Assembly (NCBI GenBank): GCA_030604405.1
Contig: JAUVVY010000008.1
Span: forward strand, 1-64,000
Direction of reading: 5' to 3'
Length of the DNA stretch: 64,000 nt
Source of the DNA: a bacterium
Lineage (GTDB): Bacteria; Armatimonadota; Zipacnadia; Zipacnadales; UBA11051
The notes below the pieces were generated by a model. The model searched no databases. It saw only the letters and a program-made list of their open reading frames with translations, and was not told the DNA's origin. Made by a program: the position numbers and the translations under genes. Shown one piece after another: positions 1-64,000 of this stretch. How positions within the stretch are numbered: position 1 is the stretch's first letter; every line of letters begins with the position of its first letter.

Positions 1-65
1 AGGTCCGCAGGCATCATGTTGAGCACATACTGCCATTCATTTTCAACCAGCGCTTTGTTTTCCAT
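1..65 (-). CDS. Partial hypothetical protein, N-terminal end only
   Basis: Reading the minus strand from an ATG at 65, 21 codons stay open to the window edge (the protein begins MENKALVENEWQYV). It is not recognised, and the fragment is too short for a domain call. It faces out of the window, and the 45-bp palindromic repeat array lies in its upstream region. No strong SD is visible in front of the ATG, so the start is provisional. Confidence 0.4.
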   Translation of the reverse strand, partial: MENKALVENEWQYVLNMMPAD

Positions 66-128
66 GACGGCATGATAACACAACACATCCCAAGATGCAA
101 TGGCTTAAGTTAGCGCCAATGCCCCCTG

Positions 129-241
129 CCCCTCTCCCGCAGGGAGAGGGGCAACGACGGCCCTCACCCCCTTCCCCTCTCCCACAGGGAGAGGGGCAAC
201 GACGGCCCTCACCCCCTGCCCCTCTCCCGCAGGGAGAGGGG
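129..241. repeat. Three palindromic units with exact 45-bp period
   Basis: Each unit is a near-perfect inverted repeat CCCCTCTCCC-N3-GGGAGAGGGG (10-bp arms, 3-nt loop) at 129-151, 174-196 and 219-241, so the period is exactly 45 bp. The linkers are nearly identical (GCAACGACGGCCCTCACCC). The middle unit differs mainly in the loop (ACA for GCA). It lies between the 3' end of the PHP phosphatase gene and the divergently oriented edge gene. It resembles dispersed intergenic hairpin repeats rather than CRISPR, since the spacers are not unique. It could act as a terminator-like structure, but no U-tract follows. Confidence 0.85.
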
Positions 242-269
242 CAACGGCAACGGCGACGGCGGCCCTGAT

Positions 270-989
270 TCAGTCTCGACGTGAGTCAAGGACGCGAGCG
301 GGGTTCTTGATGGTGAGCTGCTCCCACAACTCCTCGCCGCCTATCTTGAGAACCGGCTTGCGCGCCGGTGAGAGCACGGGTCTGCGCCGCGCGCTGTCAT
401 GGCCGTCGGAGGCGATGATGTCAACCAGCCCCTGGCGCAGCCACCTTGCACACGCGTTGCGTGCCCGGCGGCCCTCGCGTGCGAGGAGGCTGCCGGCGTT
501 AATCTGCACCCAGTAGCCGCGGTCGTGCAGCTTGGGCAGCAGATTGGCGTCATCAAGGCATGCCGTGCTTCTTTCCGGATGGGCCAGCAATATCCTGTAG
601 CCGGCGATCTCAAGTTCAAAAAGTTGCCTTTCGGTATTGCCCAGGTGGCCGAAGAAAGGCAGCTCAATGAGCAAGAAGCGGCCATTTTCGCCCAGCGGGA
701 CAATCTGACCGGCATCAGCCAGGCCGTTTATGTCGGCAGTTGCCGCCAGTTCCGAGCCGGCCAACAGCTCCAGCTCAATGCCATCGTCTTGCAGGCGTTG
801 TCTGAGCCGGCTGACAGCATCCAAAATGACCTGTGACGGCGGGTCCCAACTCGATGTGCCGACATGTGGGGTGGCGACGATGGTGCCGATTCCGTCGGCG
901 ACTGCAAGCCGGGCCATGGCTACCGACCCCTCGATATCAGCCGGGCCGTCGTCCAGGCCGGGCAAGATGTGGCAGTGCAAGTCAACCAC
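270..989 (-). CDS. CpsB/YwqE-type PHP-domain phosphatase (tyrosine phosphatase-like)
   Basis: A 239-residue PHP-superfamily metallophosphatase of the CpsB/CapC/YwqE type. Family members dephosphorylate the bacterial tyrosine kinases that control polysaccharide export. The N terminus MVDLHCHILPGLDDGP carries the DLHCHxLPGxDDG metal-binding signature. ATPHV lies near residue 40, LAHPER near 135 and the DGH motif near 197, all PHP metal ligands. The length matches the family (about 240-260). The start is GTG at 989 with GGAGG six bases upstream. No capsule genes or cognate kinase are visible in the window, so the polysaccharide role is inferred from the family only. The gene lies alone, with the next gene divergent. 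Confidence 0.9.
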   Translation of the reverse strand: MVDLHCHILPGLDDGPADIEGSVAMARLAVADGIGTIVATPHVGTSSWDPPSQVILDAVSRLRQRLQDDGIELELLAGSELAATADINGLADAGQIVPLGENGRFLLIELPFFGHLGNTERQLFELEIAGYRILLAHPERSTACLDDANLLPKLHDRGYWVQINAGSLLAREGRRARNACARWLRQGLVDIIASDGHDSARRRPVLSPARKPVLKIGGEELWEQLTIKNPARVLDSRRD

Positions 990-1075
990 TGTGTGCCTCC
1001 AGGCCTGATTATACCACGGGCGGGCAAAGCGGCCAATTCTGGGGCTTGCCGGAGATTTGGCGTCAGGGCGCCAGA

Positions 1076-1104
1076 TTGACTTGCCGGTAGGTAGTTGATA
1101 TACT
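1076..1104 (+). promoter_or_regulatory. Sigma70-type promoter, TTGACT-N17-TATACT
   Basis: TTGACT at 1076-1081 and TATACT at 1099-1104 are separated by exactly 17 bp, each one mismatch from consensus. It points to the right, toward the membrane-protein gene at 1425, and transcription would run through the hairpin repeat at 1110-1349 as a leader of about 310 nt. It could therefore also make a small structured RNA. Confidence 0.5.
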
Positions 1105-1109
1105 CAAAT

Positions 1110-1349
1110 GGCCGGTTATGACTATATATGGCGCCTTTTGCGAAGGCGCGGAAAATGATACAGTGTAATCACACCAACGACCTCGGGCTGCCCTTCGACG
1201 TTGCTCCCTTCGGCAAGCTCAGGGCAGGCAGGGCCGTGAGCCTGCCGAACGGGAAGCCCGAGCTACGCGTTGATGGGCCTGAGAGTTGACCCAGGCCACG
1301 CCCACTGCAAAGCTGTGGGTACCCGGGCCCCTCCATTACGACTAACGAA
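1110..1349. repeat. Composite intergenic hairpin repeat, family A
   Basis: It contains ACAGTGTAATCAC (near 1160), a CTCGGGCT arm, nested inverted repeats (AAGCTCAGGGC with GCCGTGAGCCT, CCTTCGACG with CCGAACGGG), the closing arm AGCCCGAG-CTACGCG, and CCCCTCCATTACGACTAACG at its right end (about 1330-1349). The same left and right end sequences recur around 60539-60735 at nearly the same spacing (about 195 bp). Partial copies lie at 2095-2265, 4262-4425 and 57050-57130. No ORF lies inside, so it looks like a non-coding, foldable dispersed element (MITE- or REP-like). Confidence 0.7.
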
Positions 1350-1424
1350 ACCGCACAAAACCGGCATAACTACAGTTCCAGCCCGACACCGTTAGTTATG
1401 TTTCCTTATATTCGGAAGACGACA

Positions 1425-2009
1425 ATGATGAAATCTGCTGATAAGACAGAGATCAAGCTGCGGATTACCAGGCACGGGCTGTGGCGGAGATGGCTGGCAT
1501 GGGGACTGCTGCCGCTGGCGGTGTGCCTGGTGCTGACGCTAGCCGTTGATGCGGTGGAGGCGGCGGATTTTTCGATGAAGCCACGGCAGTTGGAGCTGAA
1601 CTTTCAGGCGATCTTCGCCATCAGCGCGATGCTTTTTTTGATAGCGTTCACGATTGACGGGCACTGGACAAACCAGCAGCGGCTGGCGCGGCGGATAGCA
1701 AGGCTGGTCGAGCGGGATGGGCGGCGGGTGAAGAGCGATACGCTGGCCGATTACGCGCCCGTGGTGTTCAACAGCGTTGCCGGCTCGAGCCGGGCGCTGA
1801 GCGTGGTGGGTGTGGCGATCGCCTTCAGCGCGGTAGTGGCTGCGGCGGTGGGGCTGGGGATCTACTATGCTCTGTTGATTCTGGCTCTGGCTGCCGAATA
1901 TCAGCTTTTCGTACTTTCGCGCCATCCACACTACATGGAGATCATGGAGGCCGCCGCGGCAGGCCGGCTTGTGCTGGAAGCGGATGAGGACGAGAAAAAG
2001 GGTTCCTGA
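1425..2009 (+). CDS. Hypothetical membrane protein, about four TM segments
   Basis: A 194-residue protein not recognised as a named family. The N-terminal part is basic, then come hydrophobic stretches around residues 25-43 (WLAWGLLPLAVCLVLTLAV), 62-76 (FAISAMLFLIAF) and a long pair near 125-165 (VVGVAIAFSAVVAAAVGLGI then YYALLILALAAEYQ). The region between is rich in Arg (ARRIARLVERDGRR). The C-terminal tail is acidic then lysine-rich (ADEDEKKGS). The ATG at 1425 has GGAAG six bases upstream and is preferred to an in-frame ATG at 1398. A good promoter lies at 1076. It precedes hisS, but a 370-bp repeat tract separates them, so co-transcription is uncertain. Confidence 0.7.
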   Translation: MMKSADKTEIKLRITRHGLWRRWLAWGLLPLAVCLVLTLAVDAVEAADFSMKPRQLELNFQAIFAISAMLFLIAFTIDGHWTNQQRLARRIARLVERDGRRVKSDTLADYAPVVFNSVAGSSRALSVVGVAIAFSAVVAAAVGLGIYYALLILALAAEYQLFVLSRHPHYMEIMEAAAAGRLVLEADEDEKKGS

Positions 2010-2052
2010 GGCGCGATTGTCCAGGTGTTGAGCAAGGCCGTGGGCCAGTCTC

Positions 2053-2080
2053 AGGTTTGTTCAGCAAAGCTGAACAAACC
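2053..2080. repeat. Perfect 12-bp-arm hairpin (GGTTTGTTCAGC)
   Basis: GGTTTGTTCAGC (2054-2065), loop AAA, GCTGAACAAACC (2069-2080). It lies 45 bp after the membrane-protein stop and runs into a family-A repeat. No U-run follows, so a terminator role is possible but not shown. Confidence 0.65.
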
Positions 2081-2094
2081 TTCGGCCGTTCGAC

Positions 2095-2266
2095 AGGCTC
2101 ACGCCAGGCAGGCCCCTCCGCAAGACAAGGACGATAGTAACAGACTCGGGCTGCCCTTCGACGTTGCTCAGGGCCGTGAGCCTGCCGAACGGGAAGCTGA
2201 GAATGCTGTCGCATTCTCACCTGAGCTTTGCAAACAGCACAAAGCTCAGGCCGAGCCACGCGTTTT
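2095..2266. repeat. Family-A repeat with cloverleaf-like nested hairpins
   Basis: Between an opening arm CTCGGG (about 2141) and a closing arm CCGAG (about 2252) lie stacked stems: CCCTTCG with CGAACGGG, GCTCA with TGAGC, TGAGAATGC with GCATTCTCA, and GAGCTTTG with CAAAGCTC. The tract stays open in frame with hisS, giving a spurious N-terminal extension of about 70 codons. The true hisS start lies beyond it. Confidence 0.7.
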
Positions 2267-2382
2267 GTGAATTATTCGGGCTGGCACAAGCTGCGGTCTG
2301 GTTACTGCCGGGTCTGAGCCTGGCGGCAGGCCGTTGTTTGTCCTGGCCGGTAGCACGTGGCAGTATCTGCGGCTGGAGAGTG

Positions 2383-3657
2383 TTGGTTATCAAGTACCAA
2401 AGACCGCCTGGAACAAGTGATGTCACCCCCGATGAGGCCGGCCAGTGGCACGAGATCGAGGCCAGCTTCGTCGAGCTGTGTCGGCGGCACTGCTTCAGTG
2501 AGGTCCGCACACCGATCTTTGAGGATACGGAGCTGTTTATCAGGTCTGTAGGGTCGGGCACTGACATCGTCTCGAAGGAGATGTACACTTTTGAGGACCG
2601 TGGCGGTCGCAGCCTGACGTTGCGGGCCGAAGGTACCGCGCCGGCAGTGCGGGCGTATCTGGAAAATCACCTGATGCAGCAGGACCCAGAGCGCGTGGTA
2701 AAGCTCTACTACATCGCACCAATCTTCCGCTACGACCGGCCGCAAGCCGGCAGATACCGCCAGCATACGCAATTCGGCCTCGAAGCGATCGGCTCCGCCA
2801 GCCCGGCCGTGGATGTCGAGATCATTCAGACGACCAGCGAGTTTTATGAGGCCGTGGGCATTGACAACGCGCTGCTGAAGCTTAACTCGGTCGGCTGCCC
2901 TGAATGCGCGCCCGAGTATGTGAAGGCGATCAGGGCGTTTACCGCCGACAAGCTGGAGCAGATGTGCGAGGACTGCGTGCGGCGCTATGATGAGAACCCG
3001 CTGCGCATGATTGACTGCAAGAACGAGCAGTGCCGGGCGGTGGTACAACAGGGGCCGACTATGATAGATACTCTGTGCCAGGAATGCGCTGAGCACTTTG
3101 CACAGGTGCGGGGCTATCTGGAGCTTCTGGGCCTCGCGTACGAGCTTGACCCGTACATCGTGCGCGGGCTGGACTACTACACGCGCACGGCGTTCGAGTT
3201 CGCAGCCGAGGACATAGGAGCGCAGAGCTCGATAGGCGGTGGCGGGCGTTACGACGGCCTGGTGGAGCAGATGGGCGGGCGGCCGACCCCCGGCGTCGGC
3301 ATCGGCATCGGCGTCGAGCGCGTGCTGCTTGTGCGGCAGCAGCTTGGTGTGGCTGGGGCAGAGCCGGCGCGCAGCGGATGCTTTATGGTGACCTTGGGGG
3401 ATGCGGCCTGGGCGGCGGGCCTGAAACTTGCTGCACAATTGCGGGGCCGGGGCCTGCGGGTAGATGTGGACTACCGCCGGCGCTCGATGAAGGCCCAGTT
3501 GCGCTACGCCGATAGCGAGAAGTTTGCCAGAGCTCTGATAATCGGCGACGATGAGTTGGCAAAGGGCGTCGTTGCGGTCAGAGATATGGACAGCGGGCAG
3601 CAGGAAGAGGTCGCAATGGGGGAGTTGCCCGAGTTCTTGCGCGGGTCAACGCGCTAA
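2383..3657 (+). CDS. hisS: Histidine--tRNA ligase
   Basis: Charges tRNA-His with histidine in the cytoplasm (class II synthetase). The protein begins with VIKYQRPPGTSDVTPDE, the usual HisRS opening. Motif 2 appears as RAEGTAPAVRAYLEN (Pro of the usual RPEGTA replaced by Ala), the HisA motif as RGLDYYTRTAFEF, and motif 3 as GGGGRYDGLVEQMGG plus GIGIGVERVLL. A Cys-rich insert (SVGCPECAPEYVKA, CEDC, DCKNEQC, CQEC) matches one HisRS subgroup, and the C-terminal anticodon domain follows. The length of 424 is normal. A TTG at 2383 with GGAG four bases upstream is chosen; the longer frame starting at 2164 is only the upstream repeat. aspS follows after one small gene, a common hisS-aspS arrangement. 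Confidence 0.97.
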   Translation: MVIKYQRPPGTSDVTPDEAGQWHEIEASFVELCRRHCFSEVRTPIFEDTELFIRSVGSGTDIVSKEMYTFEDRGGRSLTLRAEGTAPAVRAYLENHLMQQDPERVVKLYYIAPIFRYDRPQAGRYRQHTQFGLEAIGSASPAVDVEIIQTTSEFYEAVGIDNALLKLNSVGCPECAPEYVKAIRAFTADKLEQMCEDCVRRYDENPLRMIDCKNEQCRAVVQQGPTMIDTLCQECAEHFAQVRGYLELLGLAYELDPYIVRGLDYYTRTAFEFAAEDIGAQSSIGGGGRYDGLVEQMGGRPTPGVGIGIGVERVLLVRQQLGVAGAEPARSGCFMVTLGDAAWAAGLKLAAQLRGRGLRVDVDYRRRSMKAQLRYADSEKFARALIIGDDELAKGVVAVRDMDSGQQEEVAMGELPEFLRGSTR

Positions 3658-3699
3658 GCTGCTCTGCATAGGCTGACGCCGCCGGCGTAGGACGATCAG

Positions 3700-4218
3700 A
3701 TGAGAGCATTGCATTGCCCGAAATGCAACCAGTCCACGACGACGGATGAGGCCGGCAACTGCATTCTCTGCGGCTTTTGCGTGCAGAAGGCACAGCGGAT
3801 GACGTTGCGACTCTATATCGTGCTTGTGGCGGTATCGCTGGCAACCGTTATCTACGGTGTAATAGTGTTTGCCATGGAACAGATTGCGCCACCGAAGCCC
3901 GTGGGGCCGAAGTTTCTGATTTACGTTTTCCTGGCGCTGGCGGCGGGCATCGGGGTATTCGCCATAGTCGGCGTAGCGCCGCGACTGCGCAATCGGCCCG
4001 GCTCGGCGTCGGTGTTCAGGAGCCTGGTAGTGCAAGCGGCACTGGCCGAGAGCATCGCTATCATGGGGTTGGTGCTGTATTTTGTGCTGAGCAGTGTGCA
4101 GTGGTTTGCGATATTCCTGGCGATAAGCTGGGTGGTTTTTACCATAATTGGCACCAAGCTCGGGGACGACGTCGCCGAGTTCGAACGGCGCCTGGTAGGA
4201 GAATTGGAGGAGCAATAG
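3700..4218 (+). CDS. Zinc-ribbon-tipped membrane protein of unknown function
   Basis: 172 residues. The N terminus has a four-cysteine zinc ribbon, CPKC at 6-9 and CILCGFC at 21-27. Hydrophobic segments follow at about 39-57 (YIVLVAVSLATVIYGVIVF), 72-92 (FLIYVFLALAAGIGVFAIVG), 113-130 and 135-152, so four TM helices with a cytoplasmic ribbon and a charged C-terminal tail (EFERRLVGELEEQ). No family is recognised. The gene sits 42 bp after hisS and before aspS, same strand, separated from aspS by a hairpin repeat. Its position between two synthetase genes does not by itself imply a translation role. Confidence 0.75.
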   Translation: MRALHCPKCNQSTTTDEAGNCILCGFCVQKAQRMTLRLYIVLVAVSLATVIYGVIVFAMEQIAPPKPVGPKFLIYVFLALAAGIGVFAIVGVAPRLRNRPGSASVFRSLVVQAALAESIAIMGLVLYFVLSSVQWFAIFLAISWVVFTIIGTKLGDDVAEFERRLVGELEEQ

Positions 4219-4261
4219 GCTGTAGTATTCATGAGTGAAATGGAGTACACAGCAAAACCGG

Positions 4262-4425
4262 ACAGACAGGCCGCTTATGGGTACATACAGCGGCTTTTGC
4301 GAAGCGGCGCAAAATGACACAGTGTAATCACGCGAAGGACCTCGGGCTGGAAGCTGAGAATGCTTCGCATTCTCACCTGACCTGCGCTTAGCGCAGGTCA
4401 GGCCGAGCTACGCGTTCATAAATGA
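4262..4425. repeat. Family-A repeat folding as a three-way junction
   Basis: Outer stem CTCGG (4341-4345) with CCGAG (4403-4407) encloses two perfect hairpins: TGAGAATGC (4355-4363)-TTC-GCATTCTCA (4367-4375) and CTGACCTGCGC (4377-4387)-TTA-GCGCAGGTCAG (4391-4401). The upstream flank has GCGGCTTTTGCGAAGCGGC and ACACAGTGTAATCACGCG, matching the flank near 1125-1171. It lies between the zinc-ribbon gene and aspS, so it would be part of a polycistronic transcript. Confidence 0.75.
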
Positions 4426-4492
4426 TGTGGGTTGGGTGCCCTCTTCCAGCTTGAATTTCGTGGAGGTTCTTCCGGTCCCAGGAGGTAACTAG

Positions 4493-6283
4493 ATGTCCTC
4501 ACCATCCTCGTTCATCAAGCGCACGAATAACTGCGGCGAGCTGCGGGCGGAGCACATCGGCCAGCAGATCGCGCTCAACGGCTGGGTCCACCGCCGTCGC
4601 GATCACGGCGGCCTGATATTCGTTGACCTGCGCGACCGCTCCGGACTGGTGCAGGTGGTGTTCGACCCGGAAATCGCCAACGAGGCGTGGCAGACGGCCC
4701 ATGATGTGCGCAGCGAGTACGTGCTGGCCGTCAGGGGCGAGGTCAGACGCCGCCCGGAGGGCACCGCGAACCCGAATCTGGCCACCGGCGAGGTGGAAGT
4801 AGTCACCCACGAGGCACAGGTGCTCAACCCCGCCGAGACACCGCCGATATCGGTGGCCGAGGGTGGGGAAGTTGACGATATGGTGCGGATGAAATACCGC
4901 TATCTGGACCTGCGCACCGAGCGGATGCAGCGCAACCTCGAACTAAGACATCGGGCGGCGCAGGTGGTGCGTAACTTCCTCAGCGCGGAGGGCTTCTGGG
5001 AAGTGGAGACGCCGGTGCTGTTTCGGCCCACTCCCGAGGGCGCCCGCGATTATCTGGTGCCCAGCCGCGTCAGCCCCGGCAACTTCTACGCCCTGCCGCA
5101 ATCCCCGCAGATCATGAAGCAGCTTCTGATGGTCGCGGGCGTCGAGAAGTATTTCCAGCTCGCCCGCTGCTACCGCGATGAGGACCTGAGAGCGGACCGG
5201 CAGCCGGAGCATACCCAGATTGATATCGAGATGTCGTTTGTTGACCGTGAGGACATCTACGACCTGACCGAGCGGCTCTTCCACGCCATGTTCGAGGAAA
5301 GCATCGGTGTCGAGCTGCCGATGCCGTTCCCGCGGATGACGTATGCCGAGGCCATCGCGAAATACGGCACCGACAAGCCGGACATGCGCTTTGGCATGGA
5401 GTTTGTGGACCTGACCGACATCGCCAGAGACGTGAAGTTCAAGGTGTTCTCGGGCGCTGTGGCCAAGGGCGGGCAGGTCAAGGGCATCTGCGCCAAGGGC
5501 TGCGGCGAGTACGCTACGGCGCAGCTTGATACCCTGACCGAGTTCGCCCAGCAGCACAAGGCCCAGGGCCTGGCGTGGCTGCGGGTCATTGAAGATGGCG
5601 TTGACTCACCAATCGCCAAGTTCTTTACGGATGAGGAAGCAAGTGCGATAGTCGAGGCGTTCGGGGCCGAGCCGGGTGATCTGCTGCTGATGGTCGCTGA
5701 CGAGCCGGCGATCGTAGCCGAAGCTCTGGACTGGGTGCGACGCGAGATGGCCCGCCGCGAGAATCTGATACCGGAGGATGTCTTTGTCCCGGTGTGGGTC
5801 TCAGACTTCCCGCTATTCGTCTGGGACGCTGAAAACAATCGCTGGGACGCCGAGCACCACCCCTTCTGCATGCCGCATCCGGAGGACTTCGAGGACTTGG
5901 AACGCGACCCGGGCAAGGTGCGGGCGCTGGCCTACGATGTGGTGATAAACGGTATCGAGATGGGCAGCGGCAGCATCAGAATCCACCGCCGCGACATCCA
6001 GCAGCAGGTCTTCAACGCCATGGGGATTGACGAGCAGAAGGCCGAGGAGCGCTTCGGATTCATGCTGAAGGCGTTCGAGTACGGCACCCCGCCGCATGGA
6101 GGCGTCGCGCCGGGCTTTGACAGGCTGGTGATGGTGATGGCCGGGGAGGACAATATCCGCGAGGTCATCGCCTTCCCCAAGACCCAGAAGGCACAGTGTC
6201 TGATGTCCGGGGCGCCGGCGCCGGTGGACCCGGATGCTCTGCGGGAGCTGCACGTAAGACTCAACCTGCCGCCGCAGGAGTGA
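4493..6283 (+). CDS. aspS: Aspartate--tRNA ligase, bacterial type
   Basis: Class II synthetase that charges tRNA-Asp (possibly also tRNA-Asn if non-discriminating). 596 residues, the normal bacterial length including the GAD insertion. In order: an OB-fold anticodon domain (GWVHRRRDHGGLIFVDLRDR near 30-50); motif 1; ALPQSPQIMKQLLM and QLARCYRDEDLRADRQPEHT (motif 2 region, about 195-240); the GAD domain about 300-400; WDAEHHPF; and motif 3 GVAPGFDRLVMV near 540-552. AGGAGGT ends six bases before the ATG. No Gat amidotransferase genes lie nearby, so the charging specificity is undecided. Confidence 0.97.
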   Translation: MSSPSSFIKRTNNCGELRAEHIGQQIALNGWVHRRRDHGGLIFVDLRDRSGLVQVVFDPEIANEAWQTAHDVRSEYVLAVRGEVRRRPEGTANPNLATGEVEVVTHEAQVLNPAETPPISVAEGGEVDDMVRMKYRYLDLRTERMQRNLELRHRAAQVVRNFLSAEGFWEVETPVLFRPTPEGARDYLVPSRVSPGNFYALPQSPQIMKQLLMVAGVEKYFQLARCYRDEDLRADRQPEHTQIDIEMSFVDREDIYDLTERLFHAMFEESIGVELPMPFPRMTYAEAIAKYGTDKPDMRFGMEFVDLTDIARDVKFKVFSGAVAKGGQVKGICAKGCGEYATAQLDTLTEFAQQHKAQGLAWLRVIEDGVDSPIAKFFTDEEASAIVEAFGAEPGDLLLMVADEPAIVAEALDWVRREMARRENLIPEDVFVPVWVSDFPLFVWDAENNRWDAEHHPFCMPHPEDFEDLERDPGKVRALAYDVVINGIEMGSGSIRIHRRDIQQQVFNAMGIDEQKAEERFGFMLKAFEYGTPPHGGVAPGFDRLVMVMAGEDNIREVIAFPKTQKAQCLMSGAPAPVDPDALRELHVRLNLPPQE

Positions 6284-6520
6284 CCCGACCGAACAGACGC
6301 CGTCCAGCCACCGATGCGCGTCACTTGCGTGGCGGGCATTTGTGTTGCAGGTGTTTCCGTGGTCCCAACGAAATAGTAGAAGAGCACGACGCGCCACTGG
6401 CTGGGACGTCGGTTGTAGTCATCGAGGCTAATAAGCTCGCCACAACAATGTCTCGCGACAGCGAAGACCGCTGAAGAGTCACCATGGAAGTTGGGGCAGA
6501 CTCAGGAGGGAGTTGCCTGC

Positions 6521-7270
6521 ATGGCCGAGAGACCGGTTGGAGGCTTCCTGGAACTGACTATCCGGGATGTCGCCTGTTACCTGATTCCTGGTGCAGCCCT
6601 TCTCGTGGTGTGTTTTGGAATGCCGTTTCCAGGAAGCCATCCCGTCGAGTATCCGTGGGCGGCCCATTCGCTCGTCACGCCTGAATGGTGGACGTGGCTC
6701 ACAGGAGCGAATATCTGGGTGTGCGTGTTCGTCGAGCTTACACTCGCCTATGTTGCAGGCCACTTTTTTCACAACGTAGCGGAGATACTATACTACCTTG
6801 TTCTCAAGCGCGGGTTCCGATTCACTCCGCAGAAACTGGTATCACCTGGGTCCGCGAATCCGCGATGGAATACGTTGTGGGCTTGTATTGGCACATCATT
6901 TTCGTTCAGTGAGGTCTTTTGGAGGGCTTTGATTAGGCAACTGAGGCAACGCCTGCCCTACCCCCCGATGGCACATCTTGACGTCTCAGAGACTTGGAAC
7001 TTCTGTTTCAACACTCTGGAACTGAAAGGCACAGCAGGGCTTCCATTCACCCTAGTGCGCGTCAAGCTAATGATGTTCATTTACAGAGACTGGTCGCTCA
7101 CTGCAGCGCTTGTAGCATTACTGTTTTGGCGGGCTGGGTGCGGAGGCCTACTGTGCTTGAGTCTTCTGGGTAGTCTGCTGTTTCTCAGGGGTTATGTGCA
7201 TTACAGCATGACTTATGTTAAGGAGGTCTTCCGCTATTGGTACGCTCTTAGCGCATCGGATGAGGCGTAA
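6521..7270 (+). CDS. Hypothetical polytopic membrane protein
   Basis: 249 residues, no family recognised. Hydrophobic segments lie near residues 17-33 (DVACYLIPGAALLVVCF), 66-85 (IWVCVFVELTLAYVAGHFF), 190-205 (SLTAALVALLFW) and 208-225 (GLLCLSLLGSLLFLRG). A soluble middle contains several Trp and Phe residues. The ATG at 6521 with AGGAGGG ten bases upstream is preferred to a TTG at 6491. Codon use looks less G+C-biased than in aspS (many third-position A/T), which hints at separate ancestry. It lies in the 240-bp shadow of aspS with no recognisable promoter. Confidence 0.65.
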   Translation: MAERPVGGFLELTIRDVACYLIPGAALLVVCFGMPFPGSHPVEYPWAAHSLVTPEWWTWLTGANIWVCVFVELTLAYVAGHFFHNVAEILYYLVLKRGFRFTPQKLVSPGSANPRWNTLWACIGTSFSFSEVFWRALIRQLRQRLPYPPMAHLDVSETWNFCFNTLELKGTAGLPFTLVRVKLMMFIYRDWSLTAALVALLFWRAGCGGLLCLSLLGSLLFLRGYVHYSMTYVKEVFRYWYALSASDEA

Positions 7271-7508
7271 GCATCGCGGCCCTGTTGCTAGCGGTCACGT
7301 GAAATGAGTTCTTAGGTCCATTGTGGTGACAGATCTCGGGTCAGGAGATGACGTTTAGCTCCAATAGCGAACTCACGCGTGGCATCGCCGACTCGCCGTG
7401 GGCGCCCTTTTTCTTGTCGCAGGAATGGTCCCGGGCTTGGGACAATGAGAGCGTAGGTGCTTCCGCATTTCGCTGCGCAGCCCTCACAGAATGTCGGGAG
7501 GCGAGCAC

Positions 7509-8078
7509 ATGGATAAGACAGGCCACACTGTTGCGTATGTATTCGCAGCCATTTGCACTGTTGTTTTCGTGTCCATTCTCTTTGTGTGGCGGCCAGACAC
7601 CGGTTGGCCATATGTTCTGCCATTCCTGGCTTTTGGCGCCATCATCTTGCCTTTCGCGGAAAGAATGAAAGTCGGGCCACACGGCGTGGAGTTCGAGCGG
7701 ATCCAGCAGGAGAGAATGCATGCCGAAAGCGCTGCCCAAGAAGCCGCCATCTACTTCGGCCTCACAATGGTGATAGGTGGACCCTTGGGCACTGCGTTTG
7801 AGTCTGGGCGGCCACTGTTGGGGGTTCTCGACCGTGCTGCAGGAGGGGACACGATCCGGCCTCGCGATCTGAGGGAATGGCTCGGGGACGTGGGAGACTA
7901 CACCGAGGAACACCGCCAGCTCTACGTTAAGATACTTGAAGACCTAGCGCAGGTTGGCATTCTCCAAGTCAACGGAGAAGGCCTTGATGTAACGGCGACC
8001 ATCCCCGCCGAGCGCAGAGAAGCTGTGAAGAGGGCAGTTGCGCCCTTCCTCACAGGCGAGGCACCGGACAAGCAATGA
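7509..8078 (+). CDS. Two-TM protein with a cytoplasmic winged-helix-like tail
   Basis: 189 residues. The N terminus MDKTGHTVAYVFAAICTVV and the following WPYVLPFLAFGAIILPF give two membrane helices (about 8-28, 37-55). The rest is soluble; the last 80 residues (RDLREWLGDVG, LYVKILEDLAQVGILQV) look like a helix-turn-helix-style fold, though this is only a pattern judgement. GGGAGG lies seven bases before ATG 7509, so this start is preferred to ATG 7491. Its stop overlaps the ATG of the PAP2 gene (ATGA, 8075-8078), indicating translational coupling. Function unknown; it may regulate or accompany the lipid phosphatase. Confidence 0.65.
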   Translation: MDKTGHTVAYVFAAICTVVFVSILFVWRPDTGWPYVLPFLAFGAIILPFAERMKVGPHGVEFERIQQERMHAESAAQEAAIYFGLTMVIGGPLGTAFESGRPLLGVLDRAAGGDTIRPRDLREWLGDVGDYTEEHRQLYVKILEDLAQVGILQVNGEGLDVTATIPAERREAVKRAVAPFLTGEAPDKQ

Positions 8079-8674
8079 TAGAGCAGATTCTGCATTGGGA
8101 CCGCGCCGCAACGCTCTGGATCAACCAGCATCATAATGTGGTGCTGGACTGGCTGCTGATGCCTGTGGCCTGGTTCGGGGAGGCGGGCATCGGCTGGATT
8201 GCCGTCATCCTGATACTGTTGGCTTTCGGCGGCCGCAAGGAGCGGCTGGTGACGCTGGTGTTCGTCGTCGGGCTGATTACGACAGAATATCTTTTGATGC
8301 CGGCTCTTCGGGATCTGTGGCCGCGACCTCGGCCCTACACCTATATTGAGGGGATACGGCAACTCGGGGTTCCGTGGGACAAGCCGTCCTTCCCCTCAGC
8401 GCACGGACACCTCTGGGCCCAGGCGACGATCCTGTACGGGTTGGCGTATCGCCGCTGGCTGTGGCCGCTGATCGTGCTCAGTGTGCTCACGTGTTACTCG
8501 CGTCCGTATGCCGGTGCGCACCATGTGCTGGACGTTATCGGAGGCATCGGGCTCGGGGGAGTAATCGGCCTGCTTGAACTGGCGGCTGCCGCGAAGTTGG
8601 GCCTGGTCGGTCAGCCGGAAGCGGAGGGCGATGCGCAGCCTGTAGCTGAAGCGCAATTCACTCCGGATGAATGA
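8075..8674 (+). CDS. PAP2-family membrane phosphatase
   Basis: 199-residue integral membrane phosphatase of the PAP2 superfamily, which hydrolyses lipid pyrophosphates or phosphatidate (undecaprenyl-diphosphate recycling is a common role). The three PAP2 motifs are visible: RDLWPRPRPYTY (about 90-101; Lys replaced by Arg at the first position), SFPSAHGHLWA (about 108-118) and SRPYAGAHHVLDVIGG (about 143-158), with the catalytic His pair. Hydrophobic segments flank them. It overlaps the upstream gene by 4 nt (ATGA). A hairpin 26 bp after the stop may end transcription. The exact substrate cannot be read from the sequence. Confidence 0.9.
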   Translation: MIEQILHWDRAATLWINQHHNVVLDWLLMPVAWFGEAGIGWIAVILILLAFGGRKERLVTLVFVVGLITTEYLLMPALRDLWPRPRPYTYIEGIRQLGVPWDKPSFPSAHGHLWAQATILYGLAYRRWLWPLIVLSVLTCYSRPYAGAHHVLDVIGGIGLGGVIGLLELAAAAKLGLVGQPEAEGDAQPVAEAQFTPDE

Positions 8675-8699
8675 GCACGCCCCGGCAACGAAATCCACA

Positions 8700-8729
8700 A
8701 CACCCGCAGTGCCCAAGCTGCGGGTGTTT
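8700..8729 (+). terminator. Probable terminator hairpin after PAP2
   Basis: ACACCCGCAG (8700-8709), loop of 8, CTGCGGGTGT (8718-8727) followed by only TT. The stem is strong but the U-tract is poor, so this could be a Rho-independent terminator of low efficiency. Confidence 0.5.
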
Positions 8730-9177
8730 GCTGTGGCTGTGCCGGCTTGCGAAGGGCGTCGTCGACCGGGGCGAAGCTTTGATGGTGCTCGCACAGGCCT
8801 TTTCGTAAAATGAGCTGCCCGAAGAAGTGACGGTCCAGCCGGCCTCCGGCCAGCCCAAGTGCGCTGAGTTTCCGATATTCGCCAACGCTACAGCCAGCTC
8901 GATTGCAGCCCCGGCCTGCTACGATGACAGCGCCATGAACCTGCAATGTAAGCTGCAGTCGTCGAGCTACCGGCCGCTGAAAGCGAACGTGTGAGGGCAC
9001 GAGGCGAGTATTGTGTTGTAAAATGTCCATCAAACCGATAGAATGGCGTCATCGGGACGCCCTCCCGGAATCGCCGGAGGCAAGCTCCGATGGTCAATAC
9101 AGAGGATAGTTACAGGCGGCAGTTGGCGATTTGGAACGGGAGCAGCAACATGCGGACAGTGCCGCAGGGAAATATCT
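8730..9177. other. Intergenic stretch without a recognisable gene
   Basis: About 450 bp between the PAP2 hairpin and the nucleotidyltransferase start. Short ORFs exist in all frames, but none has an SD plus a plausible protein. The last 130 bp are open in frame with the nucleotidyltransferase, but the upstream residues (Gly/Arg/Ser-rich) do not look like part of that family. I see no promoter I would defend. Confidence 0.5.
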
Positions 9178-9489
9178 ATGAACAGATTCATTGAAGAGCA
9201 TCGCGATGCGTTGGTCGCTATTTGCAGGCGATACCGGGTCAGCCGGCTGGAGCTATTCGGCTCAGCCGTAAGCGCCGAACACTTCGATCCGCAAACCAGT
9301 GACCTCGACTTTCTCGTTGAGTTTCTGCCACTGCAGGAGGGCGAGCATGCGGACGCTTACTTCGGCCTGCTGGACGGGCTGAAGGAGCTGTTCGGGTGTG
9401 AGGTGGACTTGGTCATGGCCCGTGCTATCAAGAACCGCTACTTTCTCGAAGCGATTGCTGAGCAACGCGAGGTGCTCTATGCGGCTTGA
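9178..9489 (+). CDS. Minimal nucleotidyltransferase (MntA-like antitoxin type)
   Basis: 103 residues of the small MNT family, the partner of HEPN toxins in MntA/HepT modules, where MntA adenylylates the HEPN protein. The pol-beta fold signature is intact: LELFGSAVSAEHF (GS motif, residues about 22-34) and TSDLDFLVEF (the D-x-D metal pair near 41-43), with VDLV as the third acidic position near 80. The ATG at 9178 has AGGGA seven bases upstream; an in-frame extension to 9043 is rejected. The usual HEPN partner gene directly follows but is reduced to 29 codons, so the antitoxin is now an orphan or may serve something else. Confidence 0.85.
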   Translation: MNRFIEEHRDALVAICRRYRVSRLELFGSAVSAEHFDPQTSDLDFLVEFLPLQEGEHADAYFGLLDGLKELFGCEVDLVMARAIKNRYFLEAIAEQREVLYAA

Positions 9490-9568
9490 AGTGAAGACCC
9501 TTCTGGAAACGATGCGGCAGGCCGGGGGGCTGCCCAGGCAAATCACCTGGAGGAGAAGCGAGGGTTGA
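9479..9568 (+). pseudogene. Truncated HEPN (DUF86/HepT-like) toxin stub
   Basis: An ATG at 9479 overlaps the end of the nucleotidyltransferase gene and opens 29 codons, MRLEVKTLLETMRQAGG..., before TGA 9566-9568. The first 16 residues look like the start of HepT/DUF86 proteins, which are normally about 110-140 aa and begin with a similar Lys/Leu-rich helix. The RxxxxH catalytic site would lie far downstream and is absent. The stop overlaps the TTG start of the DUF58 gene, so the stub may survive only as a leader coupling the two genes. Confidence 0.5.
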
Positions 9569-10923
9569 TTACCTTCCTTGGCCTGATATTGCTCTTGCTG
9601 CCCGCCGCGATCATGGCCCTGGCCGTGACCCAGTCGGATCTGTCTCCGTGGGCATCCTACAGCGCGGCCGGCGTGCTGCTGCTAATGGCCGCCGACCATC
9701 TGCTTTCACGGCGCGTCGCTGTATTCACCGCCTCCAGACGCGCTGCTGACAAGCTTTCCGTCGGCGCTGAGAACAGGGTGAGCATAACCGTGCGCAGCCG
9801 CACCCGTTTCGTTCTGCGAATGTTTGTCAAGGACGATCCGCCGGCACGATTCCGCACGCCGCAGCGCCTGCAGCACCTGGTTCTCTTGCCCTTCGAGACC
9901 CAGCAGGTCACCTACCGGACGATGCCGCCGGCGCGCGGCGATTATAGCTTCGGCAATCTGCATTTCCGCGGGCTGTCATTCCTGGGCTTGACGTACTGGC
10001 AGAGGACGATTGCTGCCGGGCGAGAGGTGGCTGTCTATCCCAACCTGGCCGAAGTAGCGCGTTATGAGGCGCTGGTCCGCAGCGGAAGACTAACGCAGGC
10101 CGGCTACCACCCGTACCGGCGGCGGGGGATGGGCACAGAGTTCGAGAGCTTGCGCGACTATGTGCCTGATGACGAGTTTCGCCACATTGATTGGAAGGCG
10201 ACGGCTCGGCGCCACAAGCCTACCACCCGCCAGTACGAGACGGAGCGCAGCCAGAGCCTGATGATAATGATTGACACCGGCCGGATGATGGCGGGCACTG
10301 TCGGCTTGCCCGGCGAACCTGCGGCGGTTCCTCAGGGCCTCACTCCAACGGCGACGGCGATGTCGAAGCTCGACTACGCCATCAACGCGGCGCTGATGTT
10401 GGCTTATGTGGCCACCGAGCGTGATGACCGCGTTGGCCTGCTAGCTTTTGCCGACTCTGTGCAGCAGTTCATCCCGCCGGGGCGTGGCAAGGCGCAGGTC
10501 GGGCGGATTACCGATGCTCTTTACGGGCTGCAGGCGCGGCTGCACGAGCCGGATTATGGCTTGGCTTTCAGCACACTTTTCAGCCGCTCGCGCAAGCGTT
10601 CGCTGGTGATATGCTTCACCGACCTGATTGACAAGGACGCCTCAGCGCGGCTGCTGTCGGGAATGGCCTCGCTTTTTCCACGGCATTTGCCGTTGCTGGT
10701 GGCGATACGCGACCCGGACCTGCAAGCAGCGGCGGGCCAGGATCCTGCTGGCCCGTTCGAAGCGTACGAAAAGGCCGTGGCCATCGCGGCGATTGGTGAC
10801 AGAAGAGAAGCTCTTTCGGTAATAACGCACCGAGGCGTTCTGGTCCTGGACACTGCGCCGCAGGCCCTGACAGTGGCAACGGTCAATCGCTACCTCGAGA
10901 TCAAAGACCGCCACGCGCTCTAG
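9565..10923 (+). CDS. DUF58 domain protein (VWA-like, membrane-anchored)
   Basis: 452 residues. Two N-terminal membrane helices (MITFLGLILLLLPAAIMALA about 1-20; YSAAGVLLLMAAD about 32-44) are followed by a beta-rich domain. The DUF58 core signature, FESLRDYVPDDEFRHIDWKA (about 192-211), precedes a von Willebrand A-like domain (SLMIMIDTGRMMAG near 229; AFADSV; DLIDKDAS). Family members usually stand beside a MoxR AAA+ ATPase; none is in the window. The start is TTG at 9565 inside the stub stop, with GGAGG upstream (9549-9553). Function is generally tied to envelope or secretion-linked complexes but is not proven. Confidence 0.85.
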   Translation: MITFLGLILLLLPAAIMALAVTQSDLSPWASYSAAGVLLLMAADHLLSRRVAVFTASRRAADKLSVGAENRVSITVRSRTRFVLRMFVKDDPPARFRTPQRLQHLVLLPFETQQVTYRTMPPARGDYSFGNLHFRGLSFLGLTYWQRTIAAGREVAVYPNLAEVARYEALVRSGRLTQAGYHPYRRRGMGTEFESLRDYVPDDEFRHIDWKATARRHKPTTRQYETERSQSLMIMIDTGRMMAGTVGLPGEPAAVPQGLTPTATAMSKLDYAINAALMLAYVATERDDRVGLLAFADSVQQFIPPGRGKAQVGRITDALYGLQARLHEPDYGLAFSTLFSRSRKRSLVICFTDLIDKDASARLLSGMASLFPRHLPLLVAIRDPDLQAAAGQDPAGPFEAYEKAVAIAAIGDRREALSVITHRGVLVLDTAPQALTVATVNRYLEIKDRHAL

Positions 10924-10965
10924 CGTGCACGGACATCACGATAGCGTAACTGCTTACCTACCCCC

Positions 10966-11143
10966 GGCGGATGCCTGCGCATCCGCCACCCCCTTCCGAC
11001 ACGGAAGGGGGTAACAAGCGCTAGCATCGGCGATAGTTTGTGCGTTTGTCGGGGGCGCACGGTGTACGGCCGTCAAGGTAGGGGCGCAATTCATTGCGCC
11101 CAATCAACAGCGGCCTCAAGGGCGTGATAAATCACGCCCCTAC
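10966..11143. repeat. Cluster of four hairpin repeats after DUF58 gene
   Basis: Perfect hairpins GGCGGATGC/GCATCCGCC (10966-10987) and CCCCCTTCCG-ACA-CGGAAGGGGG (10989-11011). Then an element 11078-11143, with outer arms GTAGGGG/CCCCTAC, holds two more: GGGCGCAA...TTGCGCCC and GGGCGTGAT-AA-ATCACGCCC. The gene on the other side is convergent (amidohydrolase), so these may also serve as two-way terminators, but no clear U-tract is present. Confidence 0.75.
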
Positions 11144-11182
11144 AAATAGGTAGCCTTGAAGCTACAAGGTCAGTAGCTCCGG

Positions 11183-12184
11183 TCATTCTATCCCCAACAG
11201 CTTCGCGGCGTTGCCCCAGAAGTAGTTCTCGACCTCGGTGTCGCTCAGGCCCGTGCACCAGAAAGCGGCCTTGACCGCTCGCAGATTCTCGATGCCCAGC
11301 AGCAGCACGGTGTTCGAGTTGTATTCCAGTTCGCCGATAGGTGTGTCCTCGTCTATCCCAACGAAGGTATCGCCTACACCGAAGTTCGTCCCCCGGACAT
11401 GTGAGATGTAGAAATCGGAGCCATACAGCATCCTGTGCGGGCCGATGATACGCACGACGGCCTCGACTGCCAATGAATTGCAGACGCTCGAGGTGTCAAT
11501 CCACAAGTTGTCCAGGCCGGCGAGGGCTGGCAGGCCCTTGAGCACGTTGTAGGCATTGAAGCCGCGCGCGCAGTGGTCGAGTATCAATTGCATGTCGGGG
11601 TACTTCTCGCAATAATGGCGGATCCAGCGCTGGTTGGACGCATCTGCCACACCTGGCGAGCGGACAATGTGCAGCGTGATGCTCCAGCCTTGCTCGTCGG
11701 CGACAGCCGCGATCGGCTCCGGGAAATAATCGGGGATTTCGGCCTGAAGGATGTCCGCCACCTGGCTATAGTAGGTGAATGGCTTCAAGCCGCGCAGGCC
11801 GAGTCGTCTGACCTCCTGCCGCACCCATTCCGGGTCGTCGGTCGGTCGCACCAGAAACTGTCCCCGGGCCAGCGGGTCCTTTGCGAACTCCTGGGATACC
11901 CAGGCATTGGCCGACGCTATGTCGGATGCCGAATTCGTGGGGAAAGGGTAGGCAAAGTGCAGGCCATGCAACTCGCGCCCGGGCAGTATCCATGCTATCT
12001 GTTCCCGGTAGATTTCGAGGGTGATGTCGGGAGGTCCGGCGGCCACCTCCGCCGGCGGATCGTCCCACCACTCAGCGCGGTACAGGTGGGCGTGAGCGTC
12101 ATAGACCCTGGCGGGCACGAAGCTATCCAGCTCCTGTGCGAAGGTCTCCCGGTCTTGGTCTCGCAGCTCCCACGTAATGCTCAA
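11183..12184 (-). CDS. Amidohydrolase-2 family metal-dependent hydrolase
   Basis: 333-residue TIM-barrel hydrolase (amidohydrolase_2, as in decarboxylases and lactone hydrolases). Metal and catalytic residues appear in order: YDAHAHLYR (HxH, about 29-37), SITLHIVRSPG (His near 176), LILDHCARG (His near 204) and MLYGSDF (Asp near 253). The substrate is not evident. TTG start at 12184 with GGAGG seven bases upstream. It follows the secreted hydrolase gene by 42 bp on the same strand and probably shares its transcript. A remnant of a related gene's 3' end lies at 41175-41241. Confidence 0.85.
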   Translation of the reverse strand: MSITWELRDQDRETFAQELDSFVPARVYDAHAHLYRAEWWDDPPAEVAAGPPDITLEIYREQIAWILPGRELHGLHFAYPFPTNSASDIASANAWVSQEFAKDPLARGQFLVRPTDDPEWVRQEVRRLGLRGLKPFTYYSQVADILQAEIPDYFPEPIAAVADEQGWSITLHIVRSPGVADASNQRWIRHYCEKYPDMQLILDHCARGFNAYNVLKGLPALAGLDNLWIDTSSVCNSLAVEAVVRIIGPHRMLYGSDFYISHVRGTNFGVGDTFVGIDEDTPIGELEYNSNTVLLLGIENLRAVKAAFWCTGLSDTEVENYFWGNAAKLLGIE

Positions 12185-12226
12185 TCTGATTCCTCCGTGG
12201 TGAATTGGTCTGGTGCAACCTACGGA

Positions 12227-14158
12227 CTAATGGTACGTTAGCTCATCTGAGAGTTGCCAGTTATTATCGAAGAACCCGGCGCACAGGTGTTCGTTGGTGT
12301 CGCCCTCGGGGGCGAAGGCGCTCGTAGTGAAGACGATGAAGTCCGGCAGCATGTCGAACTTGTGGTTGACATCACAGCGCTCGCCCCAGTACTCCCCGCT
12401 GAATATCAGCACATAGCGGTCAGGGTTGAGCGGGTTGGGATAGCACATCGCCAGCCCCAGGTCATCGCCCGCGTATTCGTTGTCACCTATCTTGTAACGG
12501 TGGTCGCCGATGCGAACTGGCAGGCGGAAGTAGATGCGTGCCAAGAGATGGTTGGTCTGCGGGCGGCCGAACAGCACCAGGTTGCTTTCCGCGATGTCCT
12601 CTTCGGTTATCTCAGTATCCAGCTTCATCCGGGGATAGCCGTCGGCGAAGGCATCCCACTCCTCTGAGAAGCGCTGTACTTTGGCCTCCAGTTCCGCGTC
12701 AGCCGCGGGCCCGCCGGCCGTGCCCTGCACCACGATGAAACTGGTGTCGAATACCTCCTCACACGGCCCGCACAAGCCTTTGCGTTTGGCCGGCGGAAAG
12801 CTCTGCACGCTATCCTGTTTCTCGCCGAATTCTACTATCAGCTTGCCGTCGTGCGGCCTGATAGTCTTGCGTCCGGACGGCGAGGAGACGATATAGCTGT
12901 CTTTGGCCCGCAGGGGTGAGTTGGCCACATCAATGCTTAGCCGTGCCACATTTTCGCACTCAATCTCCACCTCCGCCAAGCTCAGCTTCTGGACCCAGGG
13001 CGTGGCCAGGATGCTGAACGAGGCCGGTTTGCGCCATTCTTCGAACTGCTCGATAGTGGCCCAGAACGCGGTCCCGTACTCGAGGCTGTAAGTCGTGTGC
13101 GAGACCAGCATGGGCCGCTCTTGTAGCGTGTGCTGCATCTGCCAGGCGAAGGCTTTCTCGAACGGCTCCGTTTCGAAGTATATGAAGTGGCTTGCGCCGG
13201 GGTACTCAACATAGGTAATCGCGGCCAAGTCGGGGTTCTCCTTGGCTTTTTCCACCATCAGCCGCGACTGCTCAGCCGGTATAAGACTGTCGTACTCCCC
13301 GTGCTGGACGTAGAAGCGCTGGGAGCGCATGGATTTGGCGAGATGCCAGGGGTTATCCCATTCGACCATCCACTGCTTGAAGGGCGGCATCTGTTGCTTA
13401 TCCCATCTCCACCAGCGGTACATATCGGTCTGCCCAGCTATCGGCGTGACGGCGGCGAACACGCCCGGGTGGCGCAGCGCGATCGTCCATGCTCCCATTG
13501 CGCCCATCGAGACCCCGTTGAGGTAGATGCGCCGCTCATTGACACTATAGAGCTTCCTGACCTCCTCGATAGCCCGGAGTACATCCACCTCGCCGACGCC
13601 CTGAAAATCGGTATTGCGGCGGCCATAGGGTGTCAGCAGCATGCAGCCGTACTTGCCGGCGATTTGCAGGACATTATCAGGTGGCACCCACGGATCGAGG
13701 ATGTTGGTGGTGGGCACCCAGCCGTGGAGAAAAACGATCAGCGGTGTCGCCCTTTGCGGCTCGTAGTCAGGCGGCAGGTAGAGGTGGTAGGGCTGGGCGG
13801 TGTGGTCGTTGCGGGTGATGTAGGCCAGTTCTGTAAGCACGCCCGGCTCGGCGCGCATCAGCTTGCCGCGCTGCAGCCTATCCAGCGCCTCAAGGCCCAG
13901 CGCGACACATTCGCTGACGGTGGCAGAGACGAAATAAGAACCCCCGCCGGCATTCAGGGCCTGAGCCTTCCGCAACTGCAAGCGTGCAAAGGGATAATTG
14001 GTAACATACGCTGCGCTGTCCTGAGCGTAGTCCCCGGCTTCGATCTGTGCTAGCCGCGCGCGCAGGTCATCCAGCTCCTGGCCACGCGACGGAACGCTGC
14101 TCAAGGCGATCAGCAAGGCGATTACCAAATGGCGACTGTGGGCAAACATGCGGCGCAC
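12227..14158 (-). CDS. Secreted alpha/beta-hydrolase (esterase/peptidase S9-like)
   Basis: 643 residues. The N terminus MRRMFAHSRHLVIALLIALS then SVPSRGQ is a signal peptide. A helical segment follows, then an alpha/beta-hydrolase core: TPLIVFLHGWVP (oxyanion HG, about residue 145) and YLNGVSMGAMGAW (GxSxG nucleophile Ser about 220), with catalytic-type Asp (YDSLIPAEQ) and His (ASHFIYF) further on. A C-terminal domain with Ig-like or dockerin-type features ends near SDELTYH. Substrate unknown; carbohydrate esters or peptides are plausible given its glycosidase neighbours. The GTG at 14158 has GGAGG six bases upstream; the longer frame to 14251 is not needed. Its first 100 bp plus leader are duplicated at 15996-16173. 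Confidence 0.8.
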   Translation of the reverse strand: MRRMFAHSRHLVIALLIALSSVPSRGQELDDLRARLAQIEAGDYAQDSAAYVTNYPFARLQLRKAQALNAGGGSYFVSATVSECVALGLEALDRLQRGKLMRAEPGVLTELAYITRNDHTAQPYHLYLPPDYEPQRATPLIVFLHGWVPTTNILDPWVPPDNVLQIAGKYGCMLLTPYGRRNTDFQGVGEVDVLRAIEEVRKLYSVNERRIYLNGVSMGAMGAWTIALRHPGVFAAVTPIAGQTDMYRWWRWDKQQMPPFKQWMVEWDNPWHLAKSMRSQRFYVQHGEYDSLIPAEQSRLMVEKAKENPDLAAITYVEYPGASHFIYFETEPFEKAFAWQMQHTLQERPMLVSHTTYSLEYGTAFWATIEQFEEWRKPASFSILATPWVQKLSLAEVEIECENVARLSIDVANSPLRAKDSYIVSSPSGRKTIRPHDGKLIVEFGEKQDSVQSFPPAKRKGLCGPCEEVFDTSFIVVQGTAGGPAADAELEAKVQRFSEEWDAFADGYPRMKLDTEITEEDIAESNLVLFGRPQTNHLLARIYFRLPVRIGDHRYKIGDNEYAGDDLGLAMCYPNPLNPDRYVLIFSGEYWGERCDVNHKFDMLPDFIVFTTSAFAPEGDTNEHLCAGFFDNNWQLSDELTYH

Positions 14159-14229
14159 TGTAAACCTCCCGGGCCAGTGTTGAGAGCCGATAGCTACTTC
14201 TTCGCTGTCGTGGCAGGGCAAACCTTGCG
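14052..14229. repeat. 178-bp duplicated gene start, copy 1 (copy 2 at 15996-16173)
   Basis: This stretch, covering the leader, SD, GTG start and signal-peptide codons of the alpha/beta-hydrolase, aligns without gaps with 15996-16173 at an offset of exactly 1944 bp, with about six mismatches by eye. Both copies have the same orientation. The intervening 14284-15945 gene is a glycoside hydrolase. The duplication is therefore recent or under conversion. Confidence 0.9.
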
Positions 14230-14283
14230 GGGCCAGAAAACACCCGCGCAATCAGGCACCCGGCAGTGTGTGGGCCAACGCGC

Positions 14284-15945
14284 CTAGCGAGGCGACAGCA
14301 GCGCGGCACACTTATCCGGATGCTCCAGCACCAGCACCCAGTCGTCTCGTGTTGGTTTGCGCGGCGGCGTCCAGTGACCGTTGGCATCCGCTGTCACCGC
14401 GCCGATTGCGACCTCCGCGCCGGTGCGCGGATCGAAGAAGTAGGCGCGATAAGTGGCGCCGGGCTCGACGGTGACGGGGACTATGTCAACACCGCCTGTC
14501 TGCATTCCCATCAGTTCTTCAGACACACAGCCTATTGGCAAGTAGTACACTGCGACGGTCCCGGCGATGCCGGTGGCGAATGCACAGATACGTCCCGCCG
14601 GCAAGCTTGGCTCGTGGCGCGGCTCGAACGCCCACCACGGATAACGCTCAAAGAAACGCCGCCCTATTCCGACATGGGTCGAACCGGGCAGATGCATCAC
14701 ATCCTGCCAGAAACCATCGCCCCAGCTGGGCGTAGTGCCCTCGAAGGGTTCGTCACGCGAACTCATCCCCCAGATGCCCTGGGCGCCGTAAGTGTGCCCA
14801 GCGGCACCGCTGGTCAGGCACGTCCAGAACATGAAGCGCTGCACCTCGTGCTGGCTTCCGCCCATGATGTTCTCGTAGCACACCTCGCTGTTGATCACCG
14901 GCATGCGAGGCTGCTGAGCCACGCAGGCATTCACGACTTCGACCGTAGGCTGCATGGACAGATAACCGCTGTGTCCGGTCTGCAGCATGTCAATGTCCAG
15001 CAGCGTCTCGTCGCGTAGCATCGCCCGCGAGTCCGGATGCGAGGGATGAGCGGTGATCGGATTGCGGTATGGATCAATGCTCCGCACGTAGCTGGTTACT
15101 TCGGTCCATCCTTGCTCCTGTATTTCGCGCCTGGCCTCCCTCTCATCCGCACTGCTACTATAAGTGGACATGTTCACCTCGCCGGCGGTGCACCATACGA
15201 CCGGGTATGCTCCATAACGCGCCACCAGGTTGCGCCAATGCTGCTTTGCTCGCTCGACCCCCATGAACGGAAGGTAGTAGCCCCACATGCCGACGATGCA
15301 TGGCACCAGTCCGTGCTCGATCAGGAAGGCGATGCGCAGGTCGGCCAAATCATAGAAGCGCGGGTTGATGCGCGCCCAGTCGTTCTCCCACGGCCAGCCG
15401 GCCTCATTGGTCTGCTGCGGATGCCACGTCGCCGTCACGGCGTCAAAGTCAGGCAGCGGCCCAGCTACGAGTTGAATGACGCTAAAGCCCTTGCTGACAC
15501 GGTCGGCGGCCAGCGCTCTGAACCCGCCGGGCCAGTCCAGCCGCCTTGTCAGACCCATCCACCAGGTATCGCCCAGCCAGAAAAACGGCGTGCCGTCGCC
15601 ATGCTCGATAGTGCGTCTGGTCTCAGCCACCCGCAGGCGTCCGTGGCGATAGAGTGGATTATCGCCCGCGTACGGCTCGACCAGCAACTCCCCTGTCTGC
15701 CCGTGCAGGCCCGTATCTTGGGCATCGGTGCAGATGCTCCGCCAGGTGTACTGTCCGGGCGCAGGAGCAGCGAAGCGAGCGCGGAAGACGTTATCACCCG
15801 CCCAGAATGCCGGCACGCGCCATTGGTCGCCGTCCGCGCCCACAAACACCACGTCCACCTCAACATCGTTGCAGATGTCAGCGTAGCTGCCTGTCGCCTG
15901 GAGTGCGAATTCACACGGGACATCGGTTTGTGCGAAAAGTGTCAT
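14284..15945 (-). CDS. DUF5060/DUF4038-type glycoside hydrolase (apiosidase-like)
   Basis: 553 residues. Residues about 1-95 form an Ig-like beta domain of the DUF5060 type (VFVGADGDQWRVPAFWAGDN, PAPGQYTWRS). Then a TIM barrel of DUF4038 style opens with TPFFWLGDTWW (about 118-128) and includes GFSVIQLVAG, PVVWCTAGEVNM (acid/base candidate Glu about 254) and PVINSEVCYEN (nucleophile candidate Glu about 347). A C-terminal beta domain ends in DDWVLVLEHP. No signal peptide is visible, so it may be cytoplasmic or use another route. GGAGG lies five bases before ATG 15945. The likely substrates are plant-type branched glycans, by family analogy only. Confidence 0.8.
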   Translation of the reverse strand: MTLFAQTDVPCEFALQATGSYADICNDVEVDVVFVGADGDQWRVPAFWAGDNVFRARFAAPAPGQYTWRSICTDAQDTGLHGQTGELLVEPYAGDNPLYRHGRLRVAETRRTIEHGDGTPFFWLGDTWWMGLTRRLDWPGGFRALAADRVSKGFSVIQLVAGPLPDFDAVTATWHPQQTNEAGWPWENDWARINPRFYDLADLRIAFLIEHGLVPCIVGMWGYYLPFMGVERAKQHWRNLVARYGAYPVVWCTAGEVNMSTYSSSADEREARREIQEQGWTEVTSYVRSIDPYRNPITAHPSHPDSRAMLRDETLLDIDMLQTGHSGYLSMQPTVEVVNACVAQQPRMPVINSEVCYENIMGGSQHEVQRFMFWTCLTSGAAGHTYGAQGIWGMSSRDEPFEGTTPSWGDGFWQDVMHLPGSTHVGIGRRFFERYPWWAFEPRHEPSLPAGRICAFATGIAGTVAVYYLPIGCVSEELMGMQTGGVDIVPVTVEPGATYRAYFFDPRTGAEVAIGAVTADANGHWTPPRKPTRDDWVLVLEHPDKCAALLSPR

Positions 15946-15976
15946 CGTAACCTCCTGAGACTGAAGCGTAAATCCG

Positions 15977-16102
15977 CTATTGAAGTGGTATTCTCAGCCG
16001 CGCGCGCAGGTCATCCAGCTCCTGGCCACACGACGGAAGGCTGCTCAAGGCGATCAGTAGGGCGATTACCAAATGGCGACTGTGGGCAAGTATGCGGCGC
16101 AC
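15977..16102 (-). pseudogene. Signal-peptide-only duplicate of the alpha/beta-hydrolase start
   Basis: Copy 2 of the 178-bp duplication (15996-16173) retains SD, GTG start (16102) and 31 hydrolase-like codons, RRILAHSRHLVIALLIALSS then LPSCGQELDDLRARL, and then runs into unrelated sequence and stops at 15977 (41 codons in all). If translated it would make a free signal peptide with a short tail. It lies just downstream of the terminator of the PorV-like gene and upstream of the glycoside hydrolase, so it may supply a leader or promoter to that gene. Confidence 0.7.
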
Positions 16103-16178
16103 TGTAAACCTCCCGGGCCAGTGTTGAGAGCCGATAGCTACTTCTTCGCTGTCGTGGCAGGGCAAACCTTGCGCCGGC

Positions 16179-16213
16179 AAAAAAGAGTCGCCCCGCGAAG
16201 TAAGCAGGGCGAC
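16179..16213 (-). terminator. Intrinsic terminator of the PorV-like gene
   Basis: On the minus strand: stem GTCGCCC (16213-16207), loop region, GGGCGAC (16193-16187), then a T-run made by A's at 16179-16184. This is a good Rho-independent terminator about 50 bp after the stop at 16265. Confidence 0.75.
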
Positions 16214-16264
16214 AGGTAGGTTCAACAGTGGCACGCTGGGACCGTGCCAACGAGCGGTTGGGTA

Positions 16265-17353
16265 CTAGAAGTCGGTTGTCAAGCTGAGTGCGAACATGTC
16301 GTCATAGCTGAACGCGGAAGCGATTCCCAGCTTCAGTGGGCCGAGCCTGCCTGTGAGGCCCCATGTGAACTCGGCGTCGCGGAAGCCGGCCCGCACAGCC
16401 CAGTTGTAGTTAACGATCTTCTCTATCCCGAAGTGGACGGTGGGGCTGGCGTCGTTTTCTGCGGTGAGGTTGTGGATGTCGGCCGCAAAGGTGAGGCCCT
16501 GAGCCGGGTCAAATGCGGCCACCCCGATATGTACGGTGGGCTTGACCTGTCTGGTCACTGTCCCCACGGTACCCCCCAGGTCGAGCGTGAACTGCGGCGA
16601 GGTGATGTTGCGGACGACCAGCCCAAAGCGCAGGTTGTCTTCAGGCCGGTAGCGCAGCCCAACGTCAGCGGTCAGTGTGTTGTCGGCATCCGAGTCATCC
16701 GCTGTCTCGGTGATCAGCCCGCTGCTTTGGTAGGCCTTCTGTATCCTAGCCTCGGCAAGGTACGCCTGTTTGACGGCCACGCCGACCTGCAGGCGCTCGT
16801 GAATCTGCTTACCGTAACCGACTCCAATAGCGCCAAAACCTACTACATTGGCGGCGGCATTAACCTGGGTCGGGCTGACTTTGGTCAATCCGGCAAGGCC
16901 CGCGCTCTGTCCGTATGCCCCGGCGGCCAGCGAACCGAGCGCAAAGCCCGTCATGAACGACCCCTCAACTTCAATCGGCTGACCACCGGTATTTCTCGCC
17001 GCACGCAACAGAGTATTGAAATCACCCGCGGGAATCGTGTCATTCTCATCCAGGTCCAGAATATAGGCCACATCGCCCAGCTCATCTATCACGCCGAGGT
17101 TGTCAACTGCCCCGCCGATGCTCAATGTATGCCACTTAAAGCCACTGTTTTCCGAAAGCCCGGCCGGGTTCCAGTACAACGCGGTTACATCGTCTGCCAC
17201 AGCGACGAACGCATCCCCCATTCCGATCGCCCGTGTGCCGATGCCGAGGGCCGTGTTGCCCAGAGCCGAGTCACTGAAGTCAGCCCACGCCGACCCTACT
17301 ACAAAACTTGCGGCCACGATGATGAGGCAAAACCACAGCATCTGTCTGCGCAT
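16265..17353 (-). CDS. PorV/UPF0164-like outer-membrane beta-barrel protein
   Basis: 362 residues. A signal peptide (MRRQMLWFCLIIVAASFVV then GSAWA) is followed by the typical family start, TALGIGTRAIGMGDAFVAVA with DDVTALYWNPAGL (about 36-68). This matches PorV/PorQ and UPF0164 barrels with a FadL-like fold. Alternating amphipathic strands continue to a terminal aromatic (TTDF). In Bacteroidetes PorV takes part in type IX secretion; here no other por genes are seen, so a general outer-membrane role is safer. The ATG at 17353 has GGAGGG nine bases upstream. A lipoprotein gene precedes it by 25 bp on the same strand, forming a pair. Confidence 0.85.
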   Translation of the reverse strand: MRRQMLWFCLIIVAASFVVGSAWADFSDSALGNTALGIGTRAIGMGDAFVAVADDVTALYWNPAGLSENSGFKWHTLSIGGAVDNLGVIDELGDVAYILDLDENDTIPAGDFNTLLRAARNTGGQPIEVEGSFMTGFALGSLAAGAYGQSAGLAGLTKVSPTQVNAAANVVGFGAIGVGYGKQIHERLQVGVAVKQAYLAEARIQKAYQSSGLITETADDSDADNTLTADVGLRYRPEDNLRFGLVVRNITSPQFTLDLGGTVGTVTRQVKPTVHIGVAAFDPAQGLTFAADIHNLTAENDASPTVHFGIEKIVNYNWAVRAGFRDAEFTWGLTGRLGPLKLGIASAFSYDDMFALSLTTDF

Positions 17354-17378
17354 TGTGCTCATCCCTCCGTTCTGTGTT

Positions 17379-17900
17379 TTACGTGAAGTCCGCGTTGACC
17401 GTGCCATAGACACGGAACTGGCTCACAGTAACATCCACGGCGCCGTCACTTTCCGCCAGCGTATACACGGTGAAGTTGCCGTTGTATTGCTTGAGCAACT
17501 CCCGAGCTTCGGCATCGCCTACTTCCTGCAACTCGATTGTGCTCGCGCCCTCGGGCAGGGTTGTCTGGTACAGCAGTTTCGCCGAAGCGGCCACATTCTC
17601 AGCCGTCAGATTGGGATTGTCGCTGATGTAGACGGATACTGTAACCGGCGCCGCCGATTGGTTGTCGTACTCGTAGGAGACTTCGATCTTCTTAACGCTG
17701 GTGATGTCGTCCGCGCGCTCCTCCCAATCGTCAGAGCGCACGTTATTGGCCTCGAATCCTGAATTGCTCACGGTCAGCGTGAAGTCCTCTGGGTCGGTAC
17801 GCACCGTCAAATTGAGGTCCTTGGCCTTGTCATACGCCCCACATCCCACCACGACTAATAGCACGAAGATGAGTAACACCCCTACAACACTCTTGTGCAT
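17379..17900 (-). CDS. Small lipoprotein, cofactor of the barrel gene
   Basis: 173 residues with a lipoprotein signal peptide (MHKSVVGVLLIFVLLVVVG then C, lipobox VVGC near 18-21). The mature part is beta-rich (TVRTDPEDFTLTVSNSGFEA, VTVSVYISDNPNLTAEN), Asp/Glu-rich and ends AVDVTVSQFRVYGTVNADFT. No family is recognised; it resembles Ig-like or fibronectin-like accessory domains. AGGAGG lies five bases before ATG 17900. Its stop is 25 bp from the PorV-like start, so the two are probably co-transcribed and may act together in the outer membrane. Confidence 0.7.
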   Translation of the reverse strand: MHKSVVGVLLIFVLLVVVGCGAYDKAKDLNLTVRTDPEDFTLTVSNSGFEANNVRSDDWEERADDITSVKKIEVSYEYDNQSAAPVTVSVYISDNPNLTAENVAASAKLLYQTTLPEGASTIELQEVGDAEARELLKQYNGNFTVYTLAESDGAVDVTVSQFRVYGTVNADFT

Positions 17901-18019
17901 AACCTTCCTCCTGTCGTACTGCACTGGAGCCGTGCAACTGAGATCGTTGGGATATATTGAAGATATCATACACATCTCGACTACATGAAACAAGTCGCGC
18001 GGCTTGAGACTTCTTCAGA

Positions 18020-20749
18020 TTAAGGCCCGCAGCCGGCGATGATGAGGGTCAGATCTACCGGATAGCGGCCCGCGCGGGAGCTATACACGATCAGGCCGCC
18101 AGGCGTGCGCTCCCGCGGCACGGCAAGTGTAAGCTGCACGCGCCTGCGATCCGCCCCGGCTATCTCTTCTATCATGCCCGGGGGCACGCCAACACGCACC
18201 AGTTCCCCGTACCGGCCCCAGAGGCCATGTATGTGTGACAGCGCCCCGCGTGAGTCGGCGTACTGGTCGCCCAATCGCTGCGAATCAACGTGACATCCGT
18301 TCATATAGATTTGCAGTTCCGTTGGCCAGCCACCCGCTTCGGTCTGCCGGGCGTCCTGCATCTTGGCGGACAGTTCGGCGATGAGTGTAATACTGTCTGC
18401 TTCGGCAAGATCCATGCCTGCCGGCAGCTCAAATACGTAATCGAGGTGGCCGGCCTCGATGCCACCTAGCAGGTGGATCTCCCGGCCGACCAGTCCCCGC
18501 TCCAATTCGGCCTCGTGCCAGCCTGATGAATGTTCCTGTTCGCCGGCGAGTTTCCGCAGCACCACCGAGCCGTCAGCAAGCCTCTCAACCGCCGGCAGCC
18601 GACCACTGCAGAGCTCCAGATACTTAAAATCAGAGAACCTGCCGTTGACGCAGGCCTCCAGCCGCAACAGACACGGGTAATCAGGCAGCAGCTCATCGAA
18701 TACAAACGTGCCCCGGCTCAGCGCCAGATGCGCCTCAACGCCTCCCCGCATCCAATCCATTTTCCCTGTCGGGGCGGGGCTTATCTCCTGTCCCAGCGCG
18801 TCAACGCCGCTGACGGCTATCTGAATATCGGGCCATGTGAAGTCCGTGCAGCCCTGTCGGGCTACGAACACGGGAAGCCGGACGGTGCTGCCGGGTTCGA
18901 CCGTGTCCCCGGGCGGGCCCTCGAAAGCAAAATACGGATCCGCCTGCAGGTGCGCCGGATTGTAACCGAACTTCTTCGCCGAGCCGTCGTAGTTGTAGAT
19001 CCCGTTGCGCTCCCACTCGATGTCATGAAGCTCGGTATAGACATATCCGCACACTTCTACCTCCCGCCGCAGCAGATCGGTGAGGAACTTAAAGCACCAC
19101 GAGATGTCCTTGTCACCCATACGCGCCGAGACGCCCCCGTATTCCGAATTGAGCAGAGGCTGTTCGGTCTGGGTGCGGCGCGGTACGAAGTTGAAATCAG
19201 ACCCGGGGCGGGTCCTGTCTATCACCTCGGCGATGTGCTCAGCCGCCTTTTCATAATCATTGATATAGAAATGCCACGAGTTGATATCGGTGCGCACATG
19301 ATCATGGAGGCAGGCCGAGTTGTCCTCAATCAGCCGCGTGCCATCAAGCTCTTTGGCCAGCTCGTACATGCCCTCGACCCATTCCTGGCGCTCCGGGTCT
19401 TGCTTGTAGCCGTCGCCTCCGAGTCCCCACGTTTCATTGAACAGGCACCACGAGATGATAGCCGGGTGGTTGTAGTCTCGCGCGATCGCCTCCCGCAACT
19501 GCGCCTCATGGCGCCGGCAGGCAAGCTCCGAGTAGCCGTCATATCCAAAGCCTGGCATATCGCACTGCAGCATTATGCCCAGTCTGTCGGCCCAATACAG
19601 GTACCGCGGGTCCTCCAGCTTGATGTGCACGCGCAGCAGGTTGAAGCCGGCGTCTTTGGCCTGCTGCAGATGCTCGCGGATCGCATCATCAGACAGATAC
19701 GTATAAACACCCCACGGGTTGAATGACTGGTCCAGCGCGCCCTTGATATAGATCGGGCTTGCGTTGAGCGTGATGTAATTCGGCCCACCCTGGTACAACG
19801 GGCCGACCCCGACTTCCCTCATGCCGAAGTAGCTGTGCGCCGTGTCAACCGCCTCGCCGCCACACTCCAGTGCGACAATGACACCATATAGATGCGGATG
19901 CTCAGGCGTCCAGAGCATCACCTCTTCATCTAGCGCCACGCTGCCACCAAAGCCGCCCTGCCCATCGCCCTTCAGCACGGTTTCAGCTACCTGCTTACCT
20001 TCGGCGTCGCTGACGGTGACACTCACACTGCCATTCTCGCCCACATTCCGGCAAACGACTTCGGCCATGACGGCACCGTCTGCGGGCTTCGGCGTGAGGC
20101 GGATGTTCTCGATATACGTCTCCGGACGCGGTGCCAGCCATACCGGCTGCCAGATGCCCGAGGTCGTCGTGTACCAGTTGTGCTGCTTGCCCAGCGGCTT
20201 TCGCTGATCATCCTGCGGGTCGCACACGCGGCACGTCACGGTATTCTCCCCGTCGGTGAGATAGTCGATGATGTCGAACTCCACGGGTAGGTATCCGCTT
20301 TCACTTTCGCCGACGGCGTGGCCGTTCACCCAGAGCCTGACATGCCAATCCGCCGCACCGATGTGGAGAATAACCCGCCGGACGTTCCAAGCCTCAGGCA
20401 CCTCGAATGCGCGCTTGTACCAGCCGATGGTATGCCGCGCCGCTTCGCGGTAGTTATCTGTGTTGACCTCAGCCGGCTTCAGATAAGCATTGCGCGAGAA
20501 GTAGTTGTCACAGTCGGCTGCTGCTGCGGTGCCCCATGCTGCGTGCGATTCCCACGGAAACGGCACACGAATGGTTCGCTCGAGGGTCGCGTCAGGCTCA
20601 TACCAACCCTCAGCCTCGCCGACATCTTGCGGGTCGAATGAGAACTCCCACTGCCCGTTGAGGTCAATCCAGTCTTGCCCCTCAGTCATGCCGCGGTGAA
20701 AGTCCGGCCGCGGGTGGTACTGCTCATCTGCTTGCTTGCATGAAGACAT
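18020..20749 (-). CDS. Glycoside hydrolase family 2 protein
   Basis: 909 residues. The sugar-binding jelly-roll domain begins at WIDLNGQWEFSFDP (about 28-41) with RVPFPWESHAAWG and VNGHAVGESESGYLPVEFDI. An Ig-like domain follows, then the GH2 TIM barrel (GFNLLRVHIKLEDPRYLYWAD about 350). The acid/base Glu is visible in SWCLFNETWG (about 434) and the nucleophile Glu in LLNSEYGG (about 525). A C-terminal beta domain continues to the end. No signal peptide is seen from the ATG at 20749, which has GGAG six bases upstream; a longer frame to 20932 is rejected. Activity could be beta-galactosidase, glucuronidase or mannosidase; the specificity is not readable. It is divergent from the SAMD9-like gene. 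Confidence 0.9.
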   Translation of the reverse strand: MSSCKQADEQYHPRPDFHRGMTEGQDWIDLNGQWEFSFDPQDVGEAEGWYEPDATLERTIRVPFPWESHAAWGTAAAADCDNYFSRNAYLKPAEVNTDNYREAARHTIGWYKRAFEVPEAWNVRRVILHIGAADWHVRLWVNGHAVGESESGYLPVEFDIIDYLTDGENTVTCRVCDPQDDQRKPLGKQHNWYTTTSGIWQPVWLAPRPETYIENIRLTPKPADGAVMAEVVCRNVGENGSVSVTVSDAEGKQVAETVLKGDGQGGFGGSVALDEEVMLWTPEHPHLYGVIVALECGGEAVDTAHSYFGMREVGVGPLYQGGPNYITLNASPIYIKGALDQSFNPWGVYTYLSDDAIREHLQQAKDAGFNLLRVHIKLEDPRYLYWADRLGIMLQCDMPGFGYDGYSELACRRHEAQLREAIARDYNHPAIISWCLFNETWGLGGDGYKQDPERQEWVEGMYELAKELDGTRLIEDNSACLHDHVRTDINSWHFYINDYEKAAEHIAEVIDRTRPGSDFNFVPRRTQTEQPLLNSEYGGVSARMGDKDISWCFKFLTDLLRREVEVCGYVYTELHDIEWERNGIYNYDGSAKKFGYNPAHLQADPYFAFEGPPGDTVEPGSTVRLPVFVARQGCTDFTWPDIQIAVSGVDALGQEISPAPTGKMDWMRGGVEAHLALSRGTFVFDELLPDYPCLLRLEACVNGRFSDFKYLELCSGRLPAVERLADGSVVLRKLAGEQEHSSGWHEAELERGLVGREIHLLGGIEAGHLDYVFELPAGMDLAEADSITLIAELSAKMQDARQTEAGGWPTELQIYMNGCHVDSQRLGDQYADSRGALSHIHGLWGRYGELVRVGVPPGMIEEIAGADRRRVQLTLAVPRERTPGGLIVYSSRAGRYPVDLTLIIAGCGP

Positions 20750-21021
20750 AGAAAACTCCGCAACAGTGTGATGCGATACGAATACCCGGGCTGCCCATGT
20801 TATTTGCTTGCCGGCACTGGACATTCCTGCCGTCCTGAGTGGAATAGATTGCACAATGAAGGAGCCCGCGGCAAATAGATGCCATGCAGGAGAAACGCGA
20901 TGCAGCGTAGAAGTACATAAAAAACGTGGCAATACAATCTACTCTTATTTACGGAACGCGGAGAGAGGGCCCCCGGCCCAAAACATAGCGCGTGTTAAGC
21001 CTCGTCGAGGAGTGAGCGAAA

Positions 21022-24000
21022 TTGATCGATCGTGAGAAGTTCCTGTCGCTGGTGCCTCAGTCCGAAGGGCCGACCCTAGATTTCAAGGCGACCTCTTACA
21101 ACCTGCACGAGGATGGGGGGAAAGTCAGCTTCGTCAAGGACGTACTTTGCATGGCGAATACGCCGAGAGAAGGTACTTCATTTATCGTGTTAGGGGTGAA
21201 GAAGTACCCTGATGGGACTTACGAACTCATTGGTGTCGAGAGCCATCCTGATGACGCGGATCTTCAATCGCAACTCTCCGCACGTGTCAGGCCCGTACCC
21301 GAGTTCGTTTACCACAGCGTTCAGCATGAAGGAAAGTCGTATGGGATCATCGAGATCTCGCCCGTCCGACAGGGTCCCTGTATGCCAACGAAAGACTTCG
21401 GCAAGATGCTGAGGACCGGCATCGTCTATTTCCGGCGAGGCTCCCAGAATGACGAGGCCACTGCGGAAGACCTACGTAGGATCGTACGATGGATTGAAGA
21501 GGGTACTGTCTCCTCTATGGCCCGCCTGGACGACATACCGGAGTGGGAGAGATTTCTCGCCGCGGTTCACGGTTTCGAGACCAAGCGCAGATACGTCCTC
21601 ATCTCGGCGCCGCTTAGGAACGGCAAGATGGCGGACGTTTCCGTTCTTGGCCGGGTTCCCTGGTGCGCAGTTTTTGATTTTGACCCGGGCAGCGAGTCCG
21701 AGGGATTGTTGAGTAGAGCCAGAACCGAGATGGAGCGAACGAGGCGATGTCAGATCGTCGTTGCTCGAGAAAACCCCACACTGTATCCTGATCGGGTGAC
21801 ACACTGGTTCTTTGCCTGCGGATTGGAGGGAAGGGAAGAGACACTGACAACAAAGGAATGGCGGGAATGGAAGACGCAGTTCGGAAGTGAACTGGACCAA
21901 CAGTTCGGCAGAATTGCAGGCGCCGTCGCGCCTGCCCCAGTAACTGGTTTGGTGCTTTGGTATGACGAAATGACCGTACAGTATTTGCGGTCCTGTATTG
22001 AGGCAGCGCTCAGCGCGTTTGGCTCGTCGCTAGAGCTCGTGATGCTGACGGATGAGCCGGCGATGCTGCGTGGACTGAAGGCAGACTATGACGCTCAGCT
22101 TTTTGAAATACCTCTGCACCATCTATGCAGTGGTCTAGAATTAGAGCTTGCCACGCCCTCTGTCTCAGATCTGGATGAATACTTACTGCCCTCAAGCTCT
22201 GGCGCGCCGATCTCCCTCGACTTGCAAGAGCGCCAATGGCTGAGTGAAGAGCTTCAAATAGTGGACCTTAGTAGCGGGTACGAAGACAGTGAGGACGGCG
22301 ACAGCGGCGGCGACTTCCTTCGAGGGGCAGAGGTTTCGTGGCATGCGCTAAGCAATAAATACGACGTTGATCGTGATAAGACGCAAAGAATACGGCGACG
22401 CGTAGAAGCTGAGTTGCAGAATAAGCAGATAGTCCGGGTCAATCTGTATCACGCTCCGGGCGCTGGGGCGACTACCGTCGCACGGCGTGTTGTGTGGGAT
22501 CTTCATCAAACGTATCCTTGTGCGCTACTGAGCCGCTCCGAGCCTGAGGAAACGGCCGAGCGTCTGTATCGCTTGTCCTCCCTCACTGGGCAGGCTGTGT
22601 TGCTTCTGATAGATGGCGCTCAAGTCGCTGAAAGAGAGGTGGACGAACTTTACGACCATGTTCGGAGTCGACACATCCCGGTCGTCTTTCTTCAAACCCT
22701 AAGAAGGTTCAAAAGACAGCAGGAGGGCAATCGGGTCTTTTACCTCCCCGCCGAACTCTCAGGCGAGGAGTGCTATCGTTTCGTTGAAGCGTTTTCACGC
22801 GAAGAACCGAGCAAGAGGGCACGTCTTGAAGCACTAATGTCGGCGGAGGAGCCGAGGATGCGTACTGCCTTCTATTTCGGACTCGAAACCTTCGGCCGAG
22901 AGTTTCGGGGACTAGAAAATTATGTCAACGCGCGGGTTGCGGAACTGACTCCTGAGCAGAGGCGCGTAATGATGTACCTTGCCTTGGCACATCACTATGC
23001 TCAGCAACCAACGCCAGCACAGGCATTTGCAGACCTGTTGGGTATGCCAAAGAGCCGTACAGTAGAGCTGCAAGAGGCCCTGACCCAAGGGGCCTTGGAA
23101 CTTCTCGCACAAGTGCAGGATGGTGTTTGGCGAACGGCGCATGAGCTGCTGGCGTTAGAAATCCTAAAGCAAGTGTTGCTACCGGGTCCGGGAGACAGGC
23201 GCCAGTGGCGGCAAGGGCTATCTGCTTGCGCTATAAGGTTCGCTGAGTTTTGCCGTGGCACCGAACCAGTGCCAAGCGAGGAAATGTTGGAGATTGCAAG
23301 ACGTACTTTCATATATCGCGACAACGCTGAACTTTTGGGAACTGAGCGCTCTGCACAGAGTTCTTTTTCCCAGCTCATCGAAGAGATACCGGTGCGCGAG
23401 GGGAGACTTGAAGTCCTTCGCAAACTGGTTCGCTTGTACCCAACAGAAGCACACATCGGGGCCCACTTGGGCCGCTTCTATGCAATTGAAATGAAGGACT
23501 ATGACGAGGCGATCGTATGTATCGATCAGGCTCTTCAAGTGCAAGAGCATGACCATCTGCTGCATCATATGAAAGGAATGGCAATGCGAAGTCAGATGTA
23601 TGAGCTTCTGCGGCAGAAAGGTGATTTGGACCAGGCGGTGCGCCTGGCGAAATCAGCCAGCCATTCATTTGAGACCGCTCGCGAATTGAGCGCAGATGAC
23701 GAACACGCATACATAAGCGAAATCCAAATGCGCATCGCGTTGCTCGACTACGCAGGCGCTGCGCACGATGGAGATGTCAACAAGTATATTGCGTCACCTA
23801 ACGCTGATCCCTACATCGTGGAGAGCTTTGACAAGGCGGAGGAACTACTCGCGTTGGTGAGTAGAAACCGCGAAGGACAAGGTCCTAGTCGATATGAGCA
23901 GGACTCTCGGGCGAAGTTAGATACTCTCTACGGGGAGTACTATAGGGCACTGGGGGTGTGGGACAGCTTATTGGCGCGGAGAGATGCCTATCACCCGCCT

Positions 24001-24678
24001 GTTAGAAGGCAAATTGTCTGGACGTACCTTGCACGAAGAGGCAGGTCATGGGATGCCTTACCCGAAAAGGAGATTGACCGGATAGTAGAGCTCCTGGAAG
24101 CTAACCTCAACGAGGAACCTTACGACGACAGGAATGTTCGTATGTGGGTGCAGGCGGTTCGACGTTCCAAGAGGGCGCCGAGTATTGACGCGATCATAGA
24201 ACGCGTTGCCTACTGGAAGAGCAATTCGGAAACACTGGACGCAGCGTACTATTTGTATGTATGTCATGCACTCAAGGCTCTGCAAGGGTCCAGTTTAGCG
24301 CGAGAAGAGGCACGACGGTACATTGAAGAGAGTCGCGACATGGCCCGACTTCGCCGTTCTCGAACAAAGAGCTTAGAGTGGCTCGGCAAAGGTTCCGGAA
24401 TCCAGCGTCTTGTGCATCATTCGGAGCTGGGCGAGTGGGACAGGGAAAAAAATTTCTGGGAGCGCACAGGATATCTCGAGCGCGTGCGTGGACGCATAGC
24501 TGGAATCAAGGGCCCGCAGGCCGGGCAGATCGAAGTAGAAGGTGGACTTATTGCCTTCTTCGTACCTGCACACGGGGGCTATGCTAGAGGGCGATCCGAA
24601 AACAAGCTTGTTGACTTCTATTTAGGTTTCAGCTACGACGGCCTACGGGCATGGGAAGTAGCTGATGGACAAGACTAA
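21022..24678 (+). CDS. SAMD9-like AlbA_2/STAND-type NTPase protein (putative immunity protein)
   Basis: 1218 residues. Residues 1-165 form a Schlafen/AlbA_2 domain: PTLDFKATS, FVKDVLCMANTPREGTSFIV, and FRRGSQNDEAT near 150. Residues about 170-400 match the SIR2-like middle region of the SAMD9 family (WCAVFDFDPGS, THWFFACGLEG). A P-loop at about 476-485 reads APGAGATTVARRVVWDL with no Walker A lysine, as in the GG-x-TT loop of human SAMD9; a Walker-B-like VLLLIDGA is near 527. Helical TPR-type repeats (about 790-1110) and a C-terminal OB-like segment (RGRIAGIKGPQAGQIEVEGG, about 1158 on) complete the SAMD9 order minus the SAM domain. Human SAMD9 proteins restrict viruses and AlbA_2 domains bind nucleic acid; a phage-defence role is inference. 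TTG start with GAGGAG nine bases upstream. Codon use looks less G+C-rich than in its neighbours. Confidence 0.8.
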   Translation: MIDREKFLSLVPQSEGPTLDFKATSYNLHEDGGKVSFVKDVLCMANTPREGTSFIVLGVKKYPDGTYELIGVESHPDDADLQSQLSARVRPVPEFVYHSVQHEGKSYGIIEISPVRQGPCMPTKDFGKMLRTGIVYFRRGSQNDEATAEDLRRIVRWIEEGTVSSMARLDDIPEWERFLAAVHGFETKRRYVLISAPLRNGKMADVSVLGRVPWCAVFDFDPGSESEGLLSRARTEMERTRRCQIVVARENPTLYPDRVTHWFFACGLEGREETLTTKEWREWKTQFGSELDQQFGRIAGAVAPAPVTGLVLWYDEMTVQYLRSCIEAALSAFGSSLELVMLTDEPAMLRGLKADYDAQLFEIPLHHLCSGLELELATPSVSDLDEYLLPSSSGAPISLDLQERQWLSEELQIVDLSSGYEDSEDGDSGGDFLRGAEVSWHALSNKYDVDRDKTQRIRRRVEAELQNKQIVRVNLYHAPGAGATTVARRVVWDLHQTYPCALLSRSEPEETAERLYRLSSLTGQAVLLLIDGAQVAEREVDELYDHVRSRHIPVVFLQTLRRFKRQQEGNRVFYLPAELSGEECYRFVEAFSREEPSKRARLEALMSAEEPRMRTAFYFGLETFGREFRGLENYVNARVAELTPEQRRVMMYLALAHHYAQQPTPAQAFADLLGMPKSRTVELQEALTQGALELLAQVQDGVWRTAHELLALEILKQVLLPGPGDRRQWRQGLSACAIRFAEFCRGTEPVPSEEMLEIARRTFIYRDNAELLGTERSAQSSFSQLIEEIPVREGRLEVLRKLVRLYPTEAHIGAHLGRFYAIEMKDYDEAIVCIDQALQVQEHDHLLHHMKGMAMRSQMYELLRQKGDLDQAVRLAKSASHSFETARELSADDEHAYISEIQMRIALLDYAGAAHDGDVNKYIASPNADPYIVESFDKAEELLALVSRNREGQGPSRYEQDSRAKLDTLYGEYYRALGVWDSLLARRDAYHPPVRRQIVWTYLARRGRSWDALPEKEIDRIVELLEANLNEEPYDDRNVRMWVQAVRRSKRAPSIDAIIERVAYWKSNSETLDAAYYLYVCHALKALQGSSLAREEARRYIEESRDMARLRRSRTKSLEWLGKGSGIQRLVHHSELGEWDREKNFWERTGYLERVRGRIAGIKGPQAGQIEVEGGLIAFFVPAHGGYARGRSENKLVDFYLGFSYDGLRAWEVADGQD

Positions 24679-24826
24679 GGTTGGCGTGCGCGGGGTATTC
24701 GAGCAGTTACAGGGGCAGCGCCTAGATTGGTCGGACCTTGTGGCACGCGCCACCACAATTTTTTCCTTACTTGTAGCTCTGGCAGGAACTATTTTGCAGG
24801 CGGCGAAGCTAGTGTATAATCCGTAA
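24665..24826 (+). CDS. 53-residue single-TM microprotein overlapping the SAMD9-like gene
   Basis: ATG at 24665 lies inside the last codons of the SAMD9-like gene (14-nt overlap, other frame). It opens MDKTKVGVRGVFEQ..., with a basic/amphipathic N-terminal half (about 1-28) and one hydrophobic helix (TTIFSLLVALAGTILQAAK, about 30-49), ending VYNP. The overlap implies translational coupling. No clear own SD is needed for re-initiation; GAAGTAGCTG lies just upstream. Small single-TM partners are known in several abortive-infection systems as effectors or anchors, so it may be the membrane effector or tether for the large protein. It is not recognised as a family; chance ORF of 53 codons is possible but unlikely given the TM pattern and the overlap. 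Confidence 0.6.
   Translation: MDKTKVGVRGVFEQLQGQRLDWSDLVARATTIFSLLVALAGTILQAAKLVYNP
24794..24820 (+). promoter_or_regulatory. Promoter with perfect TATAAT before the wHTH-KaiC pair
   Basis: TATAAT at 24815-24820, with TTGCAG at 24794-24799 (15-bp spacer) or TTTGCA one base left (16 bp). It sits in the 3' end of the microprotein gene and would give a leader of about 60 nt before the ATG at 24890. Confidence 0.5.
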
Positions 24827-24889
24827 TATACTATTTGTGCCTGTGGGCCCGGTGCAAGCTTTTGGCATTCGAGCTGGAAGGTAAGCATC

Positions 24890-25288
24890 ATGGACGCACG
24901 GATAAAGGATTTCATCCGCGATCACGCCAGGAACCTGATCGGTCTGGATGTGGCCCTGTTCTTCCAGACCAATCCACAGACCTTCGACACGCCCGAGGGA
25001 CTGGCCCGGCGAACTCACCGCGACGTGGCTGAGGTCAGGCAGGCACTGGACCGGCTGGCCGCCGGCAACATACTGCAGGTATTCAGCCGCGGTGAGGGGC
25101 GCTATCAGTGCTATGCCCTGGCCAAGACCGCCGAGGCGTGGGATTTGCTGTGCCTGCTCAGCGAGGCGTACATGGATGATCTGGAGGCGCGCAAGGAGAT
25201 AGTCAGGCTGCTGATGCAGACCCGCACTGCCGAAAGGAAAGCCGAAGAGCACGCCAATAACGCCGACACTCAGAGGATCGGGCAATGA
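24890..25288 (+). CDS. Winged-helix protein coupled to the KaiC fusion gene
   Basis: 132 residues. The pattern FDTPEGLARRTHRDVAEVRQ then ALDRLAAGNILQVFSRGEGR (about 32-70) is a typical winged helix: short helix, recognition helix, then a beta-wing with YQCYALAKTAEAW. The first 30 residues (DFIRDHARNLIGLDVALFFQ) and the charged tail (TRTAERKAEEHANNADTQRI) may mediate dimerisation or partner contact. GGAAGG lies about seven bases before ATG 24890. Its TGA overlaps the next ATG (ATGA, 25285-25288), so it is produced together with the KaiC/solute-binding fusion. It could be a transcription regulator under ATPase control; the target is unknown. Confidence 0.75.
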   Translation: MDARIKDFIRDHARNLIGLDVALFFQTNPQTFDTPEGLARRTHRDVAEVRQALDRLAAGNILQVFSRGEGRYQCYALAKTAEAWDLLCLLSEAYMDDLEARKEIVRLLMQTRTAERKAEEHANNADTQRIGQ

Positions 25289-27888
25289 GCGACTTAGTCA
25301 GCACGGGGATTGAGGGACTCGACGTACTACTTGGCGGCGGCCTGCGGGCGGGCGCTTGTGCGGTTGTGGAGGGCGTCCCGGGCACGGGCAAGACCACTAT
25401 CGGCCTGCAGTTCGTTCACGACGGCTGCATCAACGGTGAGGCGGGGGTTGTTGTCACTTTCGAGCAACTCCCAGAGCAGATTTACCTCGACGCCCAGAAC
25501 TTGGGCTGGGACCTGCGCGCCCTGGAAGAGCAGGACCTGCTCCGGGTCATCTGTACCTCTCCGGAAGTCTTCCTAGACCAGCTTAGCGACGCCGACGGTA
25601 TGATAGACGGCCTGATACGCGAGATGGACGCAAAGCGCATGCTGGTGGACAGCGTCTCGCACCTGATGCAACTGGCAAGCACCCCGCAGGAGCTGCGATC
25701 GGTGGTTTATGGCATGGTCAACGGCCTCAAGCGCGCGCGGCTGACCTGCATGGTCACAAAGGAAGTGGATGAGACGGGGGTGCGCGGGGCCGCCTTTGAG
25801 GAATACTTGGTGGACACCGTAATCAGCCTGAGCTTTGAGATGGGTGCCGATCTTTACCGGCGGCGTTACTTGGAAGTGCTTAAATCGCGCGGCCAGGACC
25901 ACGTTCACGGCAAGCACACCTTGAAACTCGGTGGTGCCGGCGCTCAGGTCTATCCGAGGCGCGCCGATCGCCCCCGCATGAAAGACCTGCCTACAGAGCG
26001 CATCAGTACAGGTGTGGTCGGCCTCGATGACATGATGACCTCCGGGATCCAGCCCGGTCATACCGTGCTGGTTGCCGGCAGCGCCGGTGTCGGCAAGACG
26101 ACGCTGGGCCTGTCATTCGTCAATGCAGGGGCTGCTGGTGGCGAACGGGCGGTCTATGTCTCATTTGAGGAAGCTCCCGAGGCGCTGTTGCAGTTGGCCG
26201 GCAACTTCGGCCTGCAGCTTTCCGAAATGCAGCAGGCCGGCGACCTCAGCTTCATACACGTGCCGCCCGTACATCTCCGCACCGACGAATTCGTCGCCCA
26301 GCTTGAGGCCGAGATCGAAAAACTCGGCGCCCGCCGTGTAGTAGTTGACAGCATCACCGATCTGGCTATGGCCGGCCAGGCCAGCCAGCGGCTGTGCGAA
26401 ACTGTCTATATCATCAACGCCATGTTCAAACAGCGCGGCGTCACGGCAATCCTCATTACCGAGGTCCCTGAGCTCTTCGGCCAGACCTACGTGACCACCG
26501 AGCATGTCTCCATCATCGTTGATGGCATCATCTTGATGAAGTATCTGGAGGAAAGCGAGATCCAGCGCGCCATCTCCGTTCTGAAGATGCGCGGCTGTAA
26601 CCACGACAAGGACATCCGCCGCTTCACCATCCAGGCCGACGGCATCCGCGTCGAGAGCCGCTTTGAGGGCGCTGAGGGCGTCATGGCCGGCAGCGCACGA
26701 CCCGTACCGGTGGCTCTGTCAGTGCGCAGTTTTACCGAAACTGACGAGCAGCACAACCAGGAGCTGATGACGCGCTTCTCCCAGGTTTATCCCCGCATCT
26801 CGCCCGTCAGCATCAGCCTCCCCTACAATCCCGACGAGGCCCGCACTACCGTTGAGGCGGCGCTGCGGGCCGACACCGGCGAGCTGTCGGTCGCCCCCCT
26901 GTGCCTCTACTGGATGCCCGAAATACTTGAGATGAACCGCCTGCTGCCGTTGGACGATCTGCTGTCTGGCGCTGAATTGGAGCAGCATATCCCGGAGCTG
27001 CTGGCCGCCGGGACCCTCAACCGCATCTGCGCCATCCCCGCGCTTGCCACTTGCGGAGTGCTGTTGTACCGCAAGGACCTGCTCGAGGAATTCGGCTTTG
27101 ACAACCCGCCCCAGAGCTGGGCTGAACTGATACATCAGGCGCACACCATCGTCGAGGGCAAACCGGACGAGCATCTCATCGGTTACCAGTTCCCGTCATA
27201 TATGTATGAGGGTCTCACTACCAGCTTCCTGCAAAATCTCTGGAGCAATGGTGCCCATGTCTTTGACGGTGAAGATGTCTCGCTGGAAGATGAGCCGACG
27301 CTGGCAGTTCTGACCTACATGCACGACCTGATATATAAGGAGCGGCTGGTGCCCAGCAACGTAGTGACTGCCGCCGGCGGGCTGGAGCCGCAAAACGAAT
27401 TCATCGCGGGCCGCACGGTGTTTTTGACTCTGCTGCCCAGCGTCAGCCAGGCTGCGCAGAGTCTCGACTCGCCGATCAGGGGTAAAGTCGGCATCACCTC
27501 CCCGCCGATGGGGCCACATGGCAAGGCGAGTGTGACTTTCCTGAGCGGCTGGCTCTACGGCATCCCGGTGGGCGCCAGAGCTCCGCAGGCCGCCCGCGAG
27601 TTCATCAGGTTCATGACCAGTCCGCAGGTGCAAAAGGAGCGCGCTCTGCGTGGCGGCCCGCTCCCCACCATTGAGCGGATCTACACCGACCCCGAGGTGC
27701 TGGCCTTCAACCCCGACTATCCCAAGATCCGTCAGATGCTGCGCACTGCCAAGTGGCGCAGCGAGATACCGCAGTATCCGAAGGTCAGCCGGATCATACA
27801 AAAGCATCTCCACGCCATGCTCAGGGGTGAAGTCCAGCCCCCCGACTGCCTCACCCGGCTCAAGGCCGACATCAAGGAGCTCGTCTGA
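25285..27888 (+). CDS. Tandem KaiC-type ATPase fused to ABC solute-binding-protein domain
   Basis: 867 residues without signal peptide or TM segment. First RecA/KaiC domain: STGIEGLDVLLGGGL, Walker A EGVPGTGKTTIGLQF (about 30-44), VVVTFEQLP catalytic position (E-Q). Second domain about 235-460: ISTGVVGLDDMM, Walker A AGSAGVGKTTLGLSF (about 264-278), VYVSFEEAPE (E-E). EHVSIIVDGIILMKYLE and KMRGCNHDKDIRRF align with the KaiC CII end, the residue matching KaiC S431 being Ser and T432 Ile. From about 470 a type 1 extracellular solute-binding fold follows: FTETDEQHNQELMTRFSQVY, ALATCGVLLYRKDLLEEFG, SWAELIHQA, LLPSVSQAA, SGWLYGIPVGAR, FIRFMTSPQVQ. The solute-binding part is normally exported; here it must be cytoplasmic. 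It is coupled to a winged-helix gene; no KaiA/KaiB seen. Confidence 0.9.
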   Translation: MSDLVSTGIEGLDVLLGGGLRAGACAVVEGVPGTGKTTIGLQFVHDGCINGEAGVVVTFEQLPEQIYLDAQNLGWDLRALEEQDLLRVICTSPEVFLDQLSDADGMIDGLIREMDAKRMLVDSVSHLMQLASTPQELRSVVYGMVNGLKRARLTCMVTKEVDETGVRGAAFEEYLVDTVISLSFEMGADLYRRRYLEVLKSRGQDHVHGKHTLKLGGAGAQVYPRRADRPRMKDLPTERISTGVVGLDDMMTSGIQPGHTVLVAGSAGVGKTTLGLSFVNAGAAGGERAVYVSFEEAPEALLQLAGNFGLQLSEMQQAGDLSFIHVPPVHLRTDEFVAQLEAEIEKLGARRVVVDSITDLAMAGQASQRLCETVYIINAMFKQRGVTAILITEVPELFGQTYVTTEHVSIIVDGIILMKYLEESEIQRAISVLKMRGCNHDKDIRRFTIQADGIRVESRFEGAEGVMAGSARPVPVALSVRSFTETDEQHNQELMTRFSQVYPRISPVSISLPYNPDEARTTVEAALRADTGELSVAPLCLYWMPEILEMNRLLPLDDLLSGAELEQHIPELLAAGTLNRICAIPALATCGVLLYRKDLLEEFGFDNPPQSWAELIHQAHTIVEGKPDEHLIGYQFPSYMYEGLTTSFLQNLWSNGAHVFDGEDVSLEDEPTLAVLTYMHDLIYKERLVPSNVVTAAGGLEPQNEFIAGRTVFLTLLPSVSQAAQSLDSPIRGKVGITSPPMGPHGKASVTFLSGWLYGIPVGARAPQAAREFIRFMTSPQVQKERALRGGPLPTIERIYTDPEVLAFNPDYPKIRQMLRTAKWRSEIPQYPKVSRIIQKHLHAMLRGEVQPPDCLTRLKADIKELV

Positions 27889-27992
27889 AAAAGAGCACGG
27901 AGCGTTTGTTGTCATAGAAACCAGGTGAGTGTCCCGACTTTCATCGTTTCAAGAAAGGCTCCATTCCGTTCTTTGCTACTTGATAGGCCTGG

Positions 27993-28021
27993 TTGACAGC
28001 CGCGCAAAGTGGTGCTACCAT
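27993..28021 (+). promoter_or_regulatory. Sigma70-type promoter of prs
   Basis: TTGACA at 27993-27998 (perfect), 17-bp spacer, TACCAT at 28016-28021 (4 of 6). Start of transcription would be about 28028, giving a leader of about 70 nt to the ATG at 28100. Confidence 0.65.
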
Positions 28022-28099
28022 ACCCGCGAGCCTCTGTGCATGAGCGAATTACACAGCAGGCTTATTTGTTTCCACACCCCGGATCAGGAGAATTGGCTA

Positions 28100-29086
28100 A
28101 TGCCTGGGCAAAAGCTATACGACATCCCTGATGACCTCAATGAGGATCTGAAGATATTCTGCGGCTGCTCGCACCCGCAACTGGCCGGCGATATCTGCGA
28201 GTGTCTCGGCATACCCCTGGGCGAGACCTACATAGACCGTTTCGCCAATGACAACATCTACGTGCAAATCAGCGAGAACGTGCGCGAGAAGGATGTCTTC
28301 GTGCTGCAGACCGCCTCGGCTCCGGTCTCGGAGCATCTGATGGAACTGTTCCTGATGGTGGATGCTCTGAAGCACGCATCGGCTCAGCGTGTGACGGTGG
28401 TCATGCCTTACTACGCCTACGTGCGCTCGGACAAGAAGGACGCGCCACGCATCTCGGTCGCCGCGCGGCTAATTGCGGACCTGCTGGAGGCCTCCGGGGC
28501 CGACCGGCTGCTGACCATGAACCTGCACTCGGAGCAGATCCAGGGCTTTTTCCAGGTGCCGGCCGATCACCTGACCGCTCTGCCGCTTCTGTGCGACTAC
28601 TTCTCCGAGAAGCTGGACCTGACGAATTTCGTCATCGTCTCGCCCGACGCCGGCAGCGCCAAACGTGCCGGAAGATACGCCGAGCGCCTCGACCTGCCGC
28701 TGGCCATCGGCGACAAGCGGCGCGACAGCCAGCTCAAGGATGATGCATTCATCAGCCGTATCGTGGGTGAGGTGGAGGGTAAGAACATCATCATCTTCGA
28801 CGACGAAATCGCCACCGGCGCTTCGATGCTGGTGTTGGTTGAGTGTCTCAGGGAAAAGTACGATGTGGGCAAGATCTACGCCGGGGCCGCTCACGGGGTG
28901 CTGGTCGGGTCGGCCATCGAGCGGTTCCAGGAAAGCGACATCGAAGAGGTCGTTATAACCGACAGCTTGCCACTGCCGGAGGAAAAGCAGATTGACAAGA
29001 TAAGGCAGGTCTCGGTGGCCCCGCTTCTGGCCTCTGCCATCTACGCCATCCACACCGGCGCATCAGTAAGCGCGCTGTTCCGGTGA
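28100..29086 (+). CDS. prs: Ribose-phosphate pyrophosphokinase (PRPP synthetase)
   Basis: Makes PRPP from ribose 5-phosphate and ATP, the precursor for purines, pyrimidines, histidine and NAD. 328 residues, normal length. Signatures: FANDNIYVQISENVREKDVF (about 52-71), YYAYVRSDKKDAPRISVAA, MNLHSEQIQGFF (metal site, usual DLH replaced by NLH), VIVSPDAGSAKRA, and the PRPP-binding loop IIIFDDEIATGASML (about 233-247, compare VDDxIDTGGT; one residue of the loop, the second Asp, is Ala). ATG 28100 with AGGAG nine bases upstream is preferred to an in-frame extension from 27929. Its last 60 codons plus downstream 75 bp are repeated at 30600-30856. Confidence 0.95.
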   Translation: MPGQKLYDIPDDLNEDLKIFCGCSHPQLAGDICECLGIPLGETYIDRFANDNIYVQISENVREKDVFVLQTASAPVSEHLMELFLMVDALKHASAQRVTVVMPYYAYVRSDKKDAPRISVAARLIADLLEASGADRLLTMNLHSEQIQGFFQVPADHLTALPLLCDYFSEKLDLTNFVIVSPDAGSAKRAGRYAERLDLPLAIGDKRRDSQLKDDAFISRIVGEVEGKNIIIFDDEIATGASMLVLVECLREKYDVGKIYAGAAHGVLVGSAIERFQESDIEEVVITDSLPLPEEKQIDKIRQVSVAPLLASAIYAIHTGASVSALFR

Positions 29087-29259
29087 AGGCGAGGGGAAGG
29101 CATCCTTCGCAAGAAGAGCGTTGCCCGGATGTGTTTTGTGCGGCGGCCTGGGCGCTGCTTGAATCCTACTGGTGTCTGGGAGTGAAGGTGTTCCATACCG
29201 GGCCGATCAGCATATTCCCGTCGCGGTCATCAGGACTCCATACCACCAGGCCCATGTCG

Positions 29260-30381
29260 TCATCCCCCGTCAGGCGCGACGCTGTGGAGCAAGTACGTCT
29301 CCTGACCATCCACGGTGCGCAACTCGTAGTGAAAATCATCGCCGGAAAACGGGTCGGCCGGCAGTTCGGCGATGTAATCCGGAACAAGGTTTGCCAGCGT
29401 GCGCGGATAGTTGCTCTCCCTGATATTGTATGCCTCCAAGGCGCACCGGATGCTGAGGCCGGCCATTTTCGCCTCGGACTGGTCCCGTTTTTCGGCGTAC
29501 CTGCTATACATTGGGGCCGCGATGCTGGACATAGGCGATAGCGACCTCGGGATTTTGCCGCGCAGAAATGCCGGTTGCCTCGCCCACTTGTCCACCTTCA
29601 CTAGATATATTTGCTGAGCACGCCAGAAAATGTTCGTGATTATGTTCTGCGGGAGAAGCTTCGTGCGCCGGCCGGTGCTGGTGGCTGCCATCTGATGCGC
29701 CATAGCCTTCATGCCCCGGTCGCTATCAAGAAGTATTGTGTGGGCCAGTGACTGTGGGTTCTTGCGGTTCTGCTCGTTCCAGGCGACAAATTCGACAAGC
29801 TTCTCCGGGGTTGGAGTGGCGCTGTTGAGCACATCACTGAGGGCCTTGGCACCGATGGCGCATATCGCTATGCCCGCGAGGTCGTGGAGAATGGAAGCAT
29901 TGATCCCCATATTCCGGCCGAGACGTAGGCAGTCACGGATGGAATCCATGGCCTCATCCGCCTTGCCCTGAGCGGCCAGCGCCTTGGCCTCCAGGCTCAA
30001 CCCTCTGGCCAGTGCACGCATTCCTGCCAGTTGCGCATTGGCGGCGCTCAGATCAGGGCCCGGATCCGGGACGCGGCAATCGTTGTACAGGCCCTCGCGC
30101 AAAGTCTGCAGCGCCGCTTCATAGGCGGCCGCGGCCTCGACATAATCCGGCTGCTGGCCGCTCCGCTCAGCCTGACGGGCGGCCTCGAAACTGCGTTCGG
30201 CGTGGCTCTCCTCCGCTATCTGTCCTGCTCTGACCATATAGCTCCAGGCGTTATCCTCTGGCTCGGGGTACTGCGGCAAGTCAATACTCACCGTGGTGGT
30301 CGTCGCTACGTATCCATAGATGCCGACAGCGAGCAAGACGGCGCCGATAAGAGCAACCACCAACCATCTGCGTGAATACAT
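29260..30381 (-). CDS. Exported hypothetical protein with prepilin-type tail, copy A (frameshifted 3' end)
   Basis: 373 residues. One N-terminal membrane helix (LVVALIGAVLLAVGIYGYVA) suggests export or anchoring. A helical middle (residues about 40-200, with NEQNRK) is followed by the tail YPRTLANLVPDYIAELPADP with FSGDDFHYELR, the pattern often seen at the end of type II secretion pseudopilin-like proteins of large-genome diderms. A run of five C's at 29264-29268 shifts the frame relative to copy B: removing one base would extend it by GDDDMGLVVWSPDDRDGN and a further ten residues or so to a stop at 29166. So it is a one-base-frameshifted 3' end, or a homopolymer sequencing error. ATG 30381 with GGAGG. 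The downstream paralogue at 30862 (copy B) is intact. Confidence 0.75.
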   Translation of the reverse strand: MYSRRWLVVALIGAVLLAVGIYGYVATTTTVSIDLPQYPEPEDNAWSYMVRAGQIAEESHAERSFEAARQAERSGQQPDYVEAAAAYEAALQTLREGLYNDCRVPDPGPDLSAANAQLAGMRALARGLSLEAKALAAQGKADEAMDSIRDCLRLGRNMGINASILHDLAGIAICAIGAKALSDVLNSATPTPEKLVEFVAWNEQNRKNPQSLAHTILLDSDRGMKAMAHQMAATSTGRRTKLLPQNIITNIFWRAQQIYLVKVDKWARQPAFLRGKIPRSLSPMSSIAAPMYSRYAEKRDQSEAKMAGLSIRCALEAYNIRESNYPRTLANLVPDYIAELPADPFSGDDFHYELRTVDGQETYLLHSVAPDGG

Positions 30382-30480
30382 CTCTGCGCCTCCGATCAGT
30401 CATACAGCCACATAGCAATTGACAGGCAAGGATGTTGTTCATTGTAGGCGCGTAACGGCTTGCAGGGCGCCGTCATTACA

Positions 30481-30599
30481 TAGTGTGCCCCATGGCGCCG
30501 GTTTTGTCTAACTTTTCGACAATATTCGCACTGACAGACCGATACCAGGTCGCCGGTGTACGCAGGAAACGGTTCCCTGGCCCGCGCGGTCGAAGAATA
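30481..30599. repeat. Duplicated mttB-upstream sequence (also at 32069-32191)
   Basis: The segment with TTTTGTCTAAC, ACAATATTCGC, CCGATACC and CCCGCGCGGTCGAAGAATAG occurs at 30481-30599 and again at 32069-32191, and the end GTCGAAGAATA recurs at about 35310 before the intact mttB. At 30599 it joins directly to a copy of the prs 3' end, at 32191 it leads into a truncated mttB copy. This marks the rearrangement breakpoints. Confidence 0.75.
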
Positions 30600-30782
30600 G
30601 TCGGGTCGGCCATTGAGCGGTTCCAGGAAAGCGACATCGAAGAGGTCGTCATAACCGACAGGCTGCCACTGCCGGAGGAAAAGCAGATTGACAAGATAAA
30701 GCAGGTCTCGGTGGCCCCGCTTCTGGCCTCTGCCATCTACGCCATCCACACCGGCGCATCAGTAAGCGCGCTGTTTCGCTGA
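30600..30782 (+). pseudogene. Duplicated 3' end of prs
   Basis: 61 codons nearly identical to the end of prs: GSAIERFQESDIEEVVITDR, LPLPEEKQIDKIKQVSVAPL, IHTGASVSALFR. They join without a gap to the mttB-upstream fragment at 30599, so they lack the catalytic parts. The 75 bp that follow also match those after the real prs. Not expected to be functional; it may be read as the tail of a spurious ORF from 30483. Confidence 0.9.
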
Positions 30783-30861
30783 AGGCGAGGGGAAGGCATG
30801 CTTCGCAAGAAGAGCGTTGCCCGGATGTGTTTTGTGCGGCGGCCTGGGCGCTGTTCGGACG

Positions 30862-32025
30862 CTACTCGCGTCTGCCAGTGAAGATGTTCCGTACCGGGCC
30901 GATCAGCATATCCCCGTCGCGGTCATCAGGACTCCACACCACCAGGCCCATGTCATCGTCACCGTCAGGGCCGACGCTGTAGAGCAGATACCCACCCATC
31001 CCGTCCAGGGAGCCCAGTATATAGCGGAAATCACGGCCCGACCACGCATCAAGCGGCAACTCGGCGATGTAGTCTGGAACAAGCTTTGCCAGCGTGCGCG
31101 GATAGTTGCTCTCCCTGATATTGTATGCCTCCAAGGCGCAGCGGATGCTGCTGCCGGCCAGGACAGCTTCATTCATCGTCGCTTTTTCGGCCAGCCTCTG
31201 GTAAGTAGCTGCCGTGGGTAGGTTCTCGGCTCCGGCCAGCTCCGCTTCGTCGGGCACCGGACCGCGCAGGTGTGCGGGCTGCCGGGCCCACTCGATAACA
31301 CGCACGACGTATTGCTCAAATACGTCGGCCAGCTCTGGAGCAGCGGTCCGCCGTCTTGCGACAATCCAGTGAGCATCAATGGCGATGGCATCGGCAGTTG
31401 ACTGCCACTGCCGGCGGTTCTGCTCGTTCCACGCCGCGAACTCGATCAGCTTCTCCGGCGCGGGCATGGCAGTATTAAGCGCATCACTCAGGGCTTGGGT
31501 ACCGATGGCCCCTATCGCGATGCCAATCAGCTCGTGAATCAGTGCCCCATTCGTGCTGATGTTGCGGCCGAGGCGCAAACAGTCGCGAATCGACTCTATG
31601 GCCCTATCGGGGTTGCCCTGCTGTGCATGGCCCCTGGCCTCCCAGCTCAAAGCTCTGGCCAGGTTGCGTATGCCCATAAGTTCAGGAAAATCTGTCTCAT
31701 GAAACTCCAAGCCCAGCACGCGGCAGTCGTTATACAACCCTTCGCGCAGGACCTTTAGCGCCGGCTCATAGCTGGCTGCGGCTTTGGCGTAATCAGGCTC
31801 GACACCGTCCCGCTGAGCTTCCATGATGACGCTGTGGCCACTGTCGGCGTCGGTCTCTTTGGCCACCTGTGCAGCTCTAAGCATATAGCTCCAGGCGTTG
31901 TCAGGAGGCTCTGGGTACTGCGGCAGCTCGAAAGCCGGCTCGGCTGCGTCAACACAAATAGAATAGGCGATACAAACTACGCAGGCCGCGATGAGTGCAA
32001 CCAGCAACGACCTAGGGAGATACAT
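30862..32025 (-). CDS. Exported hypothetical protein with prepilin-type tail, copy B
   Basis: 387 residues, paralogue of the protein at 29260-30381. A signal or anchor helix (LLVALIAACVVCIAYSICV) leads to DAAEPAFELPQYPEPPDNAW, close to copy A (LPQYPEPEDNAWSYM). The body shares LREGLYNDCRV, SIRDCLRLGRN and WNEQNR. The tail is intact, YPRTLAKLVPDYIAELPLDA with SGRDFRYILGSLDGMGGYL, LYSVGPDGDDDMGLVVWSPD, ending GPVRNIFTGRRE. The DDDMG acidic end is typical of Ca-binding pseudopilin-like tails. ATG 32025 with GGAGG six bases upstream. It belongs to the tandem duplicated tract; function unknown. Confidence 0.8.
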   Translation of the reverse strand: MYLPRSLLVALIAACVVCIAYSICVDAAEPAFELPQYPEPPDNAWSYMLRAAQVAKETDADSGHSVIMEAQRDGVEPDYAKAAASYEPALKVLREGLYNDCRVLGLEFHETDFPELMGIRNLARALSWEARGHAQQGNPDRAIESIRDCLRLGRNISTNGALIHELIGIAIGAIGTQALSDALNTAMPAPEKLIEFAAWNEQNRRQWQSTADAIAIDAHWIVARRRTAAPELADVFEQYVVRVIEWARQPAHLRGPVPDEAELAGAENLPTAATYQRLAEKATMNEAVLAGSSIRCALEAYNIRESNYPRTLAKLVPDYIAELPLDAWSGRDFRYILGSLDGMGGYLLYSVGPDGDDDMGLVVWSPDDRDGDMLIGPVRNIFTGRRE

Positions 32026-32224
32026 CTTTGCACCTCCGCTCAAGTAGGTGGGTAAGTGCTCAGTGATATAGTGTGTCGTGCATCGCCTTTTTTGTCTAAA
32101 CTTTTCCACAATATTCGCCCTGACAAGCCGATACCTGTTCACCGCTGTATGCAGGAAAAGGCTCCCTGGCCCGCGCGGTCGAAGAATAGTCGGGGCACAA
32201 TCCGCAGCGCTTTGAGGTGAAACA

Positions 32225-32380
32225 ATGAATTGGCTTGCGGAAAGCGAAGTTGAGCAGATAGACGAGACCAGCCTGGATATTCTGGCCGAAACCAGCATTA
32301 TGCACCTGTTGTGTCGAGTGCCGCGCAACGGCGTCGGGCTAGAAAGCCCGACCTACGCGTTGATGAATAATGGGGGTTAG
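32225..32380 (+). pseudogene. Truncated copy of the mttB 5' end
   Basis: The ATG at 32225 starts MNWLAESEVEQIDETSLDIL and AETSIM, matching the first 26 residues of the intact mttB protein (MDWLTDSEVEQINEASLDVL, AETGIM) with about eight differences. After that it runs into unrelated sequence including a GTCGGGCTAGAAAGCCCGAC hairpin repeat (about 32334) and stops at 32380. The SD-containing stretch GAGGTGAAACA is kept. Confidence 0.85.
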
Positions 32381-32398
32381 AAAGACCGACCTATGTGG

Positions 32399-35086
32399 CT
32401 ACGAATCATCTGGGGAGGTCGCCGGGGCCATCCAGAAGTCGCGGAAGTTGGCCGCGCAGTCCTCTACCCCTATCCCAACGTAACCTCCGCTCAGCGGCTC
32501 CGAGTCCGTGAACTGCAGCGCTTCGACGTCATTGATGCGCAGACTGATCTGCCCGTTCAACTGGCTCACCACCACGTGGATGGCGCGCGGGCTGTTGCAA
32601 TGGTAACCCATCGTAATCCAGAAGCGCCGGTCCCTGGTTTCCGCAACTACCTGCCCAAGCCTCAAAAGCTGCGTGACCCGCCCGTTTTCTCCGGCAATCA
32701 AGAAGCGATAGCCGCTATCCGGTGAACGAGATTTGCCGCAGGTGACGAGGCTGATGTTGTAGTACGGGAAGTGCTGGTGACGGCCGCTGGTATAGCCCAG
32801 CGTGTGTTCGCTGACCCAGAAGTCCACCTGCAGATTGTGGGGTTGGGGGCGGATGTTGTAGGACATCGCGCGGCGAGTGCCCTTACCTGTGAGCCAGTAA
32901 TCCCAGGCGATGCACGTCAGGCCCGAATGGGCCATCCATTCGCCCTCTTGCGGCTGCCAATCGGTTTCTATCTCTCTGAACGCATAGTAGTGCGCGCGGC
33001 GGTTGCCCAGGCTGAGCTTGCCGATGATGGCCCCCGTTCCCCGCGCATAGGCGCAACACCGCCCTCCGAGCAGCGGCTGGTCATCCTTGTATGCGAGGCC
33101 TGCATCCCCGGCTGTTGCCACGACGTAATCGCCGTCGCGCCACAGCGACAAGTCATAGCTTGCTTGCGCACTGGTCTCCGCTTCGGCCACGATTTCGCCT
33201 CGGCGCAGTAACTTCAACCTCAGAGGGCTGCTCTGCGAGACCTCGAGAGCATAGCCGCTGCCTATGTCCCCATCTTCGCAGGCAAGCGCCAGGCCAAGAG
33301 TTGTGCCCTGGGGAATGGCGGAGTTTTCAGCGGTGATGACGGCATCGCCAGGGCAGGGCTGGAAGTACCAGAGCGCGGTGGGCCTGTCGCCATACGGGCC
33401 AGGGCCAAGGCCGGGCGGGCAGTCCGGGATGGTCTTGGCAGACCAGCGGCCGCCCCTGGGCTGCCAGACATATCCCAAGACCGGCCGCCTGGTGCCCTCG
33501 CGTTCCCCGGGAACATACTGCGGCTTGCCGCTGATGGCGGAGATTTCGGCTCCCGGTGGCAGGAGTTCTCCTGCTTCGAAATCGTCGAATTCCGCTTTGC
33601 CCGCTACGGACAGTCCGCAGCGTCCGGCACGCGGCCCGTCGAAATCATAGACCACTTCTTCGATGGCGCCAACTTTCGCGCACAGTCGGCCATGATCATA
33701 GGAAAGCCGCAAAGGGACATGCCCCGCCTTGTCTATCGGGCCTGTTGTCAGTATCGTTCTCTTGCCGTCCACGAACTTAGCGAGGGTATATTGGTCGGAC
33801 TCGGCGCTGAGTATGTAGCCGGACCGGCCCGTCCAGTTGAGACATACCCCCGCTGCCCCCGAAGCTGGCGTAACATCCGCCGCCACATACGTTGCCGGCC
33901 AGCCCGCACCAACGCGCAAGCAACGCGCCATCCGGTCGCTGCCGGCATGGAGAGACCCGTTTGCCAGATCCCAGTCTCCACCGGCGCGGTTCCAGCACCC
34001 GGCCAATACAGGTCGGTCGAAATCGTCTCTCGTGACATGGACGGAGCGCACGAGCACGTCATCGAACTTCGCCAGGCCCGGGCCATCGGCGAACAGACCC
34101 ACCCGGCCGCTGGTGAAAGCCGGCAGCGCCGACGCAAACAGTTCAATGCCGGCGACGCGGCAAGAGATGCGTTCGTCAACAGCTTCGACGGCCAACTCAT
34201 ACCAGGTATCCGCCCGCCACGAGACGGTTTCCTGCGCCAGGGCCTCTTCATGACCATCTCGCGTGAGACTCAGGGTGGCGATGCCCTCGCCTTCTGCCTC
34301 AGCGGGCTTCACAGAAAGCAGCGCGTAGTTGTCCGCGTCCTGGCAATAGAATACCAATCCCAGGCGCGTCCCGGCAGTCGCCCGCGCGGCCACTCGCGCC
34401 TGATAGCCGTCCCAGAAATCGTAGCCGGCCACCGCGACAGCTCGCTCGGCGTCTGTTACCTCGTACCAGGAGGCCCCGATCGGCCCCTTGTCGCCATGGT
34501 CGCGCTGAATGAGTGCATCGCGGTAGATGCCGATCTTCCAGGTGCCGGTCAACGGCTCCCAGACACTTGCCGAACCCTCCGGATCGAGGAATTCGTCGCT
34601 GAAATAGATGTCCGCGACCGGCTGAACGCGGAACTCCGCCATCTTTGCACCGGTCGCGGGCGCCACCTGGCCCTGCCCTTCGGTAAGCTCAGGACCTACG
34701 GGCTGGCCTTCGGCAAGCGCACGCCGGCTCCAGGTCCGCAGCAGCACCGCACCTTTCTGCGACACCTCCACCATCGGCACTCGGCGTTTGATATGGACCT
34801 CACCCGGGACTGCTGCCTTACCCTGAGCTATCATTCGCTTGTCACTCGCGCTCCAAAATGATAGCGTCGTCGCCTCAGCGCTAAATGTCAGCACCAGCCC
34901 GCCACTGTCGGCCCAGTCCAGCAGTATCTGCTGATGGGGTCCGATAGCCGACAGCGTGGCGAACACGTCATAGCCGCCGCCCTCGGCATCGGCGGCCAGC
35001 TCGGCGTTCGGCAGCGGCGCTGCGCCAGCCACAAGTGCCGCCAGATTGAGGCACACGATAGCTGCTAACAGGCGCACATGTTTCAA
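32399..35086 (-). CDS. Secreted LamG/concanavalin-like multidomain protein
   Basis: 895 residues. A TTG at 35086 with AGGAG seven bases upstream starts MKHVRLLAAIVCLNLAALVA (signal peptide, cleavage near GAA-PLPN). Three or four concanavalin-like jelly-roll modules follow, each with the DUF1080/LamG-type phrasing: FSDEFLDPEGSASVWEPLTG with RLGLVFYCQDADNYALLSV (about 185-270), FDRPVLAGCWNRAGGDWDLA (about 360), and the last ending ALQFTDSEPLSGGYVGIGVE with NFRDFWMA. Such modules bind or cleave extracellular glycans, but no catalytic signature is obvious. It is inserted between the truncated and intact mttB copies, antisense to both. Confidence 0.75.
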   Translation of the reverse strand: MKHVRLLAAIVCLNLAALVAGAAPLPNAELAADAEGGGYDVFATLSAIGPHQQILLDWADSGGLVLTFSAEATTLSFWSASDKRMIAQGKAAVPGEVHIKRRVPMVEVSQKGAVLLRTWSRRALAEGQPVGPELTEGQGQVAPATGAKMAEFRVQPVADIYFSDEFLDPEGSASVWEPLTGTWKIGIYRDALIQRDHGDKGPIGASWYEVTDAERAVAVAGYDFWDGYQARVAARATAGTRLGLVFYCQDADNYALLSVKPAEAEGEGIATLSLTRDGHEEALAQETVSWRADTWYELAVEAVDERISCRVAGIELFASALPAFTSGRVGLFADGPGLAKFDDVLVRSVHVTRDDFDRPVLAGCWNRAGGDWDLANGSLHAGSDRMARCLRVGAGWPATYVAADVTPASGAAGVCLNWTGRSGYILSAESDQYTLAKFVDGKRTILTTGPIDKAGHVPLRLSYDHGRLCAKVGAIEEVVYDFDGPRAGRCGLSVAGKAEFDDFEAGELLPPGAEISAISGKPQYVPGEREGTRRPVLGYVWQPRGGRWSAKTIPDCPPGLGPGPYGDRPTALWYFQPCPGDAVITAENSAIPQGTTLGLALACEDGDIGSGYALEVSQSSPLRLKLLRRGEIVAEAETSAQASYDLSLWRDGDYVVATAGDAGLAYKDDQPLLGGRCCAYARGTGAIIGKLSLGNRRAHYYAFREIETDWQPQEGEWMAHSGLTCIAWDYWLTGKGTRRAMSYNIRPQPHNLQVDFWVSEHTLGYTSGRHQHFPYYNISLVTCGKSRSPDSGYRFLIAGENGRVTQLLRLGQVVAETRDRRFWITMGYHCNSPRAIHVVVSQLNGQISLRINDVEALQFTDSEPLSGGYVGIGVEDCAANFRDFWMAPATSPDDS

Positions 35087-35355
35087 GGCTTTTCTCCTGG
35101 CGAGAGCAGGGACTTCGCACGCCATCGCTATTGTCTCGATGTGACCGAGATTGACAACATAGGCTGATGATCAGTGTAAGGTTCTTTGCTAGCTATAGTG
35201 ATTCCTTGCGGAGCCGGCTGTATAGTTGCAATAACTGGCGATCCGAAGGCCGCACAAACGTGCGTACCATCTCGACGCAGTGTGCCGGCAAAGGTTTATT
35301 CGCCGCCGTGGTCGAAGAATAATGATGGGAAATAGTACCGTGCTGAGGTGAAGCT

Positions 35356-36759
35356 ATGGACTGGCTTACGGACAGTGAAGTCGAGCAGATAAATGAGGCC
35401 AGCCTGGATGTTCTGGCCGAAACCGGCATCATGTTCGAATCTGAGTCGGTGCGCGCACTGCTACTGCAAAATGGCTGCAACGCGGGGCAGAAGGCTGACG
35501 TGATCCGGATCCCCCGGGAGCTTGTGTACGACTGCGTCCTGCAAGCGCCGGAGCGTATCAAGCTGGCCTCGCTGGACGGCTCGGTTGTTGAGATCGGTGC
35601 GGGCCGCCCGCCGGTGTATTGGACCGGCAATGCCCTGTACTTTGACGAGGGACGGACAATCCGGCCTATCGAAAAGCGCGACTTCATCAGCCTGTGCCGG
35701 GTGGCGCAGGAGCTGGCGATGATCCACGCTACGGTCGGCACCTCGCTAGCCGACTATCCGCCCTACAGCCGCGGTTTCGTCGCTCTGCGCATCATGGCGC
35801 AATACAGCACAAAGCACCTGCGGCCCTGCATCTACACGCCTGAGGGCACGGTGGCGATGCGCGAGATGGCGGAGGTGCTGGTCGGTAGCCAGGCGCTCTC
35901 CGCAAAGCCGATCTTCAGCCTCGGCTTCACCGCCGTCAGCCCTCTGCGCTGGTCGGCGATGGGCCTGGATTCGTTCGAGAAGAGCTCCGGCTACGGGATC
36001 CCGATCATGGTCAACTCCGAGCCCGTGGCGGGGGCGACGGGGCCGGTCACTCTCGCCGGCGCGCTGACGATTGCCAATGCAGAGGCCCTTGCGGGCGTGG
36101 TGGTGGTGCAGCTTCTGGAGCCCGGCCGGCCGACCATCTTCAACCTCGGCTTTACCCATACCATGGACATGAAAACCGCCGTGACGCGCACCGGCGGCCC
36201 GGAGTGTACGCTGATCCAATCTGCGGGTGCGCAGCTTGCCCGCTTCCACGGCATGCCCAGCGCGTCGTGGTCGAGTACCGAGAGCATGATGGCCGACGCG
36301 CAGGCCTCATACGAGAGCCTGCTGACTGGACTGACCCATGCCATCAGCGGCGTCAATATCATCTGGGGCGTGGGCACTCTCGAATCCACGCGCGTGATGT
36401 CGCTGCCGCAAATGGTCATAGATGACGAGCTGGCGCGCATGGCCAGTCGCGTGGCGGCAGGCATTGAGGTCAGCGAGGAAACAATCGCCCGCGATGTCAT
36501 CATGGAGATGGGCACCCAGGCCCAGTACCTGGCCGGCGACCATACGCTCGAGCATTTCCGGGAGCTGATAGACCCGCAGATTATCTACACCGGCCAGCGC
36601 GAGGGCTGGGAGCAGCGCGGCAGCACGAGCCTGCCCGAGGCGGCGCTGGCGAAGGCCGAAGAGATCCTCTGCGGCGAGCCGCAGATGCTGATTGACGAGG
36701 ACACCGATGCCGAGCTGGCGGCTATCGAAAACAGATACATGGAGAAGCTGACAACCTGA
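35356..36759 (+). CDS. MttB/MtgB-like corrinoid-dependent methyltransferase, non-pyrrolysine
   Basis: 467 residues of the trimethylamine methyltransferase superfamily (the non-pyrrolysine branch includes glycine-betaine methyltransferase MtgB). Family signatures: NEASLDVLAETGI (about 13-25), PVYWTGNALYFDEG, GFTAVSPLRWS, VNSEPVAGATGPVTLAGALT (about 218-237), LGFTHTMDMKTA and PSASWSSTESM; the barrel is complete. There is no in-frame amber codon, so it does not use pyrrolysine. The methylated substrate is unknown. No corrinoid protein (MtbC/MtgC-like), MtrH-like or activase gene is in the window. A GAGGTG lies six bases before ATG 35356. Its last codon TGA abuts the stop of the convergent ceramidase-like gene at 36760 (TGATCA). 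Confidence 0.9.
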   Translation: MDWLTDSEVEQINEASLDVLAETGIMFESESVRALLLQNGCNAGQKADVIRIPRELVYDCVLQAPERIKLASLDGSVVEIGAGRPPVYWTGNALYFDEGRTIRPIEKRDFISLCRVAQELAMIHATVGTSLADYPPYSRGFVALRIMAQYSTKHLRPCIYTPEGTVAMREMAEVLVGSQALSAKPIFSLGFTAVSPLRWSAMGLDSFEKSSGYGIPIMVNSEPVAGATGPVTLAGALTIANAEALAGVVVVQLLEPGRPTIFNLGFTHTMDMKTAVTRTGGPECTLIQSAGAQLARFHGMPSASWSSTESMMADAQASYESLLTGLTHAISGVNIIWGVGTLESTRVMSLPQMVIDDELARMASRVAAGIEVSEETIARDVIMEMGTQAQYLAGDHTLEHFRELIDPQIIYTGQREGWEQRGSTSLPEAALAKAEEILCGEPQMLIDEDTDAELAAIENRYMEKLTT

Positions 36760-38166
36760 TCACGTGGCGAAGAGGTCGTCGAGGACCTCTGCAGTGGCTT
36801 TCACCACCATATCCAGCGCTTCGGGAACCAGTTTAGCCCAGTAGCTGGTGTTGACTTCATGGCCGCCGCGCGTCAGGGCGTCGCTGGTCGGTATGTAGCC
36901 GACGTACTGCGTGGTGCAATGCGCCACGTACGTGAGCCGTGCAGGTGATGCCATCTTTATCCGCAGCTGCCCCTCAACAAACGGTTCGCCGGGCAAGCCG
37001 ACGATGGCTGAATCACCGATGCGCAACGCCTGAATCTCGTAGTCCAGCTCTCCCTCACGCTCTCTCTGCAGGTGCACGCTGAGGATACTTGCCGCCGTCA
37101 TCCAGTCGCTGTCAACGACCGTCCGTTTTTCGTCTTTCCACACCGGCTCCGGATTATCACCCAGAATGTCTTGCGCCCAGGCCAGCTCATCAGCCGGAAC
37201 TTCGCGGATTGGTATCTTCAAATGCCTGACCCGCCAGTCCAGCGTTGCTTCATCGCTGAATTGCAGGCTCTCGACTACTGGCCCGGCCGTCTCCGCCAGC
37301 ACCTGCCCCATGCGGCGGTGGTCCTCGACGTAATCGGGGTCGAACGGCGGCCAGGGGTTGATATTGCCGCACGCGCCGTTGAGCACCAGCGGCACGCACT
37401 GCTCGCCGTGCACTTCTTGCATCTCATCAGCCCACGCCCCCGGCCAGTCGGGCGACACAATCGGCCTGGGGAACACATGCACCGGATGACAGGTGTAGTG
37501 CAGCAGCATTGCTACGGTGCGCAGGTCATCACTGCGCAGACACATTACCCCCAGCTCCGGGTCAATCGGGCCTTCGAGGTAGCGGATCCAGGTCGGGCCC
37601 AGCGGTTCATCCCAGACATTCGGCCCCGGCATTCCCACAGTACCGTCGTCTCTCACCGCGCGGCGGTTGTGGGCCATGCGGCCTTCGATGCCGCTGGCCG
37701 TTCCGATCTGCACCGGCTGCAGGGCCGCGTCCGCCTGTGCTATGGCTTGGATCGCTCGGTCGGCTGCAAAGTCGCTGTAGCTTTTCTCGCCGCCACGGAT
37801 CCATTCGTATCCATCAGCAACCGGCGGGAAATCCTCATCGAGCATGAAGTAGCCCAGCGGCGGAGCGGAATGTGTCTGTGTGGCATGCACCATCACCGCG
37901 TCCGGCTCGAAGCCGAGTTCCCCGGCGCCTTTTCTGATCCGCGCCGTATAGGGCTCAGTGATGATGGTGACATCAAGCGTCAAGATGCACGGCTTCTTCC
38001 CGCCGCTGTCGAAGACCAGCGCTCTGGCGCATGTCGGTTCGATGATCCGCTCGGCGGGCCGGTGCAGGCCGACGGCTCCGGCCAGGTGAGTGCCCAATTG
38101 TGGCGTGATGTCAACCTGCGCCGCGCCCGCCCGTAGCTTTTCAGTCGCTTCAGTCGCGTCTGCCAT
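36760..38166 (-). CDS. Neutral/alkaline ceramidase-like hydrolase
   Basis: 468 residues of the neutral ceramidase superfamily (PF04734-type fold). Signatures: GAAQVDITPQLGTHLAGAVG (about 14-33), LTLDVTIITEPYT, MVHATQTHSAPPLGYF (about 91-106), HYTCHPVHVFPR (about 220) and LNGACGNINPWPPFD (about 254). Bacterial homologues are often uncharacterised sugar- or lipid-directed hydrolases rather than true ceramidases. No signal peptide. The ATG at 38166 (AAGGAG nine bases upstream) is preferred to 38175. It ends exactly where mttB ends (convergent). A membrane gene precedes it by 22 bp on the same strand, suggesting an operon. Confidence 0.85.
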   Translation of the reverse strand: MADATEATEKLRAGAAQVDITPQLGTHLAGAVGLHRPAERIIEPTCARALVFDSGGKKPCILTLDVTIITEPYTARIRKGAGELGFEPDAVMVHATQTHSAPPLGYFMLDEDFPPVADGYEWIRGGEKSYSDFAADRAIQAIAQADAALQPVQIGTASGIEGRMAHNRRAVRDDGTVGMPGPNVWDEPLGPTWIRYLEGPIDPELGVMCLRSDDLRTVAMLLHYTCHPVHVFPRPIVSPDWPGAWADEMQEVHGEQCVPLVLNGACGNINPWPPFDPDYVEDHRRMGQVLAETAGPVVESLQFSDEATLDWRVRHLKIPIREVPADELAWAQDILGDNPEPVWKDEKRTVVDSDWMTAASILSVHLQREREGELDYEIQALRIGDSAIVGLPGEPFVEGQLRIKMASPARLTYVAHCTTQYVGYIPTSDALTRGGHEVNTSYWAKLVPEALDMVVKATAEVLDDLFAT

Positions 38167-38188
38167 CAGTGCCATCTCCTTGCGGCTG

Positions 38189-38632
38189 TCAGTCCATCAT
38201 CGTCGGCAGCGTATAGGCTCCTGCTGCCATGAGCAGGCTCCCCAGGAACAGAAAGGCGGCGCAGACACAAAGATAGATGGCGACTTTTGCGGGGCCGTGT
38301 TCCTTTATCGCCGCAGCAAGATCTTCGGGCTCGAACGCTGCCCGGAAGAAGCCACGAAATACGCCAATGAACACCACCGCAAAAAAGATGTCGCCCAGTA
38401 TGAGCCAGACAGAACGCCGCATTGTCAGAAAGTCGAAGCATCCAAGGAACAACACGACAAACAAAGCCGCTTCCAGGGAAACCAGGATGGCCAGCACACG
38501 CACCTTACGCGGGCCGACCTTTTCCGCGAACTTGCGATCCCCCACGAGCTGCAAGGCCATGCCGCCGACTAGAATGGCCAGGACCAGAGACGCCGCCGCA
38601 TTCGTGACCAGCAAGATCGTAAGCACAATCAT
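38189..38632 (-). CDS. Hypothetical membrane protein, four TM helices
   Basis: 147 residues, no family recognised. Hydrophobic segments: MIVLTILLVTNAAASLVLAI (about 1-20), VRVLAILVSLEAALFVVLFL (about 45-64), WLILGDIFFAVVFIGVF (about 76-93) and VAIYLCVCAAFLFLGSLLMA (about 116-135). ATG 38632 with GGAGG ten bases upstream is preferred to 38680. It is next to the ceramidase-like gene, so it may be co-transcribed. Confidence 0.65.
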   Translation of the reverse strand: MIVLTILLVTNAAASLVLAILVGGMALQLVGDRKFAEKVGPRKVRVLAILVSLEAALFVVLFLGCFDFLTMRRSVWLILGDIFFAVVFIGVFRGFFRAAFEPEDLAAAIKEHGPAKVAIYLCVCAAFLFLGSLLMAAGAYTLPTMMD

Positions 38633-38711
38633 TTGCCCGCGGCCTCCTTTGACGAGCATTTCGTCCACGGCTCGTGTCAATTCTCTTCAGCACAGGCGCA
38701 AACTGCGTTGT

Positions 38712-39707
38712 TCAGACGGTCAGCGTCAATTCGCCGTCCGGCAGCCACTGCCGCAGATAGTCGCTGCTAATCTTCAGCTCAGAAAGCAGGTCGGCTTCAT
38801 TCTTGGTCGAGCCGGGGATGATTTCGGCGATAAGGAAGCTGTGGTCCACCGGCTCCAGATATTCGCTGATCGGACTGTTCTGTGCATTTTCGTGGCCGGT
38901 CTGAACTGCCTCCAGCAGCGGCTCGATTTCGATGTGCCCCCTGGCGTTGTACTCTTCTGTGAACGCCCAATGGTGCGAGCTTTCGGGTGTGGTCTGCTGC
39001 AGGTGGATGATTTCGGCGAACGGTGCCAGCCGCCGCGTCCATTCCAGGTGGTCCAGGTCCTCGCCCCGCAGACCGTAGCACATCCCGGCCATGTGCCCGA
39101 CATCAATGGTCAGATAGACGGGTATCGCGGGCCTCTGCTTGTTGATACCGATGAGAATATACTCGGCCTGCTGCATCGTCCACGGCACCTCGGAGGGGAT
39201 GTACATCTGCTCCAGGTAGATGGCGCCGATGCCCTTCTCCGCTCCGACATTGGCCAACTCGACGAGGGTGTCGCAGAGCCGGTCTATGGCGGCCTGATAG
39301 GAGCTTTCGTCCGCCATGACTTCCACGGAGATGGCATCCCAGTGGCCGCCGACGCGATCGGTGCCGATCGCCAGCGCGATGTCCATGGTCTGGTATATCC
39401 ACTGCTTCATCCGCTCGCGGCACGAAGCATCATAATGGGAAAGCCCGTGGAAGCGGTGTGTCGCCACACCTGTATAGACATCTGTGATATACACGCCGTA
39501 CTTTTCAGCGGCGGCTTTGACCTGCCCGGCGGTGCGCAACTGGTACTCGCGGTCGCCGGAGAAGAACGGGTCAATGACATCGGCGCAGAATTCGTGGGCG
39601 TCATACCCGATCTCTTTGGTCAACCGCATCCAGTTGTCCGGCTGCTCCCAGCGTCGGGTGATAAATGCTCCATTTACGCCCAGTTCCAACCTGACTTCTC
39701 GTGACAT
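38712..39707 (-). CDS. Sugar-phosphate isomerase/epimerase-like TIM barrel
   Basis: 331 residues of the xylose-isomerase-like/AP-endonuclease-2 barrel family. Catalytic-type residues: Glu in EFCADVIDPFF (about 40), His in ATHRFHGLSHYD (about 84), Glu in YLEQMYIPSE (about 166), Asp-x-x-His in LTIDVGHMAGM (about 202), and a final Glu near TEEYN. The nearest known types act on tetrose or pentose phosphates or keto-sugars, but the substrate is not evident. ATG 39707 with GGTGA six bases upstream. It is separated by 80 bp from the membrane gene on the same strand. Confidence 0.8.
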   Translation of the reverse strand: MSREVRLELGVNGAFITRRWEQPDNWMRLTKEIGYDAHEFCADVIDPFFSGDREYQLRTAGQVKAAAEKYGVYITDVYTGVATHRFHGLSHYDASCRERMKQWIYQTMDIALAIGTDRVGGHWDAISVEVMADESSYQAAIDRLCDTLVELANVGAEKGIGAIYLEQMYIPSEVPWTMQQAEYILIGINKQRPAIPVYLTIDVGHMAGMCYGLRGEDLDHLEWTRRLAPFAEIIHLQQTTPESSHHWAFTEEYNARGHIEIEPLLEAVQTGHENAQNSPISEYLEPVDHSFLIAEIIPGSTKNEADLLSELKISSDYLRQWLPDGELTLTV

Positions 39708-39737
39708 TTCCAATCACCGCAGTAACGATTTAGTTTG

Positions 39738-40076
39738 ATTTCAGCCGCCGGCGCTGTGGGTACGTTGCAGGCATCAACATCGCCCACCAGCGCCGCCGCG
39801 CGTTTCATTCCCCGGTGGCTTACAGTTCCAGGGCCACATTTCTCTGTCCGGCGGTCAAGCGCCTGCTGCTGTGGGGCAAAAAGCGCGCTTTGACCTGTCT
39901 ATTGGCGGGCCAGATGCCGCGCATTGCGGCTCGCCGTTATTGGATTCACCGCGCGGGAACATTTACGATAAATCTTTGTTAAACATTGATTTGCTGCTTG
40001 ACTAACACGCCGCGGTACAGGTATGCTATAGGCCGCATACAGAGTTGCTGCACATGCTGCCTGGGAGCGAGAAGCG
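39738..40076. other. Divergent intergenic region with a promoter for the PEP-CTERM gene
   Basis: About 340 bp. The right half is AT-rich (ATTTACGATAAATC near 39961) and holds TTGACT (39998-40003), an 18-bp spacer and TATGCT (40022-40027) pointing at the PEP-CTERM gene. The left part has no ORF or repeat that I recognise. Confidence 0.5.
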
Positions 40077-41102
40077 TTGCTCGGTAGAAAACTGCTCGTT
40101 GCATTTGTATTAGCATTGGGGCTGAGCGTATCGGCTGTCCATGCCGATTCTTACTTTTACGGTGTTGGCAACGACGAGGCCTGGTATGGCAGCCACGAGA
40201 TCTGGATGGAACTCGAGGATCTCCCCGAGTGGCACATCAATCGCTGTGCCAGTTGGGCCAACCGCCGCGGGTGGGACACGAGCGCTTCGATCTACACAGA
40301 TATTCAGGGCTATGCCAGCAGCCTCGAGGCGGGCGATGTGTTTCTGTTCTCGTATATGGGCCACGGCGGTTGGGATTGGCCTGACGCTAACAGCGATGAG
40401 GGCAGCACTAGCCGACCCGACTCGAACGACCCGACCCCGCCCAACCCTCCGCCCTACACCGGCGATGAAAGCATCGGGCGCTCTGGCGACTCCTCGACCT
40501 ATTGGATGCGGGATGACCAACTCGCCGATGCTTTCGCGGACTTCGATTCAGGCGTTGAGGTAGTCGTCATCTCGGGCGCCTGTCACTCCGGGGGGTTGGT
40601 CGGCGGCAGCAGCGACATTGACTACAGCGTCCCGGCTGGTAACGATGGCCTGTACGCGATGCTGGGAGCACCCGAGCATGGTACTAGTGTAGGTTATTAC
40701 GCCGGCTACAGTGAGACTTTTGGGGACTACTACAGACCCCTCCTGAGCGAGGCACTCCTCGCAACCCTCGAGCCAAACATTAGCTTTCCCGAATGGTACG
40801 ATGCCGCAATGACACACGGGGAAACACAGACGCACGAAACCAACGTGCCGTGGCAGGAGGAGAATCTCTTTCTGGAGTTTTGGCCGGAGTCCGAGTGGGT
40901 GCCGACTACGCAGGAAGAGACCTGGTACACCGACCACTGGGGGTGGCAGGAGTCTTATGCCCAACTCCGCCCCATCGAATACAACAGCCTCGACTCATCG
41001 CACGACCACCTGGTCGGCACGCCCGAACCGACAAGCACGAGTCTTGTGATTCTGGTCCTGCTGGGGGTAAGCGCCAAGCTGCGGAGGCGCAAGCAGAGCT
41101 AA
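40077..41102 (+). CDS. Exported caspase-like protein with PEP-CTERM sorting tail
   Basis: 341 residues. A signal peptide (LLVAFVLALGLSVSAVHA, residues about 5-22) is followed by a caspase/gingipain-type fold: FLFSYMGHGGWDWPD holds the catalytic-type His (about 98) and VVVISGACHSGGLVGG the Cys (about 166; SGACHSG is the usual caspase-family cysteine block). The C terminus is a PEP-CTERM signal: GTPEPTSTS, then a helix (LVILVLLGVSAKL) and RRRKQS. PEP-CTERM proteins are processed by exosortase and held at or released from the envelope; no exosortase gene is here. TTG 40077 with GGGAG nine bases upstream, a clear promoter, and a terminator at 41132 make it a single-gene unit. Confidence 0.85.
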   Translation: MLGRKLLVAFVLALGLSVSAVHADSYFYGVGNDEAWYGSHEIWMELEDLPEWHINRCASWANRRGWDTSASIYTDIQGYASSLEAGDVFLFSYMGHGGWDWPDANSDEGSTSRPDSNDPTPPNPPPYTGDESIGRSGDSSTYWMRDDQLADAFADFDSGVEVVVISGACHSGGLVGGSSDIDYSVPAGNDGLYAMLGAPEHGTSVGYYAGYSETFGDYYRPLLSEALLATLEPNISFPEWYDAAMTHGETQTHETNVPWQEENLFLEFWPESEWVPTTQEETWYTDHWGWQESYAQLRPIEYNSLDSSHDHLVGTPEPTSTSLVILVLLGVSAKLRRRKQS

Positions 41103-41131
41103 GCGCGGTTGTGAAATATCGTCAACACAAT

Positions 41132-41164
41132 GGCTCAGGCAAGATGCCTGAGCCGTTTTCTTTT
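41132..41164 (+). terminator. Intrinsic terminator after the PEP-CTERM gene
   Basis: GGCTCAGGCA (41132-41141), loop AGA, TGCCTGAGCC (41145-41154), then GTTTTCTTTT: a 10-bp perfect stem with a good U-tract. Confidence 0.9.
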
Positions 41165-41174
41165 CTCATGTCCC

Positions 41175-41241
41175 TTATTCTATCCCCTGCAGCCTTGCAG
41201 CGTTGCCCCAGAAGTAGTTGTCTATCTGAGTGTCGCTCGGG
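41175..41241 (-). pseudogene. Remnant of an amidohydrolase-2 gene 3' end
   Basis: Minus strand codons read SDTQIDNYFWGNAARLQGIE before stop, nearly the same as the end of the intact amidohydrolase at 11183 (SDTEVENYFWGNAAKLLGIE). Upstream of it the heparinase-like gene ends (stop 41242), so about 310 codons are missing. It is a deletion scar. Confidence 0.85.
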
Positions 41242-44200
41242 TCATTTAGCAGGCGGCGACCAAGGCAGTTGCTGCTGGTTGTCGCCGATTGTGAGCGTAA
41301 CGTCGTCAGTGGCCGTAACTTGCAGCTTGCCGGTCTCGTCCACGCTCAGCGCTGCCCAGTTGTAAATGACGAACTCATCGCCGGCCTGCAGGTCGTAGTA
41401 GTAGAAGCTATCGCCGGCTTTGAGCCCGGCCGTGGACAGCACACGAACCTCAAACGGCTGCGCGTACTTGGCGCTGATGATATTGGTAGTGATCTGGCCG
41501 TCTTCAGACCTCAGCAGCTTGCCGTCGAAGAAGTTGACGCCTCCACGAGTCAGCCCTCGCGCATAGTCATGTGCGGTAAGGCTGTACAGGAGGTGGTCGT
41601 CGAGCGGGTCCTCGTGCACGGTGCCCTGGCCCAGGATGATTCTCTGCGTGCCGAGGTCTATGACGGACAGGTTGCCCTCTTGGCTGACGCCGTGGATTGT
41701 GTAGGCGGTGTTACGAGTATAGGCCGGGTTGTTGAACGCGACGGTCTGGTAGTCAAGCCGGCCGTCGGTGGGCAGTTCGGTGTCAACATAGACGAGGTTC
41801 TTTTGATAGTCAATCCGCACTATCTTGCCGCTGTGCTGGCCGTTGGCAAGCTCCATAGTGAAGCCGGGGCCATTCAGCAATTTGCCGACAAGATGGGCCT
41901 CAACTACCTCTCCGGCATCGCTGCGCAGGCGGCTGAAGCAGCCGTCGAGTTCGATGTCGCCGCAGGTAACATTCTTAAGCGGCGTGCCCGCATAGACGAA
42001 GCGATCCACCAGGCCGCTGACGTGTTTCACTGCCAGGGCGACAGTGCCTTCGGGTGCAGGTAGCTTTTCCACAGCCCCGATGAATGGGCTGGCCTGGGTC
42101 GCTTGTTGCTCTGGCTTTGTTTGCGTCAAGCTGATTGCCTTGATGGAGATCCAGGGTTGGCCGCCCTCGAACTCGACAGTCCTGACGGTCAGGCGGTGCT
42201 TGCCGGCCTTGAGGTCCATGGGGCCGAGTATCTGCAAGGGGCCCTGCTTGACAGAGGGGCTGTTGGCCACAAACGGCTCGCCGACTGCTTTGCCATCAAG
42301 AATGAACTGCGCGGCGCCATAGTTGGGAGACATGTACGGGGCGATGATCAGATAATAGGCTCCGTCGGCGGGTGTCTGCAGATCGAAGTGGACTTCGCCA
42401 CCGAATTCCTGGGCCTGGAACAACACGATGCCGTAGCTGCCCAGATACTTGATAATGCCGTCTTCGGTGCTCACGATTGACATCAGGTCGGCAGCTTGGA
42501 TGCCACCTGCCTCGACGGGTACGGGGCCATACGGCTCGCGGATGGCCACGAACGTGCTTTTCAGCGGCCCGCTGTCGGAAACGCGCCGGGCCATGATGTG
42601 CTCGGCTTTCGGATTCTGCGGATACGTCCCCGGGGCCCAGGCGTTGATAACTTCGGTGTCCTCCTGCGGGAGCATCGTCAGCCGCATGTAGTTGTTGCCC
42701 TCGGGGAGTTTCCAGGTGGCCGACCACGGGCCGACAGCTTGGCCGCGACGCGGGTGCATCATGAAACCGAGACCGTTGGCCGGCGGCGGCCGCCAGTACG
42801 GCCTTTGGGGCACACCGCTCATAAAGCCGTCATTGAGCTGTCGCTCGCCCCAGTTGAACTCCGGCCCGGCCACCGAGCCCTCCTCGCGCTCGCCCAACTC
42901 CACGCCCGCGAAGCCGATGTCTGTTGACAGCGAATGGGCCACGTAGTCATGCTGCTGGCCGCCCTCGACGTTGAAGATGTCCAGCAGGTAGCTGTCCGGC
43001 CCGTCGCCGACCAGGGCCAGGAAGCGCCGATAGACTTCGACGCCGCGCGAGGCGTAGCAGTTGTTGGCATCCGCGTCCACCACTTGCATGCCGGGCATGG
43101 CCGCCAGTAGATGCAGGCTGCCGCCGCTGTCATCGCCTTCGCCGGTAAGCTGGCAGGCTTCATCAACCAGGACCAGTTGGTGGGAGGCCGTCTGCTTGGA
43201 CCAGCCGACCTGCGTATGCGTCGAGCCGTTGCCATAGCCGAGGTCATAAGTGAGTTCGTAGCCCAGGCCGAAGTAGTTGATGTTGAGATCATCGTAATGC
43301 CCGTGATTGAGCACCGGCCCGTAGCGCAGCAGACATGCCTGGGCCATCTTACTGTGAGGTGTCCGCAAGATGGCGATGCCTTTTTGGCCCATTAGAGTCG
43401 TCTCGGAGGCCATTCGTTGCAGGCGCTGGGAAATTGGCTCGTCGGAATCCGGCACCTTGTCGGCATGGAAAAGCAGCCACTCTTTGTCCCGCGAGCCGGC
43501 GCGGACCTTGTCCAGATTGCCCCCTGCAAAGAAGTTCACCAGGGCACCGAATGCGTTTTCGACCTCCGAGGCGGTCGTCCGGATGAATATTCTTTCAGCG
43601 TACGCGTAGTCAGTTGGATCAAACATCCTGGCGGACGGATAGGCGTGGCTGCTGTCAGGCCCGCTGTCACCGTAGCGCGGCCAGTGCCCGGTGCAGTCCA
43701 TCGAAAGCTTGGGCAGCACGTAGAAACTGCGGAAAGAGGCGTCGTCATAGAGATTGAGGCCCTCGGGGTACTTCTCGCTGCGGTAGTTGATTAGCGGCTC
43801 GGCGAAGGTAAGATACAGACTGCGGGCGTGCACGGCATAGCCCAGCGAGCTCTCGATATACCTGCCGTTACGGTCGGCGTTGTTATAGACCATCGCGTAA
43901 ATGCCGTACGGCCCGTCAACCGCCCAATCCACGTATGCTTCGATGCCTAAGAGGCACCCGACCGACAAAGCGCCACGCACATAGTCCGCCTCGCCGTTGT
44001 GCATACCGCCCTTCAGCGACTGCTCGTAGCAGTACCAGGCGCCGTTCTTGAGCATGTTTGCTTCGATATTCTCGCGCCGCGTCAACCCCTCGACAAAGGA
44101 CGGCTCATCGAGGGCGGGACTGTTGTAGATCTTGTCGTAGTAGTCAACCAGGGTGACCAACACGCGCGACACCTGGTACCAGGGCCGGCATAGCCGTCCG

Positions 44201-45327
44201 CTCGGCGGGCTGGACGGATAGTCCCACGAGCCGGCGTCGCAGGACGGGTAGATTTCAGCGATCGCATCCAGCAGTACGGCGGCTGTCTTTGCATACTCCT
44301 CCTCGCCGGTGATGATATAGGCGAATGACAGCCATCTGCACCATTTCTGGTAAGTCTCCACAACCCAGGCGTTGTATGAGCCGACAAAGTAGTGGATGCG
44401 GCCGTCTTCGGCGACATAACCGGTGCCGTCGTCGGGGTGATCGGCATCAGGCAGGATGTGGCCGCTGCGACACTTCACGGTTCCGGGCCGCTCAAAGCTG
44501 CAGTTGGCGCCGCCCCACGAGCCCCATTTTGCCCCGCAGATGGGACAACCCGTGAACCCGTAGGCAAATGCGGTGCCTTTTCCGGGGCAGTTCTCGCGTA
44601 TCCACGCAGGGTCCTTGTCCACGACCCCGTCAGCAGCCGCAATGATGCCCTCAGCGTGCTTCTTTGCCCAGTCATGCTTCTCAATGTTTTGCTTCGCCCG
44701 CTCCACATCATCTGGCGTGATATATACGCACGGGTGCGATTCGCGTCCAGTCTCTGTCAAATTCACCTGTTGCCACCTCTTCTTTGGCGGTACTTTGATT
44801 CCGATCTCTTTGTCAGGGTCATAGAACGCCAGCACTTCCCGGGCCGCGTAATAGACCTTCTCTTCGTAGCTCTCCACGATATTTATCTGGAACCATTCGG
44901 TTGTTGTTTGGGGGAACCGGATGATGAACGCCCCCGGGCGGTCCTCAAGCTGCTCGCTGACAGAGCTGCCGTCGGAGAATTCGATCGCCACCCGCTTCCA
45001 GTTGGTGTATATGGCCGGGTTCTCGGCCAGCACCACAATGATGGTATCCAGCTTCGCCGGTTTGTCGAAGCTGACCTTGATCCACTGGGGGAGCTTGAGG
45101 TTGCTTCCGCTGGCCCACCAGGTGCTCAGGTCCTCATCATTCAGCGATTCAAAGGAGTACTTTTGCCCCGGCTTGCCGGCCGCCGAGGAGACCTCGATCT
45201 GGGCATCGCCGACCAGATTCGTGCCCGCCTTGTAGGTTATCAGGTGCCTCGCGGTCTGCGCGGCCGACATAGCGCACGTAAACATGGACACAACCAGTAA
45301 AATCCCAACAACAATGCCGCTACGCAT
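41242..45327 (-). CDS. Heparinase II/III-like secreted multidomain polysaccharide lyase
   Basis: 1361 residues. Signal peptide (MRSGIVVGILLVVSMFTCAM then SAAQ). Residues about 45-165 form a discoidin-like domain (LNDEDLSTWWASGSNLKLPQ). A helical toroid follows, with the Cys-rich block TGCPICGAKWGSWGG, KCRSGH (about 262-295; two Cys pairs, zinc-ribbon like). The lyase beta-sandwich core has RYGPVLNHGHYDDLNINYFG (about 668-687; His/Tyr pair), LTYDLGYGNGSTHTQ, TASHQLVLVDE. Lectin-like beta domains occupy the last 400 residues. The substrate is presumably an acidic glycan. GGAGG lies about six bases before ATG 45327. It ends at 41242 in contact with the amidohydrolase remnant. Confidence 0.85.
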   Translation of the reverse strand: MRSGIVVGILLVVSMFTCAMSAAQTARHLITYKAGTNLVGDAQIEVSSAAGKPGQKYSFESLNDEDLSTWWASGSNLKLPQWIKVSFDKPAKLDTIIVVLAENPAIYTNWKRVAIEFSDGSSVSEQLEDRPGAFIIRFPQTTTEWFQINIVESYEEKVYYAAREVLAFYDPDKEIGIKVPPKKRWQQVNLTETGRESHPCVYITPDDVERAKQNIEKHDWAKKHAEGIIAAADGVVDKDPAWIRENCPGKGTAFAYGFTGCPICGAKWGSWGGANCSFERPGTVKCRSGHILPDADHPDDGTGYVAEDGRIHYFVGSYNAWVVETYQKWCRWLSFAYIITGEEEYAKTAAVLLDAIAEIYPSCDAGSWDYPSSPPSGRLCRPWYQVSRVLVTLVDYYDKIYNSPALDEPSFVEGLTRRENIEANMLKNGAWYCYEQSLKGGMHNGEADYVRGALSVGCLLGIEAYVDWAVDGPYGIYAMVYNNADRNGRYIESSLGYAVHARSLYLTFAEPLINYRSEKYPEGLNLYDDASFRSFYVLPKLSMDCTGHWPRYGDSGPDSSHAYPSARMFDPTDYAYAERIFIRTTASEVENAFGALVNFFAGGNLDKVRAGSRDKEWLLFHADKVPDSDEPISQRLQRMASETTLMGQKGIAILRTPHSKMAQACLLRYGPVLNHGHYDDLNINYFGLGYELTYDLGYGNGSTHTQVGWSKQTASHQLVLVDEACQLTGEGDDSGGSLHLLAAMPGMQVVDADANNCYASRGVEVYRRFLALVGDGPDSYLLDIFNVEGGQQHDYVAHSLSTDIGFAGVELGEREEGSVAGPEFNWGERQLNDGFMSGVPQRPYWRPPPANGLGFMMHPRRGQAVGPWSATWKLPEGNNYMRLTMLPQEDTEVINAWAPGTYPQNPKAEHIMARRVSDSGPLKSTFVAIREPYGPVPVEAGGIQAADLMSIVSTEDGIIKYLGSYGIVLFQAQEFGGEVHFDLQTPADGAYYLIIAPYMSPNYGAAQFILDGKAVGEPFVANSPSVKQGPLQILGPMDLKAGKHRLTVRTVEFEGGQPWISIKAISLTQTKPEQQATQASPFIGAVEKLPAPEGTVALAVKHVSGLVDRFVYAGTPLKNVTCGDIELDGCFSRLRSDAGEVVEAHLVGKLLNGPGFTMELANGQHSGKIVRIDYQKNLVYVDTELPTDGRLDYQTVAFNNPAYTRNTAYTIHGVSQEGNLSVIDLGTQRIILGQGTVHEDPLDDHLLYSLTAHDYARGLTRGGVNFFDGKLLRSEDGQITTNIISAKYAQPFEVRVLSTAGLKAGDSFYYYDLQAGDEFVIYNWAALSVDETGKLQVTATDDVTLTIGDNQQQLPWSPPAK

Positions 45328-45609
45328 ATTCGTCCCTCCAGAGTCGCCTTTTTCCAGGATAGCTGTACTGCAAGACAGGTGAATATTGTCGTCCCACCTA
45401 GTATTACAGCACCTGAGTCATGCGTTTTTTCATTTTTTTGCGCTACAGCAAGAAAATACGTGGCTGGCAAGCATCATATTGAGTCCTGTGTGTTAGAGCG
45501 ACAGCGTGCATGTCAATGCCTGGTTGAAACAGTATTCTTCGGCGAATGTGGCAATTCCTGTCCACGCGGGGTGCCAGCAGGGGCCGGCCACGGCCCATGG
45601 AGCGCCTGC

Positions 45610-46413
45610 CTAGAGTCTTACCGCGATGCCTTTGGCGGCCAGCTCCTTTTTCACATCGCCGACGGTCATCTGGCCGAAGTGGAAAATGCTCGCCGCCAGG
45701 ACCGCATCGGCCTGCCCGAGTGTCAGCGCCTCGTACATGTGCTGGGCACTGCCCGCACCACCGGAGGCGATGACCGGAATGCCGACACTGCTGGAAATGC
45801 GCCGCAGCAGTTCGATGTCATAGCCGGCGGTGGTGCCGTCGGCGTCCATGCTGGTGACGAGCAGCTCACCAGCGCCGCGCTGCTCAGCCTCGATGGCCCA
45901 CTTCAGGGCATCAACCTGGGTCGGCTGGTGGCCGCCGTGGGTCCAGATCTGCCACTCGATTTCGGCGTCAGGGTCATAGCCCAGATTGCCGACCGGCTCC
46001 CCCTCGCGCTGCACGCGCTTGGCGTCAATGGCCACGACGATGCATTGGCTGCCAAAGCGGCTCGACGTTTCATCAATCAGGCTTGGATTCTCGATGGCCG
46101 CGGTCATAATCGCGGCTTTGTCCGCACCGGCGCGCAGTATCTGGCGGATGTCCTCGGCCGAGCGTGTGCCGCCGCCAACGGTGAGGGGGATGAATATCTG
46201 CTCGGCGGTGCGGCGGACGATATCAAGCATAATCGGCCGGTGATCCAGCGATGCGGTTATATCGAGGAAGGCCAACTCGTCAGCGCCCTGGCGGTCGTAC
46301 TCAGCCGCCTGCTCGACGGGATCGCCCGCGTCAACGTGGTCAACATACTTGACGCCCTTTACGACTCTGCCCTCGGTCACATCGAGGCATGGAATAATTC
46401 GCTTAGCCAGCAT
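45610..46413 (-). CDS. hisF: Imidazole glycerol phosphate synthase, cyclase subunit
   Basis: Cyclase of histidine biosynthesis, which uses ammonia from HisH to turn PRFAR into IGP and AICAR. 267 residues. Signatures: [20 protein letters not shown] (the CLD Asp about 11), [26 protein letters not shown] (second Asp about 131), [12 protein letters not shown] and [11 protein letters not shown] 46413 overlaps the 3' end of hisH by 11 bp, and the two subunits act as one complex. It is followed by about 280 bp with no recognisable gene. Confidence 0.95.
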
Positions 46414-47047
46414 ATCGGTCACTCTCACTGATCTCCACGGCGAGCTTTCTGAAATTGTCCAGGATCTTCAGGCCCGCCGCCTGGCTCTTTTCGGGATGGA
46501 ACTGGCAGGCGAACACGTTGTCGCGCCAGACCGATGAGCAGAACTCGATCCCGTACTCGGTGGTGGTGGCGATTATGCTTTCGTCCTCCGGCTCGACGTA
46601 GTAAGAATGCACGAAATAGACCCACGAGCCGCTTTCGATGTCCTGCAGATGCGGGGCATCCTGGACCTTGGCAATCTGGTTCCAGCCGATCTGCGGTATT
46701 TTCAGCTCGTGGCGGAAACGCACCACGCGGCCCGTCAGCACACCGAGGCCCGCTTTCTCGCCTTCTTCGCTGCCGGCGAACAGCACTTGCAGGCCCAGGC
46801 AGATGCCCAGGAATGGCTTGCCGCCGGCGATGATTTGCTTGATCGGCTCGACCAGACCGCTTTTCTCCAGGCCTTTGATGCAGTCGTCGAAGGCTCCGAC
46901 GCCCGGGAGCACCACGCCGTCGGCCTGTTCGAGCGCGGCGGGGGAGCTGGTTATCTGCACCTCGCAGCCAACGTGTTTGAGGGCTTTTTCAACGCTGCCG
47001 AGGTTGCCTTCGCCGTAGTCAATGATCGCGATCACGTCTGCTTTCAT
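46403..47047 (-). CDS. hisH: Imidazole glycerol phosphate synthase, glutaminase subunit
   Basis: Class I glutamine amidotransferase that supplies ammonia to HisF. 214 residues. [17 protein letters not shown] at the N terminus, catalytic Cys in [18 protein letters not shown] (about 84), and His/Glu in [12 protein letters not shown] (about 190-192). ATG 47047 is used; a GTG at 47035 (protein [11 protein letters not shown]) is an equally plausible start with AAAGGA upstream. It overlaps hisF by 11 bp. A minus-strand TATAAT at 47148-47143 may be its -10 box. Only hisH and hisF of the pathway are in the window. Confidence 0.95.
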
Positions 47048-47295
47048 CCTTTCATGGATGAGCGCTTGGGTGCCAGAGTGCGCCAACTCTAATGCCGCCA
47101 CGCTGAAAAATGGCGACATAGACATCGCTGATAATATCGTGTATTATAGTATGGCGAATGCGATGTGTTCGCCAGTCGGCCCGTTCGGCTGCCTCAGTCG
47201 TCAGTAGCTTCGGCCCCGAGGGCTCTGGCAGATCACCGGCACCTTACGTCGTGTGTGCCGCACGGATTTTAGCACAGTCGAGGGTAACCTGTATA

Positions 47296-48852
47296 GTGGC
47301 CATCACCCCTGCGCAACAAGAGACCGTGCTGGTAATGGATTTCGGCGCGCAGTATGTGCAGCTTATTGTGCGCAAGGTCCGCGAGCAGCAGGTCTATAGC
47401 GAGATCAGGCCCGCCAGCATGACCCTGGAAGAGGCGCTGGCGGAAAAGCCGCGAGGGATTATTCTCTCCGGCGGCCCCAACAGCGTCTATGCACCCGGCG
47501 CGCCTACCATTGATCCGGCCATACTCGAGGCCGGAATTCCCGTTCTAGGCATCTGCTACGGCCAGCAACTGCTCGCACACGTGCTCGGCGGAGAGGTCGG
47601 CCGCGACCAGCAGGAACGCGAATATGGCCACGTGCCGATTGACATTGTGGAGCCAGATATCCTGTTTAAGGGTGTCGAGAGCAGGACCTCGACATGGATG
47701 AGCCACGGCGACAAGGTGACACAGGTCCCGCCCGGGTTCAAGGTGCTGGCGACCAGCAGTAATAGCCCGGTGGCGGCGATGGCTGACCCACAGCGCAAGC
47801 TCTACGGCGTGCAGTTCCACCCGGAGGTCCACCATACCGCCTGCGGCAAGCAACTGCTGCGCAATTTCCTTTACGACGTATGCGGCTGCAGCGGCACCTG
47901 GCAGTCTGGGGCGTTCATTGAGCAGACGGTAGCAGAGCTGCGCGCGAAGATCGGCGAGGACCGGGTGCTGTGCGGCGTGTCCGGTGGGGTCGACTCGATG
48001 GTCACCGCTGCGCTTTTGGACCGTGCAGTCGGCGAGCAGGTGACCTGCATGTTCATTGACCACGGGCTCATGCGCAAGGACGAACCCGAGCAGGTAATCG
48101 CGGCCTTTGACGACTGGCCGGGCGTGGCGCAGTTCGTGGCCATTGACGCCTCGGAAACGTTCCTGCAGAAGCTGGCCGGTGTGACGGATCCCGAAGAAAA
48201 GCGCAGGATAATCGGCGAGACCTTCATCCGCACCTTTGAGGTCGAGTCGGCGCAACTGGGGGAGTTCAAGTACATCGCCCACGGCACGCTATATCCGGAT
48301 GTCATCGAAAGCGGCGGCGATGCAACCGCGACCATCAAGACCCATCACAACGTCGGCGGCCTGCCGGAAGACATGAGCTATGATGAGAATATCGAGCCGC
48401 TGCGGTTGCTGTTTAAGGATGAGGTGCGTGAGGTCGGGCGGCAGTTGGGACTTGCCGAAGCAATCTGCGCGCGGCAGCCGTTTCCGGGACCGGGCCTGGC
48501 GGTGCGCATTATAGGCGCGGTAACCCGCGAGCGGCTTGATATGGTGCGGGAAACGGATGCCATATTCCGCGAGGAACTGCAGGCCGCGGGCCTGACCGAC
48601 GAAATCGCCCAGAGCTTCTCGGTGTTTGTGGACGTGCGCTCGGTCGGCGTGATGGGCGATGAACGCAGCTATGCCCATCCGGTGATTCTGCGGGCGGTGA
48701 CGACCGATGATTTCATGACCGCCGACTGGGCACGCATACCGCACGACGTGCTGGCCCGCATCTCCAACCGCGTGGTCAACGAGGTCGGCGGCGTTAACCG
48801 CGTGCTTTATGACATCAGCTCCAAGCCGCCGGCTACGATCGAGTGGGAGTAG
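47296..48852 (+). CDS. guaA: GMP synthase (glutamine-hydrolysing)
   Basis: Converts XMP to GMP using glutamine and ATP. 518 residues, typical length. The N-terminal glutaminase has [16 protein letters not shown], the Cys in [15 protein letters not shown] (about 82) and the His/Glu in [11 protein letters not shown] (about 172). The ATP pyrophosphatase domain has [19 protein letters not shown] (about 229) and [16 protein letters not shown] (about 390), followed by the dimerisation domain. GTG 47296 is taken as start (GAGGG about eleven bases upstream); a longer frame from 47158 has no support. The region between guaA and hisH is divergent. Its last 20 bp are duplicated at 48908-48927. Confidence 0.96.
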
Positions 48853-48927
48853 AAGCTGTCGGAAACGCGTCGGGCTGGAAAGCCCGACCTACGCGAGGGA
48901 TGAGGGCGGCTACGATCGAGTGGGAGT
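48831..48927. repeat. 57-bp insertion bracketed by a 20-bp direct repeat
   Basis: The last 20 bp of guaA, GGCTACGATCGAGTGGGAGT (48831-48850), recur exactly at 48908-48927. Between them lies a short element with the hairpin CGTCGGGCTGGAAAGCCCGACCTACGCG (in part), the minimal form of the family-A repeat (compare 32334). The arrangement looks like an insertion with a duplicated target. Confidence 0.8.
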
Positions 48928-48967
48928 GAGTTGCTGGCAAGCGGCAGGAGTGGCAGGTGATAGGACA

Positions 48968-50599
48968 ATGGACACCAAATATGTGTTCGTGACCGGGGGC
49001 GTTGTATCCGGCATCGGCAAGGGTATCACCACGGCCTCGCTGGGCCGGCTCTTGCGCAGCCGTGGCTTCCGGGTGGCCCTGGTGAAGGTTGACCCTTATA
49101 TCAATGTGGACGCCGGACTGATGAACCCCTTCCAGCACGGCGAGGTATTCGTCACTGACGACGGTGCCGAAACCGACCTTGACCTGGGCCACTACGAGCG
49201 CTTCATTGACGAGCCACTGACAGCCGATTCCAATATCACCACCGGCAGCATCTATGATGCGGTCATATCCAATGAGCGCAATGGTGAGTACTACCTTGGC
49301 AAGACGGTTCAGGTCATCCCGCATATCACCGATGAGATAAAGAGTCGTATCCGTCGGGCGGCCAAGCACAATGGTGCCGAGGTTTGCATCACGGAGATCG
49401 GCGGCACCGTCGGCGATATCGAAGGCCAGCCGTTCCTGGAGGCCATCAGGCAGATGCGGGTGGAGGAGGGGCCGGAGCATATCTGCTTTATACACGTGAC
49501 GCTGGTGCCCTATCTTGACGCAGTGGGCGAGCTTAAGACCAAGCCGACACAGCACAGCGTGCAGGAGTTGCGGCGGACAGGCATTCAGCCGCAAATTCTG
49601 GTGGCGCGCTCCAAGTACCCGCTGCCCGACGCGGCGCGCGACAAGATATCGCTGTTCTGTGACGTGCCGCCGGAGGCCGTCATTGAGGGTGTGGACACTG
49701 ACGGGTCGCTGTACGGAATCCCCCTGAGCATGGAAGCCCAGGGGATCGCAAATCTGGTTTGCGAACGGCTGGGGCTGCCCATCCGCAAGCCGGATATCAG
49801 CGACTGGGCGGAGATGGTAGAGCGCATCGAGAGTCCCAAGTACGAGACGACGATGGCGATGGTCGGCAAATACATGGACCTGCATGACGCCTACCTTTCG
49901 GTGACTGAGGCGATCAAGCATGGCGGCGCAGCCAACGATTGCCACGTGAACATCAAGTATGTCGATTCGGAGGAGATCGAGAAGTGCGGAGCCGAGGAAT
50001 CGCTTGACGGAGTGTCGGGAATTATGGTCCCGGGCGGGTTCGGCGACCGGGGCATTGAAGGCAAAATTGCCGCCGCCCAGTACGCGCGCGAAAAAGGCAT
50101 ACCGTACCTGGGGCTGTGTCTGGGACTGCAGATTGCGGTTATCGAATTCGCACGCAATGTCTGTGGCCTCGAACGTGCCAATAGTACCGAGTTTGATGAG
50201 CAGACGCCGCATCCGGTGATAATCTATCTCAAGGAGCAGGAATACGTAACCGAATTGGGCGGCACGATGCGGCTGGGGGCGTATCCGTGTCACATCGAGC
50301 CGGACACCCTGGCGCACACGGTCTATGGCACCACGGAGATCTCCGAACGCCATCGCCACCGCTACGAGGTCAGCAATGCCTACCGCCGACAGCTCACTGA
50401 GGCGGGCTTGAACGTATGTGGCACGTCGCCCGAAGGCGACCTTGTTGAGATGATCGAGATACCGGGCCACCCTTTCTTCATAGCCTCGCAGTTTCACCCG
50501 GAATTCAAGTCGCGGCCCAATCGCCCGCACCCGCTATTTGCCGGCTTCATCGCGGCGTGCATGCGACAGGAGCAGTTGGCCGGCTGCGAGGAGGGGTAA
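48968..50599 (+). CDS. pyrG: CTP synthase
   Basis: Converts UTP to CTP with glutamine and ATP; 543 residues, standard length. The N terminus [20 protein letters not shown] is the P-loop-like synthetase start, then [29 protein letters not shown] and [20 protein letters not shown]. The C-terminal class I glutaminase has the Cys in [16 protein letters not shown] (about 381) and the His/Glu in FHPEFKSRP (about 512). ATG 48968 with AGGTGA upstream is used; an extension from 48809 is rejected. It lies 115 bp after guaA on the same strand and perhaps in one transcript, with a 77-bp-spaced direct repeat in between. Confidence 0.97.
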
Positions 50600-50734
50600 G
50601 GCACGATGGGGCCTCACCCCCGGTCCCTTATATGTTTGGAGTGGGGAAAGAGGGGAATATAAACGGCAGCGGGAAGAGGACAGGTCAGTGTGTGCCGGAC
50701 TTTGTGCAGTCCGAATGTTTCTGTGGTGATATAG

Positions 50735-53116
50735 TTGTCTTTACTCGATGAACTGAATCTGGAGCAAAGAGAAGCAGTAACCACGATAGACGGGCCGGTG
50801 CTGATATTCGCCGGTGCCGGCAGCGGCAAGACGCGCGCGCTAACGTATCGCATCGCCTACATGGTGCAGGAGAAGGGGATAGCGCCCTCCAAAATCCTGG
50901 CCGTGACCTTCACCAACAAGGCCGCCGATGAGATGAAGGGCCGCATCGTCAAGCTCATCGGGCAGCAGGCCGCCGATCTCTGGGCCGGCACCTTCCACTC
51001 GATCTGCTGCCGGATACTGCGCAGATATGGCGAGAAGATCGGAATATCCCCCAACTTTGTCATCTACGACGAGGCCGACCAGCAGGCGCTGATCAAACAA
51101 GTCATCGGCCTGATGAACATTGACAGCGAACAATACACTCCTGCGCGGATCCTGAATTCCATCAGTAGCGGGAAGAATGAGCTGCTGGATGTGTCGGCGT
51201 ACCGGCGCACCAGAAAGGGCCCGTTCGAGGAGATAGTAGCTCGCGCCTACGCCCGCTACCAGGAGGCGCTGGTGGCCAACAACGCGCTGGATTTCGACGA
51301 CCTGCTGATGAGGGCCGTGGAGCTTTTGGAGACGCGGCCCGAAGTTCTGAAGAAGCTGCAGGATCAGTTCAACTATATCCTGGTGGACGAGTACCAGGAC
51401 ATCAACCACGCACAGTACCGGTTCATTCGGCTGGTCTCAGCGCGTGATGGCAACATCTGCGTAGTCGGCGATGACGACCAGAGCATCTACGGATGGCGCG
51501 GAGCCAATGTCGGGCTGATTCTGAGCTTTCAAGCCGATTTCCCCAAGACTAAGGTTGTCAAGCTGGAGCAGAACTACCGCTCGACACAGAATATCCTCGC
51601 CTGCGCCTACCAGGTCATCTGCCATAACGAGGACCGCGCGGACAAGAAGCTGTGGACGGAGAACGGGCAGGGCGACAACCTGGTGGTATATGAGGCGGTC
51701 AATGAGGAGGAGGAGGCGAGCTGGGCGGCCGGAGTAATCGGGCGACAGGTGAGCTCATCAGGTACGCGCTACGGCGACTATGCCATCCTGTACCGCACCA
51801 ACGCCATGTCGCGGGTGTTTGAAGCCGCCATGCGCGACCTCGGCGTCCCCTACGAGATCGTGGGCGGGATATCGTTTTACGATCGCGCCGAGGTGAAAGA
51901 CATAGCCGCCTACCTGAAGGTGATTCTCAATCCCACGGATGCGATAGGCTTGCAGCGCATCATCAACAGGCCCGCGCGCAAGATAGGAGCCGGCACCGTC
52001 AAGCGGCTGACGGAGATTGCACACGCAGCGGGCGTGAGTCTGTATGAGGCCTGCCCGCTGGTGGCCGAGGAGGCGAGGCTGCGCAAGGCGCAAGAAATTG
52101 CGGTGCTGGACTTCTACGGTATGATGGAAGGGCTGCGCAAGGACGCTGAGGAGATGGGCGTGGCAGAATTGCTCCGCCAGGTGCTTGAGCGCAGCGGCTA
52201 TATTAGGAGCCTGGAGGCCACCGGCAAGGCCGATGACGCCGACCGCGTGGACAACCTCGGCGAGCTGGTGACCGATGCGGTCAAGTACGAAAAAACTACA
52301 CCGGAGCCGACACTGGTCGGCTTCCTGGAAAGACTGGCGCTGCTTTCGGACATTGACAAGGCCGAGGAGCTGGATAGCACCGTCTCGCTGATGACTTTGC
52401 ACTCGGCCAAGGGCCTGGAATTCCCTATCGTGTTCATCGTCGGACTCGAAGAAGGCACCTTCCCGCATAGACGGTCAATGGGTGATGAGTTCGAGCTTGC
52501 CGAAGAGCGGCGGCTGTGCTACGTGGGCCTCACCAGAGCCCAGCGCATGGTCTATATGAGTCACGCGCACGGGCGGACGATCTTCGGCCACCCACAGCAG
52601 ATGAAGCCGTCCCGCTTCCTCGAAGACCTGCCGCCAGAGCTGATCAGGGAGCTGGACAGCGATAGCCCGCTGATGCCTCGGATGTTCGGGGACGAGCAGG
52701 CCGCTCTGCAGCAACAACAGACGTCGGAGTTCAAGATAGATATGACCGAGATACTCCAGCGCGCCCGCGCCGGTCAGCAGACAGCCCAAAAGCGGCCTCT
52801 GGAAGATGAGCAGGCTGAGGACGACAGCCAACAGGCCGCGGAGGCCGACAAAGCAACGAAGACGAAGAAGACCAAGGCCGCGAAGCCGAAAAAGAAAGCA
52901 CCGCGGGACCCGAGAAAGAAATCGAAAAAGAAGAAATCGTCAAAGACAGCGGGCTTTTCCGACGGCGCTAAAGTTGTGCATGAGGATTTCGGCGAGGGCA
53001 TCGTCGTGTCAGTAGCCGACGACAGCGATGAGCCGACTCTGAAGGTGGCGTTCAAGCAGGGCAAGGGCGTAAAGACGATACTGGCCAATCATCCCAAGCT
53101 GAAGCTGCTTTCATGA
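50735..53116 (+). CDS. pcrA: UvrD/PcrA-type superfamily 1 DNA helicase
   Basis: 793 residues. Helicase motifs in order: Q motif LNLEQREAVTTIDGP (about 8-22), Walker A FAGAGSGKTRAL (about 26-37), AVTFTNKAADEM (Ia), DEYQDIN (Walker B, about 213), GDDDQSIYGWRGA (III), LEQNYRST (IV), TLHSAKGLEFPIVF (V) and VGLTRAQ (VI). A linker rich in Lys/Ala (KTKKTKAAKPKKKAPRD, about 705-735) leads to a Tudor-like tail, HEDFGEGIVVSVADD, as in PcrA proteins that contact RNA polymerase. TTG start at 50735. It follows pyrG by 135 bp on the same strand. It is convergent with the histidine kinase gene. Confidence 0.93.
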   Translation: MSLLDELNLEQREAVTTIDGPVLIFAGAGSGKTRALTYRIAYMVQEKGIAPSKILAVTFTNKAADEMKGRIVKLIGQQAADLWAGTFHSICCRILRRYGEKIGISPNFVIYDEADQQALIKQVIGLMNIDSEQYTPARILNSISSGKNELLDVSAYRRTRKGPFEEIVARAYARYQEALVANNALDFDDLLMRAVELLETRPEVLKKLQDQFNYILVDEYQDINHAQYRFIRLVSARDGNICVVGDDDQSIYGWRGANVGLILSFQADFPKTKVVKLEQNYRSTQNILACAYQVICHNEDRADKKLWTENGQGDNLVVYEAVNEEEEASWAAGVIGRQVSSSGTRYGDYAILYRTNAMSRVFEAAMRDLGVPYEIVGGISFYDRAEVKDIAAYLKVILNPTDAIGLQRIINRPARKIGAGTVKRLTEIAHAAGVSLYEACPLVAEEARLRKAQEIAVLDFYGMMEGLRKDAEEMGVAELLRQVLERSGYIRSLEATGKADDADRVDNLGELVTDAVKYEKTTPEPTLVGFLERLALLSDIDKAEELDSTVSLMTLHSAKGLEFPIVFIVGLEEGTFPHRRSMGDEFELAEERRLCYVGLTRAQRMVYMSHAHGRTIFGHPQQMKPSRFLEDLPPELIRELDSDSPLMPRMFGDEQAALQQQQTSEFKIDMTEILQRARAGQQTAQKRPLEDEQAEDDSQQAAEADKATKTKKTKAAKPKKKAPRDPRKKSKKKKSSKTAGFSDGAKVVHEDFGEGIVVSVADDSDEPTLKVAFKQGKGVKTILANHPKLKLLS

Positions 53117-53248
53117 GCCTTGGATGATTGCGACTGTTTTGCAAGCGATTAACAGCTAAGTCAGCACCAAGGGGGAAGGGAGTAAGGGCAACGGTCACCT
53201 GCAGTTCTCAACACCTTGCTTTCAGTCCGGTTGAGACACTACGTCGCC

Positions 53249-54127
53249 TCAGTGGTGGACGCCTTGAGGCGTTGCATCCTGGTTATCTGGCAGGGCCTTG
53301 ACTGGCAAGGTAAAGGTGAAACTGCTGCCCTGACCCAGCTTGCTTTCCACCCAGATGCGTCCCCCGTGCAATTGCACCAGATCCTTGGTCACAGCCAGCC
53401 CCAGGCCGATGCCGGTCCTGTCTCCTCCCGGAGTTTCTACCCTGGCAAAGCGGTCGAAGATATGCTCCTGGTCAGCGGGCGCAATCCCGATGCCCTGGTC
53501 AATGACTCTGATCACTGCCAGTTCTTGTTCGCGGCCAGCTACCACGCGGATCTGGGTGTCCGGGGGGCTGTACTTGATGGCGTTGTCTAGCAGATTGTAG
53601 ATTATCTGCTTTAGCCGCCGCTCATTCGCATACACCGCCACGTCATCCGGCGCGACCTCGCAGCATATTGCTATCCGCTTGCCTCGGGCCATCTCGCCCA
53701 TCAGCTCGACTGCAGCGTCGAGCACGCTTTTCAGGTGCAAACGCTCCGGCTTCAGCTCCAGCATCCCCACCTCGATGCGGGACAAATCCAGAATGTCGTT
53801 GACCAGGCTCAACAGGTGCTCGCCGGCACGTTTGATGTCGCTGGCGAACCGCCGCCGCTCCTCCGCCTCGTCCTGATATTCGTCGCCAGTCAGCAGGCCT
53901 GCCAGGCCGATAATGACGTGCAGCGGAGCCCGCAGTTCATGGCTTAGACTCGCAACCAGACGGGAGGCCGAGCCACCAGCCTGCCGCAGTGCCTTGTTGG
54001 CCGCTTCGAGTTGTGCGATACGCTCCTGCAGCTCTGCCAGTTCCGCCGCCGGGGATGGGGCGCGTGGGGCGGCGTCTGTTTCGCCTGCCATTGCGGCTTC
54101 GTTGTTGTCGGGCGTCTCAGCCATCAT
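53249..54127 (-). CDS. Orphan soluble sensor histidine kinase
   Basis: 292 residues from ATG 54127. A coiled coil (PAAELAELQERIAQLEAANK) precedes the phosphoacceptor box ASLSHELRAPLHVIIGL (about 62-78). N box: IIYNLLDNAIKYSP; G1 box VIDQGIGIAPAD; G2 GDRTGIGLGLAVTKDLV with the HGGRIWVES end. No TM segment or sensory domain is seen, so the input must come from a partner or the N-terminal part. No response regulator gene is adjacent. No convincing SD lies before the start, and a TTG at 54196 is possible. The gene converges on pcrA. Confidence 0.85.
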   Translation of the reverse strand: MMAETPDNNEAAMAGETDAAPRAPSPAAELAELQERIAQLEAANKALRQAGGSASRLVASLSHELRAPLHVIIGLAGLLTGDEYQDEAEERRRFASDIKRAGEHLLSLVNDILDLSRIEVGMLELKPERLHLKSVLDAAVELMGEMARGKRIAICCEVAPDDVAVYANERRLKQIIYNLLDNAIKYSPPDTQIRVVAGREQELAVIRVIDQGIGIAPADQEHIFDRFARVETPGGDRTGIGLGLAVTKDLVQLHGGRIWVESKLGQGSSFTFTLPVKALPDNQDATPQGVHH

Positions 54128-54205
54128 AGACGTAGCACAATTGCTATTCAAATGTCGCAGTCGTACGATACTACCGTGTTTGCGCCAGATTCGCAACTTT
54201 GCGGC

Positions 54206-55213
54206 TCACGGGCCACTACTAAGAAAGGTCGGTCCCGCCGGAATATCCAGCAGCCGAGTGGGCTGATAGGGCGCATTGCTGGCGATTAGTTGCTCGACCC
54301 GGTCGCGCAGGCGCTTGTCAGGGATATGCAACCGCGCATTCTCACGCGCCTGCTTCACCCAGAGCTGGCGGGCCTGGTCAAGCGTCTCAGCCTGGATACG
54401 CGCTTTTAGCATTTCTCTGATCTCGGAAAACGGTTGCACGCCGGCGGGCCGCTTTTCGATAGCCTGCAAGAACGCCCAACCGTCGGGTACTTCGAACACC
54501 TCGCTGATCTGGTCGGGCTGCAATGCGAAGGCCACCTTGCCGACGGCTGGAGCGTAGTCTTTGGCCTCAAAAAACCCCATGTCGCCGCCCTTGTCTGCGG
54601 TCACAGAATCCGATGATACGGCCCCGGCGAGGCCGGCGAAGTCGGCGTCCGGCTCCTCCAGGATCCCTCTCACCGCCTCTGCACTGGCCTGGTCCTCAAA
54701 CAGCATCCAGCGGGCGTGCACCTGCGGGCCGTGTTTGAACTGCTCTTTGTGCTGCTCGTAGTAGGCGCGGAGCTGCTGTTCGGAGGTGTCAATCAGCGCG
54801 CGCGCCAGTTTGTCCAGCAGCAGCTCGGCCCGCGCGGCCGCCTTGTAATCATCCAGCGTCTGGCCTATCGCCTCGAGCCGCTTCAGCAGGTCGTGCCTCG
54901 AGGCCATCTGGGCCACCCCGCCCTCGACCTTCGCCTCGATTTCCGCCTCAGAGACATCCACGCCCTGCTGCTGGGCCGCGCGCACAATTAGCCTGGTATC
55001 AATCATCTGCAGTAGTACCGGTGCGCCCTCGGTTCTCACCAACTGTTGCTGCAATTCTCGGGCCGTTATTGTCCTCTCGCCGACACGTGCCAACGGCCTT
55101 CTTGAACCCGAACTGCAGCCGACAAGAGCGGCTACTATGCACGCTAGAACGCCGATTCGCAGTGCTGTGCGTCGGCAAGATACTTTTGCGTTACGATAGC
55201 TGATGCTGTTCAT
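54206..55213 (-). CDS. Parvulin-type peptidyl-prolyl isomerase lipoprotein (SurA/PrsA-like)
   Basis: 335 residues. Lipoprotein signal: RIGVLACIVAALVGCSS (lipobox LVGC, about 30). SurA-N-like region with QMIDTRLIVRAAQQQGVDVS and EAEIEAKVEGG. A parvulin domain follows (VHARWMLFEDQASAEAVRGI, ADKGGDMGFFEAKDYAPAVG, ISEVFEVPDGWAFLQAIEKR, about 185-285), and the C-terminal helix ends near LDIPAGP. It would assist folding of exported proteins, for example the barrel and the secreted hydrolases. ATG 55213 is chosen; a longer frame to 55315 would overlap the upstream small gene. No strong SD is visible. Confidence 0.85.
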   Translation of the reverse strand: MNSISYRNAKVSCRRTALRIGVLACIVAALVGCSSGSRRPLARVGERTITARELQQQLVRTEGAPVLLQMIDTRLIVRAAQQQGVDVSEAEIEAKVEGGVAQMASRHDLLKRLEAIGQTLDDYKAAARAELLLDKLARALIDTSEQQLRAYYEQHKEQFKHGPQVHARWMLFEDQASAEAVRGILEEPDADFAGLAGAVSSDSVTADKGGDMGFFEAKDYAPAVGKVAFALQPDQISEVFEVPDGWAFLQAIEKRPAGVQPFSEIREMLKARIQAETLDQARQLWVKQARENARLHIPDKRLRDRVEQLIASNAPYQPTRLLDIPAGPTFLSSGP

Positions 55214-55253
55214 TTCAGCGCAGTTTTGGCAACTCTGCTCTCTTTCCACAGGC

Positions 55254-55505
55254 TTATGGGTCCGGCTCCTCATCGTACAGGCTGATGTCGAAGCGGTCCT
55301 CTTCCAGGTGGGCAAAAAGCTCCCGCAGGATATCGTGATGCCAGAAAAAGCCGGGCACCTCGTCCCGGTATTCTAACACAATCCGGTCGCTGCGTTTAGT
55401 AATGCGCCCACGAAAAGCCGGCTCCGGCACGTGCACCGGCCGCAGGATTATCGGCAGCCCCAGCTTCTTTTCCAGTTCCTCAACTCGCCTCTGTAGCCAG
55501 TCCAC
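55254..55505 (-). CDS. Small hypothetical protein with N-terminal helix
   Basis: 83 residues. The first 13 residues (MDWLQRRVEELEKK) form a likely helix; the rest (RGRITKRSDRIVLEYRDEVP, FFWHHDILRELFAHLEEDRF) has mixed beta and helix character. Family not recognised. The GTG at 55505 lies 3 bp after the cupin stop, so the two are probably co-translated. Its end leaves 40 bp to the parvulin start. Confidence 0.65.
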   Translation of the reverse strand: MDWLQRRVEELEKKLGLPIILRPVHVPEPAFRGRITKRSDRIVLEYRDEVPGFFWHHDILRELFAHLEEDRFDISLYDEEPDP

Positions 55506-55508
55506 GGC

Positions 55509-55868
55509 TTACACATCCACTTTGCCGACAAGCTCCGTATCCTCATCACAATAGGCCGGGCTGCAGACACATAAGAAGCGCAGCGGCTGGCCCGGCAGGG
55601 CTGCGACCTGGTGCTCCTGGCCCGGCCGGATGAGATGGACGCTCCCCGGCGCCATGGCCTGCACCTCAGTGTCCAGGTAAAGCTGCCCCTCGCCGGAGAT
55701 GGTGTAGTAGATCTCCTCGGAGCTATGATGGACGTGCGCGTAGGTGCGGCTCCCTGGCGCGACCGTGGCCTCGGCCAGGCTCAGGCCGCTTACCAGGTCA
55801 TGGCGCGGATGCACCAGCTCGTGTATCATTGACCCGTCAAGTGTCCGGTAATGTCGCTCGCCGGTCAT
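55509..55868 (-). CDS. Cupin-domain protein
   Basis: 119 residues of the single-domain cupin_2 type. Motif 1: HVHHSSEEIYYTISGEGQL (about 45-63, with HxH and Glu metal ligands); motif 2: PGSVHLIRPGQEHQV (about 73-87). A metal-binding sugar- or acid-binding role is likely, but no substrate is visible. It starts 12 bp from the alpha/alpha-barrel enzyme gene on the same strand, with the small hypothetical gene after it. The three genes seem to form one transcript with possible sugar metabolism. Confidence 0.85.
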   Translation of the reverse strand: MTGERHYRTLDGSMIHELVHPRHDLVSGLSLAEATVAPGSRTYAHVHHSSEEIYYTISGEGQLYLDTEVQAMAPGSVHLIRPGQEHQVAALPGQPLRFLCVCSPAYCDEDTELVGKVDV

Positions 55869-55879
55869 TGTTTCCCTCG

Positions 55880-57019
55880 CTATGCCAGAGCCTTGGCCGA
55901 CTGCAGGCAGCCCAGTATCGCCGCAGGCCCGGCCGCGTATGCCTCCAGGCGACGGTCATCGGCGGATATCCACTCACTGACTCCATGCTCGTCGAACTCA
56001 GCGGCGGCATCGGCCAGCAGCGTCCTGGCGATCTCCTCGTCCACCAGCGCTATCGTCCGCGCTACCCATCCGACAGGCAAGGCCCAGTAGCCGCCGTTCT
56101 GATATGTCCCGGGTTTGATGTCAGCCAGCAGCCGCTGCCAGTCTTCGCTCTTCAGCAGGTGCCGCACAAAGCCGTGATAGACAAATTCGGTGTAGAAATC
56201 AACAGAGAACTGAGCGATATTACGTGCCTCTTTCTTCGAAGCTAGCCGTATGACAGCGGCATAAGCATTGCCCCAGATATCTATCTGCTTGCAGTCCTCG
56301 CTAGCGGCGATGAAAAGGCCGTATTCGTCGTCCACAAACTGCTGCAGGTTCGAGCCGATGGCCTCCGCCCGCTCGTGCCAGTAGTGCGCGTCCTCGTGGT
56401 ACTCGTACTCGGCGCAGGTCGTACCCAGCCGCTCGCAGGCCTCCCAGTAGAGCATGGAGGAGAAGAAGACCTTGCCGGTCTTGGCGATGCAGTCGGTGAA
56501 CCCGTATCCTGAGTGCGGCGAGTTCGGATCAATAAAGACCAGCGACTCCCGCGACAGAGGTAGGGAATCCATCGCAGCCATGACCTTGTGCATGCGCTCC
56601 GAAAGCGCCAGATGGTCGCCGCTGAGTCTGACGTAAGCGCACAGCAGCTTGGCTAGGAACTGCGGGTTGTCTGTCGGCGCGCCGGGGCCCAGCGGCCCGC
56701 CTTCGGGCCCGGCGCAATAGACCGGATGCCCGTCTGCATAGACCCGGTCCGGCAGTGTTCCGTCCTCGCGCTGTCCGGCAAGCAGGTAATCTATGCACCC
56801 CAGAATCTCTTCGCTCGGAATAAACTGTCCCGCGCCCTCGACCATGTAGCAGAAATCCCGCCACCACAGCGCCGGATAATTCCCCGAACCGTCCGGGAAG
56901 TAAAGTGGCGTCCCGTCATCGGCAATATTGCGGACCGCCTGCAGGCTTTCGCGGGCATGGCGCTCGAAAGCGGCGTAAAGCTGCGGCGATACGCGAACCG
57001 GGGGCAAATGACTCTTCAT
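55880..57019 (-). CDS. (alpha/alpha)6-barrel glycosidase-like protein
   Basis: 379 residues. The sequence ALWWRDFCYMVEGAGQFIPS (about 55-74), GQREDGTLPDRVYADGHPVY, TDNPQFLAKLLCAYVRLSGD, YGFTDCIAKTGKVFFSSMLY and YQNGGYWALPVGWVARTIAL (about 323-342) is the pattern of six-hairpin glycosidases (GH15/GH37/GH63/GH88-like), with conserved Trp/Arg/Asp of a sugar pocket. The specific family is undecided. No signal peptide. ATG 57019 with AAGGA upstream; the frame to 57145 crosses a repeat and is not used. Followed by the cupin gene after 12 bp. Confidence 0.75.
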   Translation of the reverse strand: MKSHLPPVRVSPQLYAAFERHARESLQAVRNIADDGTPLYFPDGSGNYPALWWRDFCYMVEGAGQFIPSEEILGCIDYLLAGQREDGTLPDRVYADGHPVYCAGPEGGPLGPGAPTDNPQFLAKLLCAYVRLSGDHLALSERMHKVMAAMDSLPLSRESLVFIDPNSPHSGYGFTDCIAKTGKVFFSSMLYWEACERLGTTCAEYEYHEDAHYWHERAEAIGSNLQQFVDDEYGLFIAASEDCKQIDIWGNAYAAVIRLASKKEARNIAQFSVDFYTEFVYHGFVRHLLKSEDWQRLLADIKPGTYQNGGYWALPVGWVARTIALVDEEIARTLLADAAAEFDEHGVSEWISADDRRLEAYAAGPAAILGCLQSAKALA

Positions 57020-57049
57020 CAGTAACGGTCCTTGTGATGACAATATACA

Positions 57050-57130
57050 AAAGGCGCGTAGCGCGGCCTGAGCTTTGCGCCTTTGGCAAAGCTCAGGTGA
57101 GAATACGCTAGCATTCTCAGCTTCCAGCCC
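57050..57130. repeat. Inverted copy of the family-A repeat
   Basis: The reverse complement of the 2150-2265 repeat: CGGCCTGAGCTTTGCG, GGCAAAGCTCAGG, TGAGAATACGCTAGCATTCTCA, GCTTCCAGCCCGCG. It sits between pyrD and the alpha/alpha-barrel gene, 11 bp from the pyrD stop, and has the same nested stems as at 4341-4407. Confidence 0.75.
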
Positions 57131-57141
57131 GCGAATGCCGT

Positions 57142-58062
57142 TCACGGGTGGGCGGCACCGACAAGCGCGCCCAGGTCGGGAAGATCGTGCTCGGCGAAGT
57201 ACTGCTGCAGGCCCGCTACGATCTCGACGCTTGCGGTCGGATTGACGAAGGTGGCGGTGCCGACGGCGACTGCCGAGGCGCCGGCCATGATGAACTCCAG
57301 CGCATCCCGGGTGTTCATAATGCCGCCCACACCGATAATGGGCACATCCACCTGCTCATAGACCTGCCAAACACATCTCAGTGCCACCGGTTTTATCGCC
57401 GGGCCGGAAAGCCCGCCGGTGACATTGCCCAGCAGTGGCCGCCGTCGCTCGACATCTATGCTGATGCCCAGCAGCGTGTTGATAACGCTCAGTGCATCGC
57501 TGCCCGCGTCAACTGCTGCGACGGCGATTTCTGTAATATCGGTCACATTCGGCGAAAGCTTGGTAATGAGTGGCAGGTCGCTGGCCGCACGCACCTTGCC
57601 CACCAGCTCCGCGGTCAGTTCCGGGCGAGTGCCGAAGTCCATGCCGTGTTCGACGTTGGGGCAGGAGATATTCAGCTCGAGCGCATCCACCTGCCCGCAC
57701 GCGCTGAACTTCTCCGCAAGCTGCACGTACTCATCAACCGACTCGCCCGAAAGATTCACGATGACCGGCACGTCATATTCCGCCAACTGCGGCAGCTTCT
57801 CAGAAATCACTGCATCGGCGCCCGGGTTTTGCAGGCCGATGGCGTTCAACATTCCGGCGGGCGTTTCCGCTATGCGTGGCGGCGGGTTGCCCACACGCGG
57901 CTTCATCGTAGCGGCCTTGATGACCACAGCGCCGAGTTTGCTCATGTCGAAAAGCTCGGCGTATTCGACACCATAGCCGAAAGTCCCCGAGGCGGTCATC
58001 ACCGGGTTCTTCATCTGCAGGCTGCCGATTTGCAGCGACAGATCCGGGCTACTGCTGGTCAC
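57142..58062 (-). CDS. pyrD: Dihydroorotate dehydrogenase, type 1B catalytic subunit
   Basis: Oxidises dihydroorotate to orotate; in type 1B it works with PyrK and NAD. 306 residues. Signatures: LQMKNPVMTASGTFGYGVEY (about 13-32), NAIGLQNPG, VNLSGESVDEY, LNISCPNVEHGMDFG (active-site Cys, the class 1 type 1B base, about 132) and IIGVGGIMNTRDALEFIMAG. GTG 58062 overlaps the end of pyrK by 14 nt, so the subunits are translated together. The longer frame to 58149 is rejected. A family-A repeat follows the stop. Confidence 0.95.
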   Translation of the reverse strand: MTSSSPDLSLQIGSLQMKNPVMTASGTFGYGVEYAELFDMSKLGAVVIKAATMKPRVGNPPPRIAETPAGMLNAIGLQNPGADAVISEKLPQLAEYDVPVIVNLSGESVDEYVQLAEKFSACGQVDALELNISCPNVEHGMDFGTRPELTAELVGKVRAASDLPLITKLSPNVTDITEIAVAAVDAGSDALSVINTLLGISIDVERRRPLLGNVTGGLSGPAIKPVALRCVWQVYEQVDVPIIGVGGIMNTRDALEFIMAGASAVAVGTATFVNPTASVEIVAGLQQYFAEHDLPDLGALVGAAHP

Positions 58063-58852
58063 TGAGAATCGCCTCCCAGTCCAGTCGATCAGTCGCGAAG
58101 ACCGGCCCGTCCTTGCACACCCGCAGATAACCACCATCGGCCGCTGCAATGACGCAGCCCAAGCACGCCCCTATGCCGCAGCCCATTCTTTGCTCAAGCG
58201 AGCAGTAACAGGGCACATCCGCATCGCCACACATCTGCGCCACTGCCGCCATCATCGCCACCGGGCCGCAGGTGTAAGCAACCGCCGCTTGTCCGCGGTC
58301 GAGCTGCTGGGCCAGCGCCTCCGTTATCAGGCCCCGTTCGCCCGCGCTGCCGTCTTCGGTGGTGACATAGAACTCATCGCACCGCCCCGCAAACTCAATC
58401 CAGCACACCAGCATGTCCTCGTCCGCCGCACCGAACAGACCGCGGATATACGCCGGGTGCTCGAACCCGCGCAAAGCATCAGCCAGAGAGATCAGCGGCG
58501 CTACACCGACGCCGCCGGCGACCATCAGCACATCGCCATCGCCAGTGGGTAGCGGGAAGCCCGTGCCTAGCGGCCCCAGTACTTCCAGCTTCGCCCCGAC
58601 CGGCGTGTTGACCAGTATCTCGGTGCCGCGACCGACGACTTGCGCCAGCAGCCGCAGGTGGCCGTGGACCTTGTCGGCCAGCATGATCGAGAATGGCCTT
58701 CGCAGCAGGGGGTCGAAGGTCCGCGGGGTGCGCAGATGCACGAACTGGCCGGGCTGCGCCTCAGCCGCGATCTCCGGAGCCGCCAGCGCCATCACGTAGT
58801 GCCCCGGCGCATCCTCTTCATTGCTGAGCAGTTCACATTCTACCGATACCAT
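58049..58852 (-). CDS. pyrK: Dihydroorotate dehydrogenase electron-transfer subunit
   Basis: FAD and [2Fe-2S] subunit that passes electrons from PyrD to NAD. 267 residues. FAD-binding barrel: GQFVHLRT, DPLLRRPFSIM (about 47-57), VGRGTEILVNT. NAD domain: VAGGVGVAPLISLADAL, YTCGPVAMMAAV. The cluster cysteines appear in RMGCGIGACLGCVIAAADGG and RVCKDG (C-x4-C-x2-C and one further Cys, about 219-242). ATG 58852 with AGGAAG upstream. It overlaps pyrD by 14 nt and follows argH by about 35 bp in the same direction. Confidence 0.95.
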   Translation of the reverse strand: MVSVECELLSNEEDAPGHYVMALAAPEIAAEAQPGQFVHLRTPRTFDPLLRRPFSIMLADKVHGHLRLLAQVVGRGTEILVNTPVGAKLEVLGPLGTGFPLPTGDGDVLMVAGGVGVAPLISLADALRGFEHPAYIRGLFGAADEDMLVCWIEFAGRCDEFYVTTEDGSAGERGLITEALAQQLDRGQAAVAYTCGPVAMMAAVAQMCGDADVPCYCSLEQRMGCGIGACLGCVIAAADGGYLRVCKDGPVFATDRLDWEAILSDQQ

Positions 58853-58886
58853 CTCAGCTTCCTATTGCAGCGCAGTGCGCCTCGGT

Positions 58887-60416
58887 TCAGAGCCCGCAGT
58901 CATCCGGCGAGCCGCCCTGTAGAATGGCATCCACGATGCCGCTGGTGCGGGCATGCGCCTCGTCCAGGCGCGCCATTCTCTCCCAAGGTACCTTCGCATC
59001 CGCCTGCACTTTCTCGTTTAGCGATGTCCGCATCTTCTTAACACTTTCCGGCCCGGTGCTGCCCAGGCTGCACTGCCGCGCCAGACACGCCTGCGGGTCG
59101 CACACCGAGGCGATCTCTTCAACCGACAACTCCTGGCCTTCATCGGCGAGTATCCGCTGTACGTCCTCATGATCGTCGAGGGTCTTGCCCTCTTCAATGA
59201 GCGTTGCCACAAGCTGCCCGACGATCTCGTGACAGTCGCGGAAGGGCAAGCCGCGCTCGGCGACCAGGTAGTTGGCAAGCTCGGTGGCGGTAGCAAAATT
59301 CTTGCCTACCACTTCCCGCATGTGCTCGGTGTTGAACTCAACCGTCTCGACCATCGCTGTCAGCGCAATGATGGTGTTGTGCACCAGTTTCAGCGCGTGC
59401 CACAGCGGCGGCTTATCCTGCTGCAGGTCGCGGTTGTAGCCGCCGGGCAGCGCCTTCAGCAGCGTCAGCATCTCCATGAGCCGCCCATACACAGCGCCCG
59501 TATTGCCCCGCGCGAGTTCAGCGATGCACGGGTTCTTCTTCTGCGGCATGATCGAACTGCCCGAGGCCCAGGCCTCGCTGATTTCGATCATGCCATACTC
59601 GTAGGTCGAAAACAGCACGAACTCCTCGGCCAGCCGCGACAGGTTGCACATCAGCATCGCCAGCGCCGCCAGCGTCTCCACTGCCCAGTCGCGCGAGCCG
59701 ACCGCATCCAGGGCGTGCTCGTGGCAGCCGTCGAAGCCCAGCAGTTCAGCGGCAAGTTCCCGGTCTATCGGGAAGCTGGTGCCGGCCAGGGCTGCGGCAC
59801 CCAGCGGGCTTTGATTGACTATCTCAAAGGCATTGCCAAGCCGCCGCTGATCGCGTGTGAAGGCCGAGGCATACGATGACAGCCAGAACGCCAGCGAAAT
59901 CGGCTGGGCGTGCTGGGTGTGCGTGTAGCCCGGCATGACGGTGTTTTCGTGGCCCTCGGCGCGAGCAAGCAGCACATTCTGGAGCCCGGCCAGCGCCTCC
60001 TGAATATCCAGGATGCGGCTGCGCAGGTGCATCTTCGTATCGGTGGCAACCTGGTCATTGCGCGAGCGAGCGGTGTGCAGCTTGCCGGCGAATTCCGGCC
60101 CGGCATCTTCGCGCAGATGGGCCTCCACGTTCATGTGCACGTCTTCGAGCTCCTTCTTTAGCTCGAATGCGCCGCGTTCGTATTCGGCCTCGGTTTTGCG
60201 GAGGCCCTGGAGTATCTTACGCAGGTCCTCTTCGCTGATGATCCCGCATTTGGCGAGCATGATGGCATGTGCCTGGCTGCCCCAGATGTCTTCGGCGATC
60301 ATCTCGGCATCGGCCTCGGTTGACTCACTGTAGTTCAGGGCGATGTCGGCCATATCTCCCGAGAACCGCCCGCCCCACAGCTTGCTGGATTTCTTGTCCT
60401 TGTCGTCGTTACTCAT
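58887..60416 (-). CDS. argH: Argininosuccinate lyase
   Basis: Last step of arginine synthesis, argininosuccinate to arginine and fumarate. 509 residues (longer than the usual 460, with an extra C-terminal segment, EEIASVCDPQACLARQCSLG). Signatures: WGGRFSGDMADIALNYSEST, LHTARSRNDQVATDTKMHLR (about 108-128), VMPGYTHTQHAQPISL and the family signature GSSIMPQKKNPCIAELARG (about 285). ATG 60416. It belongs to a minus-strand series pyrB-argG-argH-pyrK-pyrD and is separated from argG by 420 bp of repeat-rich sequence. Confidence 0.95.
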   Translation of the reverse strand: MSNDDKDKKSSKLWGGRFSGDMADIALNYSESTEADAEMIAEDIWGSQAHAIMLAKCGIISEEDLRKILQGLRKTEAEYERGAFELKKELEDVHMNVEAHLREDAGPEFAGKLHTARSRNDQVATDTKMHLRSRILDIQEALAGLQNVLLARAEGHENTVMPGYTHTQHAQPISLAFWLSSYASAFTRDQRRLGNAFEIVNQSPLGAAALAGTSFPIDRELAAELLGFDGCHEHALDAVGSRDWAVETLAALAMLMCNLSRLAEEFVLFSTYEYGMIEISEAWASGSSIMPQKKNPCIAELARGNTGAVYGRLMEMLTLLKALPGGYNRDLQQDKPPLWHALKLVHNTIIALTAMVETVEFNTEHMREVVGKNFATATELANYLVAERGLPFRDCHEIVGQLVATLIEEGKTLDDHEDVQRILADEGQELSVEEIASVCDPQACLARQCSLGSTGPESVKKMRTSLNEKVQADAKVPWERMARLDEAHARTSGIVDAILQGGSPDDCGL

Positions 60417-60839
60417 AATACTGCTTTCCAGAATGTTCTAGCCCCGATTGTTCACGAAAACCATCACACACGAGGTGAAACTGCCGGCAAAGGACATTTC
60501 GGGCCGCACAGCGCCCTTTCCTGAGGTATCCCCAAAACGACACAGTGCAATTGCGCCGCCGTTGGAGGGGCCGGTCGAACGGCGGACGTTGTTTGTCCGA
60601 CGTGAGCCCGGCCCGCGCAGGGCGCTATCCTGGTGCGCTCTGCACACCGAAACGGTCAGCGACAACGGCTGGGCCAGGCTTGAAAGCTTCGCGCTGCGAA
60701 GCTTTCTGCGACAGGCCCCTCCATTACGACTAACGGCTGCGGCTACGAACCCTCCAGAAGTTTTTGGCGGAGGGGGTGCGGGGAACCGACTTTTTACAAA
60801 AAGGGGTTCCCCCGCAACGCCGTTCACCAATAAGTCAAT
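60417..60839. repeat. Repeat-rich argG-argH gap with family-A ends and a hairpin
   Basis: About 420 bp. At 60539 ACACAGTGCAATTGCG and at 60715 CCCCTCCATTACGACTAACG match the two ends of the repeat near 1156-1349 at a similar spacing. Further on, GGGGAACC (60780-60787), TTTTT-ACA-AAAAA and GGTTCCCC (60805-60812) form a long hairpin with a poly-A/poly-T core, perhaps a terminator of argG. An open minus frame at 60438-60830 crosses all of this and shows no protein-like features. Confidence 0.7.
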
Positions 60840-62060
60840 CTATCCCTCCGGCATTCCGCGAAGCCCCAGGATCGAGTACTGGAAGCCGTGGATCTTCACC
60901 GCCGGCCCGCTATCGCGCTGGTCGAAGCCCGTAGTCGCAAGTGAGCGCAGCTCCGGTGCAAACAGGCCGCTTTCGGACTCGCGGCTGGTGATGTCAATGT
61001 TGCCCTTGTAAAGCTGCACCTTGTACTTGCCGTTGACCGCCCACTGGCTCGATGCGATGAACGCCTCGCAGTCGCGCGTGACCGGGTGATACCAGCCGCC
61101 GTGATAGACCATGTAGGCCCAGAGGCGCTCGATCTCGGGCTTGTACTGCACCTGCTCCTTGGTCAGGCAGAGTTGCTCGAGGTCGCGGTGCAGGGTCAGG
61201 ATTACTTTGGCCGCCGGGGCCTCGTAGGCCTCGCGCGATTTCAGCCCGATCAGGCCGTCCTCGAACATGTCAATCTTGCCGATGGCGTGCTCGCCGGCCA
61301 GCTCGTTGAGGTAGTGGATGATCTCGGCCAGGCCGGTCCTGCCATCCAGATTCACCGGCAGGCCCGCTTTGAACTCGACGCTGATGGTGACCGGTTCATC
61401 GGGCGCATTCTCCGGGTACTTGTACCAGATGTAGTCTTCCTGCGGGATGCGCATGGCCAGGTTATCCACCTCGCCGGAGCCGATCGAGCGGCACCACATC
61501 GTCAGGTCATCGCCGATGCCGGCCTTGTACGGGATGCCATACTCTGCCGACAGCTTTTTCTCCTCATCGCGTGTCCAGTTGAAGTCCCGCACCGGCAGGA
61601 TTACCTTCAGGTCCGGCGCGAACAGGGTAAATACGTTGTGCATCCGGTACTGGTCATTGCCCTTGCCGGTCGAGCCCTCGCAGATGGCGTCACAGCCCTC
61701 TGCCACGGCGAACTCGGCGACCTTGCGGGCGATGAGCTGCCGCGTCATCGAGGTAGCCACCGGGTAGCCCTCGTAGTCCGAGTTGGCCATGATCGCCTTG
61801 GTGATGAAGTCGTTGGCGAACTCATCGGTGGCCTCAATCAGCGTCCAGGGAATGTCGAGTAGCTCCGCTTTGTCCTTGCACTGCTTGAGTTCGTCATCGG
61901 AAAGCCCGACGTTGACGGTCACGGCTAAGACTTCCTCGACGCCATAGTATTCGGGCAGAATCTTCAGCGCGAGGGCCGAGTCGAGGCCGCCCGAGTAGGC
62001 CACGGCGACTTTCTTGGCCTGTTGCAGCGGTATCACATAGTCTCCGGAATTTCCACACAT
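60840..62060 (-). CDS. argG: Argininosuccinate synthase
   Basis: Joins citrulline and aspartate with ATP. 406 residues, standard. Signatures: VAVAYSGGLDSALALKILPE (PP-loop, about 15-34), STGKGNDQYR (about 130), APVRDFNWTRDEE-like LPVRDFNWTRDEEK, and a C-terminal segment with GMFAP-like FAPELRSL. ATG 62060 with AGGAGG seven bases upstream. pyrB ends 36 bp upstream on the same strand; argH follows after the repeat tract. Confidence 0.95.
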   Translation of the reverse strand: MCGNSGDYVIPLQQAKKVAVAYSGGLDSALALKILPEYYGVEEVLAVTVNVGLSDDELKQCKDKAELLDIPWTLIEATDEFANDFITKAIMANSDYEGYPVATSMTRQLIARKVAEFAVAEGCDAICEGSTGKGNDQYRMHNVFTLFAPDLKVILPVRDFNWTRDEEKKLSAEYGIPYKAGIGDDLTMWCRSIGSGEVDNLAMRIPQEDYIWYKYPENAPDEPVTISVEFKAGLPVNLDGRTGLAEIIHYLNELAGEHAIGKIDMFEDGLIGLKSREAYEAPAAKVILTLHRDLEQLCLTKEQVQYKPEIERLWAYMVYHGGWYHPVTRDCEAFIASSQWAVNGKYKVQLYKGNIDITSRESESGLFAPELRSLATTGFDQRDSGPAVKIHGFQYSILGLRGMPEG

Positions 62061-62096
62061 GGCATGTCCTCCTACATTATGGCCTCTTGCGGCCTG

Positions 62097-63269
62097 CTAT
62101 TCTGTTTCATGCGCCTGCTCGCAGTACGCGCAAATGACCCGTCCATCGGCCGCCTCGATAAACGCCGGCTCCAGCGGCTCGGTCGTCGTTATACATCCGT
62201 CATTCCTACAGGTCCCGACACCCGTGATCCATTCAGGCTCCGGCTCCGGCGCGACCGCCTCAGCTTCCGGCTCGGCCTTTTTCGTCGGCTGGCCCAGGCC
62301 GATGCCCTTCACGGCAGGCTGAAACTGCGGCAACTCCAGCAGCAGGGCGATCAGCGCCATTCGCACCGGCACGCCGCCTGCGGCCTGTCGAAAATACGCC
62401 GCACGCGGATCGGCATCTACAGCCGGGCTGATCTCGCCCGCCCTCGGCAGCGGATGCAACAACCGCATATTCTCTCTTGCCTGCGTCATGATCTCCGGCG
62501 TCAGCACATATACCCCGGCGACCTTTTCATATTCATCTTTATCATCGAACCGCTCGCGCTGGATGCGGGTGATATACAGCACATCGAGTTCGCCGACGCT
62601 GCCTTCGAGGTCATCGGTTTCGACGGGCCGCGTGCCTGATGCCGCTTCGATCTCAGCCAAGTAGCGCTCGGGCATTCCTAGCTGCTGCGGCGCGATGCAG
62701 ATAATCTCACTGCTCATCCGCGCCATCACCGGAGCCAGCGAGTGCACGGTACGTCCGTACTTCAGGTCTCCACACAGGCCGACCTTCAGGCCCGACAGGA
62801 CGCCGAATTCCCGGCGGATGCAGAACAAGTCGGTCAGCGTCTGTGTCGGGTGCTCGCGAGCGCCGTCGCCGGCATTGATGAAGGGCACCGTGGCAGCGGT
62901 GGCGGCGACCTTGGCCGCGCCTGCCAACGGGTGCCGCATCACTAAGATGTCGCAGTAGGCGCTGATTATCTTCGCGCTATCGGCCACCGATTCGCCCTTG
63001 GCTGCCGACGAGACCTTGGCGTCCGCAAAGCCGAAAACCTGCCCGCCCAGCCGCAGCATTGCCGCCTCGAAGGAAAGCCGCGTGCGGGTGCTCGGCTCAT
63101 AAAATGCCGTACCCAGGATGCGGTCCAGCGGAGCCACGGGCGAGGGCTGGAGAGCCTCGCCGAAGCCGATGGCCTCCGCCATCTCCTGCGCCGTATCGAG
63201 GAGCAGTTGCAGGTCCTGATCCGACAGGTCCCTGAAGGAGACTAGATTTCTGATGCTCAGTGAGGCCAT
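62097..63269 (-). CDS. pyrB: Aspartate carbamoyltransferase fused to a PyrI-type zinc domain
   Basis: Catalyses carbamoyl aspartate formation in pyrimidine synthesis. 390 residues. The catalytic chain (about 1-310) has FYEPSTRTRLSFEAAMLRLG (carbamoyl-phosphate binding), VMRHPLAGAAKV, INAGDGAREHPTQTLTDLF, GDLKYGRTVHSL and LLHPLPRAGEI. A linker with E/A/P repeats (EPEAEAVAPEPEPE) leads to a C-terminal zinc ribbon, GTCRNDGCITTTEPLEPAFI with VICAYCEQ, like the C-x4-C...C-x2-C domain of PyrI. The N-terminal allosteric domain of PyrI is missing, so nucleotide control through it is not expected. ATG 63269 (AAGAG just upstream). An upstream frame to 63296 is possible. Confidence 0.95.
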   Translation of the reverse strand: MASLSIRNLVSFRDLSDQDLQLLLDTAQEMAEAIGFGEALQPSPVAPLDRILGTAFYEPSTRTRLSFEAAMLRLGGQVFGFADAKVSSAAKGESVADSAKIISAYCDILVMRHPLAGAAKVAATAATVPFINAGDGAREHPTQTLTDLFCIRREFGVLSGLKVGLCGDLKYGRTVHSLAPVMARMSSEIICIAPQQLGMPERYLAEIEAASGTRPVETDDLEGSVGELDVLYITRIQRERFDDKDEYEKVAGVYVLTPEIMTQARENMRLLHPLPRAGEISPAVDADPRAAYFRQAAGGVPVRMALIALLLELPQFQPAVKGIGLGQPTKKAEPEAEAVAPEPEPEWITGVGTCRNDGCITTTEPLEPAFIEAADGRVICAYCEQAHETE

Positions 63270-63308
63270 CTCTTTTCCCCGCATCACGTCAAACAAGCAA
63301 TTGGCGCT

Positions 63309-63968
63309 CTATGTCGAATACTTGATAATGAAGTCCCGCACGCCCTGCATCATAAGCTGTACGGCATTCGGATCTATGTCGGCGGGATCTGAAAAATTGC
63401 CATGATCAACATCGTTTCGTAGATCGCCCCATACTTGCACTTGGCGCCACTGGGGTTTCGAGTAAACTTGCTTCTTCCAGAGTAGGTCGTTTAACTTGCT
63501 GATAGAGCTTTCGCCCTCCCACTCGATCTGGTGTTTCTCGCAGAGCTTTCGCAGGCTGTCTTCCAATACGGCGCCAGTGATGGACACAGCGGGCAGATGG
63601 TACCCTTTCTCATGCAAGTGGGCCGCCATGTCAACCAAATCATCGAATACTCCAGCAGTGACCAGCTCTGCTATGCTCGTCGCCAGCCCACGCTCTAGGT
63701 CAGTCAACGCCGCTTTGAGTACGCCGTTGCCGCTGTATATGGCCGCCATGTTGTAGGTGTTCAAGAGGCCGTCCGAATATCCACGGAACTGTTCGTAATA
63801 GTGGCTTCGCTCCCCGACGGCTACGCGGAGGACGTTGCAGCCGGACATCGCCCATTCCGCCATGGCATCCTCCTGGCCCGGTGCGATCTCCAAATCCCTG
63901 TCGAGCTCAAGGGAACTTCCCAGTTCAATTACCTCTCTGATACGTTCGAAGACACGCTCCAGATTCAC
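63309..63968 (-). CDS. Hypothetical protein with DUF4145/HEPN-like helical end
   Basis: 219 residues. The C-terminal half, VSITGAVLEDSLRKLCEKHQ, SISKLNDLLWKKQVYSK, WGDLRNDVDHGNFSD (about 185-200), has the RN-x4-H-type block seen in DUF4145/HEPN helical bundles; the N-terminal half is not recognised (VAVGERSHYYEQFRGY, a coiled helical region). HEPN proteins often act as RNases in toxin-antitoxin or defence contexts, but single-copy housekeeping variants exist. GTG 63968 with GAGG eight bases upstream is preferred to GTG 63977. Codon use looks less G+C-biased than in the pyrB gene that follows it by 40 bp. Confidence 0.65.
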   Translation of the reverse strand: MNLERVFERIREVIELGSSLELDRDLEIAPGQEDAMAEWAMSGCNVLRVAVGERSHYYEQFRGYSDGLLNTYNMAAIYSGNGVLKAALTDLERGLATSIAELVTAGVFDDLVDMAAHLHEKGYHLPAVSITGAVLEDSLRKLCEKHQIEWEGESSISKLNDLLWKKQVYSKPQWRQVQVWGDLRNDVDHGNFSDPADIDPNAVQLMMQGVRDFIIKYST

Positions 63969-64000
63969 TTTGTGCACCTCAGTCTCATAGGCTCTGGCGC

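Follow-up and report, generated by a model that had tools for sequence, protein, structure and literature searches.

KaiC-like proteins are widespread outside cyanobacteria and, to our knowledge, the input signals to which they respond are mostly unknown. In the stretch of DNA analysed here (the window, 64,000 nucleotides from a bacterium of the class Zipacnadia, phylum Armatimonadota), a double KaiC-type ATPase continues in the same reading frame into a family 1 solute-binding-protein (SBP) domain, a type of domain normally found outside the cell, and is preceded by a gene for a small winged-helix (wHTH) protein. The locus thus raises the question of what a binding domain of this family would do when attached to a KaiC-type ATPase, and through which partner the fused protein would act.

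The preliminary description of the locus had proposed two KaiC domains with intact Walker A loops and a complete SBP within a single frame of 867 codons, and this is borne out by Pfam and by phmmer comparison with the PDB. PF06745 (KaiC) matches twice (316 bits, E 1.7e-94) and the KaiC half aligns to solved KaiC at E 2e-75 in the PDB sequence comparison, these being the only strong KaiC domains across the 4.37 Mb genome. The C-terminal part matches SBP_bac_8 at residues 513–805 (74.2 bits, cut-off 27) and SBP_bac_1 at residues 541–784 (73.8 bits, cut-off 26), so that all assignments from the domain search lie well over the Pfam cut-offs; no Pfam match to SBP_bac_5 was obtained in the fusion protein. 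When residues 466–867 are compared with the PDB by phmmer, MalE3 (6dtq) is matched at E 2.2e-50 over residues 30–400 of the 402-residue query and the trehalose/maltose-binding protein 1eu8 at E 6e-47. The start of the SBP, formerly put at about residue 470, is refined to about residue 475. The highest mean Kyte-Doolittle hydropathy over 19 residues is 1.42 and therefore no membrane segment is predicted in the fusion protein, which agrees with the earlier reading that it has neither a signal peptide nor a transmembrane segment, the SBP being located C-terminally to KaiC. The full-length AlphaFold model is of moderate quality (pLDDT 72, pTM 0.47) and does not define the interface between SBP and CII; in a Foldseek search with this model the top matches are KaiC chains, with 30–33% identity to solved KaiC. 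The overlap with the winged-helix gene that had been noticed upstream is also evident from the ORF coordinates (Table 1), and through it the two genes appear to be translationally coupled.

Table 1. Features of the locus, with positions counted from the first nucleotide of the window.
Feature	Position	Strand	Description and basis
GH2 glycoside hydrolase, divergent partner	18020..20932	-	Start codon provisional; Pfam GH2 N, middle and TIM-barrel domains
Schlafen/AlbA_2 + nSTAND5 + TPR gene	21022..24678	+	1218 aa, between GH2 and wHTH; Pfam
Leader/promoter-like element CAGGAA-N13-GGCGAA	24783..24807	+	Upstream of wHTH; enriched genome-wide too, not operon-specific
Winged-helix (wHTH) gene, first of pair	24890..25288	+	132 aa; MarR-like fold, acidic; ORF, AlphaFold and Foldseek
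ATGA overlap, wHTH stop / KaiC start	25285..25288	+	ORF positions; identical overlap in sister locus L037
KaiC-KaiC-SBP fusion gene	25285..27888	+	867 aa, ATG start; Pfam domains and homologues
CI KaiC domain	25297..25959	+	Walker A GVPGTGKTT; E60 kept; Q61 replaces KaiC E78; K200/R202 fingers
CII KaiC domain	26002..26658	+	Walker A GSAGVGKTT; FEE motif; S409 = S431 equivalent (invariant); I410 = T432 equivalent
Family 1 SBP domain	26707..27885	+	Residues ~475–867, without signal peptide; Pfam, PDB matches, dN/dS and alignments

We have analysed the distribution of this architecture by a protein search of 46 Zipacnadia genomes, with matches accepted at E <= 1e-120. Matches were found in 24 of these, 23 carrying the KaiC-SBP fusion (including two in which the end of a contig divides it) and one, G013, carrying KaiC without the SBP. 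In each of the 23, the fusion is immediately preceded by the wHTH gene, which answers the earlier call for a search of other genomes for the same fusion and neighbour. A scan of 291 genomes of the phylum revealed no KaiC-SBP fusion in other classes of Armatimonadota, and outside Zipacnadia only unfused double KaiC proteins, at about 35–42% identity, were obtained. Among 84,980 species genomes, 18 loci were found, all labelled Candidatus Zipacnadia, WS1 or Armatimonadetes/Armatimonadota, the patterns used being specific to this protein family, so that fusions arisen independently elsewhere may have escaped them. Trees of the KaiC half and of the SBP half recover identical family clades (f1, f2, f5 and f6); both were built by a quick method, several of their deep branches have weak support, and we make no claim as to deep order. 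The results are consistent with one ancestral fusion, inherited vertically, and one later loss of the SBP. The class itself has been described from marine sediments, many of its metagenome-assembled genomes (MAGs) carrying CAZymes, in an account in which KaiC is unmentioned (PMC10290634).

The gene neighbourhood has a recurrent side. An orthologue of the GH2 gene, whose product in the window has beta-D-galactofuranosidase 2 (9j6n, E 2.4e-63) as its best PDB match, lies next to the wHTH gene in 12 relatives, in divergent orientation and about 80–340 bp away; with the window added, families f1 and f5 have it at 13 of their 15 fused loci, the window being counted even though the Schlafen/nSTAND gene separates its GH2 from the wHTH. 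GH2 adjoins the wHTH in none of the eight loci of f2, f3, f6 and f7, and the adjacency in f1 and f5 may have been inherited from one event. The Schlafen/nSTAND gene looks like an insertion in the window genome, apparently outside the unit, since in the 93% identical sister locus L037 GH2 and wHTH are directly divergent with no such gene between them; its absence at that position also led us to reject it as a functional partner. On the other side, the neighbours downstream of the fusion vary and are far less conserved than the GH2 side, and the PRPP synthetase found there, common to the sister genome only, was rejected as a member of the unit. In relatives that have the wHTH and no KaiC-SBP, an FGGY sugar kinase is commonly divergent to the wHTH (one that was tested scored 438 bits to L-fuculokinase, just under the cut-off of 471), and in genome G041 a heparinase II/III-like gene occupies this place. 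Carbohydrate genes at the divergent promoter of the wHTH are thus a recurring theme, and none of them fixes the ligand.

The wHTH itself is kept in 13 genomes without the fusion and its role is therefore not wholly tied to KaiC-SBP. A profile search across the phylum shows that members of its family also occur alone, in gene pairs with a double KaiC that has no SBP (L082, L103, L104, L105 and L106) and, elsewhere in Armatimonadota, as the N-terminal domain of cytosolic PAS-HisKA-HATPase kinases and of a GAF-PAS-cyclase. Since SBP-less pairs and wHTH-kinase fusions are found elsewhere in the phylum, the wHTH and KaiC would constitute an older signalling pair, to which the SBP was added later as a sensor. 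The SBP-less pairs, as well as another Armatimonadota double KaiC with a C-terminal cupin (L078), would fit a KaiC hub that acquires sensor domains, and the existence of the pair prior to the fusion favours a physical partnership between the wHTH and KaiC-SBP.

Our preferred reading, to which we assign a probability of roughly 45%, is that KaiC-SBP is a cytoplasmic carbohydrate sensor that gates a KaiC ATPase ring and signals through the wHTH, probably to carbohydrate genes. By homology, the two KaiC domains would form an ATP-dependent ring, and the SBP, fused behind the C-terminal tail of CII at the position of the KaiC A-loop, would capture a sugar or oligosaccharide imported into the cell and, on closing from its open state, shift the nucleotide state of CII or its phosphorylation. 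The wHTH, produced from the same message, would be the partner that relays the state of KaiC, most likely as a DNA-binding protein at the divergent promoter that the two sides share; in this way it could adjust both its own operon and the carbohydrate gene next to it, which is typically the GH2 hydrolase.

The last of these steps depends on the nature of the wHTH. Its AlphaFold model is confident (pLDDT 91.6) and the best Foldseek matches, with E values near 1e-3, are MarR-type proteins such as 2nyx and 5yi0, while its sequence scores under the Pfam MarR/wHTH cut-offs (MarR_2, 13.0 of 27 bits). On average, members of the family have an acidic pI of 5.4 and a charge of −1.1 in the recognition helix, and transcriptional output through the wHTH is therefore uncertain. 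In addition, no shared operator palindrome is found upstream of the wHTH across 37 loci. These properties, and the presence of the same domain at the head of kinases and a cyclase, mean that the wHTH could instead be a protein-interaction or dimerisation adaptor that connects a sugar-sensing KaiC-SBP to other signalling proteins and not to DNA, a possibility with which the G041 operon, running on into response-regulator and CheA-like genes, would also agree. We consider this rather unlikely, as the MarR-like fold retains a wing and conserved arginines (R41 and R44), and local regulators typically have the position that it occupies, at promoters shared divergently with carbohydrate genes. A different signal upstream of the wHTH, AGGA-N14/15-CGAA, is present in 19 of the 37 loci (shuffled sequences: mean 0.6, maximum 3). 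This was not accepted as an operator of the wHTH because it is also enriched genome-wide (23 sites versus 2 for the reversed control), and it could serve the lineage as an alternative-sigma promoter or a leader element. Of 20 such sites inspected, about half stand ahead of a gene in the same orientation.

Comparison of the window with its 93% sister gives dN/dS values of 0.10 for CI, 0.29 for CII and 0.22 for the SBP, and comparison with a 68% relative gives 0.18, 0.28 and 0.23, respectively; column by column in the alignment, the commonest residue has on average an equal share in the three domains (0.69–0.71). Purifying selection on the SBP half thus matches that on the KaiC half. Across families, Cys540, Tyr542, Trp543, Tyr641, Glu642, Trp653 and Asn655 vary little or not at all, and every homologue sequence that reaches as far as Trp756 and Arg825 keeps both. 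This set of residues, together with a constraint similar to that on the ATPase, makes it improbable that the SBP has become blind to small molecules and serves the KaiC ring as a scaffold or as a surface at which proteins or glycans dock. What speaks for such a role is that some polar residues of the sugar-binding structures are replaced, Cys540 for instance being aligned to an Asp of 1eu8 and 6dtq, and that one genus can do without the domain: G013, which has no SBP, is the sister of G028, whose SBP lies on a long branch, a pattern consistent with relaxed constraint followed by SBP loss in that genus.

Regarding the ATPase that the carbohydrate sensor would gate, an alignment of 19 homologues shows that both Walker A loops are invariant, including K36/T37 in CI and K271/T272 in CII, as are the K/R finger pairs K200/R202 (CI) and K434/R436 (CII) and one catalytic glutamate per domain (E60 in CI and E296 in CII); the second catalytic glutamate of CI (KaiC E78) is Gln in most of them. 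Because the residues of the ATP sites are intact in these homologues, an active ATPase is likely. S409, equivalent to KaiC S431, is invariant (19/19), and none of the 19 has Thr at the position equivalent to T432, where Ile or Val stands instead, which extends to the family what had been noted for the window protein, namely that the first phosphosite is kept and the second replaced by Ile. As a result, the canonical two-site phosphorylation of KaiC should not be possible, and phosphorylation of the single serine is possible. It follows that a metabolic timer, in which an autophosphorylating KaiC would have its period or phase set by sugar instead of by KaiA and KaiB, is very improbable in spite of the tandem KaiC domains and of the retained catalytic residues and S431 equivalent. 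Besides the replaced phosphosite, no match to KaiB (PF07689) was obtained in the genome (G000, 96.9% complete), and the fusion scores under the cut-offs of the clock-KaiC equivalogs (TIGR02655, 247.9 of 546.25 bits; NF006799, 329.5 of 408 bits); on these three grounds an identity as circadian-clock KaiC was rejected. Finally, a chance frame, a frame error at the junction or the joining of a KaiC gene and an SBP gene by misassembly has a negligible probability, nothing having been found in its favour and the same junction recurring in 23 genomes of several families from separate sequencing projects, with full-length fusions at 46–93% identity in independent MAGs.

Should KaiC-SBP indeed be a carbohydrate sensor, the likely input of a KaiC-like protein would be encoded in the protein itself, as a binding domain from a family with solved and assayable sugar-binding members, and the question of what gates non-clock KaiC ATPases would become directly testable with a single purified protein. 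It would also be a further case of ABC-type binding domains recruited as cytoplasmic sensors, and makes KaiC-SBP and the wHTH a candidate regulator of carbohydrate use in an uncultured class. More broadly, and tentatively, a sugar-gated KaiC ring with cytoplasmic ABC-type SBPs and a wHTH output on carbohydrate-degradation genes might represent a class of signal transduction that has not been described before, in effect a ring-forming ATPase counterpart of MalT, which Zipacnadia would have derived from a wHTH-KaiC pair of wider occurrence in Armatimonadota.

The preliminary description knew of no system with this architecture and, within the literature searched, which leaves the main survey of KaiC-like architectures outside it, we have likewise found no description of a KaiC-SBP fusion. 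The closest parallel is with Archaea, where KaiC-like ATPases have been proposed as signal-transduction hubs (Makarova, Galperin and Koonin 2017, as summarised in passages of PMC5847659) and where fusions restricted to narrow lineages are known, KaiC-REC and KaiC with HalOD1 among them; these passages mention no SBP fusion. As far as they describe them, the archaeal hubs and the present protein share a KaiC-family ATPase tied by fusion or operon to sensor or output domains, whereas here the protein is bacterial, a complete family 1 SBP is attached and the wHTH neighbour is obligate. With the cyanobacterial clock KaiC it has in common the tandem CI/CII RecA domains, the Walker A loops, the fingers and S431, but it differs in the replaced T432, the absence of KaiB from the genome, the SBP that follows the A-loop position and the sub-cut-off scores. 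Regulators of the SgrR/DsvR type have an N-terminal HTH and a C-terminal SBP_bac_5 (PMC13060122) and are alike in being cytoplasmic regulators that pair an HTH with an SBP domain in sugar physiology (PMC13060122, PMC4021124); in KaiC-SBP, the SgrR-type combination of wHTH and SBP_bac_5 in one polypeptide is not found, as the domain is of the SBP_bac_1/8 type, the wHTH is a separate polypeptide and an ATPase is interposed. MalT is a STAND ATPase that is switched by its inducer, assembles and drives carbohydrate genes (PMC4381067), and the likeness is only that of a sugar-switched ATPase that would work in a similar manner, since MalT is built of a STAND NOD, an arm and a separate inducer-binding sensor domain, unlike the KaiC and SBP domains present here. 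MalE3 (6dtq) and 1eu8 match the full length of the C-terminal domain in sequence, but that domain has no signal peptide, is fused to KaiC and has some of the aligned polar residues changed; it shows neither the export signal nor the extracytoplasmic site of its family. Carrying PF06745 at 316 bits together with an SBP fusion and a conserved wHTH gene, KaiC-SBP belongs, as judged from its sequence, to the KaiC-like signalling ATPases, and is neither a clock KaiC, an exported SBP nor an SgrR.

In genome G013 the double KaiC of the KaiC-SBP family stops at the A-loop, the tail position of CII behind which the solute-binding domain (SBP) is fused elsewhere, with the winged-helix (wHTH) gene being retained: a case of natural SBP loss. 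The cupin-bearing double KaiC of locus L078 is a candidate for a further small-molecule sensor fusion of KaiC. In G041 another double KaiC lies downstream of the KaiC-SBP gene, along with genes for a response regulator, a sensor-like protein and a CheA-like protein (Hpt-HATPase-CheW).

The wHTH family itself, apparently an unnamed Armatimonadota domain, is among loci L107-L115 and L120-L122 frequently the N-terminal domain of cytosolic histidine kinases, and occurs in single cases in a GAF-PAS-adenylate/guanylate cyclase, with BON domains and in a long DUF7530-bearing protein.

Upstream of the wHTH gene lies a promoter- or leader-like element with the approximate consensus CAGGAAT-N11/13-GGCGAA. 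It is enriched genome-wide (23 sites versus 2 for the reversed control) and present in 19 of 37 Zipacnadia loci (including L085, L088, L098, L100 and L101), in nearly all of these 58-106 bp before the wHTH gene.

Features in the window and in related loci
Feature	Location	Strand
Promoter- or leader-like element	window 24783-24807	+
Schlafen-AlbA_2 + nSTAND5 + TPR gene	window 21022-24678	+
PRPP synthetase gene, downstream of fusion	window 27929-29086	+
Partial copy of its 3' end, ~1.7 kb farther along	window 30483-30782	+
Two related ORFs	window 29260-30381 and 30862-32328	-
Double KaiC of KaiC-SBP family, without SBP	L017 (G013) 7005-8609	-
Double KaiC + C-terminal cupin	L078:4020-5879	-
Chemosensory-type operon around KaiC	L077 (G041) 8603-17266	

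Downstream of the fusion, the PRPP synthetase gene and its partial copy each adjoin one of the two related ORFs, an arrangement that looks like a local duplication. On the other side, the Schlafen-AlbA_2 gene is an apparent insertion into the conserved region between the glycoside hydrolase (GH2) and wHTH genes, its AlbA part matching the PADLOC candidate PDC-S50.

Follow-up and report, generated by a model that had tools for sequence, protein, structure and literature searches.

The protease gene and its surroundings

The window, by which we mean the whole 64,000-nucleotide stretch of DNA analyzed, carries on its forward strand an open reading frame for a caspase-like protease with a PEP-CTERM tail, lying at 40077-41102 as the initial annotation reported (Table 1). 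Nine bases ahead of its TTG start stands GGGAG. The G+C content by codon position (59/48/71%) and the homologues in six other genomes indicate that the frame is coding and did not arise by chance. The nearest genes on either side, one for a xylose-isomerase-like TIM-barrel protein (38712-39713) and one for a protein of 1361 residues (41242-45327), are both on the opposite (-) strand, and the protease gene is therefore a lone transcription unit. It had been described as a self-contained unit of promoter, gene and terminator. The gene does stand alone, and the hairpin at 41129-41157 makes a good candidate for the terminator, but the promoter part holds less well: the consensus scan found three promoter-like sites where 1.2 were expected in the region, and the match at 39998-40027 is weak evidence.

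The 1361-residue product of the downstream neighbor looks exported, a weak match to DUF7402 being its only one. Elsewhere in the window (35356-36759) lies a gene for an MTTB-family methyltransferase of 467 aa (PF06253, 251 bits), probably a non-pyrrolysine member since it contains no in-frame stop codon.

Table 1. Features of the protease gene and its flanks, in window coordinates
Feature	Position	Strand	Basis
Possible sigma-70-type promoter, TTGACT-18-TATGCT	39998..40027	+	Consensus scan, 9/12 matches
PEP-CTERM caspase-like protease gene	40077..41102	+	341 aa, TTG start, TAA stop; orthologues
Signal peptide (residues 1-23), probably cleaved after Ala23	40077..40145	+	Read from sequence
Caspase-fold core, residues 24-252	40146..40832	+	Profile match to 3bij/metacaspases; AlphaFold2 models, fold searches
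Catalytic His96 codon (GHGG)	40362..40364	+	9/9 relatives covering the site; aligns to metacaspase YSGHG
Acidic stretch, D130 to D146-D147	40464..40517	+	Spacing matches metacaspase calcium-site aspartates
Catalytic Cys169 codon (GACHSGG)	40581..40583	+	10/10 aligned relatives; aligns to AtMCA4 Cys139
DHWGWQESYAQLRP motif, residues 286-299	40932..40973	+	Alignments A1 and A2
PEP-CTERM sorting tail: PEP, hydrophobic stretch, RRRK	41019..41093	+	TIGR02595 above cut-off
Intrinsic-terminator-like hairpin	41129..41157	+	13 pairs, loop 3, T-rich tail

A caspase fold close to metacaspases

In a single-sequence search of solved structures, the best match was the caspase-like protein GSU0716 of Geobacter sulfurreducens (PDB 3bij; E 1.3e-5), with the His and Cys segments aligned. 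A profile built from ten relatives (alignment A2) recovered the same structure at E 1.9e-9 and metacaspase-4 at E 1.8e-8; of its 11 PDB matches at E<=10, ten were metacaspases and the remaining one was 3bij. Alignment A2 was made without L028, whose gene is broken across two frames, and without L029, a large multi-domain protein; L023, a fragment from another gene split over two frames, contributed its longer piece to A2 and was omitted from A3. The Pfam caspase model PF00656 gave no match to the window protein at E<=10 and reached 28.5 bits, over its cut-off of 21.4, with the relative L026.

Structure prediction with AlphaFold2 yielded models of modest confidence for the full-length protein (mean pLDDT 52.5, pTM 0.62) and for the core (mean pLDDT 61.5, pTM 0.68), both with secondary structure in caspase order. 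Foldseek returned 3bij as the best match of each (E 2.4e-4 for the full length, 4.5e-5 for the core), with metacaspases also among the first. VIA-align placed 6w8r first for the full-length model (Z 13.4, rmsd 3.7, 204 residues) and 7qp1 for the core (Z 12.0, rmsd 4.0, 181 residues), metacaspases leading both lists and legumains coming next. Support for the caspase fold is good, because both models return metacaspases or 3bij first in the two kinds of comparison. Judged by sequence profiles and predicted models, the window protein groups with the metacaspases (C14, clan CD), with GSU0716 and Arabidopsis metacaspase-4 as its nearest relatives of solved structure.

The initial annotation had spoken of a caspase/gingipain fold. 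The caspase half of this description stands, whereas nothing points to a gingipain: C25 gave no Pfam match and none among the structural matches listed, although absence from such a list is no proof. Gingipains are also clan CD peptidases and carry a C-terminal signal that directs them to the cell surface, their route being the T9SS. The window protein resembles them in a predicted surface route through a C-terminal signal but differs in both family and route.

Predicted active site and putative calcium site

Both catalytic motifs previously claimed, MGHGG with His96 and SGACHSGG with Cys169, are present. In the profile alignment, His96 falls on the GHG histidine of Arabidopsis metacaspase-4 and Cys169 on its catalytic Cys139, which has been changed to Ala in structure 6w8r (C139A); in the AlphaFold2 models, each of the two residues follows a predicted strand, in the H-G and C-x-x-G settings expected of clan CD. 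As far as fold and strand order show, the outcome that would have counted against the initial annotation, a model lacking a His-Cys dyad in one pocket, did not arise. They are kept even in relatives about 20% identical to the window protein. One orthologue, L020, carries the His in SHGE in place of GHGG.

The title of structure 4afr names the mutant C213A, and Cys213 is the catalytic residue of TbMCA2. Metacaspases are activated by calcium, and the TbMCA2 residues given for the calcium site are Asp173, Asp189, Asp190 and Asp220, and those for the S1 pocket Cys92, Asp95, Ser156 and Asp211 (PMC4357240). By spacing, D130, D146 and D147 of the window protein correspond to Asp173, Asp189 and Asp190, with 16 residues from D130 to D146 as from Asp173 to Asp189. 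Across the ten aligned rows (seven from Zipacnadia and three deltaproteobacterial), D130 is found in nine, and D146, D147 and D180 in all. The fourth ligand, Asp220 at Cys+7, is Gly in 10/10 rows; the invariant D180, at Cys+11, is a possible substitute for it. Most of the acidic residues that form the calcium site in metacaspases thus appear, from the alignment, to be retained.

The S1 pocket seems to have changed. At Cys-2, the place of TbMCA2 Asp211, the window protein has Gly, six of the seven Zipacnadia rows have Gly or Ala, and Asp occurs in four of the ten rows, namely L024 and all three deltaproteobacterial ones. Because Gly replaces this S1 Asp, the P1 preference would be other than the Arg/Lys of metacaspases. 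We infer a calcium-dependent enzyme with a changed P1 preference.

Compared with metacaspases of C14 subfamily B (AtMCA4, Yca1 and TbMCA2), the window protein is alike in the fold, the His-Cys dyad, the DD before a helix and, in part, the acidic calcium-site positions. It differs in its predicted export with a sorting tail, in the S1 Asp at Cys-2 that 6/7 Zipacnadia proteins lack, in a long insert, rich in Pro and Asn, that separates His from Cys, and in a Trp-rich C-terminal motif. The DHWGWQESYAQLRP motif, which comes after the core, is conserved in the Zipacnadia proteins and missing from the deltaproteobacterial rows. GSU0716, unlike the window protein, retains Asp at Cys-2 (SDSCHSG) and has a shorter stretch from His to Cys. 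The closest NCBIfam caspase model is NF047832 (EACC1-associated caspases), which 7/10 members match below threshold, with scores far under the cut-off.

Signal peptide, sorting tail and exosortase

The signal peptide claimed for this protein is visible by eye as a Sec-type sequence, MLGRKLLVAFVLALGLSVSAVHA, followed at the cut by DS, and the Ala23 at the predicted cut site is an invariant column in alignment A1. When the protein is scanned on its own, its tail, TPEPTSTSLVILVLLGVSAKLRRRKQS, narrowly exceeds the cut-off of TIGR02595, the PEP-CTERM model of NCBIfam (16.6 bits, cut-off 16); it scores 21.6 bits in the genome-wide search with that model, and falls short of the Pfam model PF07589 (10.4 bits, cut-off 20.7). 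Four orthologues scanned singly (L019, L020, L022 and L024) all exceed the TIGR02595 cut-off, at 16.4 to 21.2 bits, and three of them also reach that of PF07589; these tails weigh more than the narrow pass of the window protein itself. The PEP-CTERM end proposed initially is thus upheld by TIGR02595, in the window protein and its orthologues. In L021 the sorting tail, TPEPATAGLLVIGLLGLRGFIRRRRA, is plain by eye, and the genome search listed no PEP-CTERM match for this gene at E<=0.01.

The earlier remark that the window holds no exosortase gene proved correct, the sole match in the genome lying on contig C18. This gene (C18:46085-46849, E 8.9e-71) is of the XrtA type, with 219.6 bits against the XrtA model (cut-off 208). 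It is adjoined by an EpsI-like gene that scores 24.9 bits with TIGR02914, below the cut-off of 42.8, and 56.2 bits with PF11984/DUF3485, over the cut-off. Co-occurrence with EPS genes is accordingly partial: EpsI-like and mannosyltransferase-like genes are found near the exosortase, but no EPS polymer cluster is recognizable in 19 kb. Weak matches to Nif11 leaders near the exosortase were below cut-off and were disregarded. Also by the exosortase and EpsI-like genes (L060, 10578-14185; G000, C18) are a CHASE2-adenylate/guanylate cyclase and a FecR-domain protein, which possibly form a sensor for surface sorting.

The genome of the window yields eight matches to the PEP-CTERM model, each of them above the cut-off, and the protease gene is one of these. 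In the control genomes, PEP-CTERM matches were found in 0/14 at E<=0.01 and in 7/14 at E<=1, two of these seven over the cut-off. A second sorted protease in the genome of the window is a PEP-CTERM-tailed subtilase (L015, G000:C48:18199-20617; Peptidase_S8, 184 bits), and three PEP-CTERM proteins on contigs C24 and C71 (L010, L012 and L013) consist of repeated SLALDSSGYAHISY-like units and are probably propeller-like surface proteins.

An exosortase is present in 6/7 genomes with an orthologue and in 38/41 genomes of the order, and since it is near-universal there, its co-occurrence with the protease gene is uninformative. Neither of two models found an exosortase in the genome G004, which carries an orthologue together with four PEP-CTERM matches; this is most simply explained by a gap in the assembly. 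The signal peptide and the tail of PEP, hydrophobic stretch and basic residues agree with those of EpsH/XrtA-sorted proteins (Haft et al. 2006, PMC1569441), and a further likeness to such systems is that the genome of the window has both an exosortase of the XrtA type and an EpsI-like gene. What differs from the PEP-CTERM proteins of that paper is the caspase-type peptidase domain; the word "caspase" is absent from its main text.

Distribution of the family

Six more genomes of the order carry orthologues with 39-51% identity (alignment A1), the hosts being MAGs of Candidatus Zipacnadia, or candidate division WS1, a class of Armatimonadota. Five of the six orthologue genes are open throughout; the one in G032 is split over two frames. 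A caspase gene divided in this way was seen both there (L023) and in L028 (G294), and reflects either a genuine frameshift or a mistake in the assembly. The window protein is the sole family match in its own genome (4.37 Mb, 96 contigs), and a single-sequence search of 61 genomes found 7 with a match at E<=0.001, its own included. The gene is patchy, with 2/5 genomes of the genus and 7/41 of the order carrying it.

In a wider contig collection, the single-sequence scan found no relative and the alignment-based scan of the same collection found 11 loci. The full-length A1 profile matched 17/41 genomes of the order, many by the tail alone, and we therefore rejected the reading of all its matches as family members. 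With a tail-less profile, 15/291 genomes of the phylum matched at E<=1e-6. Strong matches are confined to seven genomes, all of the order of the window (best E 8e-53 or lower), and the others are weak; G032 is counted among the seven in two pieces. Among 257 genomes of the order to which the L026 genome belongs, six matched at E<=1e-6, two of them strongly. A tblastn search of viral contigs returned no relative, so no phage link is seen.

Gene neighbors are common only within families (L019 with L024 and L020 with L021) and differ across them, which leaves no constant partner gene, and the neighbors indicate no substrate. A ceramidase-like gene adjoins the protease gene in L022 and lies 2 kb from it in the window, with 26.5% identity between the two; we took this as coincidence.

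Proposed function and alternatives

Bacterial metacaspases have mostly been treated as intracellular enzymes of death or stress. The features described here suggest that in this little-known sediment bacterium a caspase-type enzyme probably works outside the cell. The reading that we favor, and consider fairly probable, is that of a metacaspase-like cysteine endopeptidase, calcium dependent and of altered specificity, which is exported by Sec, sorted by XrtA and processes proteins of the envelope or matrix; its activity, location and substrate are deduced. The interpretation in the initial annotation is supported to this extent and is plausibly right.

According to this proposal, the protein would be exported by Sec and lose its signal peptide, as read from the sequence. 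Its C-terminal hydrophobic helix would then retain it until the XrtA-type exosortase cut at the PEP motif and sorted it to the surface; the exosortase gene is present, and the reaction is that of the PEP-CTERM/EpsH model. Outside the cytoplasm, calcium bound at the acidic site would open the His96-Cys169 site, as the conserved residues suggest, and the enzyme would be off inside the cell and on outside it. Calcium is plentiful outside cells and scarce inside them, and export would therefore act as the on-switch. The active enzyme may finally trim or cut surface and matrix proteins, possibly including other PEP-CTERM proteins and itself.

Alternatively, the protein might be a secreted digestive protease, belonging to a set of exported peptidases with which the cell feeds on protein detritus, with a PEP-CTERM tail that only keeps it near the cell, a reading that we regard as unlikely. 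It would suit the presence of a PEP-CTERM subtilase (S8; L015) in the same genome, the extracellular S8A peptidases and the S8B peptidases reported in Zipacnadia MAGs (PMC10290634), and the patchy occurrence (7/41) and family-dependent neighborhoods of the gene, which are as expected of an accessory gene. However, clan CD peptidases are described as usually narrow in P1 (PMC4357240), and such specificity fits processing better than digestion.

A role in regulated death, fratricide or defense, of the kind proposed for bacterial metacaspases but exerted from outside the cell, seems improbable. It has been suggested that metacaspases with N-terminal helices might act at the surface or on neighboring cells (PMC3501461), and the model for EACC1-associated caspases gives matches below threshold; these, however, fall far short of the 140-bit cut-off of that model, domains for effector, immunity or sensing functions are absent, and no defense gene was recognized among the Pfam-scanned neighbors. 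Even less credence is due to a transpeptidase or maturation enzyme in the style of legumain or GPI transamidase, acting on sorting tails or the termini of surface proteins. Legumain and plant peptide ligases do come close behind the metacaspases with both models (Z about 10-11), the GPI transamidase subunit is likewise close in the full-length-model list, 3/10 members have weak C13 matches, and the window protein is itself cargo of a sorting system. Yet these structural likenesses are common to clan CD, metacaspases are what the protein matches by sequence, and tails are already cut by the exosortase, which is present in many genomes without the protease gene. That the protein keeps the fold as a non-catalytic surface binder, as SHGE for GHGG in L020 and the lost S1-pocket residues might hint, is scarcely credible, given a His and Cys kept down to 20% identity that a binder would not need.

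Little is known about what PEP-CTERM cargo does enzymatically, and a sorted, caspase-type endopeptidase would be a concrete candidate for the proteolytic processing of a surface layer built by an exosortase. It would be predicted to depend on calcium and to prefer P1 residues other than Arg/Lys. Among the open-licence PMC papers searched, we found no description of a PEP-CTERM caspase; passages of one of them name caspase-family and PEP-CTERM proteins apart (PMC8929069). Each component is known, and their combination did not come up in the papers searched.

Recurrence of the caspase fold with a sorting tail

The order contains a second type of PEP-CTERM caspase-like protein, represented by L037 (G037), L048 (G026) and L049 (G018), which have GHG and DxCYAG motifs and pass TIGR02595 with 17.1, 18.4 and 26.3 bits, respectively. 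Outside the order, the distant relatives L025-L028, from MAGs labeled Deltaproteobacteria, Desulfobulbaceae and Proteobacteria, have signal-peptide-like starts and C-termini of the VPLP or VPIP type. Among L025, L026 and L027, only the tail of L026 passed a model (PF07589, 21.1 bits against a cut-off of 20.7); L025 and L027, scanned singly, had no tail-model match. An exosortase was found in two of the four genomes of these distant relatives, those of L025 and L027, but not in those of L026 and L028, despite their 11 and 8 PEP-CTERM matches.

With a second Zipacnadia group and tailed distant relatives, the pairing of caspase fold and sorting tail recurs, firmly within Zipacnadia and less firmly outside it. 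We tentatively raise the possibility, doubtful as it is, that bacteria with exosortases have more than once given a tail to a caspase-type peptidase, and that these proteins make up a surface-displayed, calcium-switched class with its own specificity that matures an exopolysaccharide-associated protein coat.

Within one genus, the slot between a D-Ala-D-Ala ligase gene and T2SSF (pilus-type) genes was seen to hold differing PEP-CTERM genes (L112-L116). The slot has a caspase in G018 (L112) and G026 (L115) and two other PEP-CTERM genes in G021 (L113), and no PEP-CTERM gene was seen in it in the G008 stretch (L116). In G032 (L114), a C39-like peptidase with PEP-CTERM stands beside T2SSF, the ligase being outside that stretch. 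This position looks like a slot for exchangeable cargo.
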